Source of the DNA: Bacillus niameyensis
GTDB lineage: Bacteria > Bacillota > Bacilli > Bacillales > Bacillaceae_C
Assembly (NCBI RefSeq): GCF_001375535.1
Contig: NZ_LN831197.1
Span: forward strand, 3,571,619 to 3,635,618
DNA: 64,000 nucleotides
Direction of reading: 5' to 3'
Numbering within the stretch: position 1 is the stretch's first letter; each line of letters opens with the position of its first letter. Of this stretch, positions 1 through 64,000 are shown in pieces. Under the pieces are notes generated by a model. The model was not told the origin of the DNA and searched no databases. It saw only the letters and a program-made list of their open reading frames with translations. The position numbers and the translations under genes were made by a program.

Positions 1-10
1 ATGAAGTGCA

Positions 11-45
11 CCCCAAAAGTTAGAGTCAAAATCTAACTTTTGGGG
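11..45 (+). terminator. hairpin at IS left end, upstream of orfA
   Basis: A perfect 14-bp inverted repeat (11-24 with 32-45, 7-base loop) is followed by TGTTTT. It partly coincides with the left terminal repeat. By its shape it would stop or dampen transcription entering from outside before the transposase start, a common self-limiting device of insertion sequences. That role is inferred. Confidence 0.6.
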
Positions 46-54
46 TGTTTTATT

Positions 55-624
55 ATGGCTAAATATACAGATGATTTTAAGGTGATGGTGGTGCGTGAAT
101 ATCTAGAAGGAAAAATAGGATATAAACGACTGGCAGAAAAACATGGCGTGAAGTCGAAGAAACAGGTCATCAATTGGGTCAACGCATACAAGAAATTTGG
201 CATGGAGGGATTATTCCGAAAGAAAAAGAATGCATCTTATTCTGTTCATTTCAAGTTGGATGTATTAAGCTTTATGAAAAGAACAGGCGCTTCACAGACA
301 GAAACAGCACTCCATTTCGGATTGACGAATCCTTCGATGCTCGCTGATTGGAAGAAGAAATTCCTCGAAGGCGGTACTGAAGCCCTGAGCAACCCGAAAG
401 GACGACCGATTATGCCTGATAAAGTGAGGAACGTTAAGAAAATCCAAAAGCCAACAGCACAGGATAAAATGACACGTGAACAGAAATTAGAACGGGAAAA
501 TGAGCTACTCCGTTTGGAGGTGGAGTACCTAAAAAAGTTGCGAGCTTTTCAGATAGATCCGGACGGTTATCTCGAAAAGCACAAGCAGCGTTATCATTCG
601 AACTCAAAGAAAAATTTCAATTGA
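55..624 (+). CDS. IS3-family transposase OrfA (helix-turn-helix protein)
   Basis: This is the DNA-binding first ORF of the IS3-type element, about 189 residues from the ATG at 55. A TTG at 40 also opens the frame but lies inside the left-end hairpin. Two HTH segments are visible: a first near residues 20-45 (YKRLAEKHGV) and a second near 80-105 (TETALHFGL). A lysine/glutamate-rich segment near 140-170 (EQKLERENELLRLEVEYLKK) looks like the leucine-zipper coiled coil typical of IS3 OrfA. OrfA normally binds the terminal repeats and limits transposition. The end overlaps orfB (TTGA at 621-624). Confidence 0.9.
   Translation: MAKYTDDFKVMVVREYLEGKIGYKRLAEKHGVKSKKQVINWVNAYKKFGMEGLFRKKKNASYSVHFKLDVLSFMKRTGASQTETALHFGLTNPSMLADWKKKFLEGGTEALSNPKGRPIMPDKVRNVKKIQKPTAQDKMTREQKLERENELLRLEVEYLKKLRAFQIDPDGYLEKHKQRYHSNSKKNFN
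531..537 (+). other. programmed -1 frameshift heptamer A-AAA-AAG
   Basis: In the orfA frame the codons are CTA AAA AAG, which gives the canonical slippery heptamer A AAA AAG. After a -1 slip the frame stays open from here through 621 into orfB with no stop, so one OrfAB fusion polypeptide can be made. IS3-family elements are known to use this site to produce the active transposase. Confidence 0.8.
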
Positions 625-1451
625 AGGATGTACTTCAGATCGTGGGTATTCCCGAGTCATCTTATCACTATCATGTAAAACGATTGAAGCAGGGGAATCC
701 TCATCAAGAGCTAGAGAACACAATTCAATCCATCTTTAACGAGCACAACGAGAACTATGGTTATCGTAGAATTCAACTAGAATTAAAAAATCGCAGCATC
801 ATAGTAAATCACAAAAAAGTGCAACGCATAATGGGAAAGCTGGGACTGAAAGGCAATAAGTTCACCCGAAAATCACGTCGTTACAGTTCGTACAAGGGGA
901 GTATCGGTACAGTGGTGAAAAACCGAATTCACCGCAGATTCAATACTTCAATCCCCTATCAAAAACTAACTACAGATATTACAGAATTCAAATGTTCAGA
1001 TGAGGTAAAACTCTATCTTAGTCCAATAATGGACATGTATAATGGGGAGATTCTATCGTATGGCATAAGTATGCGTCCGACACTTGACCTTGTGATGAAA
1101 CCCCTGGAGGAAGCTCTTGACGTTGTAAAGAATGCCAAATACAGGACTACCATTCACTCAGATCAAGGCTGGCATTATCAGCATGGTAAATGGGTGTCGA
1201 CCTTGAAAGAACACAAAGTATTTCAAAGTATGTCACGGAAGGGAAACTGTCTGGACAACGCTCCTATGGAGAATTTCTTTGGTTTATTGAAACAGGAAAT
1301 GTATTATGGCGAATCACCACGCACATATGAGGAGCTCAAACGGACTATTGAAGCTTATATCGAGTACTACAACAACAAACGGATAAAACAGAAATTGGCT
1401 GGCATGAGCCCGGTTCAATACCGTCTTCACACCAGCCAGTTAGCTGCATAA
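621..1451 (+). CDS. IS3-family transposase OrfB (DDE integrase domain)
   Basis: This is the catalytic half of the transposase, about 276 residues. An N-terminal HTH_21-like segment (NENYGYRRIQLELK, near 43-56) precedes an rve-type integrase core. The DDE residues can be placed in LTTDITEF (first Asp), HSDQGWHY (second Asp) and NCLDNAPMENFFGLLKQE (Glu). The C-terminal YYNNKRIKQKLAGMSPVQYR motif is typical of the family. The independent start would be a TTG at 621 overlapping the orfA stop. The main product is more likely the OrfAB fusion made by -1 frameshifting. No internal stop or truncation is seen. Confidence 0.92.
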   Translation: MKDVLQIVGIPESSYHYHVKRLKQGNPHQELENTIQSIFNEHNENYGYRRIQLELKNRSIIVNHKKVQRIMGKLGLKGNKFTRKSRRYSSYKGSIGTVVKNRIHRRFNTSIPYQKLTTDITEFKCSDEVKLYLSPIMDMYNGEILSYGISMRPTLDLVMKPLEEALDVVKNAKYRTTIHSDQGWHYQHGKWVSTLKEHKVFQSMSRKGNCLDNAPMENFFGLLKQEMYYGESPRTYEELKRTIEAYIEYYNNKRIKQKLAGMSPVQYRLHTSQLAA

Positions 1452-1743
1452 TATAAAACTCTAACTTTTAGGGGTCACATCAATATGGGGGCTTTTTTGT
1501 GCGCTTAAGCGTCATAGTCATACTAATTAAAAATTGATGGTACTGGTGGTACTTCTGGAAGTTGAGGTGGAAACACTCTTGCTGATTCTGATTGTCATTT
1601 CGATTACTAGAAGCGGATTGGATTCTTTACTTAGGATCTCGTGACTTTTAGTCATGAGGGGTTCAAATTGAAAATAATACTAGATAGAGACAGAAAAGAA
1701 AGGGAAAAAAGCAAAATTGGGGTTGGAGAGAGGAGTTTTAGTA

Positions 1744-1924
1744 ATGAAAGAGTAAGTACTATCTATATTCCAAATATGGACCACAGGTAACCTTCCATGG
1801 CGATAACTTTATTACCGCAAAAGCAAGAGAATTTCTCACTTCTGATTTAGATGTCGTCACGTTTCTTAGACAAATGGAAAAAGAATATAACACGATTGTG
1901 GCGGATATGAAGGCGAGGGAATAG
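1744..1924 (+). pseudogene. small broken gene, frameshifted after the third codon
   Basis: An ATG at 1744 follows a good ribosome-binding site (GAGAGGAG, about 1728-1735) but stops after three codons. Shifting frame right there opens a coding-like stretch of about 58 codons to a TAG at 1922-1924 (KYYLYSKYGPQVTF near its start, VVTFLRQMEKEY later). The simplest reading is a small protein gene disabled by a one-base frameshift. I do not recognise the family. An alternative is that it is only a fragment of a larger gene removed by the neighbouring insertion sequence. The rest of 1480-2000 shows nothing else. Confidence 0.4.
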
Positions 1925-2002
1925 GGAAGGGCTCAGGCATGTGACAATCATGCATGGAAGTTTAATCACATATTATTTAAAAAATAAGGAGGGTATGAAA
2001 AA

Positions 2003-3697
2003 ATGAGATTGAAGCCACATTTAAGCATCTTTGTCGTATGCATCATGTTTTTTTTCTTTTTATTTGTTGGGAATGCTGCTAGTGCAAAAGAAAAAGCTAA
2101 TAGCGAATTGAGAAATTTAGGCTTAGGACTTCCTTACACAATCTCTGCTCCAACAGGAGAGATTGATACAGGAAATGAACTGACAGATGGAAATTATGGA
2201 AGTCTTGATTTTAATCACCCAAGTTGGCAAAGGCATTTAAGGCAACAAGAACGAACGGTTACCTTTGATTTGGGGGAGAAAAAGTCAATTGGACAAGTGA
2301 AGGCTCATTTTTTGCAAGATACTCCAGTAGGAATCCATTTTCCTGAAAAGGTAACGATATCTGTCTCTCAAAATCTTCATGATTGGGGAGAACTCGCTGA
2401 AATAAAGTCAGAAATACCTTTATTTGAAACAGGTAAAACGGGTCCAACAGCATTGACTCAAAACTATATTTGGGACGGCAGCATCGATGGTCTTCCAAGA
2501 GGTAACAAGCATGCGGAAATGGTTTACGCGCGATACGTTCAAGTGAAGTTTACAACAGATGTTTGGGTCTTTTTAGATGAAATTGAAATCCTTGGTGTAG
2601 ATGGCAAAGATAAAAATGCAAAATCCCTCCCGCCAAATAATAATAAACCAGAAGTTGATCTTGGTTACCTAAAACCAGGTGAGCAAACAGGCGGCATCCA
2701 TAACCTTGTTTTACTTTACAATGGTTGGTATGCGAATGGGTTTGGAGATTGGACTAAGGATAAACTTCTTCCATATGTCAGCTATGTTGATCAAGCTGGT
2801 GAGCCACAAGATTGGTTTTTTGATGGTGTTCTTTTCTTAGGATTACAGTCCCCAAATAAAAGAGATTTTATGGAAGTGTCTATTCCAACGAATAAGGACG
2901 ACTGGCAATGGTATTTGGATAAAACATTTGCACCAGATGGTGATATGGAACAATTAAATGAGGCTGCAAAAGAGGTAGCCACTAAGCTAGAAGAGCCTGA
3001 TCATAAAGTGAAAGTTATATTAATGGTTCCATATCCCTCGATGAATCAACAGAATTTTGGTGATGTGGATGGGGATGGGAAAACGGAAATTTTCGATTAT
3101 AACCTTATTGGCCATGATGAAGCCTATCGAAATAAACAAAAAGCGCTAGAATGGTATATTAATGAAGCGACGGAATATTGGGAAGCAGCTGGGTATAGTC
3201 ACCTTGAATTAAGTGGGCTTTATTGGTTAAGTGAAAAGGTAAATCTCCAGTCATCACATGAAATTGATATGATTCACTGGATGAAAGAGCAAACAGAAGC
3301 AAAAGAACTTGCCTTCCTTTGGATGCCATATATGGATGCGGTTCGCTCCCATCAATGGGAAGAATCTGGATTTGGAGCAGCTGCGATGCAACCAAGTTAC
3401 TTCTTTGATGGTAAAGATCCGTCACGTATCGAAACGGCAGCGAATTTAGCGAAACGATATGGTATGGGAGTCGAGATTGAAGTAAACGAAGAAGTCATCT
3501 ATCATGAGGAATGGAGACAACGTTATTTAGCCTATTTAAATGGCGGTATTGATTTTGGTTACATGGACAATGCCTTTAAAGCCTATTACCAAGGCGGAGA
3601 TACGTATTACCGCGGTGCTTACAGCACAGATCCGAAAGCGCGGGCAACCTATGATTGGACATATGAATTTACAAAAGGAACTTATCTTGGGCCTTGA
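2003..3697 (+). CDS. secreted DUF4855 domain protein with discoidin-like N-terminus
   Basis: The 564-residue protein begins with a Sec signal peptide (hydrophobic run about residues 8-24, cleavage likely near NAASA-KE). Residues about 40-200 look like an F5/8 type C (discoidin) beta-sandwich, a fold often used for carbohydrate binding. The rest (about 220-560) matches the DUF4855 family by its GGIHNLVLLYNG opening and WYINEATEYWEAAGY and YMDNAFKAYYQGG segments. DUF4855 is thought to be a TIM-barrel, glycoside hydrolase-like domain; its substrate is unknown. The start follows AAGGAGGG at 1986-1993. It stands alone, with a terminator downstream. A role in extracellular glycan handling is inferred. 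Confidence 0.85.
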   Translation: MRLKPHLSIFVVCIMFFFFLFVGNAASAKEKANSELRNLGLGLPYTISAPTGEIDTGNELTDGNYGSLDFNHPSWQRHLRQQERTVTFDLGEKKSIGQVKAHFLQDTPVGIHFPEKVTISVSQNLHDWGELAEIKSEIPLFETGKTGPTALTQNYIWDGSIDGLPRGNKHAEMVYARYVQVKFTTDVWVFLDEIEILGVDGKDKNAKSLPPNNNKPEVDLGYLKPGEQTGGIHNLVLLYNGWYANGFGDWTKDKLLPYVSYVDQAGEPQDWFFDGVLFLGLQSPNKRDFMEVSIPTNKDDWQWYLDKTFAPDGDMEQLNEAAKEVATKLEEPDHKVKVILMVPYPSMNQQNFGDVDGDGKTEIFDYNLIGHDEAYRNKQKALEWYINEATEYWEAAGYSHLELSGLYWLSEKVNLQSSHEIDMIHWMKEQTEAKELAFLWMPYMDAVRSHQWEESGFGAAAMQPSYFFDGKDPSRIETAANLAKRYGMGVEIEVNEEVIYHEEWRQRYLAYLNGGIDFGYMDNAFKAYYQGGDTYYRGAYSTDPKARATYDWTYEFTKGTYLGP

Positions 3698-3813
3698 AAT
3701 GGCGGTTTAACAGAATTAGCAGAATTAATCAATGAGGAATAAATTTTATGACCGCATACTATGCCAAATTACCAAGAGTAATGGTGTGCTGGATTGATCA
3801 AAGGTATAGAAAC

Positions 3814-3851
3814 ACTCTCACTGAGTCCGATTGACTTGGTGGGAGTTTTTT
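3814..3851 (+). terminator. rho-independent terminator after the DUF4855 gene
   Basis: The arms ACTCTCACTGAGTC (3814-3827) and GACTTGGTGGGAGT (3833-3846) pair imperfectly with a 5-base loop and run into TTTTT. Confidence 0.75.
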
Positions 3852-3934
3852 ATTGACTTAACTTACTTTAGTACGGTGATGCAATAATTTACTTTGAATA
3901 TGTTCCCGCATTTGTTCGTAAAAAAATTTTAGAT

Positions 3935-4061
3935 TAGAACACAAGAAAACCACCCTACGCCGTCACAAGCAAAAGGGTGGTTCTCAGAAAAATAAGCTTT
4001 GACAACTACCATGATGTTAGAGGTTGCAGAGAGAGGCGGGTCAGCGCTTCTCTTTTTCTAT
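3935..4061 (+). repeat. truncated copy of the small-basic-ORF cassette
   Basis: This stretch resembles the 3' half of the cassettes at 39412-39654 and 42100-42418. It keeps the codons for the basic tail (EHKKTTLRRHKQKGGSQK), the GGTGGTTCTC block, the TTTGACAACTACC segment, AGAGGTTGCA and a degenerate closing hairpin. The 5' half, with start codon and ribosome-binding site, is missing. It is a decayed copy of a dispersed element. Confidence 0.65.
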
Positions 4062-4345
4062 ACTCCCATAACACCTAAATGAAACGTTAAAAAAAGTAAT
4101 CGGAAAATAAAGGAGCAACCTATAGGAATCGTTTGTTATGTTTAAAGTGATAATTTCATTAATGTCCTTGATATTGAGTGCATTTGCAATCTTTTCGATA
4201 TGTTCCAGTTGAATGCGTTGAATCTTGCCATTAGCGATTTCACTTAGGGTCGCACGCCTAATAACAGTTAACAGACAGTTGATTTATGCTTATGTCATAT
4301 TTATATAACAATTCGTTAAGTATTATCTGTGTAGTCGATTGGGAA
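4046..4345 (-). pseudogene. frameshifted XRE-type HTH regulator remnant
   Basis: On the minus strand, 4345-4262 reads ILNELLYKYDISINQLSVN, then hits a stop. Another frame continues as RRATLSEIANGKIQRIQLEH and EKIANALNIKDINEIITL (about 4255-4135). Together they form the familiar Cro/C1-type HTH core (SINQLS, ATLSEIANGK) split by a frameshift or small deletion. No start codon or ribosome-binding site is evident upstream. The reading frame then runs on without recognisable content to a TGA near 4046. It is a dead regulator gene beside the BlaI-like operon. Confidence 0.65.
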
Positions 4346-4394
4346 TAAAATGGTGGATGAATTCCCTATATTCCTATTTTTCTCCAGAATAACA

Positions 4395-4447
4395 TTGACA
4401 ACTACTACAACTGTGTAGTATGTTTTATTCACTACATAAATGTAGTG
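4395..4447 (+). promoter_or_regulatory. promoter with two BlaI/MecI-type operators
   Basis: A -35 TTGACA (4395-4400) and a -10 TATGTT (4419-4424, 18-base spacing) form the promoter. Two 18-bp dyads with TACTACA/TGTAGTA-type arms and 4-base spacers lie at 4403-4420 and 4430-4447. The first sits between -35 and -10, the second just downstream. These arms match the operator type bound by BlaI/MecI repressors, so the downstream repressor probably controls its own operon. Confidence 0.8.
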
Positions 4448-4490
4448 AATAATGGCGTGGACGCACACAGTGGATTAAGAGGTGTACACT

Positions 4491-4868
4491 TTGGAAAAAT
4501 TTCAAAAGTTATCAGAAACAGAGATGGAATTGATGCAAGTTATTTGGGAAATTGACCGTCCGTTTAAATCGAGTGAATTGTTGGAAATTTTTGTTCAACA
4601 AAGGGGAAAAGAGTGGAAAGGACAAACGATAGCGACCTTTTTAGCAAGACTGGTTGATAAAGGATTGCTATTAGTAAAAAGAGAAGGGCAGTCAAACATT
4701 TATGTTCCTCGTCTTTCTCCACGAGAGTACAAAAGATGGGAAGCGCAAAGCTTACTCAACGTGATGTATCAAGGTTCTGTTAAAAATTTTTTATCTGCAC
4801 TTTATGATGGAAAAGAAATTCCGGAAGATGAAATTAGTGATCTGAAGCAATGGTTTTCAAAAAAGTAG
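4491..4868 (+). CDS. BlaI/MecI/CopY-family repressor
   Basis: This is a winged-helix repressor of about 125 residues, the usual size for BlaI. The N-terminal helix LSETEMELMQVIWEI, the recognition region GQTIATFLARLVDKGLL and the wing segment GQSNIYVPRLSPREY are all recognisable. The C-terminal part (LLNVMYQGSVKNFLSALYDG) is the dimerisation region with the site normally cleaved on induction. The start is taken as TTG 4491, 6 bases after AAGAGGTG; a GTG at 4482 lies inside that site. It is followed after 10 bases by the M56 sensor gene, and two dyads that fit BlaI operators precede it. The genes it regulates besides itself are unknown. Confidence 0.88.
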   Translation: MEKFQKLSETEMELMQVIWEIDRPFKSSELLEIFVQQRGKEWKGQTIATFLARLVDKGLLLVKREGQSNIYVPRLSPREYKRWEAQSLLNVMYQGSVKNFLSALYDGKEIPEDEISDLKQWFSKK

Positions 4869-4878
4869 GTGCAAAAAA

Positions 4879-6105
4879 ATGAATGGCTGGGTAGAAGCAT
4901 TTGTCATGTTATCAGTTGCAGGAACTGCTGTTATGGTTTGCACACTTTTATTGAGTACGATTTCACGAAATCTCTTTTCCGCAAAATGGCAATACTTGAA
5001 CAGAAAGTTAGCCTTGTTATTTTATCTCGTACCTATATTTCTTATTGGCCAAAAGATCCCATACTTATCCTGGTCAACAGAAGTAAAGATAAAAACACAG
5101 ATTGTAAGCTTAGGAGAAGCGATCACTCAACAATCTATTCCTCTTGAACTTGCGTTGGGAATATTAGTTGTTTGGTTGTGCGGGGTAATTGTATTTGGTG
5201 CTTGGTATATATACTGCTATGTCAAATTTACGAAGGAAATAAAAAGGACTAGCTTACCTGTCTTAGAGAATGGCGAAGCATATCAATTACTTCATTTGAA
5301 CTTACGGAAAATGAACATCAAAGGTAATGTGAAGCTTGCATACAACATTCGTATTACAAGTCCTGTATTGGTTGGATTGATAAAACCAACGATTATTTTA
5401 CCGTTCAATGAAATGTCCACGATTGAATTAGATATGGCCATACAACATGAGTTAATTCATTTTAAAAGGAAAGATTTATGGACGAAAATGTTAGTTTTAG
5501 TAGCGAGTATACTCCATTGGTTTAATCCATTCATCCATATGCTTCGTAAGCAGATTCATGTATGGAGTGAATTGTCCTGTGATGAGGAAGTGGTTTCTGA
5601 AATGTCTCATCTTGAAAGAAAACGATATGGTGAAACGATTTTGAGTATGGTGGAGCAAAAAGCAAAAACTACATCATTTGGTATTTTTTTATCCGAAAGT
5701 AAAAAAGATATTGAAAGGAGATTGACAATGATGTTGAATGTTAAAAAAATAAAGAAGCATGCGTTGATACTAACCGTTTTAATGATGATGGCTATTGGCG
5801 GCATTGGGATAACTGCATCTGCTATGGCGGCAAAACATGTTCCTTCAGTCGTTGATGATAACGTGGAAGCCAAAGAAGGAACGCTCGATAGTCAAGTAAA
5901 AGGAGAAGCATCAGGAGGTTCGTATGAACTAATTTCGGTAAAACGCTCGGATGAAAGCAAATTCCCTCCAGAAGAGTGGAAAAAAGTGCTGAAACAAATT
6001 GAAAAAGGAGAAGTTTATTGGGAAGAAGAAACCACTTCTAAGATTATCAAAAACAGGGAAGCGGTATATGATCCAAACGATCAAGCGAAGGGAGAAGGAA
6101 AATAA
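4879..6105 (+). CDS. BlaR1/MecR1-like M56 membrane metallopeptidase without a penicillin-sensor domain
   Basis: This 408-residue membrane protein belongs to the M56 family. Several N-terminal hydrophobic segments (about 5-28, 45-62, 90-115) precede the zinc-peptidase core with HELIHFKRKDLW (HExxH) near residue 194 and SELSCDEEVV after it. A further membrane helix (about 290-315) leads to an extracellular tail of only about 90 charged residues. True BlaR1/MecR1 carry a beta-lactam-binding sensor of about 250 residues at this end, which is absent here. The cognate signal is therefore probably not a beta-lactam bound covalently. Activated M56 proteins normally inactivate the paired BlaI-type repressor encoded just upstream. 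Confidence 0.85.
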   Translation: MNGWVEAFVMLSVAGTAVMVCTLLLSTISRNLFSAKWQYLNRKLALLFYLVPIFLIGQKIPYLSWSTEVKIKTQIVSLGEAITQQSIPLELALGILVVWLCGVIVFGAWYIYCYVKFTKEIKRTSLPVLENGEAYQLLHLNLRKMNIKGNVKLAYNIRITSPVLVGLIKPTIILPFNEMSTIELDMAIQHELIHFKRKDLWTKMLVLVASILHWFNPFIHMLRKQIHVWSELSCDEEVVSEMSHLERKRYGETILSMVEQKAKTTSFGIFLSESKKDIERRLTMMLNVKKIKKHALILTVLMMMAIGGIGITASAMAAKHVPSVVDDNVEAKEGTLDSQVKGEASGGSYELISVKRSDESKFPPEEWKKVLKQIEKGEVYWEEETTSKIIKNREAVYDPNDQAKGEGK

Positions 6106-6185
6106 GAGGAGAAAAAGGAAAGGCATTGCTTTCGAGTGGTGTTTTTCTTTTGATTCAGAAATCTCCTATTGCGATTCCCCAATTT

Positions 6186-6216
6186 AAAAATCCACCGTCA
6201 ACAGGTGGATTTTTTA
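6186..6216. terminator. rho-independent terminator, probably bidirectional
   Basis: AAAAATCCACC pairs with GGTGGATTTTTT across a 6-base loop. It ends the BlaI/M56 operon and also lies just beyond the 3' end of the convergent HTH gene, so it may serve both. Confidence 0.8.
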
Positions 6217-6242
6217 AATTCATTCATAACACTGAGATAGGG

Positions 6243-6575
6243 TTAGTAACCTTCATTGTCCTTTTCATTTGTTACTAAAGTCAAAAATTTATTTAATTGT
6301 ATTCTAGCCTCAGGACTTAAGGTTTTGACAGTATTGATTAATTGGATAAGATCTGCAGGCACTTCATTAGGGTCCATTGAGAAAAAGGATGGTAAATCTG
6401 TATCGAGCGCGTGGAGAATCCGATCAAGCATCTCGATATCTGGGATCGCTCTATTATTTTCAAAACGACTAATATATGATTGCGAGATATTCACTTTATC
6501 TGCAAGTTCTTGTGATGTCAGATTTTTAGCCTTCCTTAAATTCTTTAATTGCTCACCGATTTGTACTTTCCTCAT
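6243..6575 (-). CDS. XRE-family HTH regulator (SinR/SlrR-like size)
   Basis: This 110-residue protein has a clear Cro/C1-type HTH at residues about 6-60 (GEQLKNLRKAKNLTSQELAD, ISQSYISRFENNRAIPDIEM). A short C-terminal helical segment (LSPEARIQLNKFLTLV) resembles the oligomerisation region of SinR-type regulators. The start ATG is preceded by AAAGGAG. It is transcribed alone and convergent with the M56 gene. Small regulators of this shape often control biofilm or sporulation genes in Bacillus; here, a Spo0E-like gene lies divergently upstream, which fits but does not prove such a role. Confidence 0.8.
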   Translation of the reverse strand: MRKVQIGEQLKNLRKAKNLTSQELADKVNISQSYISRFENNRAIPDIEMLDRILHALDTDLPSFFSMDPNEVPADLIQLINTVKTLSPEARIQLNKFLTLVTNEKDNEGY

Positions 6576-6672
6576 TTGAAACTCCTTTAATACTCCCTTT
6601 TCCTATATTTTACATAGAACATGATTACTTCTCATGAAGATTTACCATTTAGAACTAATATGTATAAAACGG

Positions 6673-6701
6673 TTGACTTTTATTCATTAATGGAATAATA
6701 T
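6673..6701 (+). promoter_or_regulatory. SigA-type promoter upstream of the Spo0E-like gene
   Basis: TTGACT (6673-6678) and TAATAT (6696-6701) are separated by 17 bases, a near-ideal vegetative promoter. It reads toward the two small genes at 6873-7247 and away from the HTH gene. Confidence 0.65.
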
Positions 6702-6872
6702 AGTGGTGATTCATTCGTAATAGTTCTAAAGTTGGTGAGGAGGGATATGTGAACGGTTTACGATAGAAGTATTTTTCAGTTGCTTAATTTCTATATAGGA
6801 ATTGGAGAGGTTGAAGGTTTCACTATTCCTGTTGGGGGAAAGCACCTATACAGTGTTTTTTACATACACATA

Positions 6873-7040
6873 ATGAGGGAAATTCTAACTTATAGAATAG
6901 AAAGTCAGAAAGTTATATACCCCCGTGAAACGGAGTCTTTAGAAGTTAAAGAGGGCAAAGACTTGGCAACATTATTAACAGGGCATCTATATAGGCACAA
7001 TTATCAAAGATTGTTGATTCGAGGTGAACAGGAAAAATGA
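6873..7040 (+). CDS. small protein of unknown function before the Spo0E-like gene
   Basis: This open frame encodes 55 residues from the ATG at 6873 (MREILTYRIESQKVIYPRE...), followed 3 bases later by the Spo0E-like gene. The frame is open upstream to a TTG at 6780, but neither start has a convincing ribosome-binding site. The composition (charged, no membrane segment, ATLLTGHLYRHNYQRL near the end) looks coding rather than random. I do not recognise a family. Tight linkage suggests co-transcription, possibly with translational coupling. Confidence 0.5.
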   Translation: MREILTYRIESQKVIYPRETESLEVKEGKDLATLLTGHLYRHNYQRLLIRGEQEK

Positions 7041-7043
7041 TAC

Positions 7044-7247
7044 ATGATGATAAATGTGAAAATGCTTAATAGACAGATAGAGGTATATTCCACTGCAGTG
7101 CTACAAAAGGAAATTGAAGAAAAAAGAAAAGAAATGTTTGTCCTAGCTGAAAAATTGGGATTGCAATCGCCAGAAGTATTAATTGTCTCTAAAGAATTGG
7201 ATAAGCTAATCGCTCAATACCAAACCAACTCTATTGCCGAAAAATAA
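7044..7247 (+). CDS. Spo0E-family aspartyl-phosphate phosphatase
   Basis: This 67-residue protein has the hallmarks of the Spo0E/YisI/YnzD family: a helical hairpin with EIEEKRKEMFVLAEKLGL, then the signature SKELDKLIAQYQ containing the conserved S-x-x-x-D. Members dephosphorylate Spo0A~P and so delay sporulation. Length is close to the short Spo0E-like members. Starts at 7044, 7047 or an internal GTG/ATG are possible; GAGGTGAAC at 7021-7029 is the likely ribosome-binding site. The gene is probably expressed from the TTGACT/TAATAT promoter at 6673. Confidence 0.85.
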   Translation: MMINVKMLNRQIEVYSTAVLQKEIEEKRKEMFVLAEKLGLQSPEVLIVSKELDKLIAQYQTNSIAEK

Positions 7248-7452
7248 GCCAATCAGAAAGAATGTTAACGGTTAGTCAGAGTTGTTTGTAGAAATAGGAT
7301 TTTAAATTACTTTAGAAAAAATTATTCAGCGAGATATAATGTTCAAAGTCAAGAAATTCCCATGCAGTGATGGAAGGAAATTGTTTGGACTCGCGAGATA
7401 CTATAGTAAAGTCGAAAGAGTCCCTTTCAGAGTTTTAATAAATATAAGATAA

Positions 7453-7480
7453 GCCAGGTTCAATTACTTCAGAACCTGGC
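7453..7480. other. perfect 9-bp hairpin without a T-run
   Basis: GCCAGGTTC (7453-7461) pairs exactly with GAACCTGGC (7472-7480) across a 10-base loop. The following bases are CCTTAAAG, so it is not a standard terminator for the plus strand; on the minus strand TTATCTTATATTTATT follows, so it could weakly end the ParB-like gene. The rest of 7248-7569 shows no gene. Confidence 0.45.
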
Positions 7481-7569
7481 CCTTAAAGCTTATCCATACT
7501 GCGGGCTAGGAATCGGATTAGGTGTTAGGGTATTTGAACAGTTTAAAATTGTCCCAGAGCTCGGTATTG

Positions 7570-8355
7570 TTAATTAAAATACGAAGAAAAATTATTATTA
7601 TCATACTCAAAGCTTTTATTTTGTGATCCATCATTTCTAGATTGCTTTTCGGAAATAACCCTCCAATAATTAGATTTTTTGTATGAGTTATAATCAAGGA
7701 TCTCTAGGAAGATACTATCCGCAAATTCACTTTCCACATCGAAAACATATCCTTCCTTTATATACTTACAGAATTCCTTAACAGCAGATTGGGTAAGGCT
7801 CCTATTTTTTATAGCTACATTGTATAAAAATTCTTTGTGTTGATCTGAAATTGGACTATCGTGGATACAGTTAAATAAACGTTCCACTTTGTTGATAGCT
7901 GCATACTCCTGATAAAATGGTTTCATTTTGTTATTTAATTTATATGAAGTAATAGTGGTCAATTCTAATCTCAGTTTGTCTGCTATTTCATTATCGCTAA
8001 CCCCTAATTCATTCAACTGATTTATTAAGAAATTAAATAAATACCAGTCTCGATTACGTTCGACAAAAGCATTATTAAGTGCTCTGATTAATCGATCCCT
8101 CTGTTTGGGATTTTTATATTCATGAACCTGACATTTAACTTTTGTATATGGGGATTTTATTAATGCTGCATAATAATATGGAAACCCACCAATAAGAAAA
8201 TAATCATTTTTTACTTTTTCAACCTTAATAACGCATGTTGTAGTTCCATTTGTTAATGCCGAATAATATTTCTTTATAGTTTCGGAAGAATAAAACCTCA
8301 TAGTATCCACTTTTACATCCTTAATTATTATTTCCTTAAAGGTAATAGATGCCAC
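7570..8355 (-). CDS. orphan ParB-like protein
   Basis: This 261-residue protein looks like a divergent ParB/Srx-fold protein with a helix-turn-helix. The N-terminal third (FYSSETIKKYYSALTNG, VEKVKNDYFLIGGFPYYYAALI) parallels the ParB pattern of 'parameter, strand, IAGxRRYxAA'. The arginine pair of canonical ParB is replaced by FPYYY. Residues about 105-135 (LINQLNELGVSDNEIADKLRL) fit the ParB HTH. The C-terminal half is unrecognised and ends with an Asn-rich tail. No ParA partner is adjacent. True ParB uses CTP; whether this one does cannot be told. A role in DNA binding or in a mobile element is inferred. Confidence 0.55.
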   Translation of the reverse strand: MASITFKEIIIKDVKVDTMRFYSSETIKKYYSALTNGTTTCVIKVEKVKNDYFLIGGFPYYYAALIKSPYTKVKCQVHEYKNPKQRDRLIRALNNAFVERNRDWYLFNFLINQLNELGVSDNEIADKLRLELTTITSYKLNNKMKPFYQEYAAINKVERLFNCIHDSPISDQHKEFLYNVAIKNRSLTQSAVKEFCKYIKEGYVFDVESEFADSIFLEILDYNSYKKSNYWRVISEKQSRNDGSQNKSFEYDNNNFSSYFN

Positions 8356-8489
8356 AGGAATCTGCTCCTCTATGATGTTTTATACGAGCTTATGAGATTC
8401 AGAGAATGTCCTATTCCGACTATTTTCATTCCACGTACATAATGGACAGTGGGATTACAGTAGAACTTTTTAGAAGATTTATTCGGTAA

Positions 8490-8626
8490 ATTATTGGCCG
8501 AAGTCGGGAAATTCCGGAGGGAAGTTGGAAGTATAGCTGTGGGAGTCGCGTGATTAATCAGGAAGTTAAAAGATTACGGATGAAAATTAAAAGATTATGG
8601 GGGAAAGTCGGAAGATTACAAGTCAA
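8490..8626 (+). repeat. about 21-bp unit dispersed array (family A, locus 1)
   Basis: The stretch opens with GGCCGAAGTCGGGAAATTCC, continues with diverged units of about 19-22 bp (AAGTTAAAAGATTA type) and closes with AAAGTCGGAAGATTA. The same opening and closing units, in the same orientation, occur at 16079, 35286 and 44180. It lies between the divergent ParB-like gene and the PTS operon. The rest of 8356-8965 holds only the cre-like site; a 64-codon frame at 8645 has no support. Confidence 0.7.
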
Positions 8627-8921
8627 AGATGAGGTAGGATTTTTATGGAATTTGAAAGGCTCCTAATTTGTTCCTTTATGCTGCTTATTTTAGGGGGGAT
8701 TTGGGATGAGCCTATGCAAGAGAGGGTCTACTTTATTATAGATGTTGAGGGGTGTATAAATAATGTAAATTTTCTGATCATATTTAAATATACATTTATA
8801 TATAATATAGTAGCCCAGCAGTATGAGCACGATGAATGATAAGCAAAATAGGCTGGATGATTCGGCATATGGGAACTTACCCAAATTGGAAAAGGGGTGA
8901 AATGCTTTTTTTTGTAAAAAA

Positions 8922-8935
8922 TGATAGCGCTTTAA
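8922..8935 (+). promoter_or_regulatory. cre-like catabolite repression site before the PTS operon
   Basis: TGATAGCGCTTTAA matches the CcpA consensus TGWNANCGNTNWCA at all but one position and is nearly palindromic. It lies about 45 bases before the IIB start, near the expected promoter, which fits carbon catabolite repression of a sugar operon. Confidence 0.6.
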
Positions 8936-8977
8936 TGGGATGATTTCTTAAAGTAAGAAGAAAGGTTGGGAAGAATA

Positions 8978-9454
8978 ATGGCGATCGTATTTACACGTGT
9001 AGATGGAAGATTGATTCATGGTCAAGTTGCAGTTGCCTGGATTCGGAATGTCGGATCTGAAAAGATTATGGTCATTGATGATGAGGTAGCGAATGATGAG
9101 ATGCAAAGGATGTTATTAGAACTTGCGGTACCTGCTGGAGTTACAGTAGAAATCTATGGTTTAGCGGAAGGTGCTGATTCAATAAAAAATGGAACGGCTA
9201 ATAAACAAAAGACGATGTTAATCGTTAAAGAACCAAGTGCAGTGTTGGAATTAGTTGAAAAGGGTGTTCACTTCGATTCTGTTAATATCGGTGGAATGTA
9301 TTATCAAAAGGGCAAGGAACAAATTGACAAAGCCTTATTTGTAGATGATCGTGATAGGGAAGTATTTAACCAACTTCGAGAAAAAGGAGTAGAGTTGTTT
9401 TACCAAATAGCTCCTATGCACAAAAAGAGGGATCTTTTTTCACTGCTATCATAA
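8978..9454 (+). CDS. PTS mannose/fructose/sorbose-family component IIB
   Basis: The protein (159 residues from ATG 8978) is a mannose-class EIIB. RVDGRLIHGQV at residues 7-17 holds the phosphorylated His14. The remainder (NEKIMVIDDEVANDEMQR-like region, MLIVKEPSAVLELVE, VNIGGMYYQKGKEQ) follows the family throughout. EIIB takes the phosphate from EIIA and passes it to the incoming sugar. ATG 8978 is preferred to the in-frame TTG 8966, which abuts the GAAAGG site. It opens an operon running to 15802 (nanE-like, IIC, IID, IIA and four catabolic enzymes). Confidence 0.93.
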   Translation: MAIVFTRVDGRLIHGQVAVAWIRNVGSEKIMVIDDEVANDEMQRMLLELAVPAGVTVEIYGLAEGADSIKNGTANKQKTMLIVKEPSAVLELVEKGVHFDSVNIGGMYYQKGKEQIDKALFVDDRDREVFNQLREKGVELFYQIAPMHKKRDLFSLLS

Positions 9455-9505
9455 CACGGGCCTGTGTATAACTATTTGAAAATATGAAAAGTAAGGAGTA
9501 CCGAA

Positions 9506-10177
9506 ATGTGGAAAAAAAGGGGAATTATTGTCTCTTGCCAAGCGCAAAAAGGTGACCCACTACATGGACCACAATTTATGGGGCAAATGGCTTTGGCTGC
9601 AAAGCAGGGAGGTGCCGTCGGTATTCGTGCTAATGGAATGGCGGATATTGCTTATATTAAGGAGAATGTGGGCCTTCCGGTTATAGGGATTTTAAAAAAG
9701 CACTACCCGAATTATACACCGTTTATAACACCAACATTAGAGGATGCGCTTTCTGTTGCCTATGCTGGTGCAGATATCATCGCCATGGATTGTACGAAAA
9801 ACGATAGGCCCGATGGACGCAGTTTAAAAGAGACTGTCCAAGCAATACATGCGCAAACGGGATGTAAAATAATGGCGGATATTGCAACGTATGAAGAAGG
9901 TCAATATGCTTTTGAATCCGGAGTAGATTACTTGGGAACGACACTTTATGGCTATACGGAAGAAACAAAGCATTTACAACCACCGGGTTTTACATTAATG
10001 AAGCAATTAGTAGATCGTTTACCATTACCTGTAATTGCTGAAGGCGGAATTTCGTCGCCTGAACATGTAAAACAAGCATTTGATATCGGTGTGAGTTGGG
10101 TGGTTATTGGGGCAGCCATTACTCGACCTCAATATATTACAGAAAAATTTGCCAATGCAGTGGAAGATATTAATTAA
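9506..10177 (+). CDS. nanE: N-acetylmannosamine-6-phosphate 2-epimerase family protein
   Basis: This 223-residue (beta/alpha)8 protein follows NanE along its length: IVSCQAQKGDPLHGP at the start, AVGIRANGMADIAYIK, ILKKHYPNYTPFITPTLEDA, DIIAMDCTKNDRPDG, LGTTLYGYT and the phosphate-binding VIAEGGISSPEHVKQAFDIG and VVIGAAITRP. NanE converts ManNAc-6-phosphate to GlcNAc-6-phosphate. It sits inside the PTS operon between IIB and IIC, which is unusual, and implies that the imported sugar phosphate is an N-acetylmannosamine-type compound or a relative. AGGAG at about 9495 precedes the ATG. The exact substrate here is not proven. Confidence 0.88.
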   Translation: MWKKRGIIVSCQAQKGDPLHGPQFMGQMALAAKQGGAVGIRANGMADIAYIKENVGLPVIGILKKHYPNYTPFITPTLEDALSVAYAGADIIAMDCTKNDRPDGRSLKETVQAIHAQTGCKIMADIATYEEGQYAFESGVDYLGTTLYGYTEETKHLQPPGFTLMKQLVDRLPLPVIAEGGISSPEHVKQAFDIGVSWVVIGAAITRPQYITEKFANAVEDIN

Positions 10178-10307
10178 CCTAGATATATTATCAGAATTAT
10201 TATCTGATAAGTCAGAATACGAAACAGTAATCTATTCATAGAGAAATATTGTTGAAGCTAGGAATAACTTCACCGCAAAATTTAAACAATTTAGGGAGGG
10301 TTAGAGT

Positions 10308-11051
10308 ATGGAACTCTTTTTAACAGCCCTTGTCGTTGCCCTTGTTGCTGGCGTAGTCCAGTGGGATACGTATGGTTGGGGAGGCACTATGATTAGCAGG
10401 CCCCTTGTGATTGGGATGCTAATGGGGATAGCTTTAGGGGATATAAAAACAGGCCTGTTTGTCGGAGGGACAATTGAGTTTATGTATTTAGGGGTTATTG
10501 GGGTCGGGGCAGCCATACCACCCGATGCAACGATGGCCACCTCCATTTCAACATCTCTTGCAATTCTTTCTGGTTTAGCGCCAGAAGCGGCTGCCGCATT
10601 AGCTGTTCCTGTAGCTGTTGCTTCTCAATTATTGCAAATGCTTATATGGACAGGAAATGTTGGCTTGTTACACCGAGCGGATAAATATGCAGAGCTCGGC
10701 AATATTAGAGGAATTGAACGATTACAGTATACTGGATCATTTCTCTTCTTTTTACAGGGCTTTATTCCGGCTTTTTTAGCTATATTACTTGGTGTAAATG
10801 CTGTAAAGGCTGCAATGGAAGTTATTCCAAACTGGGTTATGGACAGTTTAACTTTAGCTGGCGGCATATTACCAGCACTCGGTTTTGCCATGTTGTTTAT
10901 GATGATGAACAGTAAGAAACTCGTTCCGTATTTTATACTTGGGTTTGCTTTAGCGGCTTACTTAAACATGGAAATACTTGGTGTCGGAATCATAGGTGTT
11001 GCGCTTCTTCTGCTTCATGTCAATCGTATGGATAATAAAGCAACTGCTTGA
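10308..11051 (+). CDS. PTS mannose-family component IIC
   Basis: This 247-residue integral membrane protein is a ManY/AgaC-type EIIC. The signature GGTIEFMYLGVIGVGAAIPPDATMATSI is present at about residues 48-75 in parts (EFMYLGVIGVGAAIPPDA). Six or more hydrophobic segments are visible. With IID it forms the membrane channel that brings in the sugar. AGGGAGGG precedes the ATG. The stop overlaps the start region of IID. Confidence 0.93.
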   Translation: MELFLTALVVALVAGVVQWDTYGWGGTMISRPLVIGMLMGIALGDIKTGLFVGGTIEFMYLGVIGVGAAIPPDATMATSISTSLAILSGLAPEAAAALAVPVAVASQLLQMLIWTGNVGLLHRADKYAELGNIRGIERLQYTGSFLFFLQGFIPAFLAILLGVNAVKAAMEVIPNWVMDSLTLAGGILPALGFAMLFMMMNSKKLVPYFILGFALAAYLNMEILGVGIIGVALLLLHVNRMDNKATA

Positions 11052-11068
11052 TAAGGGGGGAAATGATA

Positions 11069-11899
11069 ATGGAAGAACAGCAGACACAGCAAGATATTCC
11101 TGAGATCTCTAAAAAGGATATCCGTAAAGTTTTCTGGCGCTCTTTGTTTATTATGTCTTCGATTAATTATGAGAGATTTCAAGCACAAGGTTTTGCATTT
11201 GCAATGATACCAATTATTAAAAAACTTTATAAAACGAAAGAGGATCGTGCTAATGCCTTAAAGCGTCACCTTGAAATGTTTAATTCCCATCCGTGGATGG
11301 CGAACCCCATTCTCGGTGCAGCTACTGCCATGGAGGAACAAAATGCTAAGGGACATAAGATGGAAAAGGCCATCAACAATATTAAAGTAGGACTTATGGG
11401 ACCTTTAGCTGGTATTGGAGACTCTTTAATTTGGGGAACGATAAGACCCATTCTTGCTAGTATTGGAGCGGCAATGGCTTTACAAGGCAGTATACTCGGT
11501 CCTATTTTGTTTTTAGTTTTATTTAATATTTTGAACTTCGGATTTCGATATGGTTCCATCGTGTACGGTCGTAAAACAGGTATAGGTTTTCTAAAGAAAG
11601 CAAAGGAAAGTAATATTATTCAAAAAATACAAGAAGGTGCATCAGTTCTCGGTTTGCTTGTGTTAGGAGTGCTGGTAGCCAGTTGGGTCAATGTTAGTAC
11701 TCCAGTGGAATACAAGATAGGGGAAGAGGTTCAGTCCTTGCAGGCAGTTCTTGATTCATTTTTCCCCAGTCTATTACCTTTAGTGTCTGTGTTAATCATG
11801 GTCTACTTTATTAAAAAGCGTGTTTCAACCAATAAAATCTTGTTAGGTATTTTCATAGTTGCTTTTTTACTTGGGGGAACAGGGATTCTTGCAGGTTAG
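11069..11899 (+). CDS. PTS mannose-family component IID
   Basis: This is a ManZ/AgaD-type EIID of about 276 residues. It shows the N-terminal DIRKVFWRSLFIMSSINYERFQ region, NSHPWMANPILGA, and GLMGPLAGIGDSLIWGTIRP, and has membrane helices in the C-terminal half. It partners IIC. Start choice: AAGGGGGG (11053-11060) favours ATG 11069 (8-base spacing) over ATG 11063; the frame is open to TTG 11048, which overlaps the IIC stop. Confidence 0.92.
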   Translation: MEEQQTQQDIPEISKKDIRKVFWRSLFIMSSINYERFQAQGFAFAMIPIIKKLYKTKEDRANALKRHLEMFNSHPWMANPILGAATAMEEQNAKGHKMEKAINNIKVGLMGPLAGIGDSLIWGTIRPILASIGAAMALQGSILGPILFLVLFNILNFGFRYGSIVYGRKTGIGFLKKAKESNIIQKIQEGASVLGLLVLGVLVASWVNVSTPVEYKIGEEVQSLQAVLDSFFPSLLPLVSVLIMVYFIKKRVSTNKILLGIFIVAFLLGGTGILAG

Positions 11900-12018
11900 T
11901 TTAGGAAAATTATGCAATCCAATATTACAATCCAGGTTCCAGTTTTTTATACTTCATTAAATCATGTGGACTTTGTTGTAATAGATAGCAAAGAGAGTCT
12001 GGTGAAAGGATAACGGAT

Positions 12019-12405
12019 ATGACTAGTATTGTTATTGCAGGGCACGATCAATTCCCAGAAGGCATGGGCCACACAGGGGAATTCATTAGTGGAGCCGAAT
12101 CGGGTGTGTACATTTGCTCATTAACAGCGGAAGAGGATCCTAAAATGTACACAGAGAAACTTTTGTCAGTAATCAATGGAATTCCAGACAGTGTCAATGT
12201 TATTATACTTTGCGATTTATTAGGGGGAACACCGTTTAAATCAGCGATGTTAGTCAAATCTCAGATAAACAAACATGTACGGATCGTTAGTGGTATTAAT
12301 CTTCCAGGTTTATTAACTGGGATTATGTTGAGGGATTCCATGGAAATAGATGAATTAGTTGAAGAGATCGTAAAAGAAACAAAAAGTGGTGTTAATAAGT
12401 TTTAA
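12019..12405 (+). CDS. PTS mannose-family component IIA
   Basis: This is a separate 128-residue EIIA of the mannose class. IVIAGHDQFPEGMG at residues 4-17 contains the phosphorylated His9. LCDLLGGTPFKSAM and the VSGINLPGLL segment are conserved family motifs. It accepts phosphate from HPr and gives it to IIB. GAAAGGA precedes the ATG. Because it is a stand-alone domain, the system has all four proteins (IIA, IIB, IIC, IID) separately encoded. Downstream, 12406-12660 has no gene that I can see and might hold a second promoter. Confidence 0.92.
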   Translation: MTSIVIAGHDQFPEGMGHTGEFISGAESGVYICSLTAEEDPKMYTEKLLSVINGIPDSVNVIILCDLLGGTPFKSAMLVKSQINKHVRIVSGINLPGLLTGIMLRDSMEIDELVEEIVKETKSGVNKF

Positions 12406-12666
12406 CTAATAAGGGCTAAGGAAGCTTACTGCAGGCGATATATTAGTAGAAAGAAGAGTATTGTAGGAAAAGATATATATCGTTTTGATTAGTAAATTTT
12501 ATCACGTGAATAGTTTAACTACTCTGCCATTATTGTGAATAGTATAGGATGTTTTAAATGAAGATAAGGGTTATGAAAATTTGGCAGAGTTTATTATAGA
12601 AGCATCATTAAACTCCTCGACTTTTAATCTATTAATATCTAAATATTCTATTTAAGGAGCGGCTTG

Positions 12667-13449
12667 ATGAGTAGATTTCAATTAGCGGATAAAGTTATTT
12701 TTATTACCGGAGTAGCCGGCCTATTGGGAAGAGTTTCAGCGAAAATGTTCCTGGAACGAGGGGCTATCGTAGTTGGCAGTGATATCATTCCTATGAGCCA
12801 ATCAAAGGAATTACTGTCCCTGCAGGAGAAATTTAATTCGGATCGTTTCTATTTTATTCAGGCTGATGTTAGTGACGAAGATGAAGTGAAGAATGTCTTT
12901 TCTCAGGTGAAAGAGAAATTTGGACGATTAGATGGTGTGTTTCACAATGCTTTTAAACAAGCCGTTAAGCCGTTCGTGGAATTGACCTTGGATGAATGGG
13001 ATGAGGCGATTAAAGGAACGTTAACTAGCACCTTTTTAGTAAATAAATATGCTGTTTCTATGATGATCCCAACAGGGGGAGGAGCAATTGTCAATACTTC
13101 CTCGGTTCGTGCGCAAGTTCCAACCGCAAGAAACGTGGCCTATGGTTCGGCAAAAGCAGGAATTCATCAACTGACAAAAGTGGTAGCTTTAGAACATGGT
13201 GGGCATGGTATTCGTGCTAACGTCCTCATTCCCGGAAGTTTTATGACAGATGAAGAACGTCACGGGATGGGAGCGGAAAAACTAAATATTTATGAGAGAA
13301 AGTTTGCATTAGGAAGAGCGGGTAAAGCAGAGGAATTGTCAGAAATGGCAGCTTTCCTATTATCAGATGCAGCATCCTATGTAACGGCAAGTTTATTTAA
13401 TGTGGATGGGGGATACAACTTATTCCCAGCAAAAGTGAGCAGGGGTTAG
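12667..13449 (+). CDS. SDR-family NAD(P)-dependent oxidoreductase
   Basis: This 260-residue short-chain dehydrogenase/reductase starts with a Rossmann strand and glycine-rich turn (VIFITGVAGLLGRVSA, near 11-26). It has VDGVFHNAF in place of NNAG, the catalytic Ser in IVNTSSVRAQVP, and YGSAKAG with the catalytic Tyr and Lys at about 160-164. The C-terminus ends with the classical VTASLFNVDGGYN. Start ATG 12667 follows AAGGAGC. Its place between the PTS genes and the deacetylase suggests it oxidises or reduces a sugar or sugar-acid intermediate; the substrate is unknown. Functionally similar SDRs interconvert ketose and alditol acids. Confidence 0.85.
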   Translation: MSRFQLADKVIFITGVAGLLGRVSAKMFLERGAIVVGSDIIPMSQSKELLSLQEKFNSDRFYFIQADVSDEDEVKNVFSQVKEKFGRLDGVFHNAFKQAVKPFVELTLDEWDEAIKGTLTSTFLVNKYAVSMMIPTGGGAIVNTSSVRAQVPTARNVAYGSAKAGIHQLTKVVALEHGGHGIRANVLIPGSFMTDEERHGMGAEKLNIYERKFALGRAGKAEELSEMAAFLLSDAASYVTASLFNVDGGYNLFPAKVSRG

Positions 13450-13494
13450 GAAGGGAGTTTATAAACAAACCTTTCGAAAAAAGGAGAATTCATT

Positions 13495-14619
13495 TTGCGT
13501 GAAATTTTTGTTATTAAAAATGGACAAGTTTTTCATTCGGAAAAGAAGGTATTCATGAATGAACGGATTTATATATATAATGAAAAAATTATTGCGAAAG
13601 ACGAAGTAAAGAATACAGACAACATAATAGAATGGGATGCAAAAGGAAAATATGTTTCCCCGGGTTTTATTGATATACATGTTCATGTATTCGAAAATTA
13701 TGCAAAACTAGGGATTAACGCGGATAAAATAGGCATAGAACAAGGAGTAACTACTGTTGTCGATGCTGGGAGTAGCGGGTGGATCGATTTTAAGAAGTTT
13801 AAAGAAATGATTATTAACAAAAGTACTACAGAGGTACTATCCTTTTTAAATATATCAAGTACGGGGTTGGTTGGTGGAACAAATGAATTGTCCTCACCTG
13901 ATAAATTAATGAAAATGGAGGAATGGCTGAAAATAAAGGCAGATGAACCAGCCATTCTAGGCTTGAAAGCGCGAATGAGTAATTCAGTCGTAGGTAATCA
14001 AGGAATTTCACCACTTATTCATGCGAAAACTCTAGCCCGGGAAACAAACGTCCCAGTAATGGTTCATATAGGCAACCCTCCACCCAAATTGACCGAGATC
14101 TTCCCTTTACTCGAAAAAGGAGATATTGTAACTCACGCTTTTCATGGAAAAAAAGAGGGGATATTGGATGGGGACGGTATATTGCTTCCAGAGGCAAAGG
14201 CTGCTCTTGAAAGGGGTATCATTTTCGACCTTGGTCATGGCACATCAAGTTTTTCATTTGAAACGATTAAAAGATTTAAAAGAAGATATTCTTATCCGTT
14301 TACAATTAGTACTGATATTTATGACAGGAATTTTACACATCCTGTCAGAAGTTTAATGACAACAATTAATAAATTGTTAGCAATTGGTTATGAACTGAAA
14401 GATCTATTACAAGCCGTTACAATTTTACCTGCTCAATGTTTATCTTTAGTTGGGTATGGAGTGTTAAATCCGGGGAATAAAGCGGATATTACAGTATTTG
14501 ATGTTGCTAATGTTGAAGAAGAGTTAGTAGATTCTATAGGAAATAAGATAATATCGTGCAGGAATTTAATACCGTACGCAACATGGAAAAATGGGAAGAT
14601 TGTTTATGAAAAGAGTTAA
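13495..14619 (+). CDS. amidohydrolase/deacetylase-family metallohydrolase
   Basis: This is a 374-residue amidohydrolase-superfamily enzyme. GFIDIHVHVFEN holds the HxH metal ligands (about residues 60-68), LGLKARMS the likely carboxylated lysine, VMVHIGNPP and VTHAFHGKK further histidines, and TISTDIYDRN the catalytic aspartate. It most resembles the amidohydrolase linked to DgaE-type lyases and KDPG aldolase in enterococci. Members of that group are annotated loosely as adenine deaminase or dihydroorotase, so the real reaction is uncertain. Here an N-deacetylation of an amino-sugar derivative is the natural inference. The TTG start follows AAGGAG at 13481-13486 with an 8-base gap. Confidence 0.85.
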   Translation: MREIFVIKNGQVFHSEKKVFMNERIYIYNEKIIAKDEVKNTDNIIEWDAKGKYVSPGFIDIHVHVFENYAKLGINADKIGIEQGVTTVVDAGSSGWIDFKKFKEMIINKSTTEVLSFLNISSTGLVGGTNELSSPDKLMKMEEWLKIKADEPAILGLKARMSNSVVGNQGISPLIHAKTLARETNVPVMVHIGNPPPKLTEIFPLLEKGDIVTHAFHGKKEGILDGDGILLPEAKAALERGIIFDLGHGTSSFSFETIKRFKRRYSYPFTISTDIYDRNFTHPVRSLMTTINKLLAIGYELKDLLQAVTILPAQCLSLVGYGVLNPGNKADITVFDVANVEEELVDSIGNKIISCRNLIPYATWKNGKIVYEKS

Positions 14620-14698
14620 ATCATTGTCAAGTACGAATGGTATATATATAAATTTTAGTATTCTTGGAGCTTCATATTTTTAGGAAGGAATGGATTAA

Positions 14699-15802
14699 AT
14701 GGAGTCTATGTATACTAGTTTGGGGATTAAAACAGTAATAAATGCAAGTGGTAAAATGACGGCTTTGGGATCATCCATATTAAGTGAGAAGGTTGCGGAT
14801 GTTTTTAGGGAGTCATCACAATACTATGTTGATATTGAGAAACTTATAGAAGCCGCTGGAAAGGTAATTGCTAAACATACCGGAGCTGAAGATGGATGTC
14901 CTGTAAATAGTGCCGCATCTGGAATCGCTATTTCAGTCGCTGCACTAGTAGCTGGGAAAGATCAAGTAGAGATTGAAAAACTCCCAAATACTGATAATAG
15001 TAAAAATGAGTTTATTCTACAAAAAGGGCATGATGTTAACTTTGGAGCAAATTTAACACAAATGGTTCGCCTTGGTGGAGGGGTTCCGAAATTAGTAGGC
15101 TCGGTTAATAAAGTGGATCCTTCACATATTTCGGGTAGTATCAATGAAAAAACGGCAGGTATCATTTATGTAATCTCACACCATGCTGTACAAAAAGGAA
15201 TGGTATCGTTAAAAGAAGTCATTAATATCGCAAAAGATAATAATATTCCTTTGATTATCGATGCTGCAGCCGAACAGGATTTAAAAGGATATATTCAAAA
15301 AGGTGCAGATGCTGTAATCTATAGTGGTTCCAAAGCTGTAAATGGTCCAACGTCAGGCTATATATGTGGGAAAAAGTCTATCATGGAAGCTTGTCGAAGA
15401 CAGTATAACGGTATTGGCCGTGCGATGAAAGTTAGTAAGGAAAGTATTATGGGATTGCTTGCAAGCTTAGAACAATATACAGACTCATTCTCCCAACCCC
15501 AACAACAGAAACAAGAGATGGTTGAATTATGCGATAAACTAAACCAACTAAACGGTTTATCGTGTGAGCTCAAACGGGACGAAGCTGGAAGGGATATTTA
15601 TCGTGCTGCTATCAAAGTAGAGGATAGCTGTCGTTATACGGCTATTGAACTTTTGGAAAGGTTGCAAAATGGAAATCCTTCTATATATTTACGGAGCCAC
15701 AACGCAAATATTGGCACACTTCTAGTTGATCCTAGACCTTTAAAACCAGGTGAAACAGATATCATAGTAAAACGATTCAATGAACTGTTGGGTGAATTTT
15801 AA
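14699..15802 (+). CDS. DgaE-like PLP-dependent ammonia lyase (SelA-type fold)
   Basis: This 367-residue protein belongs to the SelA/DgaE group of fold-type I PLP enzymes. INASGKMTALGSS near residue 14, CPVNSAASGIAISVAALVAG, IDAAAEQDLKGYI and the PLP-lysine segment YSGSKAVNGPTSG (about 206-218) are visible. DgaE of Salmonella splits ammonia from D-glucosaminate-6-phosphate to yield KDGP, next to a mannose-family PTS. Here the same enzyme type closes a mannose-family PTS operon, but no DgaF-like aldolase follows. It is probably the deaminating step for the imported sugar acid. AAGGA precedes the ATG by 8 bases. Confidence 0.85.
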   Translation: MESMYTSLGIKTVINASGKMTALGSSILSEKVADVFRESSQYYVDIEKLIEAAGKVIAKHTGAEDGCPVNSAASGIAISVAALVAGKDQVEIEKLPNTDNSKNEFILQKGHDVNFGANLTQMVRLGGGVPKLVGSVNKVDPSHISGSINEKTAGIIYVISHHAVQKGMVSLKEVINIAKDNNIPLIIDAAAEQDLKGYIQKGADAVIYSGSKAVNGPTSGYICGKKSIMEACRRQYNGIGRAMKVSKESIMGLLASLEQYTDSFSQPQQQKQEMVELCDKLNQLNGLSCELKRDEAGRDIYRAAIKVEDSCRYTAIELLERLQNGNPSIYLRSHNANIGTLLVDPRPLKPGETDIIVKRFNELLGEF

Positions 15803-15940
15803 AGGAGTTTGCTAGGGCGTTTCTGCGGGAAATTAACTTCCTAAAAAAGTGGAAATGAAGTTTCCTTATACTTGTTTTTAGATGAGGAGAAAATCATCAT
15901 GGCTGTGCGAATGATAAAGCATTACAGACATAAACGTTGG

Positions 15941-15974
15941 AGAGAGAAGTGTTAGTAGCACATCTCTCTTTTAT
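15941..15974 (+). terminator. terminator of the PTS/amino-sugar operon
   Basis: AGAGAGAAGTG pairs with CACATCTCTCT (one mismatch) across TTAGTAG and runs into TTTATT. It lies about 140 bases after the DgaE-like gene. Confidence 0.7.
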
Positions 15975-16078
15975 TATGCCATCTTACCAGCTGTCCGAAA
16001 CCGATTCAGGACAGCGGAAATGATTTTTGAAGCGGGTTTTATAGATGGCTTATTCCACATAGCATTCATTCGAAAAAT

Positions 16079-16215
16079 TATCGGCCGAAGTCGCGAAATT
16101 CCAGCTGGAAGTCGAAAGATTAACGAAAGAAGTCGCATGATTATCTTGGAAGTTAAAAGATTATCAATGCAACTCGAAAGATTACCTTCGAAAGTCGGAA
16201 GATTCCCATTAAACT
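16079..16215 (+). repeat. about 21-bp unit dispersed array (family A, locus 2)
   Basis: Six consecutive units of 20-21 bp start with GAAGTCG or a close variant (GAAGTCGCGAAATTCC first, AAAGTCGGAAGATTCC last). It has the same orientation and the same order of end units as the arrays at 8490, 35286 and 44180. It lies between the PTS operon terminator and the MocR gene. A 74-codon open frame across it arises from the multiple-of-three period and has no start signal. Confidence 0.75.
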
Positions 16216-16353
16216 CAAGAACAGTGGCTCTCCATCTCAGCTAATTTGATCTATCGCAATTGAGTTGAAGGCCCAAGCATTATATTGAATGCTCCAAAGT
16301 ATTTGTTTTAAAAGCATTACAATCATATAATTGTGTGAAAAAGGATGCGTATC

Positions 16354-17742
16354 ATGCCGATTAATTCTTTTGATAACTATCCGATGAGCTGGAAGCCTTC
16401 GATTGATAAAACGGAGAAGCCCATTTATCAAGCTATCGCTAGGCAATTGGAGCAAGATATTTTGAACGGAGCTTTAATACCTGGGACAAAACTTCCTCCG
16501 CAGCGGGAACTAGCTGATTATTTAGATTTGAATTTGAGTACCATTTCAAAAGCGTTTAAAGTGTGTGAGTTAAAGGGCTTGATCAGTGCGACTGTTGGGA
16601 GTGGTACTTTTGTGTCGTATGATGCGTTGTCGAATGCCTATTTGCTTGAAGATACAAAGCCAATACATTTAATTGAAATGGGGGCCACCCTGCCGGATAA
16701 TGATTCATACCGGCCGCTAGTACATCAACTAAAAAGTATGTTGCAAGAGCCGGATTATGAAAAATGGTTTGGGTATGGTCGAGCGGGTGAGAGCGTTTGG
16801 CAAAAGGATGCGGCTATCAAGCTAATTCGCAGAACTGGATTTGAAACAACTGTGGATCATATTTTATTGGCTAATGGGGGGCAGAATGCGATTGCTGCTA
16901 CATTGGCGAGTCTTTGTAAGCCAGGAGATCGCATTGGTGTTGATGAGCATACTTATCCTGGCTTAAAGACAGTTGCAGCAATGCTTCACGTGAAAATTGT
17001 GCCGATAAAATCAGAGAACTATGAAATGAGTCCGACGTCTTTTGAAGATGCTTGTAAAAATGAAAATATTAAAGGTATTTATTTGATTCCTGATTACCAT
17101 AATCCGACTGCTACTTTTATGTCTGTCAAGATTCGGGAAAAGATTGCCGCCATTGCCAAAAAGTATAATCAGTTTATTATTGAAGATGGCTCTTACCATC
17201 TGCTCAATAAAAATCCACTTCCAGCTATCGCATCATTTGCTCCAGAACAAGTAATCTATATTGCTAGTTTATCTAAATCATTAGCACCTGGGTTGCGACT
17301 AGCCTATGTGGCAGTGCCGGGCCAATTCAAGGAGCCGATTTCAAAAGCACTTTATAACTTGAATATAACAGTGTCACCGTTATTAGCTGAACTGACAGCA
17401 CGGACGATTGTCTCAAATCAATTTGAAACCTTAATTGAAAGTCACCGCGAACAAACCATTCGCAGAAACGAAGTCGTTCATCAATATTTGGCCGACTATA
17501 CGTGTTTAGGTGTTGAAACAGGTATCTTTCGCTGGTTGCTATTACCGGGGGAGATAACAGGTGCCGAGTTTGAATCGTTAGCTGCACAAAAGGGAGTACA
17601 AGTGTATGCAGCTGAGCGCTTCGTAGTTGGAAATAGTTCTCCAGATAAAGCAGTAAGAATTTCTGTTTGTGCACCAGATACGCTTGAAGAGCTTGAGCAA
17701 GGATTAATTATTCTTAGACGTTTGCTAAATCATCTGACTTAA
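16354..17742 (+). CDS. MocR-type regulator (GntR HTH fused to aminotransferase domain)
   Basis: This protein of about 462 residues has an N-terminal GntR winged helix (PIYQAIARQLEQDILNG, LPPQRELADYLDLNLSTISK) at about 20-85. A fold-type I aminotransferase-like domain follows, with the PLP lysine in ASLSKSLAPGLRLAYV near residue 310. MocR proteins use PLP or amino-acid adducts as the signal and often control a neighbouring transport or metabolic gene. The MFS gene 110 bases downstream, beyond a terminator, is the likely target. ATG 16354 is preferred to ATG 16345, which directly touches the AAAAAGG site. Confidence 0.88.
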   Translation: MPINSFDNYPMSWKPSIDKTEKPIYQAIARQLEQDILNGALIPGTKLPPQRELADYLDLNLSTISKAFKVCELKGLISATVGSGTFVSYDALSNAYLLEDTKPIHLIEMGATLPDNDSYRPLVHQLKSMLQEPDYEKWFGYGRAGESVWQKDAAIKLIRRTGFETTVDHILLANGGQNAIAATLASLCKPGDRIGVDEHTYPGLKTVAAMLHVKIVPIKSENYEMSPTSFEDACKNENIKGIYLIPDYHNPTATFMSVKIREKIAAIAKKYNQFIIEDGSYHLLNKNPLPAIASFAPEQVIYIASLSKSLAPGLRLAYVAVPGQFKEPISKALYNLNITVSPLLAELTARTIVSNQFETLIESHREQTIRRNEVVHQYLADYTCLGVETGIFRWLLLPGEITGAEFESLAAQKGVQVYAAERFVVGNSSPDKAVRISVCAPDTLEELEQGLIILRRLLNHLT

Positions 17743-17751
17743 CTTTGTATG

Positions 17752-17781
17752 CCATACAATTACGACATTGTATGGTTTTTT
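17752..17781 (+). terminator. terminator between the MocR and MFS genes
   Basis: CCATACAAT and ATTGTATGG form a perfect 9-bp stem with a 6-base loop, followed by TTTTTT. Confidence 0.85.
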
Positions 17782-17850
17782 CGTGCGTGTTATGATAGAT
17801 CAAATCTAATAGCAGGTTTTAAAAAGGGTTCTAGAAAGGTAGGTTAGATT

Positions 17851-19146
17851 ATGTTGCCGAAAGAGAATGCGGAAGTGCTAGATGGCCAAGCAGCTTCATT
17901 GCAAAGCTATATTCATTCTTCAGAAAAACAAGAAGCTTTATACAAGCGGACTTTATTTGTTGTCAGTATTTCGCAAATTTTTGGCGGAGCGGGATTGGCA
18001 GCAGGTGTTACGGTGGGGGCACTTCTTGCCCAACAAATGCTTGGTACGGATGCGTTTGCTGGACTTCCTTCAGCTCTAATTACTTTAGGGTCAGCAGGAG
18101 CTGCCTTATTGGTTGGGAGACTTTCGCAAGCGTATGGTCGCCGTTCAGGTCTGTCTGTTGGTTTTATATTAGGTGGACTTGGAGCGATAGGGGTTATCAT
18201 AGCCGCAATTATAAGTAGTGTTTTTCTATTATTTGCTTCGTTTCTTATTTATGGTGCAGGTACAGCAACCAATTTACAAGCTCGTTATGCTGGTACGGAC
18301 TTAGCCAATAGTAAGCAACGAGCAACTGCCATTAGCATTACGATGGTTTTTACAACTTTTGGTGCTGTCGCAGGTCCGAATTTAGTAAATGTGATGGGGA
18401 AATTCGCACTTTCAATTGGTGTGCCATCACTTACCGGACCTTTCATTTTAGCTGCAGCAGCCTATATTTCAGCGGGTATTGTCCTTTTCGTCATGCTTCG
18501 TCCAGATCCATTCGTTATAGCTAGGATGATAGAAGTGAACAAACAAGAACCTAGCACTAAAGGACAAGTGGCTACAACTGTACAAAAAGAAAACAAAAAG
18601 GGCGTCATTGTTGGTGCAACGATTATGGTTGTAACTCAAGTTGTCATGGTCGCTATTATGACGATGACACCCGTTCATATGCGTCATCATGGACATGAAT
18701 TAGGTGCAGTTGGTCTTGTCATTGGTTTTCATATCGGTGCTATGTATCTTCCTTCACTTATTACAGGTGTCCTTGTTGATAAGTTGGGGCGCACTGCAAT
18801 GGCAATCGCTTCTGGAGTTACATTACTTTTGGCAGGCTTAATATCGGCCTTTGCACCAGGTGATTCTATGATTCTGCTAATCATTGCTCTTTCTTTACTC
18901 GGATTAGGGTGGAATTTTGGTTTGATCTGTGGGACAGCCTTGCTTGTTGATTCAACTGAAACTTCTACACGGGCTAAAACTCAAGGTACAGTGGATGTTT
19001 GGATTGCATTGTCAGGAGCGGCTGGCGGAGCATTGTCGGGAGTGATTGTAGCAGGTTCAAGTTTTCTAACACTTTCTATGATTGGCGGGATTTTATCTTT
19101 ATTGCTAATTCCGGTGGTGATTTGGTCTCGCAGGGGGAAAAGATAA
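17851..19146 (+). CDS. major facilitator superfamily transporter
   Basis: This 431-residue protein has about 12 hydrophobic segments. The MFS signature between helices 2 and 3 reads LVGRLSQAYGRRSG (about 90-103), and its counterpart in the second half is GVLVDKLGRTAM (about 310-321). The central hydrophilic loop is at 228-250. It probably is a proton-driven exporter or uptake carrier with unknown substrate. The start at 17851 follows AAAGGTAGG. It lies downstream of a MocR regulator, which may control it. Confidence 0.88.
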   Translation: MLPKENAEVLDGQAASLQSYIHSSEKQEALYKRTLFVVSISQIFGGAGLAAGVTVGALLAQQMLGTDAFAGLPSALITLGSAGAALLVGRLSQAYGRRSGLSVGFILGGLGAIGVIIAAIISSVFLLFASFLIYGAGTATNLQARYAGTDLANSKQRATAISITMVFTTFGAVAGPNLVNVMGKFALSIGVPSLTGPFILAAAAYISAGIVLFVMLRPDPFVIARMIEVNKQEPSTKGQVATTVQKENKKGVIVGATIMVVTQVVMVAIMTMTPVHMRHHGHELGAVGLVIGFHIGAMYLPSLITGVLVDKLGRTAMAIASGVTLLLAGLISAFAPGDSMILLIIALSLLGLGWNFGLICGTALLVDSTETSTRAKTQGTVDVWIALSGAAGGALSGVIVAGSSFLTLSMIGGILSLLLIPVVIWSRRGKR

Positions 19147-19220
19147 GGGGATTGTTCGCTACTCCTTCCTTATCCTTAGCCAGTCCATTTATTTAATACA
19201 GCACAACGAAAACCACAATA

Positions 19221-19254
19221 AACAAGCTAGGCGTAAAATTATGCCTAGCTTGTT
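19221..19254. terminator. bidirectional terminator between convergent genes
   Basis: AACAAGCTAGGC (19221-19232) and GCCTAGCTTGTT (19243-19254) form a 12-bp stem between the MFS gene and the convergent solute-binding protein gene. Both outer flanks are only moderately T-rich. Confidence 0.75.
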
Positions 19255-19264
19255 CTTAAAGAGC

Positions 19265-20851
19265 TTAGTTATTAAGGAATCTTTCATAAGCTGCTTCTTG
19301 AATTTCCATGTATTCATCAAGACCCATTGTCTCGATGTTTTTGACGAATTTGTCCCAGTTCGAGAATGGCTCATCACCAATGACAAATTTGTCTTGCATT
19401 TCGAGGACATATTTTTCAATGTCTGAAGCTAGGGCAGCTAGTTTCTTCGTTTCTTCTTCTGTGTAGGTGAATGGCGGCCAGACTTCTTCAATCATAAAAG
19501 GTTCAACCTTTTTCGCTGCTTCTAGCGCTTGATCAGAGGATTCTGATCCATCGAAGTAATCTTCCATCAAAATCCCAGGCGGGTTGTTTCCAATCCAAAT
19601 CGTATGCTTGGAAATTTCTTGTTCTTTCGTCAATCCTCCTGAACTATTCGTAATCTTGTCTGTATATTTATATTTTCCATCGACAATTTCAAAAGTATCA
19701 CCTTCAACACCCATGTAAGCAAGTCTTGCTCCTTCATCACCATAGAAATGGTCAATCCATCGCATCGTTGCTTCCGGATGTTTGTTTTCGCTCGTAATAA
19801 TAAATTTACCAATATGACCGACAGGAGGTGTAACCCGTGCCCATTTCTGATCCCCGTGTGGTCCTTTCAGTGGTAAACCGCCAACATATTTTGTCCCTGA
19901 TTCCTCACCAAAAAGCACTTCAGGAGCATAGTAAACCATACTTGCATACTTATCTTCGCCACCATTATTAAGGAATTGCGCCAACTCGATTGTATAAATG
20001 TTTGGTTCAATAAGCTTCTCTGTATGCAATTTGTTTGCGTACTCCAATAGTTCACGGAAATTATCTGTGATCGGATAGAAGCGAAGTTCGCCTGTTTCAG
20101 GATCTTTATCAATATAGTCACGCCCTGTCGTTCCTACATTAAATGACCCTCTTAAATAGGAAAGCATGCGGGTTCCAAGATCTGAACCGTATGGAGTTAT
20201 ATCTGGATCTTTTTCCTTAACTGTTTTTAAAAAATTATAATATTCTTCTGTCGTTGCCGGTATATCCATTCCGTACTTATCCAATAGTTCAGAGTTATAC
20301 CACATAAGTGGATGTGTTCTTACTGAAGTAAAATCAGGATCGTAAATGACTGGAAGTGAATATATATTTCCATCTGGGAATGTAACCGCCTTACGAATTT
20401 CTGGATATTCGTCCATTAATTTTTTCAAATTGGGGGCGTACTTATCAACTAAATCATTCAATTTTATAAAGGAGCCTTGTTGTCCGTATTTGAATATATC
20501 CGTCGTAGGCATATTGGCCGCATAATAAACATCGGGTAAATTGCCACTAACTAACGAAAGGTTTCGTTTTTCCTCAACGGCTTCAGATTCTACTTGTTCC
20601 CACTCAACGTTAATGTTGGTCATGTCTTCATATGTGTTCCAGACCAAATGATCATTCCAATTTTTCACTGTCGTTCTACCCATTGCGGCCCACACTTTTA
20701 AAGTGATTTGCTCTTCTACGATTGGAAAGCCTGTTTCGTTAAGGTTTTCCTTTTCTTCTGATTCTCCTTTACTAGCAGAATCTTTACTACATGCAGCAAG
20801 CAAAACCAATAATATTGCCATCAACACGGACAGTACTTTTCTTGTCTTCAT
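19265..20851 (-). CDS. ABC-type extracellular solute-binding lipoprotein (orphan, paralogue 1)
   Basis: This protein of about 528 residues starts with a lipoprotein signal peptide (MKTRKVLSVLMAILLVLLAAC; LAAC lipobox). It continues as a large cluster B/LplA-type sugar-binding protein (NINVEWEQVESEAVEEKRNL, VTFPDGNIYSLPVI, EATMRWIDHFYGDEGARLAY). Such proteins deliver oligosaccharides to an ABC permease pair. No permease or ATPase gene is nearby, so it may feed a transporter encoded elsewhere. It is a close paralogue of the protein at 32056 (shared WEQV, KQGS-I-LNDL, YAPNLK, FPDGNIYS blocks). ATG 20851 is chosen because the signal peptide begins there; the frame is open to 20875. Confidence 0.88.
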   Translation of the reverse strand: MKTRKVLSVLMAILLVLLAACSKDSASKGESEEKENLNETGFPIVEEQITLKVWAAMGRTTVKNWNDHLVWNTYEDMTNINVEWEQVESEAVEEKRNLSLVSGNLPDVYYAANMPTTDIFKYGQQGSFIKLNDLVDKYAPNLKKLMDEYPEIRKAVTFPDGNIYSLPVIYDPDFTSVRTHPLMWYNSELLDKYGMDIPATTEEYYNFLKTVKEKDPDITPYGSDLGTRMLSYLRGSFNVGTTGRDYIDKDPETGELRFYPITDNFRELLEYANKLHTEKLIEPNIYTIELAQFLNNGGEDKYASMVYYAPEVLFGEESGTKYVGGLPLKGPHGDQKWARVTPPVGHIGKFIITSENKHPEATMRWIDHFYGDEGARLAYMGVEGDTFEIVDGKYKYTDKITNSSGGLTKEQEISKHTIWIGNNPPGILMEDYFDGSESSDQALEAAKKVEPFMIEEVWPPFTYTEEETKKLAALASDIEKYVLEMQDKFVIGDEPFSNWDKFVKNIETMGLDEYMEIQEAAYERFLNN

Positions 20852-21202
20852 TGTAAAAGACAACCCCCTCACCATTTTGGTTTAGCAGTGGCAACCTAAA
20901 TATAGTAGGCCACTTTCATTCTGGTAGACCGTTTACTACTACTTCGCTTTTAATATATTCATAGCGAAGACCAATTTTGAACGATCACGCTCCCTTCAGG
21001 AGTATCGATAAACAAGGGAAGCCCTTGGTGTACCAAATTTAATAAAGGATGTCTGCGTATGTGTTTTCAATAGTGGGGGTCAGATAACCACTCTTCGTTT
21101 CAATAACTCTTGAAGTACCTTTTCATAGAATTTACACTATTTTAACTTTTCTTTCAATACCTTCGCCAAAATTTTCCACTACTAGTAGTACGTGCCCTTT
21201 AT

Positions 21203-21465
21203 CTTCAAAAAAGTCGAAGATTTGTCTCTGATCATGAGCATCAGAGACATTATTTATGAAAAAGTCGAAGTTTTGTCTTTGAGAACGTCTATCGGAGACA
21301 AATACTCCGATTCTAAGCTAGATTTGTCTCTGATCATGAGCATCAGAGACATTATTTATGAAAAAGTCGAAGTTTTGTCTTTGAGAACGTCTATCAGAGA
21401 CAAATACTCCGATTCTGATCCAGTTTTGTCTCTGATCACGTCCAACAGCGACATTTATCTTCGAA
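21203..21465 (+). repeat. 102-bp unit tandem array (family B, locus 1)
   Basis: TTGTCTCTGATCA recurs with a spacing of 102 bases (unit marks at about 21219, 21321 and 21423), giving about two and a half units. Each unit contains two inverted-repeat blocks of the TGTCTCTGAT/ATCAGAGACA type with AAAAAGTCGAAG between them. The period is 34 codons, so one frame is open across the array, but no start signal supports it. The same family occurs at 39752. The remainder of 20880-21560 shows no gene. Confidence 0.75.
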
Positions 21466-21564
21466 AATAGGAGATTTCAACAAGCAAGAAACTACCAAAT
21501 GAGAATGATATTATGGTAAAATCAGAATTGTTATAAAATTCATTGGAGGAAGGGTTGAATTTTT

Positions 21565-22437
21565 ATGAAACTAGGTTTGAGTACGTACAGTTTGCTCGGT
21601 GCTATTAGAAAAGGCGAGATGACAGTGCTAGATGTTGTTCAATGGATCGCTGATAACGGCGGGGAACATATGGAGATCGTTCCTTATGGTTTTACACTTG
21701 TTGATAATCTTGAACTTGCTGATGCGGTTCGTGACAAAGCCGAGGAAGTTGGAATCGCGCTTTCTAACTACTCAATGCCGGCAAACTTTGTTCAAGAAAC
21801 AGAAGAAGAGTTTGCGAAAGAAGTAGCTCGAATTAAAGAACACGTTGATTTGTGCAATCGCATGGGGATTAAACATATGCGTCATGATGTTACTGCTTTT
21901 ACCCTTCCGCCAGAAAAAATTACGATTGAATGGTTTGAAAAGAACTTGCATTTAATGGTAGAAGGGAGCCGTCAAATCGCTGATTATGCGGCTCAATTCG
22001 GGATTACAACGACAATCGAAAACCATGGTCAATGTGTGCAGCATAGTGATCGGGTGCAACGTGTTGTACTAGAAGTAGATCGACCTAATTTTAAAACAAC
22101 ATTAGATGTAGGGAACTTCCTCTGTGTTGATGAAGATCCGATCGTGGGCGTAAAAAAGAACCTTCCTTTTGCATCGCTTGTCCATTTTAAAGATTTCTAT
22201 ATCCGCCCATATTATGAAAATCCGGGTGGCGGCAAATGGTTTAAATCGGCAAATGGCAACTATTTAAGAGGCTCAATTGTTGGACAAGGTGATGTCAACA
22301 TACCACAAATTGTGAAACTCATTAAAGACTTCGGTTATGATGGTTTCGTTTCCCTAGAATTTGAAGGGATGGAAGATTGCAGGGAAGCATCGAAAATTGG
22401 CTTAGATAATTTGAGAAGGCTGTGGGAAGAAGCTTAA
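21565..22437 (+). CDS. sugar phosphate isomerase/epimerase (AP endonuclease 2-type TIM barrel)
   Basis: This 290-residue TIM-barrel protein starts MKLGLSTYSLLGAI. It has HMEIVPYGFTL, the metal-site segments GITTTIENHGQCVQHSDRV (Glu, His) and FKTTLDVGNF (Asp), HFKDFYIRPYYE (His) and VSLEFEGMEDC (Glu). These fit the xylose isomerase-like fold used for sugar isomerisation or inositol catabolism. The start follows GGAGGAAGGG. Its neighbour across the repeat is a sugar-binding lipoprotein, so the two may serve the same carbohydrate. The exact substrate is unknown. Confidence 0.85.
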   Translation: MKLGLSTYSLLGAIRKGEMTVLDVVQWIADNGGEHMEIVPYGFTLVDNLELADAVRDKAEEVGIALSNYSMPANFVQETEEEFAKEVARIKEHVDLCNRMGIKHMRHDVTAFTLPPEKITIEWFEKNLHLMVEGSRQIADYAAQFGITTTIENHGQCVQHSDRVQRVVLEVDRPNFKTTLDVGNFLCVDEDPIVGVKKNLPFASLVHFKDFYIRPYYENPGGGKWFKSANGNYLRGSIVGQGDVNIPQIVKLIKDFGYDGFVSLEFEGMEDCREASKIGLDNLRRLWEEA

Positions 22438-22463
22438 GGAATCTTATATTCTAATAGAAAAAC

Positions 22464-22499
22464 GGCACACGCTTATTACAGCATGTGCCTTCATTTTAT
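22464..22499. terminator. terminator between convergent genes
   Basis: GGCACACG pairs with the CATGTGCC arm across about 10 bases, then TTCATTTT follows on the plus strand. It lies between the isomerase gene and the convergent lipoprotein gene. Confidence 0.6.
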
Positions 22500-23314
22500 T
22501 CATATTCTTCAATTGTTACATTTTTACCTTTGGAATCTGGACCATCTATTTTAAAGCCGACAAATGAGTTGTCCACACGCGTTAATAGGCTGTCACTATC
22601 GCCCGTTCTTAATCCTGAAAAGGTTGTATCAAAAATAGTTTGCTGAATTAATTGCGGCTTAAACGTAATTAATTGATAATCTTCAATAAGTCTAGTTTCT
22701 ATTATTTGATCACCATTTATCTCGGCGTGTGTATCACTATCAAGCCACGGTATAGGCTCATCACCATTCTTAATAGCTTCTACATATAAATCGAATTCCG
22801 GATAGTCATCTTTTAGTTCTCCTAGGGCATTACCAAAGTAATATTCTTCTGCTGCGGATTCTAATTCGTAAGTTTCTACCCTTGTACCGCTCGTTAAAAC
22901 AACCTTCATTTCTTCAGTAGTTTGTCCTAAACGATCAAGCGTAATATCCAGAGTATAGTTTCCTTCCCGTATATTATTCGAGTTAGCTTTTGCTAGCTGA
23001 ATAATTTCATCATCACTTAAGTCGATAATATCCTTAATATAAAGGTCTGAAACACCATATTCTGTCACTTTTCCGTTTTCAAAAACAGACACACTATGAA
23101 CATAAGTATCTCTGCCCGGATCATCACTCGTTCCAATCCAAAGAGGATATTTCTCAAATCCTTCACTTATCAGTATAAGATCATCTGGTGAACGGTCTTG
23201 CGGACCATTTTGTGGTGGTATCTCACCAGTACTATCTTTACCCCCACAAGCTCCCAAAAGTAATACAGCAGTCATAACCGCCAACATAACGAACCACTTT
23301 TTCTTTAAAAACAT
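22496..23314 (-). CDS. lipoprotein of unknown function
   Basis: The 272-residue product has a lipoprotein signal peptide (hydrophobic run about 8-21, lipobox LLGAC with the Cys at residue 23), then a mature acidic domain. I see no enzyme motif. Segments SVSVFENGKVTEYGVSDLY and LTSGTRVETYELESAAEEYY suggest a beta-rich domain read against an electrode-like 'stimulus' pattern often seen in Bacillus lipoproteins of unknown role. It is monocistronic. The cell-surface location is well supported; function is not. Confidence 0.75.
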   Translation of the reverse strand: MFLKKKWFVMLAVMTAVLLLGACGGKDSTGEIPPQNGPQDRSPDDLILISEGFEKYPLWIGTSDDPGRDTYVHSVSVFENGKVTEYGVSDLYIKDIIDLSDDEIIQLAKANSNNIREGNYTLDITLDRLGQTTEEMKVVLTSGTRVETYELESAAEEYYFGNALGELKDDYPEFDLYVEAIKNGDEPIPWLDSDTHAEINGDQIIETRLIEDYQLITFKPQLIQQTIFDTTFSGLRTGDSDSLLTRVDNSFVGFKIDGPDSKGKNVTIEEYE

Positions 23315-23436
23315 TTCTTTAGTCCCCCGAAATAATTTTATGTACTCTTTTTATAGTAAAAAAGAACTCGTATCAGTATAGTCTTTTTTACTATAGTTTT
23401 CAAACAATCTCATAATCCATTAAATCGGTTTTGACG

Positions 23437-23472
23437 TCAAAAAACCTAACTCTATGATAAGAGCTAGGTTTA
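23437..23472 (-). terminator. terminator of the SIR2-like gene
   Basis: On the minus strand AACCTAGCTCT pairs with AGAGTTAGGTT around a short loop (ATCAT-type), followed by TTTTTTGACG. It lies about 140 bases after the SIR2-like stop. Confidence 0.75.
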
Positions 23473-23613
23473 GATTAAACGATCCATTTTTAGATGTAAA
23501 CCCCTTGGGAAGTTATGAATTAATTTCCTAATCAAAAAATTTCCCTTTGATAAATTAATTTTAACATACGTGTCAAGTATGTGCGATTTTTTTCTGGTAG
23601 TAAGGCGTAAGAC

Positions 23614-25161
23614 CTATATCTTTAGAATTTCCGTCCTGTTAAGTAAACCCTCGTACCAAATATGTCCGTCCGTCAACCGATCATGATCGACTAAAAGCAC
23701 GCGAATATTTGATGAAGAATTTAAGCGTAATCTTTGCTGATAATATCTTGAAAGTTGTGCTTCTGTGCGATTATCCGTTTTATAGTGGAATATACATAGT
23801 TGTTTGTTTTCTTGCTCTACTAAACTTCTAAACATTCCATTGATATGGCCATCATCTCCGTTAAATCCATACCCAATCACACAGACGGCGTCTGATTTGA
23901 CGAAGTGATCATACAAATCCACATATTTCCGTGACATATCAACAGATGTTAATGGTTTCACTCCACTTTGGGTGAACATAAAAGGAACTAATATCCTGCC
24001 TTGTCGTTCTTCCACGCTCGGTTCAGCGAGAATAGCATTTTTATATGGATCATAATATTCATGGACACTACCATTTAAGTGATATACAGGTACTTCGTAA
24101 TTTTCCGTTTTAGAAATTACTTGTTGAACGAAATTGTTATAATTGGTCGTCCCTATTGCTTCGATATAAAAGTGCTCCCTTAAACTCAAAAGATCATGAT
24201 AGTAACCGGGCCCTGCCGAGATTTTGTCCTCATCAATGGAGAGATGACTGGTTATGTATCTTTGAACAGTATGAAGGAAAATGGCAATCCGACTAAACTT
24301 TGCCCAATGTGCTTTCGGGTTATATAAGTAGCGGAAATGACTGTCGATTAGCGCTTGGTAATCCATTGCCTGGCAATAAATTTCTTCTAAAATAGTGCGC
24401 CCTAATTCCCTAAATATTGTCTGCCCATCCGTACTTGCATCCAGATCAATAGGCATTTCCTCAATGACAATCTCCATACCTGTTTGGCCAACACCTTGAT
24501 AATTCAGTGAGAAAATCCCTGAGAGATCATCAAATACACTAATTTCGTCTGGAGCAGCTGTAAATAACTCTTCATTTAATTGAGAAACGAGACTTTGTCC
24601 AATCGCGCCGACAAGCAGTTCAAGATAAGCACGAACAATCCGTTTTAAATAACGATTTGTAGGATGTTTTTCTAGCAAACGTAAAAAGGCAGAAAAGTAA
24701 TCGGATTCAAATAATGGTACACGCGATGCTAGCTTTTCATTCAAACGAATTGCTTGGTTATATCTCATATCTCCGATTTGTTCACCAGTTTCGAGGGAAA
24801 ACTTCTCCCTAATCACATCTTCACTGACTTGCCACTTTTTAAGCAGAGTGGAGACATGACTATCGAAATGATCGAGATAGTCCAAAATATGACTTCTCCT
24901 ATTTTCCAAACTGGACGCAATTAACCCTTCGAATTCCCCTTTACCAAAAACATTTAATCTTTTACTTGCATAATTATCCGGCAACCATTGCGATGCAATT
25001 TGAGAACGAGGATCAATATTTTGGATTTGTTGCCGAAATAATTCCTTATCCTCCTCATTGGACACCCTAAAAATTTCCAAAGCAAACTTCCCGCCAGAAG
25101 GTAAACCATAACCAATCTCAGCCCCAGCTCCAAAAAATAATGATAGTTTAGGTAGATTCAT
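23614..25161 (-). CDS. SIR2-like domain protein, possible NADase or defence effector
   Basis: The 515-residue cytosolic protein carries scattered SIR2 motifs. The NAD-binding glycine turn is FFGAGAEIGYGLPSGGKFAL at residues 9-28. TTNYN occurs near 346, HLNGSVHEY near 368 where family members usually have LHG, and VIGYGFNGDDGHIN near 437. The middle (about 60-330) is a long helical insertion with no known domain. SIR2-like NADases act in several anti-phage systems by depleting NAD+. Here the usual catalytic His of the LHG motif seems to be Asn, so activity is uncertain. The start follows GGAGGGACAG. It is transcribed alone. Confidence 0.75.
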   Translation of the reverse strand: MNLPKLSLFFGAGAEIGYGLPSGGKFALEIFRVSNEEDKELFRQQIQNIDPRSQIASQWLPDNYASKRLNVFGKGEFEGLIASSLENRRSHILDYLDHFDSHVSTLLKKWQVSEDVIREKFSLETGEQIGDMRYNQAIRLNEKLASRVPLFESDYFSAFLRLLEKHPTNRYLKRIVRAYLELLVGAIGQSLVSQLNEELFTAAPDEISVFDDLSGIFSLNYQGVGQTGMEIVIEEMPIDLDASTDGQTIFRELGRTILEEIYCQAMDYQALIDSHFRYLYNPKAHWAKFSRIAIFLHTVQRYITSHLSIDEDKISAGPGYYHDLLSLREHFYIEAIGTTNYNNFVQQVISKTENYEVPVYHLNGSVHEYYDPYKNAILAEPSVEERQGRILVPFMFTQSGVKPLTSVDMSRKYVDLYDHFVKSDAVCVIGYGFNGDDGHINGMFRSLVEQENKQLCIFHYKTDNRTEAQLSRYYQQRLRLNSSSNIRVLLVDHDRLTDGHIWYEGLLNRTEILKI

Positions 25162-25539
25162 TTCTGTCCCTCCAGGAACCCTTTTTTCCTATTTTATAGG
25201 AAGATTTTAAGTATTACAAAAAATGGGGCCCTCGAGTTGGAAGAGTCTGGGGGAATTCATCCTATAGTAAATATAGGTTTTGAAGAAATAATTGGCTAAG
25301 AATCCTCTTAGTTTGAAAGTAGAATAAGCTATGCAAAAATCTGATGAAATGAAACGTAGAATGAGCTAGAGGTTACCTATGAATAAACTTTTACATATTA
25401 TGATTTTCTTAAAGAATTTGGTAAGCAGAAAAGATGTTAAAACAAGCAGATGCCGTCAAAAGGGAGCAAGAGGAAAAAAATTAGAATTTAGATAGAAAAA
25501 TGTGTGTCAGAGGACCTGGAGAATGGTTTTCCTAGTTCA

Positions 25540-25571
25540 AATGATTGTTCACCATTGAACAATCATTTTGT
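25540..25571 (+). terminator. stand-alone hairpin with T-rich tail before fhs
   Basis: AATGATTGTTC (25540-25550) pairs with GAACAATCATT (25557-25567) around CCATT, followed by TTGTTTATTTT. No plus-strand gene precedes it in 25162-25540, which shows nothing recognisable. It could be an attenuator or a remnant of a deleted gene. Confidence 0.55.
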
Positions 25572-25633
25572 TTATTTTACAATTATAGTGAAAAGTTACG
25601 TGCATAGATATTACGGCGTATGGGGGAGATGTT

Positions 25634-27304
25634 ATGAAGTCGGATGTTCAAATTGCGCAAGAGGCGATGATGCGTCCAATTCAGGAGATTGCTTTGGAGA
25701 TGGGGATTGAGGAAGAGGAATTGGAGTTGTATGGGAAATATAAGGCGAAAGTTTCGTTAGAGTTATTGAGGCGCCTGGAAACCAAACAGGATGGAAAGTT
25801 AATTCTAGTGACCGCGATTAACCCAACGCCTGCTGGTGAGGGGAAGACGACGGTGAATATTGGATTGTCTATGGCCCTTCACAAAATTGGTCAAAATGCG
25901 ATCTCGGCCATTCGTGAACCGTCCCTTGGTCCAGTTTTTGGAATGAAAGGTGGTGCCGCTGGCGGTGGTTATGCTCAAGTAGTACCGATGGAAGATATTA
26001 ATCTTCATTTTACAGGGGATTTCCATGCGATTACTTCTGCTCATAACTTACTTGCCGCATTGCTCGATAACCACCTTCATCACGGAAACCCTCTTCAAAT
26101 CGATCCGAAATCCATCATGCTGAAAAGGGTAACGGACATGAATGATCGAGCTTTACGAAATATCATTATTGGTCTTGGTGGCAAAACTGATGGTGTCGTA
26201 CGAGAGAGCGGATTTGATATTACGGTCGCCTCAGAAGTGATGGCTTGTTTATGTCTTGCCACTAGTCTTTCCGATTTGAAACATAGATTATCGAATATTG
26301 TTGTCGCCTATAACTATGAAGGCAAGCCGATTACAGCTCGGGACTTACAGGCTGAAGGCGCTATGACTCTTTTATTAAAAGATGCGATTAAACCAAACGT
26401 CGTGCAAACTATAGAAAATACACCTGTCCTGATTCATGGCGGCCCATTTGCTAATATCGCCCACGGTTGCAATTCGATTTTAGCGACAAAAATGGCTTTG
26501 AAATTAGCTGATTATGTTGTAACAGAGGCTGGATTTGGCGCCGATCTCGGTGGCGAGAAATTTTTCAATATAAAAGCAAGAACGGCCAATCTCAATCCCC
26601 GTGCTGTCGTCTTAGTGGCGACGATTCGCGCGTTGAAAATGAATGGAGGAGTCGTCAAGTCGGGATTGGCGCAAGAAAACCTGGATGCCCTTGCGAAAGG
26701 GATGGCCAATTTAGAACGGCATATTGAAAATATAAGAAAATTTGCGGTTCCGCTCATTGTGGCGATTAATACATTTCCTTCCGATACGGAAAAGGAAATT
26801 CGCTTATTAAAAGAGACAATCGGTCAAAAGGGGATCACGGTCGTCGAGACTGATGTTTATCAAAAAGGTGGCGACGGTGGGATCGAATTAGCTGAGAAAC
26901 TAGTAGAACTTTGCGAAGAGGAATCATCTCACTTTACACCTCTGTATTCCTTAGATGCGAGCATCGAGGAAAAAATTACAACGATCGCTACGGAAATTTA
27001 TCGAGCAGATCAAGTGGATTTTTCACCGACAGCTAAAAGGCAAATACGAAAAATGACAGAATTAGGATACGACGACTTACCGATTTGTATGGCCAAAACA
27101 CCTTACTCATTTTCCGATGATCCCGCATTACTTGGGGCCCCGACAGGATTTACGATTAACGTCCGGGAAGTAAAACTAAATGCAGGAGCCAAATTCATCG
27201 TTGCACTAACTGGAACAATGATGACTATGCCAGGCCTACCCCAAAAACCAGCAGCATGCTCCATGGATATTTCGGAGCAAGGAGAGATCGTGGGGCTTTC
27301 TTAG
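25634..27304 (+). CDS. fhs: formate-tetrahydrofolate ligase
   Basis: This 556-residue enzyme of one-carbon metabolism makes 10-formyl-tetrahydrofolate from formate, THF and ATP in the cytosol. Identity is clear over the full length: the ATP-binding loop [18 protein letters not shown] near 67-84, [30 protein letters not shown], the [21 protein letters not shown] block, [17 protein letters not shown], and the C-terminal [11 protein letters not shown]. Length is as usual for the family. The ATG follows GGGGGAGATG. It is monocistronic and unrelated in role to the neighbouring SIR2- and Mrr-like genes. Confidence 0.97.
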
Positions 27305-27643
27305 TATTGTGGAGTTGATTATCCTCTCCTTTCTTATCTTGGAAAGGCGAGGATAACTTACTTGTTATCGGAATATAAGATGAATGGAGACGGTGGACAG
27401 TTTTTTAGAATTTGTAAAAAACATTTATCCTCATATTGTCCTAATTAAATGAAGATTCCTAAAGATATAGACTTGCTTTTTAAATCATATTAGTTATTGT
27501 ATAGGAAAATATTACTATATATGATAAAATGCTAGATAAGTATTTCTGCTATTTGCGACAGATATTACAGCTTTATGTAAGCGCATTCAGTTTGGCGCGT
27601 GATAAACTGCTTTTTTATTAAAGGTGATATGGAGGTTAATGGA

Positions 27644-28159
27644 ATGGAAAACTGGAAAATGGGGATCGATTTGTTTTGGGGTATTGTAACTGCCGAGCCA
27701 AAATTGACATTATTTATTATTTTGCTCACTGTGATCCCCTTAATTGTCTCGTTTATTAGTTACACAATTAAACAATATAAACTGAAAAAGTCCGGAATAT
27801 TAGAAGTAGATAAAATGTCAGGTGGAACCTTTGAGGAATATTTGGGAGTGTTATTAAAGTCGCGGGGATATCATGTTAGACTAACCCCTAAAACGGGTGA
27901 CTTTGGAGCGGACCTCGTCATTTCAAAGGACAAAAGAAAAATCATTGTTCAAGCTAAACGTTATAAAAATAAGGTGGGCATAAAGGCAGTCCAAGAGATT
28001 GCTTCAGCCAAAACTCATTATCAAGCAGATGAATGCTGGGTCATTACAAACAGCTTTTTTACAGAACCAGCAAGAAAATTAGCTACATCCAACCAGGTTC
28101 GATTAATTAATCGGACAGAGTTGATGAAGTGGATGTTGGAGGGGAAGGAGTATGCTTAG
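27644..28159 (+). CDS. membrane-anchored Mrr-like restriction endonuclease domain protein
   Basis: A protein of about 171 residues starts at ATG 27644, 7 bases after GGAGGT. One transmembrane helix lies at about 20-42 (LTLFIILLTVIPLIVSFISY). Then comes an Mrr-type PD-(D/E)XK nuclease domain: GGTFEEYLGVLLKSRGYHVR, TGDFGADLVI (Asp) and IIVQAKRYKNKVGIKAVQEI (Q-x-K), WVITNSFF at the end. Mrr-like domains cleave modified DNA, but short membrane-bound versions are common in Firmicutes with unknown roles. It lies between fhs and the kinase pair, in a region rich in possible defence genes. Confidence 0.85.
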   Translation: MENWKMGIDLFWGIVTAEPKLTLFIILLTVIPLIVSFISYTIKQYKLKKSGILEVDKMSGGTFEEYLGVLLKSRGYHVRLTPKTGDFGADLVISKDKRKIIVQAKRYKNKVGIKAVQEIASAKTHYQADECWVITNSFFTEPARKLATSNQVRLINRTELMKWMLEGKEYA

Positions 28160-28465
28160 GTTGGAGGGAGAAACCAAGGATGATCTAATAAAAATTAGTG
28201 AAAATTGAAAATGTAGAAAACTACCGTATAGTAAATGTATTTCAAAATAGAGTGGAATAAATAAAAGCACATACATTTCTTTGTAGGTTATCTATAACAG
28301 GTATTTTTTTAAAACCAATATAGTAGGCTATATTCTTGGAAGGGGTGATTCAGTTTGAAATAAAAGAATGTAATGAATAAAACTTACACAACTTATAAAA
28401 ATGCTGCCTCTAGTACCCTATGAGATGGGACACGCTAAGGTACATGGAACTGTGAAAGATGATTG

Positions 28466-28615
28466 ATGTCCAGTGAAACTAAAGTTGAGTTGGATTTTAT
28501 TGGTGACTTATTTACTAGACCTACAAAAGTGGTTATTAACAAGTGGTATGGCGGACAGGGGGGAGCAGGTGAACTAATTATTAGAATAAAGCCCTGGGGA
28601 ATAAAAGAACGTTGA
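28466..28615 (+). CDS. possible 49-residue protein upstream of the kinase gene
   Basis: An ATG at 28466 opens a 49-codon frame (MSSETKVELDFIGDLFTRP..., then VVINKWYGGQGGAGELIIRI) ending 27 bases before the kinase gene. The amino-acid pattern looks coding, but the ribosome-binding site is weak and no family is recognised. It may be a small partner of the kinase operon or the tail of a deleted gene. The remainder of 28160-28460 shows nothing. Confidence 0.4.
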   Translation: MSSETKVELDFIGDLFTRPTKVVINKWYGGQGGAGELIIRIKPWGIKER

Positions 28616-28642
28616 TATTTACAAGGTATAAAGGAGAGAAAC

Positions 28643-29584
28643 ATGGAACAAAATTATATATTGGATTCTGATATTGTTGAAGTCCTAGCATTACATGGAT
28701 TAACTGCGGTGTCTCATCGTAGGTTTCCCAAAAGTGGTCAGAGACAAGTGTTCGAAGTAACTTTTGATTCAGATAAAACTAGTATACTAAAGTTTGTCGA
28801 TGTGTCTCCCTATATCACGTATGATAGAAATGAGCAGAGTGCGTTTTCAGTTTCTGAACTAGAACAAGAAAAAACCGATGAAATTGATGCATATACAAAA
28901 AGAGTAATTAGGGAGCTAAAAGCATCTAAAAAGTGTTCAATCCTACCCCAACTTGAAGTGTTGGAAGATTATCAAACATACAAAAAAGGAGAATATCATT
29001 TTATATACTACTTTGAAACTAAATTTGAGGGGGAAACTTTAAATAAAAGTGAATTGTATCGAAACGAGCAAGATATTGATGTAGTTGTGCAATTTTTATT
29101 TCAAATGGTTAGTCAAATTAAAGTTATGTATGACGCAGGATACATCCATAGAGATCTTACCCCAAGAAATATTATCTATCATCAGGGTAATTTTAAAATA
29201 ATTGATGCAGGACTTGTGAAATCAAATGAAGAAGAACAGCTAACTGCTACTGGAGCAATAATCGGAACAAAATATTATATGGCCCCTGAACAAGATAGAA
29301 CGACCTCAGATTATAACTGGGATTTTAGGACAGATCTATATGCTATCGGTTTAATAGCAATAGAAATATTCCTTCCTATGACACGGTATCTTGATACAAA
29401 GAATAAAAGAGATATGCATTATGTGTTTCCATTATGGAAAAGTAAAGATGCTAGCCCTAAGTCGATCTATATATTTAGTAAGATAATAGCCAGGCTTGCT
29501 ATAGAGGAACGAGCAAGAAGATGGGCAGATATAGACGAATTATTACATGAATTAGAGGCTTTAACAGGTAAGGAGGAAAAATAA
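28643..29584 (+). CDS. soluble Hanks-type serine/threonine protein kinase
   Basis: This 313-residue protein is a eukaryote-like kinase with no transmembrane or PASTA region. Visible are the ATP-lysine strand (SILKFVD near 50), a helix glutamate region, the catalytic loop YIHRDLTPRNIIY (HRD and Asn, about 170-182), the metal motif as DAG in place of DFG (KIIDAGLVKS), GTKYYMAPEQ and DLYAIGLIAIEIF. The catalytic residues are therefore in place. The start follows AAGGAGAG. Its stop directly abuts the next gene's start (TAA then ATG), so the two are co-translated. Targets are unknown; some stand-alone bacterial kinases trigger abortive infection. Confidence 0.9.
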   Translation: MEQNYILDSDIVEVLALHGLTAVSHRRFPKSGQRQVFEVTFDSDKTSILKFVDVSPYITYDRNEQSAFSVSELEQEKTDEIDAYTKRVIRELKASKKCSILPQLEVLEDYQTYKKGEYHFIYYFETKFEGETLNKSELYRNEQDIDVVVQFLFQMVSQIKVMYDAGYIHRDLTPRNIIYHQGNFKIIDAGLVKSNEEEQLTATGAIIGTKYYMAPEQDRTTSDYNWDFRTDLYAIGLIAIEIFLPMTRYLDTKNKRDMHYVFPLWKSKDASPKSIYIFSKIIARLAIEERARRWADIDELLHELEALTGKEEK

Positions 29585-30787
29585 ATGATTTTTGCACAGC
29601 ATGGACCAGCCTGGAGACCGAAGTTAGAGCGGTTATTTTCGAAGCAGTTAATTGATGGAGTAATATGGGATCCTCGAGAAGAAAGCATAGAAAGGATAAA
29701 AGAAATACGTAGCTATGATAAAAATTATAGTGCAGTTGAGAATTTAGTGGACCTTAAGGTGTACTATAAACAGTTTCCCACGTCTATTCTCAAAAGGTTA
29801 AGTGATTTGGGCTACCTTCCAGAAAATATCATAGACAGAGCCTTTTTGCGACATCCCGGTAATTTAGAGACGTTAGTGGAAAAGTCTTTAGATTTTCAAT
29901 TAGATTTTGAGGTAGATGTGATTATAGCCCCCTCATTCTATCTATATAGTTTTAATGACAGAATAGTAGATAAACTATTGGACACTTGGGAAGTTTTACA
30001 TGAACAACTTGAAGAAAGGAAAATTGATAAAGATAGGTATGTTTCCATCATATTTAATGAAACTGCACTTGAAAACAGATCATATATGAATGACTTTTTA
30101 GATGACTTTAGTGACATTTCACGAAAGTTTGACGGGATTTATATTACTGTAGATAGGGAGAAGAATAATCACAGACATGATTTTAATCCCAATCGTTTAA
30201 AGGGGATGCTTCAATTGATCTATGACTTAAAAAATTTGGGATTAAGAGTGGTAGTCGGCTACTCTGGAATTGAAAGCGTCTTATATTTTTCTGTAGGTGC
30301 AGATGCAATAGGAACAGGGTGGTTTTACTCATTAAGAAACTTTAATAAAGAACAAAAGGGACTAGAGCCAGTTGAGAGTATGGGAAGGCAAAAAAAGCGA
30401 TATACTTCAATGAAAATGATGTATGAACTAGCCATTGAAGATGACATATTAAGTATTCCTAAACACCTTAAGAGTGAATTATATGACAAAATCTTTACCG
30501 GATGTGAATTAGATACTAAAGTAATTGAGGGCAATGTTGATGATATTAGCTTTAATGAAATTTATCAACAATACTTTGAATCAATAAAGCAAGTTGTAGA
30601 TACTATAAATAAGAAAAAGAATATAGAAGAGAAAATTAGATTCATAGAAGAACTTCTTAATGCAGCTAATTCTAATATCAAACGTTATAATGAATCGGAA
30701 ACCTTGCAACGAATTAGTGACAAACACGTTCGAAACTATCAAAGTGCTTTAGAGCAATTTAAAGAAGATAACTTTATCTTTATATAA
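29585..30787 (+). CDS. unrecognised protein coupled to the kinase, TIM-barrel-like N-terminal domain
   Basis: The 400-residue product is made directly after the kinase with no gap; AAGGAGG sits in the kinase's last codons. Residues about 1-250 alternate strands and helices in a barrel-like order (LIDGVIWDPR, VDVIIAPSFYLYS, YVSIIFNETAL, FDGIYITVDR, LRVVVGYSGIES, ADAIGTGWFYS). This recalls tRNA-guanine transglycosylase or other TIM-barrel enzymes, but no diagnostic motif is certain. The C-terminal part (about 300-400) is helical and charged, probably coiled coil. Its function may be to act as kinase substrate or effector; this is inference from coupling only. Confidence 0.7.
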   Translation: MIFAQHGPAWRPKLERLFSKQLIDGVIWDPREESIERIKEIRSYDKNYSAVENLVDLKVYYKQFPTSILKRLSDLGYLPENIIDRAFLRHPGNLETLVEKSLDFQLDFEVDVIIAPSFYLYSFNDRIVDKLLDTWEVLHEQLEERKIDKDRYVSIIFNETALENRSYMNDFLDDFSDISRKFDGIYITVDREKNNHRHDFNPNRLKGMLQLIYDLKNLGLRVVVGYSGIESVLYFSVGADAIGTGWFYSLRNFNKEQKGLEPVESMGRQKKRYTSMKMMYELAIEDDILSIPKHLKSELYDKIFTGCELDTKVIEGNVDDISFNEIYQQYFESIKQVVDTINKKKNIEEKIRFIEELLNAANSNIKRYNESETLQRISDKHVRNYQSALEQFKEDNFIFI

Positions 30788-30793
30788 ATAACT

Positions 30794-30825
30794 AGGAGCT
30801 ATTAATAATTATTAATGGCTCCTTT
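30794..30825. terminator. bidirectional terminator between the convergent pair
   Basis: AGGAGCTATTAAT pairs with ATTAATGGCTCCT and is followed by TTTA on the plus strand. It separates the kinase operon from the convergent gene, and both reading directions can use it. Confidence 0.7.
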
Positions 30826-31501
30826 ATCCTGTTATTGAAAATGTGGAGGTTTCGAGTTGATATTTAGCGACACTACTTATAAAGGAAGGGTTTATACTTG
30901 GTTTAATACGGTCCTTATTTGGTTTATAAAGATATTCAATACTCTCTTTGGAAACTCCAATTAATCCTACATTTTGATTTTTAAAATAATTGATTTTATT
31001 CTCTTGTAACCTATTTGCTAAATCTAATGGTAAAACAACATAAGAGTATGAAGAGAATTTTTTATTTATTGTTGCTTGAAGTATTGCCTTTTTCCAATTG
31101 GTTAATTTTGCTTCATACGAAATAAATTGTAAAATTGGAAACTGGAAGTCATTTGAGATGACATACCTTTTGGAAGTGACTTCTTTGATGATGTCTGCTT
31201 TTAGTAATTTAGATAATATATTAGATAGCACTTTATCATTATAATCAGTGCGTTTTATGAGATAGTCAAAAGTTCGAACACCTTTTTTGTGAAGATAGCC
31301 GATAACTTTTGCAAATTGATAATTTGATAATAGGGCCGCCTGTTCGTAATTCATTAGATGAGAATCATCAACAATTACTTGAACTATATCTACATTACCG
31401 AATCTAGCGTTAAATTCAGACAGAATTCTTTCATTTGCTTTTAACTTATCTCTTTTAAATTCTATAAATTTCTCCTGTAAATACAATTCATTTGAAAACA
31501 C
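30824..31501 (-). CDS. winged-helix protein with PD-(D/E)XK-like C-terminal domain
   Basis: The start GTG at 31501 follows an excellent GAGGAGGTGA site, giving about 225 residues; the frame is open 20 codons further up without a site. Residues about 35-130 form winged-helix-like segments (NYEQAALLSNYQFAKVIGYL, NDKVLSNILSKLLKADIIKEV, KRYVIS). Residues about 140-200 (ISYEAKLTNWKKAILQATIN, SYVVLPLDLAN) match the E-x-K block and following strand of nuclease-like domains of the PD-(D/E)XK superfamily. It faces the kinase operon across a shared terminator. Role unknown; a DNA-targeting regulator or effector is plausible. Confidence 0.65.
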   Translation of the reverse strand: MFSNELYLQEKFIEFKRDKLKANERILSEFNARFGNVDIVQVIVDDSHLMNYEQAALLSNYQFAKVIGYLHKKGVRTFDYLIKRTDYNDKVLSNILSKLLKADIIKEVTSKRYVISNDFQFPILQFISYEAKLTNWKKAILQATINKKFSSYSYVVLPLDLANRLQENKINYFKNQNVGLIGVSKESIEYLYKPNKDRIKPSINPSFISSVAKYQLETSTFSITG

Positions 31502-31561
31502 TTTAGTCACCTCCTCAATATAATATCCCAAATTGCTTAAAAAATTAAGCGGAAAATGCAT

Positions 31562-32055
31562 GTTTTGGACACTATATAACCTTAGTTAACACTTAGCAAA
31601 GGCGATACGAGTTCTACCCTTGGAATTTCATTGCTCAAATTACATCGCCAAGCAAGAGCAATCCCTTTATTCTTTTAACAGCTTACTGAAATTGAGAATT
31701 AGATTGCAATGATCCACTTCATAGTCAGAGGGGGAGTAGTAGTTTAACGATGGCTGTCTCTCTTGTCTCCGTAGTATTCAGTTAGCATAAACGAAAGCCC
31801 ATTACTTATATTCGATCTGTTTACTTTATATATATCCATTTATAGAAGAAAGGGACACCCTTAGTTTCCGATTCGCGGATGACGAATTCACGAAACTGGT
31901 ATTTGAGAGCTTGAATTCAACCAATAATCATCCAATCTCCCCCCACTCAGCAGTCCAACATACAAAAAACGTAATATTGCCAAGAGTTATGAAATATGAA
32001 TATAGACAAGCTCAAAGTAAATTTTTTGTAGTTTTAAAATAGGGGGAGGAAAACG
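31562..32055. other. intergenic region with no recognised gene
   Basis: About 490 bases without a convincing open frame or repeat. The only likely signal is the promoter of the downstream lipoprotein gene, perhaps TTGCCA near 31978 with a weak -10 around 32000. AGGGGGAGG precedes the start at 32056. Confidence 0.4.
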
Positions 32056-33663
32056 ATGAGGTTAAACAGAAAGTTATTTTTATTGGCAGTTTCGATATTA
32101 TTAGTACTTGCGGCGTGTAGTAATAAAGAAACTTCCAATAAAACGGCTGATAATGATAACGTCAATAAAAGTGGGATGCCGATCGTGAATGATTCTATTA
32201 CATTAAAAATGATGGTGGGTAAGGGAAACCATTATGCATCAATCGACTGGGATGATCTCCTTGTATGGCAGGAATACGAGAAGATGACGAATATTCATAT
32301 CGATTGGGAACAAGTAGCAGGTAGTGCAATAGCAGAAAAAAGAAATCTCGCTTTAGGAGCGGAGAATTTACCAGATGTTTTTTACCACACTAGTTTGAGT
32401 AATGTTGAATTATATGAACACGGTAAACAAGGGTCTATTATTGCACTTAATGATTTAATTGATGACTACGCTCCTAATTTAAAACAGATTCTTGACGAAA
32501 GTCCTGAAATTAGAAAGGCGATTACTTTTCCGGATGGAAATATATATTCATTTCCAACTGTTGTATCTAAAGACTTTTTATCATTACGAGTACAGGCTTC
32601 TCTTTGGTTGAATCAAACTTGGCTTGATCAATTAGGAATGGATGTGCCAGAAACTACAGATGAATTTTATGAATACTTGAAAGCTATTAAAGAGCAAGAT
32701 CCGAGTGGAGGAAAGGTTGATGCCATTCCATACGGGGGAACGAATATGGATGAGCTTTTTAATTTCCTATTAGGTTCTTTTGGGATCGGAAATAAGGGAA
32801 GAGCTAATCCCAATATCGACTTGGATCCTGATGAAGATAAAGTCCGCTTTTATGCTAATACAGAAAGATATAAAAGCATGTTGGAATATTTGCACAAACT
32901 ATATAGTGAGAAACTTATCGCCCAAAATATTTTTTCCATTGAAACCAATCAATTTTTAGCTAATGCAACGGAGGGTGTATACGGTGCTGCGGTCCATTGG
33001 AATCCTGTCACTGTTTGGGGAGGAGATATTGGTAAAGAATTTGTTAGTGGAATAGCTTTAGAAGGACCTTACGGGGATCAGAACTTTGTGAAGGTTTCTC
33101 CTATCACATATAGTATGGGGAATTTCGCGATCACAAAAGAGAATAAAAATCCTGCGGCAACGGTTAGATGGTTAGATCATTTCTATAGTGAGGAAGGTGT
33201 AAAACTTTTCTATATGGGAATTGAAGGTGAAACGTATCAAGAAGCATCCGATGGGCGATATGAATATGTGGAAAAAATTACAAACAGTCCAGATGGTTTA
33301 ACGTTTGAACAAGAAGCAGCAAAGTATGTTCCTTGGTTTGGTATGCCAATGGGTACGATTAAGGAAGAGTTTTTCTTAGGAACAGCAAGTTCAGAGGGAG
33401 CGATAGAGGCGGCAAATAAAGTTGCACCTTATATACCAGAAGAAATATGGCCGCAATTCACGTATACAGATGATGAAAGTAAAGTATTAGCATCGATAGG
33501 AGCGGATATCGATAAATACGTTGTTGAAATGCGCGATAAATTTATTACTGGAAATGAGCCGCTTTCAAAATGGGATGATTATGTAAAGACGCTGGATAAC
33601 ATGGGATTAGAAGAATACATGGAAATTAAGCAAGCAGCTTATGAGAGGTATAAAAATAATTAG
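32056..33663 (+). CDS. ABC-type extracellular solute-binding lipoprotein (orphan, paralogue 2)
   Basis: This 535-residue lipoprotein has a signal peptide with lipobox LAAC (Cys near residue 22). It is the same large LplA-type sugar-binding protein as that at 19265, with corresponding blocks along its length (TNIHIDWEQVAGSAIAEKRN, KQGSIIALNDLIDDYAPNLK, ITFPDGNIYSFP, TVRWLDHFYSEEGVKLFYMG). No permease gene is adjacent. The gene is followed after 92 bases by a sulfatase, probably on the same transcript, so the bound ligand may be a sulfated oligosaccharide. That link is inferred from position. Confidence 0.88.
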   Translation: MRLNRKLFLLAVSILLVLAACSNKETSNKTADNDNVNKSGMPIVNDSITLKMMVGKGNHYASIDWDDLLVWQEYEKMTNIHIDWEQVAGSAIAEKRNLALGAENLPDVFYHTSLSNVELYEHGKQGSIIALNDLIDDYAPNLKQILDESPEIRKAITFPDGNIYSFPTVVSKDFLSLRVQASLWLNQTWLDQLGMDVPETTDEFYEYLKAIKEQDPSGGKVDAIPYGGTNMDELFNFLLGSFGIGNKGRANPNIDLDPDEDKVRFYANTERYKSMLEYLHKLYSEKLIAQNIFSIETNQFLANATEGVYGAAVHWNPVTVWGGDIGKEFVSGIALEGPYGDQNFVKVSPITYSMGNFAITKENKNPAATVRWLDHFYSEEGVKLFYMGIEGETYQEASDGRYEYVEKITNSPDGLTFEQEAAKYVPWFGMPMGTIKEEFFLGTASSEGAIEAANKVAPYIPEEIWPQFTYTDDESKVLASIGADIDKYVVEMRDKFITGNEPLSKWDDYVKTLDNMGLEEYMEIKQAAYERYKNN

Positions 33664-33755
33664 TTTTTGGGACAAGGGGGAAGGTTCTTAGTGGTACGAG
33701 GAACCTGTCCTCCCTCATCGTACATAAGCAATTAAGTGGAAGGAGGAACAAACAG

Positions 33756-35234
33756 ATGAATAAATATAATGTGTTATTTTTGATGACGGATCAGCAGCGT
33801 GGTGACTGCTTAGGGATTAATGGGAATCCCTACGTTGAAACACCTAATCTTGATTGGATTGGATCACAGGGGACAGTCTTTTCTAATGCGTATACACCTA
33901 GCCCGTCATGTGTTCCAGCACGGGCGGCTTTGTTAACAGGGATGGACCCTTGGAATACAGGGATTTTAGGGATGGGAAGAGGGCAAAAGCCAATGGGAGT
34001 TGGCTTTTCAAATACATTACCAGGGGAACTTGCGAAATCAGGTTATCATACACAGCTTGTAGGGAAAGGGCATTTTTACCCTCAGCGATCCTTAAATGGA
34101 TTTCATCATACACTTTTAGATGAATCCGGAAGGGAAGAAGATCCTGGTTTTACATCGGATTATAAAAATTGGTTCGACCTTAATAAAAGTGGTGAATATG
34201 GAATTACCGATCATGGGATCGATTGGAATTCATGGATGGCCAGACCTTATCACGCACCAGAGTATCTTCACCCAACGAATTGGACAGTCAATGAATCTAT
34301 TAACTTTTTGAAAAAACGCGATCCAAGCAAACCGTTTTTCTTAATGACTTCATTCGCAAGGCCACACTCGCCGTATGACCCACCAGCTTATTATTTTGAC
34401 TTGTACATAGATAAGGATTTGCCGAAGCCATTTTCAGGAGACTGGAATTCCATTTATGGTTCAGAAAGGAAAGCGATTGAACCGGATGCATGGAGAGGCG
34501 TTCGCAGTGAAGAAGAGGTCCAACGTGCCAGGGCGGGGTATTATGGTTCTATTACTCATATTGACCATCAAATTGGAAGATTATTATTTTATTTGCGAAA
34601 AACGGGTCAGCTAGATCATACTTTGATTATTTTTACATCTGATCATGGAGATATGTTGGGTGACCATCAATTATGGAGAAAAACGTACGCTTATGAAGGT
34701 TCTGCGAAAGTGCCACTATTAATAAAGTTACCAGCAGCAATGGAACAACGGGTAAAAAAGGTGGATCGCCCCGTTCTTTTACAAGATTTAATGCCGACGA
34801 TTTTGGATATTATCGGGGCGGACATTCCTGAATCAGTTGATGGTTTAAGCTTGAGAAATTTATTATTAGGGGATAGTGATTTTTCGAGGGAATATATTCA
34901 TGGAGAGCATAGTGCCTGTTATTCGGAAAGCCAGGAAATGCAGTACTTAACAGATGGGCGATTTAAATATATTTGGCTGCCGCGGTTAAATCATGAACAG
35001 TTATTTGACCTGAAACATGATCCAGAAGAAAGTAAGGATTTGGCAAATGAAGAAGAGTTTCAATCGGAACTGTTAAAATGGAGAAAACGGCTAATACAGA
35101 AACTGGAACCGCGAAACGCAGGGTTAATAGACGGGGAAAAACTAGTTAATCAAGCTGGTAAACCGCCGTTAATTTCACCTAAATATGAAGAAAGACTGGC
35201 GAGGTCTGAATATAAATGGATAAGTGAAGGCTAA
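33756..35234 (+). CDS. Cys-type sulfatase of the alkaline phosphatase superfamily
   Basis: This 492-residue enzyme has LFLMTDQQRGDCLG (metal Asp) at its N-terminus and the sulfatase signature SPSCVPARAALLTG at about 49-62. There, Cys of the C-x-P-x-R motif must be oxidised to formylglycine by a maturase encoded elsewhere. GKGHFYP, SPYDPPAYYFDLY and TSDHGDMLGDHQLWRK (metal Asp-His) complete the active site. No signal peptide is seen, so it acts in the cytosol on imported sulfated sugars. The C-terminus is typical (YEERLARSEYKW). GGAAGGAGG precedes the ATG. The preceding solute-binding protein may supply the substrate. Confidence 0.92.
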   Translation: MNKYNVLFLMTDQQRGDCLGINGNPYVETPNLDWIGSQGTVFSNAYTPSPSCVPARAALLTGMDPWNTGILGMGRGQKPMGVGFSNTLPGELAKSGYHTQLVGKGHFYPQRSLNGFHHTLLDESGREEDPGFTSDYKNWFDLNKSGEYGITDHGIDWNSWMARPYHAPEYLHPTNWTVNESINFLKKRDPSKPFFLMTSFARPHSPYDPPAYYFDLYIDKDLPKPFSGDWNSIYGSERKAIEPDAWRGVRSEEEVQRARAGYYGSITHIDHQIGRLLFYLRKTGQLDHTLIIFTSDHGDMLGDHQLWRKTYAYEGSAKVPLLIKLPAAMEQRVKKVDRPVLLQDLMPTILDIIGADIPESVDGLSLRNLLLGDSDFSREYIHGEHSACYSESQEMQYLTDGRFKYIWLPRLNHEQLFDLKHDPEESKDLANEEEFQSELLKWRKRLIQKLEPRNAGLIDGEKLVNQAGKPPLISPKYEERLARSEYKWISEG

Positions 35235-35240
35235 ATCAGA

Positions 35241-35275
35241 AGGAGCCCCTGTGATTAAGGGGCCTTTCTTGTTTT
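35241..35275 (+). terminator. terminator of the sulfatase operon
   Basis: AGGAGCCCCT and AGGGGCCTTT form a stem around GTGATTA, followed by CTTGTTTT. Confidence 0.75.
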
Positions 35276-35285
35276 GAATCTGATT

Positions 35286-35432
35286 ATCTGCCGAAGTCGC
35301 GAAATACCTAGAGGAAGTTGAAAAATTATCGTCTGAATTCGAAAGATACCTCTGCAAAGTCGAAAGAATAACTTAAGAATTCGAATGATTAATGAAGAAG
35401 TTAAAAGATTACTGGTGAAAGTCGGAAGATAT
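35286..35432 (+). repeat. about 21-bp unit dispersed array (family A, locus 3)
   Basis: Seven units of 20-21 bp: the first is GCCGAAGTCGCGAAATACC, followed by GAAGTTGAAAAATTATC, GAATTCGAAAGATACC and others; the last is AAAGTCGGAAGATATG. Orientation and end units agree with the other three loci. It lies between the convergent sulfatase and DUF454 genes. Confidence 0.75.
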
Positions 35433-35552
35433 GAGGAAACCGAGAGAGGTTCTAGTACATCTTAAATACTTGGCACTAACTAAGTGGATAGGTAATGAGA
35501 ATAGGTACATTTATAGGCAAGCTTACTGGAACAGTGAATGAGTGAAATAAAA

Positions 35553-35593
35553 GAGCTCCCCTTAAGTACAGTTTACTTGTAAGGGAGCTATTT
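35553..35593. terminator. long hairpin terminator at the DUF454 gene
   Basis: AGCTCCCCTTAAGTA pairs with TACTTGTAAGGGAGCT with minor mismatches. T-rich flanks occur on both sides (TTTTA, TTTTATTTCA on the minus strand), so it can work both ways. It touches the stop codon of the minus-strand gene. Confidence 0.75.
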
Positions 35594-35994
35594 TACTCGC
35601 CAACGATAAGCTTAATTTCATCTGGCTTGATCGTTTTGATTTTAAATATAAAGTAATAATGTTTAATAAGCGCCAGTAGGATCATTACGATTTTTACGAT
35701 AAGAAAGTCGATCATAATGACGGATAATACAATAAAAAAGTCAGCGACCAAGTTAATCCGAATTTTTTCCCATTTTGTCATGTAGCGTTTAATAAAATAC
35801 CGGTCGACATATCGTTTATAAAAAGAGGTGCCTTTATACCATTTTTCCAAGCGTTCGGAACTTTTTGTAAAGCAAAAAGAGGCAAACAGGAAGAACGGTC
35901 CTCCTGGCAGAACAGGTAATACCGTCCCGGCAACCCCAATGCCAAAAGATATTAAACCTAAAACTATATAAATAGTACGTTTTACTTTGCTCAT
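35593..35994 (-). CDS. YbaN/DUF454 family membrane protein
   Basis: This membrane protein is 133 residues from the ATG with TAGGTGAT before it; the frame is open 27 codons further upstream. IYIVLGLISFGIGVAGTVLPVLPGGPF at the N-terminus, split here into shorter known pieces (GIGVAGTVLPVLPGGPF), and CFTKSSERLEKWY define the DUF454 family. Two or three further hydrophobic helices follow. It is widespread in bacteria and has no assigned function. It appears monocistronic. Confidence 0.85.
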   Translation of the reverse strand: MSKVKRTIYIVLGLISFGIGVAGTVLPVLPGGPFFLFASFCFTKSSERLEKWYKGTSFYKRYVDRYFIKRYMTKWEKIRINLVADFFIVLSVIMIDFLIVKIVMILLALIKHYYFIFKIKTIKPDEIKLIVGE

Positions 35995-36112
35995 AAGATC
36001 ACCTACTCTGATTCTATCATATTTAAAGGGCATAGCAGAATAAAATTCACTTGTAAAAAAAGGAACTTCGGGCACTAACGCGAGGAGAAAAAAGTGTGAT
36101 TTTAATAGAAAA

Positions 36113-36146
36113 TGTCTCTGAGAAAGGTGATCAGAGACAAAGTGTG
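36113..36146. repeat. single family B hairpin
   Basis: TGTCTCTGA and TCAGAGACA arms separated by GAAAGGTGA form one copy of the inverted-repeat block found tandemly at 21203 and 39752. It lies just beyond the 3' end of the chemoreceptor gene. Confidence 0.55.
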
Positions 36147-36167
36147 CATGATTATATAGAGATGGCC

Positions 36168-37949
36168 TTAAGCTTGTTGCAAAGAAGTTTCCGATCTTGA
36201 GTGGAAGGAGTCTGTTAATTGCTTCAAGTCTCCAGAAAGTTGATAAAGGTTATTTGAAATTTCCCGGTTTTGGTCGACAAGGTTTAATTGTTTTGCGGAT
36301 AATGCTAGCATTTCTTCTGTATTGGCTAGCGATTCTTGCGAAATACTCGTTAAATTTTCTGCCAAATGTTCCATCTCGGGTACGGTAAGTTGGCAATCTT
36401 CCAGAACTAGTTTGATGTTTTCCAATTTCCCTGTTGTATCATCGATTTTTTCCAACAAGTATTGAAAAGAGTTATTCGCCGTAACCGCAACAGTACTGTG
36501 CAAGGCGACCTTTTCGGATATTTGATTAAATTCTTTTGTAATTTCTTCGCTAATTTGGATTGTATCTTTGATCGACTGTGCAATATCTTTCGTCGCTATT
36601 GATGTTTGCTCCGCTAATTCGCCCACTTCATTTGCTACAATCGAAAAACCTCTACCAGCTTCACCTGCACGTGCAGCTTCAATACTCGCATTTAAAGAAA
36701 GTAGCTTTGTTTTATCTGAAATCGCTTTGATTAATTTTATAACTCCCGCAATAACAAGGGACTGTTCCTTAAGCTGAGTCATAATTAAATGGATTCGTGG
36801 AAATTCATTATTTAAATCATTCATCGATATCATCATGTCTTCAAGATGGGCTTTACCTTTTTGAGCTTGCTCATTCATTTTTTCAGCGCTCGTGTTAATA
36901 TGATCCACCTGTATCGCCGCTTTACTAATATTGTTATTCATTACATGAAATTGAGCGAGGCTTCGTTCTGAGCTCACTGCTGTTTGCTCAGCGCCATTTG
37001 TAACGATTTGAATCGCATGGACAAGTTGACTTGTGTTCTCATGGATCCACTGTGAAGAATCACGAAGACTTGTTCCAGTAGCGGTTAAATGAGTTGTTGT
37101 TACCTGTGTTTCATTGATCAATCCTTTCATATAGTCCATCATTTGATTAAAGCTTTTTGTTAGTGAAACAATTTCCGGTGTTGATGTGGAGAGGGGGACA
37201 GTGTCACTTAAATGACCGTCTCTTACTTTTCTCATTACACTAGTTAAAAGAGCTAATGGCTTGGTCAGTTTTCTAATCACTAGAAAAATGATGATGGAAG
37301 ATAGGAAAATACTGCTCAAAAGCATTATCTGGATAAAATTGCGTAATTTTACAATTCCGCCTAAGTAATCATGCGTAGGGATTGCAATTACAAGTGTACT
37401 TCTAATCTCTGGGACAAAAACAAAGGCTAATAAATATTCTGCTTGATTTAATTCAACATACATTTTACCTTCATTGTCATTCAGGATTTTCTTAATAACT
37501 TTTTCACTTAAAGATAGACTTGATGTTTTATTTGTTTTAAAGGGTGTTAATTGACCTTCTTCATTGATTTGAAAAAATTCCGCATTCAATCCATCTTGAA
37601 TCAATTCCACGGACTGAGCGCGAATGCCGTACTCAAACTGTTGTTCAAATTTTTCAGGATTGCTAATATAGGAAAGTTTCAAGTACTCCGCTCGTTCACG
37701 GCTTACTTTTATTTCTCTTTCGATTCTATTTTCATTCGCCGTAATCAACATTTCCTCTGCTTGATTAAAGGTAATGAGGCCAGTTGTAACGATTGATAAA
37801 ATTAAAGTGCCGATGATGAGCACTAATAACCTTGTACTGAATGAAACATGCCCAAAAAGTGTTTTTTTATCAAGTGTTGACGAGTTCGATTTTCTCTTCT
37901 TTAAATAAGTGATTTTGTTCTGTATCTGCTGAATCACTTTAATTTTCAT
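36168..37949 (-). CDS. methyl-accepting chemotaxis protein
   Basis: This 593-residue chemoreceptor has a transmembrane helix at about 38-60, a small extracytoplasmic sensor domain (about 65-200) and a second helix at about 205-226. A HAMP linker ([19 protein letters not shown], 227-280) is followed by the signalling domain. The conserved tip, [21 protein letters not shown], splits as [16 protein letters not shown] near 415; its leading DKTKLLSL replaces the common QTNLLAL. The signalled ligand is unknown. AGGGGGGAG precedes the ATG. It is a single gene. Confidence 0.9.
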
Positions 37950-38115
37950 AAACTCCCCCCTTATAATTACCTATTACAAAAAGACTAGTCTTTAAAGTAA
38001 TTATGAAATGGGATTATCAAGTTTACGCTAACTTTATGTAAAATTTTGGTGAAATTGGAAAAGAGTTTACTTAATATGAAATGGGAGAGGCGCTTTAACG
38101 ACTCCCCACATTCAA

Positions 38116-39222
38116 TTATAATAGAATCGTCCTAAGCACAGGCTCCAATGCATTCGCCATTCTAAGAAAGCCGAGATCTGTAGGGTGTGACCCATCAACT
38201 GTGCATTCAAAGAAATCTTCGTCGCCCAGTGATCGGGAGCCGTCAAAGAAGTAAATATTTAAATCTCCTTTTTCGCGTAACTCATTGACGAGAGATTGTT
38301 GGAAATGTTTCCGTTCCATCCTCATTTCATATAAATGGGGTGTCAATTTTTCGCGCGCATAAGGAATTCGTGAAACAACGATTATGGGTGTTAGTGGATG
38401 CTGGTCCCGATAAATTTTGATAAATTCGGGAAGCGTTTTGCGGAATAACTCGGTACTTACGCAATTCCCTTCGTAATCTACAATGAGACATCCGGGGTTA
38501 TCAATTTGTGAGATGATTTCCGAAAGCTCAGGTTCTCCTTTTCCATTGCCTGAAAAACCTAAATTAATAAATTCCAATGGGATTTTTCGACTTAGAATGT
38601 TTGAATACATCATCCCAGGTCGAGTGGCACATCCTCCTTGCGTAATAGATGTCCCGTAAATAATGATCTTTTTATCCGATAAATATTTAGGCGGTGGAGA
38701 GATGGTGGCTCCTTTATCTAAGCCAATTGATATTTCTTCAACACCTTGATATAACGGCATGTTCAGGACGATATTACGCATGGTAGGTTGCCAATTTGTA
38801 AATAGACTACACTCATATTCAATTAAGTTAATATCATATTTTGTGGAATTAGCATACTGCAATGGAATCGCAGTATCTTGATCACCTACATAACAATCAA
38901 CCCCGCATTGCCCCGTTGCAGGCATATGGGGCATATCTGCACGACCTTTTAATTTTACCTTTACCGATAATGAAGCTGAATCGGACTGGAACCTAATTTG
39001 CCCCCCAGCTGTATGATTCGCTAAATGATCAACAGCTTCAGGTACTTTATAAGTAGCCCATGTTGGCAATCTGCGAAAAATTGCTTCTTCAGCAAACCAT
39101 GCAAAACCATTAATTTGAAAAGGTTCATCTAATGGAGAGTGCCAAGCAACTTCTCCTTCAGACCGTTCATTCGGGCGCATATTTTCATCAAACTTATCTA
39201 CTGATTTGAGTATCTTATCCAT
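38116..39222 (-). CDS. SGNH/GDSL-family esterase
   Basis: This protein of about 368 residues has an N-terminal beta-sandwich-like domain (about 1-165) followed by an SGNH hydrolase domain. The nucleophile Ser lies in IIYGTSITQGGCA, the Gly and Asn sites in NLGFSGNGKGE and YEGNCVST, and the Asp/His pair in DGSHPTDLGFLRM near the end. This two-domain arrangement is known from carbohydrate esterases such as acetylxylan esterase-like proteins. No signal peptide is evident. The start at 39222 is uncertain; an ATG at 39246 is also in frame. Confidence 0.85.
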   Translation of the reverse strand: MDKILKSVDKFDENMRPNERSEGEVAWHSPLDEPFQINGFAWFAEEAIFRRLPTWATYKVPEAVDHLANHTAGGQIRFQSDSASLSVKVKLKGRADMPHMPATGQCGVDCYVGDQDTAIPLQYANSTKYDINLIEYECSLFTNWQPTMRNIVLNMPLYQGVEEISIGLDKGATISPPPKYLSDKKIIIYGTSITQGGCATRPGMMYSNILSRKIPLEFINLGFSGNGKGEPELSEIISQIDNPGCLIVDYEGNCVSTELFRKTLPEFIKIYRDQHPLTPIIVVSRIPYAREKLTPHLYEMRMERKHFQQSLVNELREKGDLNIYFFDGSRSLGDEDFFECTVDGSHPTDLGFLRMANALEPVLRTILL

Positions 39223-39411
39223 ATGTAAGCATCCGTCCTTTCTCATCTATTCCTACTAATAAATTCAATGTTTTGGCGAAAAATCCTTCTTGGTGGCATA
39301 TTTAGCTGTAAGTGTATGGGGAAATGAGCGACGATCCCAGAAGTAAACCCCTCATAGGCATCGTCAAATTTTGGAATAGAGGGCGAATGTGTGTATCCAT
39401 TTTTGTGTGGG

Positions 39412-39654
39412 AATTCACATAATAGTATGATAATCATGGAAACATTTCTTGATTTTCTACGAGAAGTTCTGAAAGGAATTGTCCGAGCATCAAGTGCTCA
39501 TTTCTTTCGGAAACATGTTCTAGAACACAAGAAAGCCACCCCGCGCCGTCGGAAGCAAAAGGGTGGTTCTCGAAGAAAATAACTTTATTTGACAACCACC
39601 ACCTTGACGGTAGAGGTTGCAAAGGAGAAGCGCTCCAACGCTTCTTCTTTTTTA
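39412..39654 (+). repeat. small-basic-ORF cassette, copy 2
   Basis: The cassette consists of a leader with TAATAGTATGATAAT, a short ORF (39436-39582) and a 3' region. The latter carries GGTGGTTCTC, TTTGACAACCACCA, GACGGTAGAGGTTGC and a closing hairpin AGAAGCG/CGCTTCT with a T-run. It closely matches the copy at 42100-42418. Compared with that copy, a stretch of about 70 bases with the ribosome-binding site is missing between two TGATAA sequences. Confidence 0.7.
39436..39582 (+). CDS. small 48-residue protein with hydrophobic-then-basic layout (copy 2)
   Basis: It begins METFLDFLREVLKGIVRASS and ends in an Arg/Lys-rich tail (RRRKQKGGSRRK). The layout, an amphipathic or weakly hydrophobic helix plus a cationic end with structured 3' RNA, resembles small type I toxin candidates of Firmicutes, though I cannot assign it to a named family. 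It differs from copy 3 at few residues. No ribosome-binding site precedes this ATG, so this copy may be silent. Confidence 0.5.
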   Translation: METFLDFLREVLKGIVRASSAHFFRKHVLEHKKATPRRRKQKGGSRRK

Positions 39655-39751
39655 TTATATTCTAATTATACATGAATTATAACCACTAAATAAAGTGTGT
39701 ACCGGAGAATTAGAATCTCTAATTTCGAGTGTGATATGAAAAGTTTATCAA

Positions 39752-40054
39752 AAAAGCGAAGTTTTATCTTTGAGAACGCCTATCAGAGACAAATACTCCG
39801 ATACTAAGCCAGCTTTGTCTCTGATCATGTGCATCAGCGACATTATTAATCAAAAAAGCGAAGTTTTGTCTTTGAGAACGCCTATCAGAGACAAATACTC
39901 CGATGCTAAGCCAGCTTTGTCTCTGATCATGTGCATCGGCGACATTATTAATCAAAAAAGCGAAGTTTTGTCTTTGAGAACGCCTATCAGAGACAAATAC
40001 TTCGATACTAAGCCAGCTTTGTCTCTGATCATGTGCATCAGCGACATTATTTAT
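39752..40054 (+). repeat. 102-bp unit tandem array (family B, locus 2)
   Basis: Three units, each with AAAAAAGCGAAGTTTTGTC, TATCAGAGACAAATACTCCG and TTTGTCTCTGATCATG blocks, follow one another at about 102-bp spacing. They differ by only a few bases. One frame is open throughout because the unit is 34 codons long; no start or ribosome-binding site supports a protein. It is in the same orientation as locus 1 at 21203, and lies upstream of the SWIM gene. Confidence 0.8.
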
Positions 40055-40208
40055 CCATGTTGCGAACCAAAAGGTGTATAGGGGTTTACTCAGCAGTTTG
40101 AATAGGCTAATATGAAGCTGATTTTTCCGTTAGGTGAAAGGGAGCTATACCGCATCTAAATACTCGACTGGTGTAAAACAAGTATCATCACTTATGGAGG
40201 GAGTACCT

Positions 40209-41852
40209 ATGAATATACATAATTTCGACAAGCATATCTCAGAGACTATCATTCAAAGAGGATATGATTACTACAGAGATGGTAATGTAATCGAAGTTTT
40301 TACAAGTCAAGAGGGCGAATATATTTTTACTGTTGTTGGTACTGAGGATTATGAGGTAGTGATCAAGCTAGGAAAGAGTGAAAAGATTGAATCCTCCGAT
40401 TGTACTTGTCCATATGATTTTGGCAAATATTGCAAGCATGAGGTTGCGGCACTTTTTGAATTACGGGAACTAATGGGGACAAGTAAGAGTCCAAAGGTTC
40501 AAAAGAGTATAAACTTAATCGATGTGCTAGCCCAACTATCCAAAGAAGAAATGATTAATATTATTAAAGAACTAGCCGAGAAGGAACCATATCTCGAAGA
40601 GCAGATTATTTTTCAATATAGTAAAGGTAACGATGAACAGGAAATAGAAAACGGAAAAAGATTAATCAATTCCATCGTAAGTAATTATACCGGTAGAAAA
40701 GGTTTTATCCCATACGGCGAAGTTTATAGTTTCACATGTGAAATGGATGAAGTTCTGGAGAAGGCGAATATACTTAACGGTATCTTGATATCATTAGAAA
40801 TCACACTGTGCGTTTTGAGTGAAGCAATTGAAGCGTTTCAATATGCGGATGATTCGGATGGGTTTATCGGAGGATTAGTGAATGACTCGATTGAACAAGT
40901 TCGTAATCTGGTGGTAGGTTGCGAAGAATCCGATTTTTCGCTGCGTGAAGATGCATTCCAAAAAATTATCGATCTTAGCGAAAGCGATATTTTCGACGGG
41001 TGGGAAGAATTTAAAATTGATTTACTGTGGACATGCATTGGATTTGCAGATCATGAAATATTTAGGAATAAACTAAGAGATAAAATTACGAAGTTACTTG
41101 AAGAGAAAGACTCAGTATATTATCAAGAAAGCTTGCTTCAGCTATTGTTCGCTATGATCGAACAATATGGCACGGAAGAAGAAGTGGAGCAATTTATGCA
41201 AGATCATCTTATGTACGCGTCTTTTAGAAAAAGTTATATTGAAAAACGTATGTATGAAAAAAACTATCAAAAGGCGATAGAACTGGCAGAAGAAGGGGAA
41301 GAGAATGATAAACAGCTCCCAGGGCGAGTAAATGATTGGAAAAAGTTAAGATATCAGGCATATGAAGCATTGGGGCTTAAAAAGGAACAAGAAAAGTTAG
41401 CGAAAGAATTATTATTTGCTGGGAACTTCGAATACTATCATGATTTGAAGGAGTTAGTGGCTGAGGACTTTTCAACATTTTATAACAACTTAAAGGGAGA
41501 AATTCAGCATGCGAGCGGGTGGAGCAAACAATCCATTTACCTCCAATTGATAGAAGAGGAAAACGATCAGGAAGCGCTTTTGGATTACGTGCAGAAAAAT
41601 CCTAGCACCATTGAAAGCTATATGGATAGGCTGATCGACACCTATAAAGACGAAATAATTGAGATTTACACAGCACACATTCAATCAATGGCCCAATCCT
41701 CTTCCAACAGAAAACAATATCGCCAGGTTTGCCGAACACTAAAATCCTTTGCTAAAATTGCCGGAAAAGGTAAGAAGGATGAACTTAGAAATGATTTTAG
41801 GATTTTGTATGCAAGAAAGCCGGCATTTTTGGATGAGTTGGGCAAGGTTTAG
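40209..41852 (+). CDS. SWIM zinc finger domain protein
   Basis: This protein of about 547 residues starts at ATG 40209 after GGAGGGA; the frame is open 25 codons upstream. The N-terminal SWIM finger is DCTCPYDFGKYCKHEVAAL (C-x-C...C-x-H) near 57-75. The remainder is helical and acidic, with repeat-like helices (LAEKEPYLEEQIIFQY, YEKNYQKAIELAEEGEE). SWIM fingers bind DNA or proteins, and large proteins like this often sit beside SNF2 helicases. No helicase gene is adjacent here. The target is unknown. Confidence 0.85.
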   Translation: MNIHNFDKHISETIIQRGYDYYRDGNVIEVFTSQEGEYIFTVVGTEDYEVVIKLGKSEKIESSDCTCPYDFGKYCKHEVAALFELRELMGTSKSPKVQKSINLIDVLAQLSKEEMINIIKELAEKEPYLEEQIIFQYSKGNDEQEIENGKRLINSIVSNYTGRKGFIPYGEVYSFTCEMDEVLEKANILNGILISLEITLCVLSEAIEAFQYADDSDGFIGGLVNDSIEQVRNLVVGCEESDFSLREDAFQKIIDLSESDIFDGWEEFKIDLLWTCIGFADHEIFRNKLRDKITKLLEEKDSVYYQESLLQLLFAMIEQYGTEEEVEQFMQDHLMYASFRKSYIEKRMYEKNYQKAIELAEEGEENDKQLPGRVNDWKKLRYQAYEALGLKKEQEKLAKELLFAGNFEYYHDLKELVAEDFSTFYNNLKGEIQHASGWSKQSIYLQLIEEENDQEALLDYVQKNPSTIESYMDRLIDTYKDEIIEIYTAHIQSMAQSSSNRKQYRQVCRTLKSFAKIAGKGKKDELRNDFRILYARKPAFLDELGKV

Positions 41853-41973
41853 GCTTGGTTGTTAATTATTGAATTGTCATGTGTGGGGACAAGTTCGAGT
41901 TGGAACTTTGTCCCCACTGCACTCCAAACTTCAGTCATAATGTTGAAAGACTTACCCCCCATATTTTTAGTGA

Positions 41974-42007
41974 AAACTAGCTCAATCCTTCGACTGAGCT
42001 AGTTTCC
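41974..42007 (+). terminator. hairpin after the SWIM gene
   Basis: AAACTAGCTCA pairs with TGAGCTAGTTT around ATCCTTCGAC. The T-run is short, so it is a probable but weak terminator. Confidence 0.65.
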
Positions 42008-42099
42008 ATGCAAATATTAATAATTCAAGTACACCCTTATATGTGTTACATCAATAATCGAATCGTCATAGATGGGGAACGTGTGTATCTTTTTTTATG

Positions 42100-42418
42100 G
42101 ATATTGTCATAATAGTATGATAATATTAGACTAGCAACCGAATATTGTGAGGGTGGTTGGTTGTCCTTCTTCTTTCTTTTCTTAAGGAAAGGAGGTGATA
42201 ACCATGGAAACATTTCTTGAATTTCTACGAGAAGTTTTGAAAGGGATTGTCCGAGCATCAAGTGCTTATTTCTTTCGGAGACATGTTCTAGAACACAAGA
42301 AAACCACCCGACGCCGTCACAAGCAGGGTGGTTCTCAAAAATAAATCTACATTTGACAACCACCACCCTGACGGTAGAGGTTGCAAAGGAGAAGCGCTCC
42401 AACGCTTCTTCTTTTTTA
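42100..42418 (+). repeat. small-basic-ORF cassette, copy 3 (most complete)
   Basis: The leader contains TAATAGTATGATAAT and a GGTGGTTGG segment, a strong AAGGAGGTGATAACC site at 42186-42200, the ORF at 42204-42344, and the conserved 3' region with TTTGACAACCACCACCCTGA. The final hairpin GAAGCG/CGCTTC with TTTTTT (42390-42418) acts as terminator. The leader GGTGG and 3' CCACC parts could pair, suggesting a folded transcript. Confidence 0.7.
42204..42344 (+). CDS. small 46-residue protein with hydrophobic-then-basic layout (copy 3)
   Basis: The protein starts METFLEFLREVLKGIVRASS and ends in RRRHKQGGSQK. It sits 3 bases after an ideal ribosome-binding site region (AAGGAGGTGATAACC), so it is probably translated. 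The 3' RNA is structured and shared with copies at 3935 and 39412. This resembles type I toxin loci, whose antisense RNA overlaps the 3' end; no antisense promoter is clear here. Function remains open. Confidence 0.6.
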   Translation: METFLEFLREVLKGIVRASSAYFFRRHVLEHKKTTRRRHKQGGSQK

Positions 42419-42565
42419 TTATATTCTAATTATACATGAAATAATCCTAATTATAAAGAACTAACTTCAACACATAAGTGACAGTTTTAATAATGATGAA
42501 TGGAAGTTATTTTTTGAATGCAATAGAAAGAGGGTGGTCATCCATTGATACCACCCCGTTCTTTA

Positions 42566-44029
42566 TCATGTCCCACAAAAGGTTTGGTAAGGCTGACATG
42601 ATGGCTCAGGTAATGTTGAATATTCTTCTTGTTGAGCGTTATGTGCGTACGGATCTTTTAGTACCGCCAGTAGTTTTTTCGTTACGCTAAGGTCGTTTAT
42701 TTCTACAGCTGCTGTCAATGCTTCTTCTACCCGGTGATTTCGCGGGATGACGGCAGGGTTTCTCGTCTTCATTAACTCAAGGGAATCCGCTCTCGACTCT
42801 TGTTGTCTGTCTAATCTTGCTTCCCATTGTTGCTTCCACTTCGTAAATTCTTCGCTATTGAACAATTCTGTGCCGTCCATTTGATTAAAAGTTAGTGCTC
42901 GAAACGTATTTGTATAATCTGCATGGTGATCATGCATTAATTGAAGAAGCTGTTCAATTAGCGATTCATCCTCATTTTCCGCATTAAATATCCCCAGTTT
43001 TGCTCGCATCCCTGTCAGCCAATTTTCCATGTACATCTTTGAATAGTCATTGAGCATTTCTTGAGCGAGTTCGACAGCTTGCTCTTGTTTTTCATGAAAA
43101 AGCGGTAATAATGCTTCGGCAAAACGGGCGAGGTTCCATCCGCCAATTCGCGGCTGATTGCGATAAGCGTAGCGACCATGAATATCAATGGAACTGAATA
43201 CTGTGTCAGGATTATATTCGTCCATGAACGCACACGGGCCATAATCGATCGTTTCCCCGCTAATCGCCATATTATCGGTATTCATGACGCCGTGAATAAA
43301 CCCAACTAATTGCCATTTAGCTATCAGAGCTGCTTGTTTCGTCATTACTTTTTTAAATAAAGCAAGATAGCGATTTTCATCGTCTTCAATCTCTGGAAAA
43401 TGTCGCATGATCGCATAGTCAGCGAGGCTTTGTAGATCCTGAACAGACCCGGAATTTGCGGCGTATTCAAAGGTGCCAACACGAAGATGGCTAGCAGCAA
43501 CCCGAGTGAGGATAGCACCAGGCAACACAGTTTCTCGGATGATGGATTCGCCTGTTTTTACGACTGCGAGACTGCGAGTAGTAGGAATCCCAAGTCCGTG
43601 CATCGCTTCACTAATGATATATTCTCGCAACATCGGCCCAAGGGCTGCACGTCCATCTCCAGATCGTGAATAGGGAGTTCGACCTGATCCCTTGAGCTGA
43701 ATGTCAAACCTTTCACCTGAGGGAGTGAGGTGCTCGCCAAGCAAAATCGCTCTACCGTCGCCTAACATCGTAAAATGTCCAAACTGATGCCCCGCATAAG
43801 CCTGAGCGAGCGGCGATGCTCCTTTAGGCACCTCGTTACCGGCAAAAACTGCCACACCTTCATTGCTTCGCATCAGCTCAGCATCTAATCCTAAACTGGC
43901 TGCTAACGAATCATTGAGAAAAGCTAATTCCGGTGAGCGCACGGGAGTAGGGTTGAGGCGGGTGAAGAAGTTATTTGGTAATTGTGAATAGCTATTATCG
44001 AATTTCCATCCAATTGATTTTTTTGTCAT
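42566..44029 (-). CDS. selO: protein adenylyltransferase SelO (YdiU/UPF0061)
   Basis: This 487-residue pseudokinase-fold enzyme transfers AMP to protein hydroxyl groups. The start [14 protein letters not shown] follows AAGGAGATACG; an upstream open stretch of 51 codons is unlikely to be used. Recognisable blocks are [40 protein letters not shown], the RESIISEAM-like [20 protein letters not shown], [15 protein letters not shown] [33 protein letters not shown] and DRIGGW-like [16 protein letters not shown]. Length is typical. It is linked to redox homeostasis in other bacteria. It appears monocistronic. Confidence 0.95.
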
Positions 44030-44179
44030 CGTATCTCCTTCTGGGACATGGAGAAGGTCCCGTTCGATTTTTTCGAATTGATCTATTACTAATATGCATC
44101 TTTTCTCCAAAAATATCGAGGAATGTGCGATACAGGAGTTATATGCTTCTCGATTTTTATGAATTAAAAGAATATCTTT

Positions 44180-44298
44180 CAATGTCGCGAAATTCCTCTT
44201 AAAGTTAAAAGAATAAATGCTGAACTTAAAAGATTATTGAAAAAGTCGCGAAATTCCCCTGAAAGTTAAAAAATTCCTACTGAAAGTCGGAAGATTCC
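44180..44298 (+). repeat. about 21-bp unit dispersed array (family A, locus 4)
   Basis: Units AATGTCGCGAAATTCC, AAAGTTAAAAGAATAA, AACTTAAAAGATTATTG, AAAGTCGCGAAATTCCCC, AAAGTTAAAAAATTCC and, last, GAAAGTCGGAAGATTCCCC follow in order. Orientation matches the other three loci. The first-type unit recurs in the middle, suggesting two short rounds. It sits upstream of selO. Confidence 0.7.
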
Positions 44299-44327
44299 CC
44301 TACTACGAGGCATCATCGACACAAAGA

Positions 44328-44360
44328 AAAACACGCCTTGATCCAGGCGCGTCCATTTTT
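44328..44360 (-). terminator. terminator of the glycerophosphodiesterase gene
   Basis: On the minus strand ACGCGCCT pairs with AGGCGTGT around GGATCA and a T-rich run (TTTTTCTTTG) follows. Confidence 0.7.
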
Positions 44361-44378
44361 TATCGGAAAATTGAAATC

Positions 44379-45128
44379 TTATCTTGATTCATTGTTGATG
44401 GCTGCAACTGTCTTCATTGCTGGCTCAATATCATTGCAAGTCATTAAAGTCACTCCGCAGTCTAGTGCATATTTCACCTGTTCGTCATTGTCCGGACAGT
44501 AACACCAAGCTAATTTTCCATCACTTATTGTGTTGGCGACTGCTTCAGGTGTGAGAAGATCCATGCTAATCCCGATTGCCCATAGCTTTGAATAGGTACC
44601 TTGATCACCGGGGACATAATTGTACATTTTCTCACTGGGGAAGCCTTGAGTTTTTAAATGGTGGTGATCGTGAATATGGGCAACTACATTCGCATCAAAA
44701 CTAGTAAACACACATTGGGAGAGCAGATCATATTGAGTTAACAGAGCAACCCCCTGATCGGCCACTTCTATAGCATGCTCATTTGGTTTAATTTCTACGT
44801 TCAAAAGGACGTTGGGAAACTGCGTGATCAATTCACACAATTCTTTAAGGGTAGGGATTTCTTCGCCTTGTCCTGCGTCTAGCTTTTTTATTTCTTCCAA
44901 GGTGAAATCTTGAACTTTGCCAGTTCCGTTCGTTGTCCGATCTACCGTCTGATCATGAATGACGACAACAACCTTGTCTTTCGTTAATCTTAAATCAAAC
45001 TCAAGCATTTGTACGCTATATTCCAACGCTTTTCGGAAGGCTAGCAGTGTGTTTTCCGGATAGTTTGATTTCCAGCCTCGATGGGCAGCAACCATTACAC
45101 TATGACTCTGTTGTAGTTGATCGATCAT
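44379..45128 (-). CDS. glycerophosphodiester phosphodiesterase
   Basis: This TIM-barrel enzyme of about 249 residues has VAAHRGWKSNYPENTLLAFR (metal Glu/His) at the start, EFDLRLTKDKVVVVIHDQTVDRTTNG with the second metal motif and the catalytic His, and VLLNVEIKPNE. It hydrolyses glycerophosphodiesters to glycerol-3-phosphate and an alcohol. No signal peptide is seen, so it is cytosolic. The start with MIDQLQQSHS follows GAGGTGG; 17 more codons are open upstream. It is monocistronic. Confidence 0.93.
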   Translation of the reverse strand: MIDQLQQSHSVMVAAHRGWKSNYPENTLLAFRKALEYSVQMLEFDLRLTKDKVVVVIHDQTVDRTTNGTGKVQDFTLEEIKKLDAGQGEEIPTLKELCELITQFPNVLLNVEIKPNEHAIEVADQGVALLTQYDLLSQCVFTSFDANVVAHIHDHHHLKTQGFPSEKMYNYVPGDQGTYSKLWAIGISMDLLTPEAVANTISDGKLAWCYCPDNDEQVKYALDCGVTLMTCNDIEPAMKTVAAINNESR

Positions 45129-45334
45129 TTTTCCACCTCTGCCTGTATAAAATTTATTAAAATATTTTAATAGTTGCATAATTTTATTTAAAATATACTA
45201 TTTACTGAGGGGGAAGTCAAACGGAAATGAACAGAATAATGCGTGATTAAGTGTGTATTGTGGGTAGATTGCTTATATTTGTTTGTTTTTAGGGCGACTT
45301 CATAGGTGGAAGTGACCAATCATATCCTATTAAA

Positions 45335-45362
45335 CAAAAATACCCAATTCTAAAGAATTGGG
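45335..45362 (-). terminator. terminator of the secreted beta-propeller gene
   Basis: CCCAATTC pairs with GAATTGGG around TAAA (minus-strand reading TTTA), followed on the minus strand by TATTTTTG. Confidence 0.75.
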
Positions 45363-45372
45363 CAGTTGTCAT

Positions 45373-48336
45373 CTATTTCCCTTGCCATTTTAATAGTAGA
45401 GAGTCTGCATCTGCACTTAAAATACCGTGCAGTTCATCGGAAATGAGTTGCTTTTCCTTCTGAATATCTATTAAAAGTTTGAAACTTTCTAGGTGTTTCA
45501 ATAACTTCGTGCCATTTTCTTGTTTTTCATATAGCCCGATGGATGTTAAGTGGATCGATAGGGCACGATAGGTTTCCTGTGGTAGCTCGTCTTGATATTG
45601 ATCAAGTGTTGCAAGCATATAGGTAGTATTTAATTCCGCGATTGAAATTAAATTGTCCAAAGCAGATTGGAGGTTAGCGATTGCTTTAGCCAACTCTTCT
45701 TCTGTTTGAATATTTTCTAGTGCTGCTTCCGCATTTTTAAGCGCGGTCTGCAGAGAGGCGAAGGATACAGCTGTATATTCATCACTTGAGATCGCTTGAG
45801 CTGCTGCAATTAATTCTTCGAGCTCGGTTAAATCGATACCTGGCTCCTGGGCATCCACTTTTTCATAAAAGCCGAAATCATCAAAGTAGGCTTCTGTTAA
45901 TGCATAGGATGTAGATAGTGCAAAAACTCGCGCGTATGCTGCATTTTCAGGTGCTATAATCTTTTGCTCTATTTTTTGCCACTTGTCATATCCCGAGTCT
46001 GTATGGACTACTTCTTCTTTCAGCTGCTTGTTATTCTCATCATACATGCGGAGAAGGAAGCTTGACTGACCAGAGACGATGTTCATCATGACTTCTCCTA
46101 AATATTCTTGTCCGGGAACGACAGGAATATTTTCACTGTACAAGGCAACTGATATACTTCTCGATTGATCATTAATTTTAAGACTTTGTTCGCCACTAAA
46201 GACGACATCTGTTGATATTTCGAAGTTTGCATCATCTGCAGTTCCGAACATAGACGTCCATCCGTCCAAGTCAGATTCGAAGCCTTGGTTCGTAAATGGA
46301 ATAGGCTTCCACTCATACTCAGTAGGATCAATCACTTCAATTTTTGATAAAACTGTCCGGTTTTCTTGCTTCGATAAATAAATATTTCCATCTTCTCCTA
46401 AATCAAAAGCCCATGTATGGGTAATAAATTTAAAGTCTAATGTTTCTGGATTGATTACGTAAAGATTATTGCCTGCTTTAGCATATAGGAATCCATCTTT
46501 GGAAAATTCCAATTGGACTCGATGCCATGCTCCTTCTGAAGCGTTTTCCTCCAATTTTAACACTTTCGCAATTTCGAGTGTATCTTGCTCCATTGCGAAG
46601 ATGTATCCTCTAGAGGCGCCCCAAATATAGTCATCATTAGGTCCAACTTTTAAATCGCCAATATAACTTGGCTTATTTAAGCCTTCAATATTTAAAGTTC
46701 TTTCCTTTACTTTTTCTCCAGTTACGGGATCCCAAATGAAAACGACTGCTTCATCTGCTGTCGGCACACTGCCTAGCCCGCCAGTAATCGAAGTTGAACC
46801 ATATAGTTTGCCATCCTTATAGGCGAGTCCGTTAATACTTTGATCTTGGACGACGTTCCGATATACAGTATGACTTGTTCCGTCATAGACAGTAATGGCT
46901 CCGCCAAGCTTATTATAGGTCGGAATACTGCCGACAAATAATTTGCCATCGCCACTTGCCATGTGATGGAGGCGTTCCTGTTCCTCCCCGACAATAAATA
47001 ATTCTTCCGCTTGCAGTGGATTCTGCTCGGGATCAATCATCCGTACACTGCCTGAAGGATACATGCCAAAATACATCTTATCATCATATTTATGAATGAC
47101 ATCCGCTTGTCCTAAACTAATGTTCTCGTATGTTTCAGTTTTAGGGTTAAAAACAGCTCCGATTGCTCCGGTCATTCCACTAATATAAATTTTATCATCA
47201 GAATACGTGGAAATTTGGTTGATAACATTAGCTGATGATGGAACAATTTGCGGATAGGTGACAACTGATTCTGTCTCGATGTTAAAGAATACGGCTCTAC
47301 CATCGAAAGTAATTGTTACTAGGCTTTTACCTGGCAGACGCTCATCACCTTTAATCTCTACCCAATCTGCTCCACGCAAGCCACTGCCATATTCCATTGC
47401 TGTTTCCTGAATCTCTAAAGTTTCTAGATTAATATATTTCAATCGTTTATCCGCAACAAAGTATACGTTTGACTCTAGAGAGTCGGTTACATGCAATCCT
47501 GTAACGTTCGGCATGACAACATCCAACCATTTTTCTGCTTGTAAATCATAAATATACATGTTTTGTGAAACGGAATAGCGAGCAAATAGATAGCGGTCAT
47601 CAACGATATTTAAGTCATAGACGAAGCTTGTCTCAGCTGCAAATTGCTCGGCGATACTGCCTGTAGCATTAACAGCGATATCTACTTTTTCACCAGTTTC
47701 TACGTTCAGTTTCATAATCTTTTTATGACCTGTACCAGCATAAACATAGCCGCCATGATAATCCATCGAGCGGACATATTCTTGATTAATATCACCAATC
47801 ATTTTGCCGTAGTCTCGAAGTTCTCCAGACGACTTAGTATATTTAAACACTTTCCCGCTTGGATATGTTCCAATATACGCATTACTCTCTTCATCGACAC
47901 TAAGTGCCCAAAGGGAGGATTCAGGAATATCAGCTAAAGCTTTGACTTCCTTCGTTTCTGGAGAGTAGCCCCAAATATGATTCCCAGCTGCAATATATAC
48001 AGTACCATCAGGAGCTACTTCATGATGCCAAGAATCGGCTGCTCCCTCTAAAGGTAATGTCCGTAAAACCTTTTGATTATCTAAATCAATGACGCTAAAC
48101 ATAGCGGGAATGCTTTTAGAAGTTGTATAGAGTACATTTAATCCATCTTCCTTGCCAGCTGCCCCGTCATAAATTGTTGGAGAGCCGCTTAAAGGTGCGG
48201 TTATATCCCTTTCAGGTGAAAACTCAGGAAGTGTCTGTGCTGCTGATGCCTTTGAATTTAATCCTCCGAAAGGCAACATTAAAAGACATGAGAAAGCTAC
48301 AAGCATTATTTTAGATAAGCTTCGTTTAATTTTCAT
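45373..48336 (-). CDS. large secreted beta-propeller protein with CBM-like, FIVAR and FIMAH-like domains
   Basis: The 987-residue protein has a Sec signal peptide (about 1-32). A long stretch of propeller-type repeats follows (about 40-680: VLYTTSKSIPAMFSVIDLDN, VAPDGTVYIAAGNHIWGYSP, SYIGDLKVGPNDDYIWGAS). A beta-sandwich carbohydrate-binding module-like region spans about 685-835 (NQGFESDLDGWTSMFG). A FIVAR helical repeat covers about 840-900 (LEELIAAAQAISSDEY), and a FIMAH-like C-terminus completes it. Such proteins are found in polysaccharide-degrading loci of Paenibacillaceae and Bacillaceae. Extracellular glycan binding is inferred. There is no cell-wall sorting signal. Confidence 0.8.
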   Translation of the reverse strand: MKIKRSLSKIMLVAFSCLLMLPFGGLNSKASAAQTLPEFSPERDITAPLSGSPTIYDGAAGKEDGLNVLYTTSKSIPAMFSVIDLDNQKVLRTLPLEGAADSWHHEVAPDGTVYIAAGNHIWGYSPETKEVKALADIPESSLWALSVDEESNAYIGTYPSGKVFKYTKSSGELRDYGKMIGDINQEYVRSMDYHGGYVYAGTGHKKIMKLNVETGEKVDIAVNATGSIAEQFAAETSFVYDLNIVDDRYLFARYSVSQNMYIYDLQAEKWLDVVMPNVTGLHVTDSLESNVYFVADKRLKYINLETLEIQETAMEYGSGLRGADWVEIKGDERLPGKSLVTITFDGRAVFFNIETESVVTYPQIVPSSANVINQISTYSDDKIYISGMTGAIGAVFNPKTETYENISLGQADVIHKYDDKMYFGMYPSGSVRMIDPEQNPLQAEELFIVGEEQERLHHMASGDGKLFVGSIPTYNKLGGAITVYDGTSHTVYRNVVQDQSINGLAYKDGKLYGSTSITGGLGSVPTADEAVVFIWDPVTGEKVKERTLNIEGLNKPSYIGDLKVGPNDDYIWGASRGYIFAMEQDTLEIAKVLKLEENASEGAWHRVQLEFSKDGFLYAKAGNNLYVINPETLDFKFITHTWAFDLGEDGNIYLSKQENRTVLSKIEVIDPTEYEWKPIPFTNQGFESDLDGWTSMFGTADDANFEISTDVVFSGEQSLKINDQSRSISVALYSENIPVVPGQEYLGEVMMNIVSGQSSFLLRMYDENNKQLKEEVVHTDSGYDKWQKIEQKIIAPENAAYARVFALSTSYALTEAYFDDFGFYEKVDAQEPGIDLTELEELIAAAQAISSDEYTAVSFASLQTALKNAEAALENIQTEEELAKAIANLQSALDNLISIAELNTTYMLATLDQYQDELPQETYRALSIHLTSIGLYEKQENGTKLLKHLESFKLLIDIQKEKQLISDELHGILSADADSLLLKWQGK

Positions 48337-48422
48337 CTTGACCTCCTATTCGAAATTCATCCTACTTACGGTTATACAAATACACCTCACGGACATAAAC
48401 CACCCCCTTTCAAGGTTATAGA

Positions 48423-48436
48423 TGAATACGTTTTCA
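48423..48436 (-). promoter_or_regulatory. cre-like site upstream of the secreted beta-propeller gene
   Basis: TGAATACGTTTTCA, nearly palindromic, matches the CcpA consensus at 13 of 14 positions. It lies about 90 bases before the start, where repression of a glycan-related gene would be expected. Confidence 0.55.
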
Positions 48437-48603
48437 TAGTGGATTAAAAAAATATTGCTAGATGTTGAAAATTCATATATGAAATTAAAAGTGTAGATTT
48501 CTGTAACGTATTGCCATACTGTTGGAATTTTTGAATAGTCTATGTGGTTGGTTACGTAAAAGGTGGGGGCTTCAAGCGGCAGTTCATAGGAGATGCCGCA
48601 TTT

Positions 48604-49134
48604 CTATGATGGATTTCTTTTTAAAATATAATCTTGTATCGTCTTTTCCCAAATTTCATAATCTTCATCGCTTACTAAATGGATAACATAGTCCGAAATT
48701 CCTGTGAAATTAGGATTGTTAGGGTTCAAACCACCAACTGTTTTTGATTGATCTGTCAAGTTGATTGTAATGTAATGAAAAGTGCCATCAGCAGAATCGT
48801 TATCAGACTGATCTTCTTCGAGCTTCCAGAATTTATTTTTTTCAATAAGCTTTTTGAGTTTCTCTATTTTTTCGCTCTCCAATTGAGTTTCAAAAACCGG
48901 AGCATCGTCATCCATGTTTAATTTTTCATCGGCTTTTGTATATAAAATTAGCTTACCACTGCTGTAAATGGAGTAGTTACGTGTGAAAAAGTTTCTGTAA
49001 TCACCTTCACCAGCAGGGGAAGTTGTAACGACAATAAATGGCTTTTCAGTTTCATAGTTCGTCTTCTGGCTACAACTTGCCATGAAAATATAGGAAAGGG
49101 CCATAACTAAAGTCAAACTCATTATTTTTTTCAA
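48604..49134 (-). CDS. lipoprotein of unknown function
   Basis: The product is about 177 residues from a TTG at 49134 (6 bases after ATAGGTGG); the ATG at 49140 touches that site and 25 codons further up are also open. The signal peptide ends in a lipobox MASC-type segment (SYIFMASCSQKT). The mature part has VTTSPAGEGDYRNFFTRNYS, LESEKIEKLKKLIEKNKFWK and HYITINLTDQSKTVGGLNPN. No enzyme motif is recognised. It stands alone on the minus strand. Confidence 0.75.
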   Translation of the reverse strand: MKKIMSLTLVMALSYIFMASCSQKTNYETEKPFIVVTTSPAGEGDYRNFFTRNYSIYSSGKLILYTKADEKLNMDDDAPVFETQLESEKIEKLKKLIEKNKFWKLEEDQSDNDSADGTFHYITINLTDQSKTVGGLNPNNPNFTGISDYVIHLVSDEDYEIWEKTIQDYILKRNPS

Positions 49135-49373
49135 TACCATCCACCTATTATTTCCATATTTTGGATTATGTTCACCAAAGAGTATACAGCGTTCATGCAT
49201 AAAAACAAGGACCAATTGTCATGGGTTTAGACTAGGGTTTCAGTTTTTCCAGTAGAGAGGGTCACTCTCTAATAGCGATGCCGAGTGCTTATTTGGAAAC
49301 CTTATACATAATTTCATTCATATAGCGCAAACATATGTGTAGCTCTAAATTTATGTATATAAGGGTGATTTAA

Positions 49374-49661
49374 ATGAAGGTTCTCCTAATATTAGCGAGC
49401 ATCATACTCCCAATTGTTATGTTTATCTTGCAAAAGATTTGGTTGAAAGCTCGTTTTGTTTTTAACAGTATTGCGATTATTTCTATGCTTACTTTTGGCA
49501 ATATTGCCTCCCTATCCATTTATGAGATCCTTAAGGATAAAACAGTCTTTATGACTAATATTCACTCTGTTTTTTTAAATCCGCTTTTTCTAGTAACGGG
49601 GGGTTATCTAGGAATTTATCTACTATATCGTTTAATCATTTTAAGCTTAGAAAATGAGTAA
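49374..49661 (+). CDS. small integral membrane protein
   Basis: This 95-residue protein has three hydrophobic segments (about 2-19, 26-44, 63-85), giving a compact membrane protein. The ATG follows AAGGGTGAT. No family is recognised. It is upstream of the SigB-type stress cluster but has its own start signals. Confidence 0.7.
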   Translation: MKVLLILASIILPIVMFILQKIWLKARFVFNSIAIISMLTFGNIASLSIYEILKDKTVFMTNIHSVFLNPLFLVTGGYLGIYLLYRLIILSLENE

Positions 49662-49750
49662 CTTCACTATTATTGGATGAATTATATGAATTCATCCATA
49701 TCTTTGCTGAAACTATTACTCTAGCAAAACAAAAAACATTCGTTGAAAAG

Positions 49751-49775
49751 GTTTAGAAAATCTAGCAAGTGGTAT
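49751..49775 (+). promoter_or_regulatory. SigB-type promoter of the GsiB-like gene
   Basis: GTTTAG (49751-49756) and TGGTAT (49770-49775) with a 13-base spacer fit the SigB consensus GTTTAA-N12-15-GGGWAW with one mismatch in each element. In B. subtilis gsiB is a classic SigB target. Confidence 0.7.
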
Positions 49776-49810
49776 TTTTTATAGTACATCCAATGAAAGG
49801 GGTTATACAA

Positions 49811-50302
49811 ATGGCTGATAACAAGAAGATGTCCAATGAACAAGCAGGAAAACAAGGTGGAGAAGCTACTGCTGCAAATCATAGTAAGGAATTCTATCAA
49901 GAAATTGGCCAAAAGGGTGGAGAAGCAACGGCTGAGAATCATGACAAGGAATTCTATCAGGAGATCGGTCAAAAAGGTGGAGAAGCAACGGCTGAAAATC
50001 ATGATAAGGAATTTTATCAAGAGATCGGTCAAAAAGGTGGAGAAGCAACCGCCGAGAATCATGATAAGGAATTCTATCAAGAGATTGGTCGAAAAGGTGG
50101 AAAAGCAACCGCCGAGAATCATGATAAGGAATTTTATCAAGAGATCGGTCAAAAGGGTGGAGAAGCAACGGCTGAGAATCATGATAAGGAATTTTATCAA
50201 GAGATCGGTCAAAAGGGTGGAGAAGCAACCGCTAAGAATCACGGTAAAGAGTTCTATCAGGAGAATGGTCAAAAAGGTGGAAGAAACAACAACAATAGTT
50301 AA
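49811..50302 (+). CDS. gsiB: GsiB-like general stress protein with 20-residue glycine-rich repeats
   Basis: The 163-residue hydrophilic protein is built of about seven near-identical 20-residue repeats of the type GQKGGEATAENHDKEFYQEI, a KGG/YciG-type motif. B. subtilis GsiB shares this repeat and is among the most strongly SigB-induced proteins; it is thought to protect against desiccation and other stress like LEA proteins. The repeat is 60 bp at DNA level and near-perfect, so copy number may vary between strains. The start ATG 49811 follows AAAGGGG. Long open frames in other frames and on the opposite strand here are by-products of the repeat. Confidence 0.93.
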   Translation: MADNKKMSNEQAGKQGGEATAANHSKEFYQEIGQKGGEATAENHDKEFYQEIGQKGGEATAENHDKEFYQEIGQKGGEATAENHDKEFYQEIGRKGGKATAENHDKEFYQEIGQKGGEATAENHDKEFYQEIGQKGGEATAKNHGKEFYQENGQKGGRNNNNS

Positions 50303-50445
50303 ATTGGAATTGGATAGAGGGATGCCCGGCAGCATCTCTCTATCAGAATACTTATCTAGTAACATTATTATAAACAATTCTGCTGCAAAATAAAAGCAAG
50401 ATATACAGTTATTTATATAGTCCCAAACAGGGAGTGATATAAACT

Positions 50446-50589
50446 ATGCTTTGGACAATTATAGTGACATTATTTGTTTTATGGATTTTAGGGTTCTCTT
50501 TAAAAATAGGCGGTGGGCTGATCCATTTATTATTAGTTGTCGCGCTCATTGCTTTGATTATAAGGTTAGTGACTGGGAGAAGACCTTAG
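50446..50589 (+). CDS. Lmo0937-family small membrane protein
   Basis: This 47-residue protein has two membrane helices: MLWTIIVTLFVLWILGFSL, then a GGGLIHLLLVVALIALIIRL segment, and ends TGRRP. This is the Lmo0937-like family, common next to SigB-regulated genes in Bacillaceae and Listeria. GGGAGTGAT precedes the ATG. It follows gsiB by about 140 bases and may be stress induced; no clear SigB box of its own was found. Confidence 0.88.
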   Translation: MLWTIIVTLFVLWILGFSLKIGGGLIHLLLVVALIALIIRLVTGRRP

Positions 50590-50599
50590 CGGAACTTCC

Positions 50600-50639
50600 A
50601 CAGTGAGATTCTACAATGGGTAGTTTCTCACTGTTTTTC
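50600..50639 (+). terminator. terminator after the Lmo0937-like gene
   Basis: ACAGTGAGA pairs perfectly with TCTCACTGT across about 17 bases, followed by TTTTTCT. Confidence 0.75.
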
Positions 50640-50700
50640 TAACGTACGGGAAAAAGAGACAGAAAGTGTTTTTGACACATTCGTTATTCTGCATTATTAA

Positions 50701-50727
50701 GGCGTTGCAACATGATGTTGCAACGCC
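50701..50727. other. perfect 11-bp hairpin GGCGTTGCAAC/GTTGCAACGCC
   Basis: The two arms enclose a 5-base loop (ATGAT). No T-run on the plus strand; on the minus strand TTAATAATGC follows. It may end the YflT gene transcribed toward it or be a recombination or binding site. Confidence 0.55.
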
Positions 50728-50780
50728 ATTTATCAATTAGTGGGGAGGAAGGGAGGGCTCCCCGCTGATTGAAGTTTCAC

Positions 50781-51119
50781 TTATCTGATTACACTAGGCT
50801 CTGTTATGATTAGCAGTATTTTTCCACGATCTAATTTTTCCTCGAGTTCATTTGCTTCAAGTTGGGAAAAACCGAGTTCTTTAAACTTACTACGCAGCTC
50901 GTCGCCCTGTGTCTTGAAGACATTGCCAACAGCTGTTAAGAGACCTTCCTCTTGTATTCCCACTGTGTTCGCACCTGTATTTTCAGCTACTCGCTCTGTA
51001 CGGTCTTCATCGTGAGAAATTACATAGAGATTTTCCTTTGCAATTCCTTTTCGAGATTGTGCTATTACTTCTTCCATTAAAACTTTCTCATCTGCGAATT
51101 CTTTTACAAAAGGTTTCAA
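50781..51119 (-). CDS. YflT-domain general stress protein
   Basis: This 112-residue protein matches the YflT heat-induced stress protein family (EFADEKVLMEEVIAQSRKGI, NLYVISHDEDRTERVAENTG, then a C-terminal LEEKLDRGKILLIIT). B. subtilis yflT is SigB controlled. A textbook SigB promoter lies just upstream, and AGGAGGAAT precedes the ATG. Biochemical role is not known. Confidence 0.9.
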   Translation of the reverse strand: MKPFVKEFADEKVLMEEVIAQSRKGIAKENLYVISHDEDRTERVAENTGANTVGIQEEGLLTAVGNVFKTQGDELRSKFKELGFSQLEANELEEKLDRGKILLIITEPSVIR

Positions 51120-51163
51120 CGTAAATTCCTCCTAAACTAGTAGTAGGTGCTTCTAGTTTATTT

Positions 51164-51188
51164 ATTCCCGTTCATAGGAAAAATAAAC
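51164..51188 (-). promoter_or_regulatory. SigB promoter of the YflT gene
   Basis: Read on the minus strand: GTTTAT (51188-51183), 13-base spacer, GGGAAT (51169-51164). This fits GTTTAA-N12-15-GGGWAW with one mismatch. Confidence 0.85.
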
Positions 51189-51224
51189 TTTAGCTTTTAC
51201 TAGGTTAGTAGAAATAGAAGATCA

Positions 51225-51563
51225 CTATATCTTTTTGACAAACTCGGATTTAAGATTCATTGCTCCGAATCCCGCGATCTTGCATTCAATATTATGATCA
51301 CCTTCAACAAGACGGATATTTTTAATATTGGTCCCTTGCTTCAAAACAGAAGAGCTTCCTTTAACTTTTAAATCTTTAATAATCGTAATGGTGTCCCCAT
51401 CTGTTAATGTATTCCCGTGAGCGTCCTTTACTATGTTTTGTTCTTCAACGCTTTCACTTTCTGAACTGCTCCACTCATGACCACATTCTGGGCAAACAAA
51501 AAGTGACCTATCCTCATATGCATATTCAGAATTGCATTTTGGACAATTTGGTATGTTTGTCAT
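51225..51563 (-). CDS. yjdM: YjdM/PhnA-type zinc-ribbon protein
   Basis: The 112-residue protein has an N-terminal zinc ribbon ([20 protein letters not shown], the two CxxC pairs at about 8-28). The C-terminal PhnA domain is [20 protein letters not shown] and [14 protein letters not shown]. The old name 'alkylphosphonate uptake protein' is historical and not a proven function. It is the last gene before the satellite array, whose left edge begins about 210 bases upstream of it. AAGGAAAATGAC precedes the start. Confidence 0.9.
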
Positions 51564-51773
51564 TTTCCTTCCCCCGTTTCTAAGACTATGTATTAAACAA
51601 GATTATACCATTTAAAATGGTGGGTGGCTGTGGAATTAATAAAGTCCAAGTAGAGGTCGCTATACTGGACAAATCTGCCCCTCTATTTTACTTGAACTTT
51701 TTTGTCCAAGTGTGTTTTCCTGTGCCATATAAAAAACTGCTCCGCATAATTGTAGTCCACTGAAAAAGCTCGT

Positions 51774-54700
51774 GTCATGTCCCGTACGCCTTCTTTTTTC
51801 CCTTGAATGGGACATGATGAGTGTTATCAAAGCCCGATCGCCTCCTTTTTTCCCTTGAATGGGACGTGATAAGTGTAGTCATGTCCCGTACGCCACCTTT
51901 TTTTCCTTGAATGGGACGTGATGAGTGTTATCAAAGCCCGATCGCCATCTTATTTCCCTTGAATGAGACGTGATGAGTGTTATCAAAGCCCGATCGCCAT
52001 CTTTTTTTCCTTGAATGGGACGTGATAAGTGTTATCAAAGCCCATTCGCCATCTTTTTTCCCTTGAATGGGACGTGATGAGCGTTATCAAAGCCCGATCG
52101 CCTCCTTTTTATCCTTGAATGGGACATGATAAGTGTTATCAAAGCCCGATCGCCATCTTATTTCCCTTGAATGGGACGTGATGAATGTTGTCATGTCCCG
52201 TACGCCACCTTTTTTTCCTTGAACGGGACATGATGAGTGTTGTCATGTCCCGTTCGCCAGCTTTTTTCCCTTGAATGGGACATGATGAGTGTAGTCATGT
52301 CCCGATCGCCACCTTTTTTTCCTTGAATGGGACGTGATAAGTGTTATCAAAGCCCATTCGCCAGCTTTTTTCCCTTGAATGGGACATGATGAGTGTTATC
52401 AAAGCCCGATCGCCATCTTTTTTGGCTTGAAGGGGACATGATGAGTGTTATCAAAGCCCGATCGCCATCTTTTTTTCCTTGAATGGGACGTGATAAGTGT
52501 TATCAAAGCCCGATCGCCATCTTTTTTTCCTTGAATGGGACGTGATAAGTGTTATCAAAGCCCGATCGCCATCTTTTTTGGCTTGAAGGGGACATGATGA
52601 GTGTTATCAAAGCCCGATCGCCATCTTTTTTTCCTTGAATGGGACGTGATAAGTGTTATCAAAGCCCATTCGCCATCTTTTTTCCCTTGAATGGGACGTG
52701 ATGAGCGTTATCAAAGCCCGATCGCCATCTTTTTATCCTTGAATGGGACATGATAAGTGTTATCAAAGCCCGATCGCCATCTTATTTCCCTTGAATGGGA
52801 CGTGATGAATGTTGTCATGTCCCGTACGCCACCTTTTTTTCCTTGAACGGGACATGATGAGTGTTGTCATGTCCCGTTCGCCAGCTTTTTTCCCTTGAAT
52901 GGGACATGATGAGTGTAGTCATGTCCCGATCGCCACCTTTTTTTCCTTGAATGGGACGTGATAAGTGTTATCAAAGCCCATTCGCCAGCTTTTTTCCCTT
53001 GAATGGGACATGATGAGTGTTATCAAAGCCCGATCGCCATCTTTTTTGGCTTGAAGGGGACATGATGAGTGTTATCAAAGCCCGATCGCCATCTTTTTTT
53101 CCTTGAATGGGACGTGATAAGTGTTATCAAAGCCCGATCGCCATCTTTTTTTCCTTGAATGGGACGTGATAAGTGTTATCAAAGCCCGATCGCCATCTTT
53201 TTTGGCTTGAAGGGGACATGATGAGTGTTATCAAAGCCCGATCGCCATCTTTTTTTCCTTGAATGGGACGTGATAAGTGTTATCAAAGCCCATTCGCCAT
53301 CTTTTTTCCCTTGAATGGGACGTGATGAGCGTTATCAAAGCCCGATCGCCATCTTTTTATCCTTGAATGGGACATGATAAGTGTTATCAAAGCCCGATCG
53401 CCATCTTATTTCCCTTGAATGGGACGTGATGAATGTTGTCATGTCCCGTACGCCACCTTTTTTTCCTTGAACGGGACATGATGAGTGTTGTCATGTCCCG
53501 TTCGCCAGCTTTTTTCCCTTGAATGGGACATGATGAGTGTAGTCATGTCCCGATCGCCACCTTTTTTTCCTTGAATGGGACGTGATAAGTGTTATCAAAG
53601 CCCATTCGCCAGCTTTTTTCCCTTGAATGGGACATGATGAGTGTTATCAAAGCCCGATCGCCATCTTTTTTGGCTTGAAGGGGACATGATGAGTGTTATC
53701 AAAGCCCGATCGCCATCTTTTTTTCCTTGAATGGGACGTGATAAGTGTTATCAAAGCCCGATCGCCATCTTTTTTTCCTTGAATGGGACGTGATAAGTGT
53801 TATCAAAGCCCGATCGCCATCTTTTTTGGCTTGAAGGGGACATGATGAGTGTTATCAAAGCCCGATCGCCATCTTTTTTTCCTTGAATGGGACGTGATAA
53901 GTGTTATCAAAGCCCATTCGCCATCTTTTTTCCCTTGAATGGGACGTGATGAGCGTTATCAAAGCCCGATCGCCATCTTTTTATCCTTGAATGGGACATG
54001 ATAAGTGTTATCAAAGCCCGATCGCCATCTTATTTCCCTTGAATGGGACGTGATGAATGTTGTCATGTCCCGTACGCCACCTTTTTTTCCTTGAACGGGA
54101 CATGATGAGTGTTGTCATGTCCCGTTCGCCAGCTTTTTTCCCTTGAATGGGACATGATGAGTGTAGTCATGTCCCGATCGCCACCTTTTTTTCCTTGAAT
54201 GGGACGTGATAAGTGTTATCAAAGCCCATTCGCCAGCTTTTTTCCCTTGAATGGGACATGATGAGTGTTATCAAAGCCCGATCGCCATCTTTTTTGGCTT
54301 GAAGGGGACATGATGAGTGTTATCAAAGCCCGATCGCCATCTTTTTTTCCTTGAATGGGACGTGATAAGTGTTATCAAAGCCCGATCGCCATCTTTTTTT
54401 CCTTGAATGGGACGTGATAAGTGTTATCAAAGCCCGATCGCCATCTTTTTTGGCTTGAAGGGGACATGATGAGTGTTATCAAAGCCCGATCGCCATCTTT
54501 TTTTCCTTGAATGGGACGTGATAAGTGTTATCAAAGCCCATTCGCCATCTTTTTTCCCTTGAATGGGACGTGATGAGCGTTATCAAAGCCCGATCGCCAT
54601 CTTTTTATCCTTGAATGGGACATGATAAGTGTTATCAAAGCCCGATCGCCATCTTATTTCCCTTGAATGGGACGTGATGAATGTTGTCATGTCCCGTACG

Positions 54701-57700
54701 CCACCTTTTTTTCCTTGAACGGGACATGATGAGTGTTGTCATGTCCCGTTCGCCAGCTTTTTTCCCTTGAATGGGACATGATGAGTGTAGTCATGTCCCG
54801 ATCGCCACCTTTTTTTCCTTGAATGGGACGTGATAAGTGTTATCAAAGCCCATTCGCCAGCTTTTTTCCCTTGAATGGGACATGATGAGTGTTATCAAAG
54901 CCCGATCGCCATCTTTTTTGGCTTGAAGGGGACATGATGAGTGTTATCAAAGCCCGATCGCCATCTTTTTTTCCTTGAATGGGACGTGATAAGTGTTATC
55001 AAAGCCCGATCGCCATCTTTTTTTCCTTGAATGGGACGTGATAAGTGTTATCAAAGCCCGATCGCCATCTTTTTTGGCTTGAAGGGGACATGATGAGTGT
55101 TATCAAAGCCCGATCGCCATCTTTTTTTCCTTGAATGGGACGTGATAAGTGTTATCAAAGCCCATTCGCCATCTTTTTTCCCTTGAATGGGACGTGATGA
55201 GCGTTATCAAAGCCCGATCGCCATCTTTTTATCCTTGAATGGGACATGATAAGTGTTATCAAAGCCCGATCGCCATCTTATTTCCCTTGAATGGGACGTG
55301 ATGAATGTTGTCATGTCCCGTACGCCACCTTTTTTTCCTTGAACGGGACATGATGAGTGTTGTCATGTCCCGTTCGCCAGCTTTTTTCCCTTGAATGGGA
55401 CATGATGAGTGTAGTCATGTCCCGATCGCCACCTTTTTTTCCTTGAATGGGACGTGATAAGTGTTATCAAAGCCCATTCGCCAGCTTTTTTCCCTTGAAT
55501 GGGACATGATGAGTGTTATCAAAGCCCGATCGCCATCTTTTTTGGCTTGAAGGGGACATGATGAGTGTTATCAAAGCCCGATCGCCATCTTTTTTTCCTT
55601 GAATGGGACGTGATAAGTGTTATCAAAGCCCGATCGCCATCTTTTTTTCCTTGAATGGGACGTGATAAGTGTTATCAAAGCCCGATCGCCATCTTTTTTG
55701 GCTTGAAGGGGACATGATGAGTGTTATCAAAGCCCGATCGCCATCTTTTTTTCCTTGAATGGGACGTGATAAGTGTTATCAAAGCCCATTCGCCATCTTT
55801 TTTCCCTTGAATGGGACGTGATGAGCGTTATCAAAGCCCGATCGCCATCTTTTTATCCTTGAATGGGACATGATAAGTGTTATCAAAGCCCGATCGCCAT
55901 CTTATTTCCCTTGAATGGGACGTGATGAATGTTGTCATGTCCCGTACGCCACCTTTTTTTCCTTGAACGGGACATGATGAGTGTTGTCATGTCCCGTTCG
56001 CCAGCTTTTTTCCCTTGAATGGGACATGATGAGTGTAGTCATGTCCCGATCGCCACCTTTTTTTCCTTGAATGGGACGTGATAAGTGTTATCAAAGCCCA
56101 TTCGCCAGCTTTTTTCCCTTGAATGGGACATGATGAGTGTTATCAAAGCCCGATCGCCATCTTTTTTGGCTTGAAGGGGACATGATGAGTGTTATCAAAG
56201 CCCGATCGCCATCTTTTTTTCCTTGAATGGGACGTGATAAGTGTTATCAAAGCCCGATCGCCATCTTTTTTTCCTTGAATGGGACGTGATAAGTGTTATC
56301 AAAGCCCGATCGCCATCTTTTTTGGCTTGAAGGGGACATGATGAGTGTTATCAAAGCCCGATCGCCATCTTTTTTTCCTTGAATGGGACGTGATAAGTGT
56401 TATCAAAGCCCATTCGCCATCTTTTTTCCCTTGAATGGGACGTGATGAGCGTTATCAAAGCCCGATCGCCATCTTTTTATCCTTGAATGGGACATGATAA
56501 GTGTTATCAAAGCCCGATCGCCATCTTATTTCCCTTGAATGGGACGTGATGAATGTTGTCATGTCCCGTACGCCACCTTTTTTTCCTTGAACGGGACATG
56601 ATGAGTGTTGTCATGTCCCGTTCGCCAGCTTTTTTCCCTTGAATGGGACATGATGAGTGTAGTCATGTCCCGATCGCCACCTTTTTTTCCTTGAATGGGA
56701 CGTGATAAGTGTTATCAAAGCCCATTCGCCAGCTTTTTTCCCTTGAATGGGACATGATGAGTGTTATCAAAGCCCGATCGCCATCTTTTTTGGCTTGAAG
56801 GGGACATGATGAGTGTTATCAAAGCCCGATCGCCATCTTTTTTTCCTTGAATGGGACGTGATAAGTGTTATCAAAGCCCGATCGCCATCTTTTTTTCCTT
56901 GAATGGGACGTGATAAGTGTTATCAAAGCCCGATCGCCATCTTTTTTGGCTTGAAGGGGACATGATGAGTGTTATCAAAGCCCGATCGCCATCTTTTTTT
57001 CCTTGAATGGGACGTGATAAGTGTTATCAAAGCCCATTCGCCATCTTTTTTCCCTTGAATGGGACGTGATGAGCGTTATCAAAGCCCGATCGCCATCTTT
57101 TTATCCTTGAATGGGACATGATAAGTGTTATCAAAGCCCGATCGCCATCTTATTTCCCTTGAATGGGACGTGATGAATGTTGTCATGTCCCGTACGCCAC
57201 CTTTTTTTCCTTGAACGGGACATGATGAGTGTTGTCATGTCCCGTTCGCCAGCTTTTTTCCCTTGAATGGGACATGATGAGTGTAGTCATGTCCCGATCG
57301 CCACCTTTTTTTCCTTGAATGGGACGTGATAAGTGTTATCAAAGCCCATTCGCCAGCTTTTTTCCCTTGAATGGGACATGATGAGTGTTATCAAAGCCCG
57401 ATCGCCATCTTTTTTGGCTTGAAGGGGACATGATGAGTGTTATCAAAGCCCGATCGCCATCTTTTTTTCCTTGAATGGGACGTGATAAGTGTTATCAAAG
57501 CCCGATCGCCATCTTTTTTTCCTTGAATGGGACGTGATAAGTGTTATCAAAGCCCGATCGCCATCTTTTTTGGCTTGAAGGGGACATGATGAGTGTTATC
57601 AAAGCCCGATCGCCATCTTTTTTTCCTTGAATGGGACGTGATAAGTGTTATCAAAGCCCATTCGCCATCTTTTTTCCCTTGAATGGGACGTGATGAGCGT

Positions 57701-57955
57701 TATCAAAGCCCGATCGCCATCTTTTTATCCTTGAATGGGACATGGTAAGTGTTATCAAAGCCCGATCGCCATCTTTTTTCCCTTGAATGGGACGTGATGA
57801 GCGTTATCAAAGCCCGATCGCCACCTTTTTTTCCTTGAATGGGACATGATGAGTGTTATCAAAGCCCGATCGCCACCTTTTTTGCCTTGAATGGGACGTG
57901 ATGAGTGTTATCAAAGCCCATTCGCCATCTTTTTATCCACGAATGAGACATGAAA
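51774..57955 (+). repeat. 6.1-kb satellite-like array of 52-bp monomers with 624-bp higher-order repeat
   Basis: Monomers of exactly 52 bp run head to tail; 118 full ones fill 51809-57944, with partial units outside. Each has GGGAC[A/G]TGAT, a variable centre, CCC, a NNCGCC box (CGATCGCC, CGTACGCC, GTTCGCC or CATTCGCC) and a T tract of 5-7 bases before CCTTGAAT. Monomers of two kinds alternate in blocks: full TCATGTCCC arms (complete hairpin with GGGACATGA) or TATCAAAGCCC. From 52173 a block of 12 monomers recurs at 52797, 53421 and so on, every 624 bases, nine times. No open frame spans it; 52 is not a multiple of three. It lies between the divergent PhnA-like and isomerase genes. Confidence 0.95.
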
Positions 57956-58035
57956 AAAGGTGGCAAAGACATAAATGGATTGATTCTTTTATAAAATTCA
58001 ATGAAAGGGATGAAATAAGAAGGGGTGAGGGCTCT

Positions 58036-58803
58036 GTGAAATTTGGCTGTTGCGCTGCGATCGAATACAGTGAACATGTTCGTCAAGCAGGATTTGACTT
58101 CATGGAATGTACAGTCGTTTCTTTAGTTCCTGAAAAGGGGAAGTATGAATTTGCGGAGATTTTTCGAAAGTATAAAGCAAGTCCTTTACCTGTTGAAGCT
58201 TGTAATGTGCTTCTACCGGGAGATATGAGGATCGTTGGAGAACAGATAAATGAAGACCGAATAAAATCTTATTTAGAATGTGCATTGAACCGAGTTCATC
58301 AAATTGGAGCTCAAGTCGTAGTATTTGGAAGTGGTAAAGCTCGCTCCGTTCCCACTGGTTTTTCGCGTGAAAAAGGAGAGGAGCAAATCTTACAATTCCT
58401 TGAAACTGCAGCCAATTATGCTCAGCCATTAGGTATTACGATTGTCATTGAGCCATTAAACAAAAAAGAATCAAATCTTATTAATACAGTGGAAGAAGCG
58501 CAAATGTATGCTGAAAAAGTGAATCGTCCTTCTATTCAAGTGCTTGCGGATTTTTATCATATGATGGAAGAAAATGAACCATTAAATCATTTGATTACCG
58601 CTAAAAAATACCTTCATCATATTCACGTAGCGGATACAGGCCGGACAGCACCTGGACAAGGTTCCTATCCATATGCGGATTTTATCAGGACTTTAAAAGC
58701 AGCCAATTATAATGAGCGAGTATCGATTGAGTGTGGATGGGGGCATTTTGAAGATGAAATTGTCAATGCCCGCGAATTTTTGCGCCGCCAATTTGGAGAA
58801 TAG
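58036..58803 (+). CDS. sugar phosphate isomerase/epimerase (AP endonuclease 2-type TIM barrel)
   Basis: The GTG at 58036 follows AGGGGTGAGG and gives 255 residues: MKFGCCAAIEYSEHVRQAGF at the start, VVFGSGKARSVPTGFSREKG, ITIVIEPLNKKESNL (metal Glu), IQVLADFYHMMEEN (Asp), HHIHVADTGRTAPGQGSYPY (His), VSIECGWG (Glu). This is a xylose isomerase-like barrel for sugar isomerisation. The frame remains open upstream to 57853, inside the satellite array; that extension has the wrong composition and is rejected. No promoter could be seen within the array or the 80 bases after it. Confidence 0.85.
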   Translation: MKFGCCAAIEYSEHVRQAGFDFMECTVVSLVPEKGKYEFAEIFRKYKASPLPVEACNVLLPGDMRIVGEQINEDRIKSYLECALNRVHQIGAQVVVFGSGKARSVPTGFSREKGEEQILQFLETAANYAQPLGITIVIEPLNKKESNLINTVEEAQMYAEKVNRPSIQVLADFYHMMEENEPLNHLITAKKYLHHIHVADTGRTAPGQGSYPYADFIRTLKAANYNERVSIECGWGHFEDEIVNAREFLRRQFGE

Positions 58804-58865
58804 TCTGTAGTGCCAGGGGCAGATACTACCTGGCACTACACTAGTCTCATTTAAAATGTGGACAA

Positions 58866-58973
58866 TTTGTGATATATATCACAAATTTATTGATTTTAAA
58901 AACAACCGCGTTTATACTTAGTTCATGAAGTTGAATGTGATCTAATTCACATATTAATGTGTAACTCTTCACA
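58866..58973 (+). promoter_or_regulatory. promoter with three FNR/Rex-type palindromes before the NADH oxidase gene
   Basis: TTGATT (58890-58895) and TATACT (58913-58918) with a 17-base spacer form a good SigA promoter. Three TGTGA-N6-TCACA boxes surround it: TTGTGATATATATCACAA at 58867-58884 upstream, TGTGATCTAATTCACA at 58936-58951 and TGTGTAACTCTTCACA at 58958-58973 downstream. The pattern fits Fnr (CRP/FNR family) or the redox repressor Rex, whose site is very similar. Downstream boxes suggest repression. Confidence 0.75.
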
Positions 58974-59001
58974 AATCCAAACATCGAAGGAGTCTTTACT
59001 C

Positions 59002-60333
59002 ATGAAAGTTATCGTAATTGGTTGTACACATGCAGGAACTGCTGCTGTTAAAAATATAGCTACTTTATATAAAGATGCATCTATTACTGTTTATGAAAAA
59101 AATGATAACGTCTCGTTTTTATCTTGCGGGATCGCCTTATATGTTGGCGGTGTTGCGAAGGATGCAAATAAAATGTTCTATTCTTCGCCAGAAGAGCTTA
59201 AGGCACTTGGCGTTAAGATGAATATGAAACATGAAGTTTTGGAGGTAGATTCTGAACAGAAAAAAATAATAGCTAAAGACCTCGTGACAGGTGAAGTAAA
59301 AGTAGATCATTATGATAAATTGGTCATGTCTACAGGATCTTGGCCAGTAATACCGCCAATCGATGGAATTAATCTAGAAAATATCTTGCTATGTAAGAAC
59401 TTCCACCAAGCGAATATCATTATCGAAAAGGCAAAGGGAGCCAAAAATATTACGGTGATTGGCGCTGGATATATCGGTGTAGAACTAGTAGAAGCATTTC
59501 AACTAGATGGGAAAAATGTAACTTTAATCGATGGGGAAGAGCGAATTTTAAATAAGTATCTTGATCAAGAGTTTACGGATATAGTAGAAGCGGAATTTAC
59601 GAGACGCCATATTGAACTTGCCCTTAGCCAAACAGTTACGAAGTTTGAAGGGGAAAACGGGAAGGTTGCAAAAGTCATCACAACAAAAGAGGAAATCGCA
59701 ACTGATCTTGTTATCCTTTGTGTTGGGTTCAAGCCAAATACCGGATTATTAAAAGGCAAAGTAGAGATGTTGGACAATGGTGCGATTGTCGTCGACGAAT
59801 TTTTACAAACGAGTGATCCAAATATTTATGCTGCGGGAGATAGCTGTGCTGTTTACTACAATCCGCTCGGTAAACATATGTATATTCCGTTAGCGACAAA
59901 CGCTGTTAGAATGGGAACAATTGTCGGTCATAATATAATGGAACCGAAAGTGAAATATTTAGGTACGCAAGGGACATCAGGACTGCATATTTATGATTTA
60001 AATATGGCTTCTACTGGTTTGACTGAACTAACGGCGAAGCAAGCAGGAATTGCTTATCAAACTGTTGACGTCATTGAAAACAACCGTCCAGAATTCATGC
60101 CAACTTACGAAGAGGTTAAGCTAAAACTGGTCTATGAAGAAGCGAGCAGAAAAATACTTGGAGCACAGATCATTTCGAAAGCGGATATGACACAAACGAT
60201 CAATACTCTATCCGTATGTATTCAAAAAGAAGTGACAATCGACGAATTAGGCTTTATCGACTTCTTTTTCCAACCGCATTTCAACAAACCATGGAATATT
60301 TTAAACCAAGCAGGACTGTCTGCATTAGTGTAA
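59002..60333 (+). CDS. nox: FAD-dependent NADH oxidase / CoA-disulfide reductase family
   Basis: This 443-residue flavoprotein belongs to the NADH oxidase/CoA-disulfide reductase group. The FAD dinucleotide fold is MKVIVIGCTHAGTAAVKNI, the single redox Cys lies in VSFLSCGIALYVGG (Cys near residue 42), the NAD site is ITVIGAGYIGVELVEAFQ, and the FAD-binding NIYAAGDSC follows. The C-terminal dimerisation domain is present. Water-forming Nox reduces O2 with NADH; CoA-disulfide reductase cannot be excluded. A promoter with redox-type operators supports a role in NAD+ balance. The ATG follows GAAGGAG. Confidence 0.88.
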   Translation: MKVIVIGCTHAGTAAVKNIATLYKDASITVYEKNDNVSFLSCGIALYVGGVAKDANKMFYSSPEELKALGVKMNMKHEVLEVDSEQKKIIAKDLVTGEVKVDHYDKLVMSTGSWPVIPPIDGINLENILLCKNFHQANIIIEKAKGAKNITVIGAGYIGVELVEAFQLDGKNVTLIDGEERILNKYLDQEFTDIVEAEFTRRHIELALSQTVTKFEGENGKVAKVITTKEEIATDLVILCVGFKPNTGLLKGKVEMLDNGAIVVDEFLQTSDPNIYAAGDSCAVYYNPLGKHMYIPLATNAVRMGTIVGHNIMEPKVKYLGTQGTSGLHIYDLNMASTGLTELTAKQAGIAYQTVDVIENNRPEFMPTYEEVKLKLVYEEASRKILGAQIISKADMTQTINTLSVCIQKEVTIDELGFIDFFFQPHFNKPWNILNQAGLSALV

Positions 60334-60353
60334 GTTCTACACTTACAAATACT

Positions 60354-60390
60354 AAATCTCTCCAAATTTAACTTGGAGAGATTTATTTTC
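60354..60390. terminator. bidirectional terminator between convergent genes
   Basis: AAATCTCTCC pairs perfectly with GGAGAGATTT across AAATTTAACTT, with TTATTTTC on the plus side. It separates the NADH oxidase and chemoreceptor genes. Confidence 0.85.
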
Positions 60391-60394
60391 ATAC

Positions 60395-62404
60395 TTACGA
60401 TTCATCTTGTGAATGCTGTTTATCGCTTAACTTAAACTGCCCAACTAATTCTTGTAGCTCTTCCGCTATTACGGTTAGGGAAGTAGCAGAGTGTGAGATT
60501 TCCTCCATCGATGCCAACTGTTCCTCTGTAGAGGCAGATACATTTTGCGTTTCACTTGATATGATTACTCCAATAGATGCAACTTCTTTAAAAGTTTGTA
60601 CAAAATGATCCGTACTAGAAGAAATAGCCTCAATCTCAGAGGTAACCCGTTTAATCTGTTCTGTTATTGTATCTACATACCCTGTGATCGTCATAAAGGA
60701 TTCACCTGCATGATTCGCAATAACAATTCCTTTGTCTACTTCATTTGTTGCTGTTTCCATAGATTTTACTGTATTGCCGGTAACGGAATGGATTTTTTCG
60801 ATTAATTCTTTGATTTGCACGGCTGAATGAGAAGATTCTTCTGCAAGTTTTCGGACTTCATCCGCCACAACAGCAAATCCTTTTCCATGCTCTCCTGCTC
60901 TTGCGGCTTCAATTGCAGCATTTAATGCGAGCAAGTTAGTCTGATCAGATATATCGGTAATCACATCAACGATATTACTAATCTGGTTTGATAAGTGACC
61001 TAATCCTTCGATGTTATTAGCTAATTCATGAGTGTTTTCCTTAATATATTTCATCTGGTTAACAGTTGTTTCTAACGCTTTGTTTCCTTCGGTTACAGCG
61101 CTCATAGTATTTGTTGCAGTTGTAGAGACTTCATTTGAGCTTGTCACAATTTGATAAACGGATTCTGCCATTTCTAATGTCATTTTTTCGCTATTTTCAA
61201 TACTGTCAGATTGGTGTCCGCTTTTTATCGCAACTTCTTGAATCGAAGTGGAAATTTGTTCTGTTGCTAAAGTATTCTGCTCCGTACTAGCACTAAGTTG
61301 TTCGGAGGCTGATGCCAAGCTATTAGATTCAATATGAACTCGCGAAATAACATCATTTAAATTTTCTCTCATTTGATTAAATGCTTTCGCAAGCACACCG
61401 AGCTCATCATTTGTGTTCAAATCTACACCAACACTCAGATCCTTTTGACTAATTCTTTCACTTGCTTCCACCAATAGCTTGATCGGTTTAGAGATTGAAC
61501 GAACGAGCAATAGGACGATTATTCCGCCTAGTATGATCGCTATAACAATAATGCCAATTGTAAAATTCATAATAGGTGCAACAGTTTTATCCACTTCCGT
61601 TTGGTACATTGTTCCAACGATCTTCCAACCTGTCAGATCATTCGTAGTGAAAGCCAATCTTTTCTGATCGCCTTCAACCGTATAATTAAATTTCCCAGAT
61701 TCAGAGGTGTATAGTTTTTTTATGAAATTCTCTACTGCCTCACTTCCAGCTTCATTGGTAGGGTGACTAATGTAACGCTTAGTTCCGTCTAATAGAAACA
61801 AATAGCCTTCCTCACCAATGTTTACAGAATTTATAATATCTGTAAGACTTTCGAGTTTAAGATTGATGGCAACAACCCCTTTGCTATCAGCGGTTGCTTT
61901 TGCTAATGTCACAACTACTTCATTAGAAGAACTTGATACGTACGGCTCCGTAATAATGACTTTCGTATTATTTTCCATTGCCTCTTTGTACCAAGGACGT
62001 TCCCGAGGGTCGTAGTCTGGTGGGTTTTTAAACGATGTTGGTGAATTCATGAAAGTACCTGTTTCCGTACCTACATATGTTTGTTCGACAACATCAGACT
62101 TAGCACTTTGAATGGTGTCAAGGATGCGCCGTGTCTGTGGTTCATTATCATTACGAATATGACCCGCAACGATGGCGGTTGATAAGTAATCAACATTTTC
62201 CATTTGTGCTTTAATAAATTGATTCACAGTTTGATTGACAATATCGACGTTTTTTTGAGCTGTTTCCATCATATTTTCGTCGATCGTAGATTTTGAATTA
62301 AAATATGATCCGAAACCGATAGATATACTAGGAATTAATAAAATGATTAGAGAAGCTATTATTAATTTGCTTTTTAGGCTTATCGAGAGTTTCTTTTTCT
62401 TCAA
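60395..62404 (-). CDS. methyl-accepting chemotaxis protein with dCache-type sensor
   Basis: A TTG at 62404 lies 7 bases after GGAGGC and gives about 669 residues; 52 open codons further up have no site. One transmembrane helix ([20 protein letters not shown]) is followed by an extracytoplasmic dCache-like domain (about 35-280; [32 protein letters not shown]). A second helix, HAMP ([18 protein letters not shown]) and the signalling tip [20 protein letters not shown] follow. It probably senses small molecules outside the cell. Ligand unknown. Confidence 0.92.
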
Positions 62405-62556
62405 CTTTTTTGCCTCCAAATTGAGATATATGACATACATTTGTTTATATCGACTAAAGTCCCGTATCCTTAATATAGAAGTGAAAATCCAGTTTATTTG
62501 TGTTATTGGAAATTTGCCGACATCGGTAGGGGCGATTCGTGAAATTCCTTTAAACC

Positions 62557-62606
62557 GCAAAAATTAGCCTGTATGAATATGGTTCTAGACCGAATTCATA
62601 CAGGCT
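62557..62606 (-). terminator. terminator of the third solute-binding protein gene
   Basis: On the minus strand AGCCTGTATGAAT pairs with ATTCATACAGGCT (13 bp) with a loop of about 15 bases and is followed by AATTTTTGC. Confidence 0.85.
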
Positions 62607-62627
62607 ATATGGGCTCATTTCCCTTTA

Positions 62628-63947
62628 TTATTGCTGAGCTTTGGCATCTTTAATTTTTGTTTCCGATTCCTCGGTGACTACGCGTAAAAATTCGCTTGCA
62701 TCCATTCCAGATTCATAAAACTTTTGCATATCGATCGAGACATATTTGTCCCACATACTAATTCTTTCGGGTGGTGGAGCGGTATTGTTTTTGAATATGG
62801 CAGGGATATTTTTTCCTTGGGCACTTTCATAGTCTGCATAAAATTCATCTTGTAAATCTTGGCTATTCGTAACGATCCCAATTCCGTTGCGCGACATCCA
62901 TTTCTGATATTCATCGGAAGAAAAATACTCAAAGATTTTGACGACATCATTTGGATGTTCCGTATTAGGATTTAAGGTTAATGTGTGTAAGAAACCTCTT
63001 GGTCCTACACCTGGGCGATCAGACCATGTAGGAATAGTTGCAATATCGTAGTTAAGATCGTCATCTTTCCTCCAGTTGATAGCCTGTGCATTCGTTACAA
63101 CCATAGCTGTTGTCCGCTGCAGGAAGCGTTCATCAGTAAAAACATTTCCTTCGTAATTACTTGGGAGACTATCAAAATAGCTCTTATACATATTCATAAA
63201 ATCGGAAAATTCCTTTTGGTTAACAACTTTGACTTCTCCAGTCTCAGGGTCCGTTGCGTTGACCGAAAGCTGTGATAACATAACCTCTTCACCAAAGTCC
63301 AGACCCCTGTATTGTATACCATCGCGTTCTTGGGTCAGTTCGCGGGACAAGTCGATTAATTGATCCCAAGTCATGTCATCTGATGGATAGTCAACACCAA
63401 ACAGATCAAATAAATCTTTATTATACATGATGACATAGTACGTATCTTCATATGGCCAGGATAAAAGTCGTCCTTCTTTATCTCTCGCTCTAATTGTATC
63501 TAGTAATGCTTGGTTTAAATGACTTGTATCGATACCGTTCAATTCGAGCAAATCAGTTAAATCTTGATCGACTTGAAAATATTCTATATCCTCCTGGGAT
63601 AATGTAAAAAAGAAATCGGGGTTCGTTCCACTACTAAACATTTCTTCTAACGCTTGCCTATCAAAGTTATTAACATGGACATGTTCTAATGTTATATGAG
63701 GAAACTTTGATTCAACCGGCTCTTTGAACCGATCGTTAAACATATTTTCATCCCAAAGGGTGCCTACTGATAAAGTGATTGGGTCGTTTTTTTCTTCGGT
63801 TCCCTCTGAGTTTTTCGGCGTTTGTTCCTTATCCGTTGATTGTGGTGTGCTGTTAGTATCTGTCTCCTCATTCGAACAGGCGATGAGCAACATTGTTGTC
63901 AAAGTGATAAATCCACAGATTAAAAGTAACCTTTTGAGCACTTTCAT
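62628..63947 (-). CDS. ABC-type extracellular sugar-binding lipoprotein
   Basis: This 439-residue lipoprotein has signal peptide and lipobox LIAC (MKVLKRLLLICGFITLTTML..., Cys near residue 24). The mature part is a cluster B sugar-binding fold: ITLSVGTLWDENMFNDRFKE, FPHITLEHVHVNNFDRQALE, SWPYEDTYYVIMYNKDLFDL, MTWDQLIDLSRELT, NPNTEHPNDVVKIFEYFSSD. It is not closely related to the other two. No permease is seen in the window, but any upstream operon genes would lie beyond 64000. AAGGAAT-type spacing precedes the ATG. Confidence 0.88.
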   Translation of the reverse strand: MKVLKRLLLICGFITLTTMLLIACSNEETDTNSTPQSTDKEQTPKNSEGTEEKNDPITLSVGTLWDENMFNDRFKEPVESKFPHITLEHVHVNNFDRQALEEMFSSGTNPDFFFTLSQEDIEYFQVDQDLTDLLELNGIDTSHLNQALLDTIRARDKEGRLLSWPYEDTYYVIMYNKDLFDLFGVDYPSDDMTWDQLIDLSRELTQERDGIQYRGLDFGEEVMLSQLSVNATDPETGEVKVVNQKEFSDFMNMYKSYFDSLPSNYEGNVFTDERFLQRTTAMVVTNAQAINWRKDDDLNYDIATIPTWSDRPGVGPRGFLHTLTLNPNTEHPNDVVKIFEYFSSDEYQKWMSRNGIGIVTNSQDLQDEFYADYESAQGKNIPAIFKNNTAPPPERISMWDKYVSIDMQKFYESGMDASEFLRVVTEESETKIKDAKAQQ

Positions 63948-64000
63948 TCCTTTTCCCCCTTATTTTTTATTCCAACAGAAGGCTCTCACTACAAGGAAGG

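Follow-up and report, generated by a model that had tools for sequence, protein, structure and literature searches.

The window, by which we mean the whole stretch of 64,000 nucleotides of Bacillus niameyensis DNA that was analysed, contains a tandem array of 6182 bp between two divergent genes, one encoding a YjdM/PhnA-domain protein to the left and one encoding a xylose-isomerase-like TIM barrel to the right (Table 1). The array counts 118.9 units of 52 bp, that is 118 full units and a partial one, with zero indels. TRF reports it at 51787-57953 with period 52, 118.6 copies, 0% indels and a score of 8890. The window further holds two shorter arrays and a lone dyad of a second sequence family (family 2). 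No tRNA genes were found in the window, and Rfam gave zero matches to it at gathering score.

Table 1. Features of the window (positions counted from its first nucleotide)
Feature	Position	Strand	Remark
Family-2 array	21218..21438	+	Dyads TGTCTCTGA-N9-TCAGAGACA each 51 bp; 102-bp dimer repeat (TRF)
Lone family-2 dyad outside the two family-2 arrays	36113..36139	.	Possible seed or remnant
Family-2 array	39747..40055	+	Dyads each 51 bp; 102-bp dimer repeat (TRF)
YjdM/PhnA-domain protein gene, left neighbour	51225..51563	-	Pfam scan
Decayed IS1182-type end CACTGAAAAAGCTC	51758..51771	+	Differs from CACTGAAAAAGTCC at 2 positions; its inner side faces the array
52-bp tandem array	51774..57955	+	118.9 units as assembled, indel-free
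Left edge, seven units A-G	51774..52137	+	All except E and F confined to the left edge
624-bp (12 x 52) block HIJKLMEEMEFN	52138..57753	+	Nine copies as assembled; single base difference, at 57745
Best hairpin of the array, units I/J	52220..52256	+	Recurs every 624 bp
Right edge	57754..57955	+	Units P, Q and R (divergent), then S (partial, decayed)
Xylose-isomerase-like TIM barrel gene, right neighbour	58036..58803	+	Pfam; ORF open from 57853, likely start 58036 chosen by us

Counted directly, the units fall into 19 types, the decayed end unit included, which follow each other in the order A-G, the 12-unit series HIJKLMEEMEFN nine times, and P-S. Identity at lag 624 is complete over 52105-57744 and amounts to 0.989 over the whole array, where lag 52 gives 0.88. 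These results agree with the original prediction, made from the letters of the DNA, of contiguous indel-free 52-bp monomers, of nine 624-bp blocks and of a satellite-like organisation with a nested higher-order repeat, the one base given in Table 1 being the only difference between the block copies. The array had also been described as gene-free, and indeed no ORF of at least 80 aa lies wholly within it. Its origin by chance is ruled out. Between 51100 and 58800 promoter-like sites show no excess (8 compared to 13.6 expected), and the 9 terminator-like sites, compared to a shuffle mean of 7.7, are not significant and are all copies of the hairpin in units I/J. If the arrays are removed from the window, autocorrelation gives nothing at 52 (z -0.6) and a z of 1.8 at 51.

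The hairpin of units I/J has a 13-bp stem. The folding z-score is -5.6 for this stretch and -0.5 for a stretch of units with the arm ATCAAAGCCC; of the hairpins which had been proposed for the array, strong ones are thus limited to some of the units. The arm ATCAAAGCCC occurs in 9 of the 12 block units, where the remaining pairing is GGG...TGA-N9-TCA...CCC with an unmatched middle. The consensus of the array shows no significant inverted repeat.

A singular, centromere-like object, as suggested by the original prediction, is not supported: arrays of this kind recur elsewhere in the genome and in other members of the order. This genome has about twenty loci whose units measure 51-52 bp; besides the arrays of the window they were found by search (L047, L048-L051, L057, L066, L102-L104, L127 and L217-L219) and by sampling (L088 and L092). 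Two families of dyads were distinguished, family 1 with the motif GGGACATGA-N9-TCATGTCCC and family 2 with the motif given in Table 1. The family-2 dyad, with up to 2 mismatches allowed, has 59 occurrences in the genome and none in the reversed control. If the spacing of the dyads is left free between 35 and 65 bp, 150 forward and 118 reverse matches are obtained, compared to 1 and 4 in the reversed control. Among the matches listed, a spacing of 52 bp is found at 7 loci and one of 51 bp at 6; a further 12 loci occur singly, at spacings anywhere from 36 to 64 bp, and one locus is repetitive and looks coding.

The monomer itself is far less widespread than the kind of array. As a query of 104 bases it has one other match in this genome outside the window array, at 69%, and it is unmatched in the other 119 of 120 genomes. 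A 1248-bp piece of the array gave no match in plasmids and phages, and the family-2 dyad is absent from viral contigs. One exact family-2 dyad was also compared with a collection of genome contigs, which may omit records near this genome, and 5 stretches were returned. Four of them belong to Bacillus timonensis and all four hold 51/52-bp arrays; the fifth is a single hairpin in a Lachnospiraceae MAG.

The comparison between the loci of a family separates the parts of the unit. In family 2 (10 usable loci) the identity between loci is 0.87 for the arms, 0.37 for the loops and 0.46 for the spacers (shuffled 0.36), and in family 1, for which only the left part of the window array was taken, the values are 0.78, 0.39 and 0.47 (shuffled 0.30). 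The spacing over 11 loci of family 2 is 51 bp in 34 of 40 cases, 52 bp in four, and 100 and 101 bp once each; over 7 loci of family 1 it is 52 bp in 40 of 41 cases. Part of the arm identity is built in by the search, which accepted units that departed from the arm motif at up to 5 of 18 positions; the spacing was under no such constraint. The spacers lie slightly above random, which indicates that some of the loci are related by descent.

Across 43 arrays arm pairing amounts to 164 of 344, compared to 115 ± 10 after shuffling, and was reached in 0 of 2000 shuffles; this test skipped the three inner pairs, which are imposed by the search pattern, and the shuffle ignores relatedness (GTCTC is common to 10 of the 43 arrays). 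A significant inverted repeat in the consensus was obtained for 29 of the 60 arrays scored, leaving 31 without one, and 14 of the 16 significant cases with a unit of 52 or 104 bp have odd loops. Where the arms are intact, the inverted arms are mostly 8-13 bp long and the loop is short and mostly odd, with 9 bp in the two families of this genome. At many loci the TGA-N9-TCA core is imposed by the pattern, and longer arms are present only in some.

This pattern consists of three TGA-N9-TCA dyads with the period left free between 48 and 54 bp, and it was used to follow the class through related genomes. It occurs in 10 of 34 genomes of the family and in 35 of 397 genomes of the order, distributed over 21 of 135 genera, compared to 11 of 397 in the reversed control (counted from the individual rows). 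In a sample of the phylum it occurs in 3 of 149 genomes, this genome included, and the other two are single hits. The order-wide pattern led to 24 new loci: 18 are arrays with a unit of 51-53 bp, counted regardless of coding status, one is an array with a unit of 48 bp and five are without an array. The sequences of the arrays found in this way are largely unrelated, with arms of the TGTCYYTGA type common to several genomes. Some single hits of the pattern look coding, judged by period and sequence, namely those with a period of 54 in G009 and G015 and of 48 at L173.

Unit lengths were also sampled with TRF over 864 kb, comprising the window, 20 stretches of 20 kb from this genome and, for each of four other genomes, five stretches of the same size. 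The stretches of this genome were taken at roughly even places, two of them shifted by 30 kb off known arrays; the four other genomes were picked for pattern hits elsewhere, so that the sample is not random. It contains 24 arrays with a unit of at least 30 bp, and 5 of these lie within open frames over 200 aa. Among the remaining 19 arrays, 12 have units of 50-53 bp, 4 have units of 41-42 bp, and units of 103, 32 and 214 bp occur once each. Of the 12 arrays of 50-53 bp, 6 are situated in frames that run for 100-188 codons without a stop, and these 6 are non-coding by threshold only. If the window is left out, units of 50-53 bp are present in 9 of 15 sampled arrays. In 362 kb from 20 other genomes of the order, in which the pattern had given no hit, 1 of 7 arrays has a 52-bp unit; the class is patchy.

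With respect to the neighbouring genes, the arrays favour the gaps between convergent genes. In this genome 9 of 17 arrays lie in such gaps compared to 20 of 168 background gaps (p 1.8e-4), and in the other genomes 14 of 31 compared to 32 of 162 (p 0.005). Divergent gaps are depleted of arrays in the other genomes (2/31 vs 39/162, p 0.03) and show no depletion in this genome (4/17 vs 27/168, p 0.49). These counts rely on crude ORF calls, made by slightly different rules for the arrays and for the background, and leave 2 arrays of each set unassigned.

The window array is real, and with high confidence we regard it as a member of a class of intergenic minisatellites with a unit of 51-53 bp, mostly 52 bp, whose sequence is free to differ. 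It is among the two largest arrays found in the class while not clearly the largest. Minisatellites themselves are known; what is notable here is a bacterial minisatellite with a constant unit length at free sequence. Our overall reading, to which we assign a probability of roughly 0.45, is that these are minisatellites of palindromic sites about five helical turns apart, grown by unequal exchange and bound by a putative dimeric protein. The window array would have been grown and homogenised by unequal exchange in whole-unit steps, leading to the 12-unit higher-order repeat. We hold this step to be very probable on account of the homogenised middle and the divergent edges, and unequal exchange, already named by the original prediction, is supported as the likeliest motor.

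A dimeric DNA-binding protein would then sit on dyads that all face the same side of the helix at intervals of five turns, and the regular nucleoprotein stretch formed in this way might be tolerated mainly at convergent gene ends. Among the roles offered by the original prediction, a platform for protein binding is thus the one that we favour. This is the simplest reading of loci whose arms are alike, whose loops and spacers are not, and whose spacing is nevertheless kept at 51 or 52 bp; we consider it plausible, at somewhat less than even odds. A unit that stays near 52 bp despite differing letters hints at a cellular factor by which the spacing is measured. That 51-53 bp correspond to five turns at 10.2-10.6 bp is an interpretation, and another ruler would fit. 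A molecular ruler shared by part of the order, either a dyad-recognising protein or an amplifying enzyme that enforces about 52 bp (five helical turns), would be a speculative extension which we think rather unlikely to hold. If it were true, fast-changing and largely unrelated satellite families would all be held to a single unit length and would assemble into regular nucleoprotein filaments in the intergenic regions. A unit length conserved without conservation of sequence points to a physical ruler, be it a protein on the DNA or an amplification enzyme that sets the length, and this can be tested in harmless bacilli.

Bacterial minisatellites are usually handled as neutral typing markers. 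The arrays could likewise be neutral or selfish minisatellites that arise by slippage or unequal exchange, keep an inherited unit length, have a spacing that is read by nothing and persist at convergent gene ends as the least harmful places. Such an origin would account for the homogenised middle and divergent edges, for the dimer and higher-order repeats of many arrays, for the excess at convergent gene ends and for the decay of the stems in the biggest arrays. It is less easily reconciled with spacers that are near-random in arrays which yet hold 51 or 52 bp, as drift to near-random spacers should have produced indels too, and with the 51-53 bp held by largely unrelated arrays of other genera. 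We regard it as an unlikely explanation.

A further hint towards the origin of the arrays comes from insertion sequences of the IS1182 type. The window array begins 2 bp after the decayed end and, as it lies on the inner side of this end, takes the position expected for the element's interior. An IS insertion scar within the array was rejected on the same observation. The exact end CACTGAAAAAGTCC occurs at five places in this genome, representing three loci if a second giant array (L126) is counted once, and each is near a 52-bp array: the distance is 3 bp at L047, 17 bp at L127 and, across a stretch with family-1-like units, about 110 bp at L126. L102 has a copy with 2 mismatches on the right, as a right end only. 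In random windows of 190 bp, up to 2 mismatches to CACTGAAAAAGTCC occur in 8 of 2000. We propose that family 1, to which the window array belongs, may have originated as the internal part of a miniature element derived from IS1182. This origin is suggested by the position of the array beside the decayed end, on its inner side, and we give it about even odds. The nearness of CACTGAAAAAGTCC to arrays at three loci is a likeness to miniature elements of the IS1182 family. In contrast to these, an inverted second end was found neither in L127 (up to 3 mismatches) nor near the array in L047 or in the window, a transposase is missing at the best-preserved loci with end and array, and most arrays are without an end.

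These ends could also indicate that structure itself drives the amplification. A hairpin or cruciform, for example the stem-loop of an IS1182 end, would be duplicated by a length-setting transposase or replication enzyme, and the arrays would be a by-product of structure-dependent transposition. According to PMC5678879, IS1272, which a review cited there assigns to the IS1182 family, has inverted repeats as its targets, replaces them, and may bear a left end of 25 bp duplicated in tandem; inverted-repeat-targeting elements are included in the family. The ends near arrays (three distinct loci exact, two decayed) are consistent with this, as is the folding of 8 hand-chosen ends from relatives: in 7 of them, two of which are identical, a strong hairpin lies just inside, and in most cases a T-run comes after it. 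This genome has 25 IS1182-like matches; none of them, however, is above the family cut-off, and no array with a unit of at least 30 bp was present at the 10 match loci that were read. In relatives the exact CACTGAAAAAGTCC occurs at 43 listed places, one copy terminating an IS1182-like element (257 bits, cut-off 270), but 0 of the 27 places read have a 52-bp array. An end with up to 2 mismatches within 150 bp accompanies 4 of 26 arrays, family 2 and most arrays elsewhere having none. Taken together, we consider amplification driven by structure improbable.

The length of the array requires separate treatment. The second giant array, L126, has 118.9 units of 52 bp and a 260-bp block with 23.8 copies, and its interior is uniform save near the edge. 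Its right edge is present three times with 294 bp of identical flank; two of the three copies break off at one shared base, next to either an N or a gap of Ns, and the third alone continues into unique sequence. L126 is visibly mis-assembled in the same assembly as the window array, so the nine perfect blocks of the latter could stem from a cycle in the assembly graph that was unrolled into linear copies. The assembled length of the window array is untrustworthy. We infer a secure minimum of about 35 units (1.8 kb), which follows from the unique edges, one block and its variant in the order of unit types. A stronger version of the argument, in which length and perfection are an artefact and a short heterogeneous array was unrolled by the assembler, could also draw on the perfectly identical interiors of both giant arrays and their nearly equal TRF lengths (6167 bp in the window, 6181 bp for L126). 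Against it, the window contains no N bases and both edges of its array are unique, and an artefact leaves the existence of the array, the order of its units and the shorter heterogeneous arrays at other loci unexplained; we deem it very improbable. Assemblies of loci with such arrays should be treated with caution.

A segregation or replication-barrier element with a chromosome-level role, for which the regular array of dyads might speak, is dismissed as extremely improbable in view of about twenty loci in the genome, of a window monomer confined to this genome among 120, and of nine congeners that possess orthologs of the TIM-barrel gene (56-65% identity) in a non-syntenic neighbourhood, with neither an array nor a YjdM gene within 1.5 kb on each side.

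Several known repeat systems resemble the arrays in part. Dispersed bacterial minisatellites (VNTR), for example the MIRU of Mycobacterium tuberculosis, are tandem arrays with units of tens of bp and variable copy number. The arrays described here also lie between genes at many loci, in tandem and with a unit of that size; they differ in holding their unit length across largely unrelated sequences and across genera, and in having alike dyads with free spacers within a genome. Eukaryotic centromeric satellites possess nested repeats, a homogenised core and divergent edges. The window array shares all three, whereas in the assembly it is no longer than about 6 kb, a single genome has several families, and nothing points to a role in segregation. 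The arrays might serve as a bacterial system in which the birth of satellites, their homogenisation and the formation of higher-order repeats can be followed.

REP and BIME sequences are short extragenic palindromes of 20-40 bp, at times clustered in tandem, with a GTAG or CGTC tag (PMC3733652). The arrays are also short extragenic palindromes in tandem, but with units of 51-53 bp and mostly tandem, and the consensus of the window array is without a GTAG or CGTC tag. GTAG is seen in the window array only at junctions, where a unit ending in TA precedes a unit starting with GTC. The family-2 dyad shares its geometry of 9-bp arms around a 9-bp gap with the CIRCE operator of HrcA, TTAGCACTC-N9-GAGTGCTAA, as given in PMC1676014; family-2 dyads are of other sequence and arrayed in tandem, whereas CIRCE is single at chaperone promoters. 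A CRISPR array is not supported, in line with the original prediction: whole 52-bp units repeat, there are no unique spacers between identical repeats, the nine blocks are near-identical, and the 8 neighbouring ORFs (45373-62560, Pfam scan) include no Cas gene. A literature search over titles and the starts of abstracts, mostly without subscription papers and preprints, returned no description of such arrays, which is weak evidence. Other unit lengths met in passing were 20.5-21, 41-42 and 103 bp, and whole helical turns fit these too.

Besides the main 52-bp array of the window, the B. niameyensis genome carries a second giant array, around which the assembly is visibly faulty, with N gaps and the array edge present in triplicate together with 294 bp of flank. 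On the minus strand of this array all three frames are without stops across approximately 2000 codons. We do not regard this as evidence of a gene, as the three stop-free frames follow from units that are themselves stop-free, combined with the period of 52 bp.

Among the 60 arrays scored, the significant dyads in arrays with a unit of 52 or 104 bp have an odd loop in 14 of 16 cases, that is, a base pair lies on the symmetry axis. A lone hairpin resembling family 2, an array family of B. niameyensis, was found in a Lachnospiraceae MAG, a host beyond the order of B. niameyensis.

A GC-rich palindromic element of the TTGATTTVCGCTYCAGGCGG...CTTTCCGCGGG type often comes after the IS1182-type end; it apparently represents a miniature element that occurs commonly in these genomes. 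IS1182-like transposase gave 25 matches in the B. niameyensis genome, many of them partial, and the best contains three internal stops. Several matches are copies of equal score, located at 0.85-0.86 and 1.21-1.25 Mb.

The 60-bp repeat near the main array is an ordinary coding tandem repeat. A second repeat class is built on a unit of approximately 20.5 bp, appearing as 20/21, 41/42, 62, 82 or 103 bp; these lengths are likewise close to whole helical turns.

Repeat features and associated elements (L plus number, stretch fetched from the B. niameyensis genome or other genomes)
Feature	Location	Remark
Coding 60-bp repeat	window 49769-50302	encodes a KGG-repeat stress protein (Pfam KGG, LEA_5)
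~20.5-bp-unit class	L098 6274-6444	
~20.5-bp-unit class	L098 9396-9571	
~20.5-bp-unit class	L200 17726-17819	
~20.5-bp-unit class	L203 19254-19718	
~20.5-bp-unit class	L116 5467-5686	
~20.5-bp-unit class	window 16106-16204	
Second giant array	L126 5017-15494 (B. niameyensis C6:3676000-3695000)	52 bp x 118.9, 260-bp block
Lone family-2-like hairpin	L113 4900-4928	at gene end
IS1182-type end with GC-rich palindromic element	L123, L130, L133, L134, L136-L138, L142, L144, L146, L150, L151, L153
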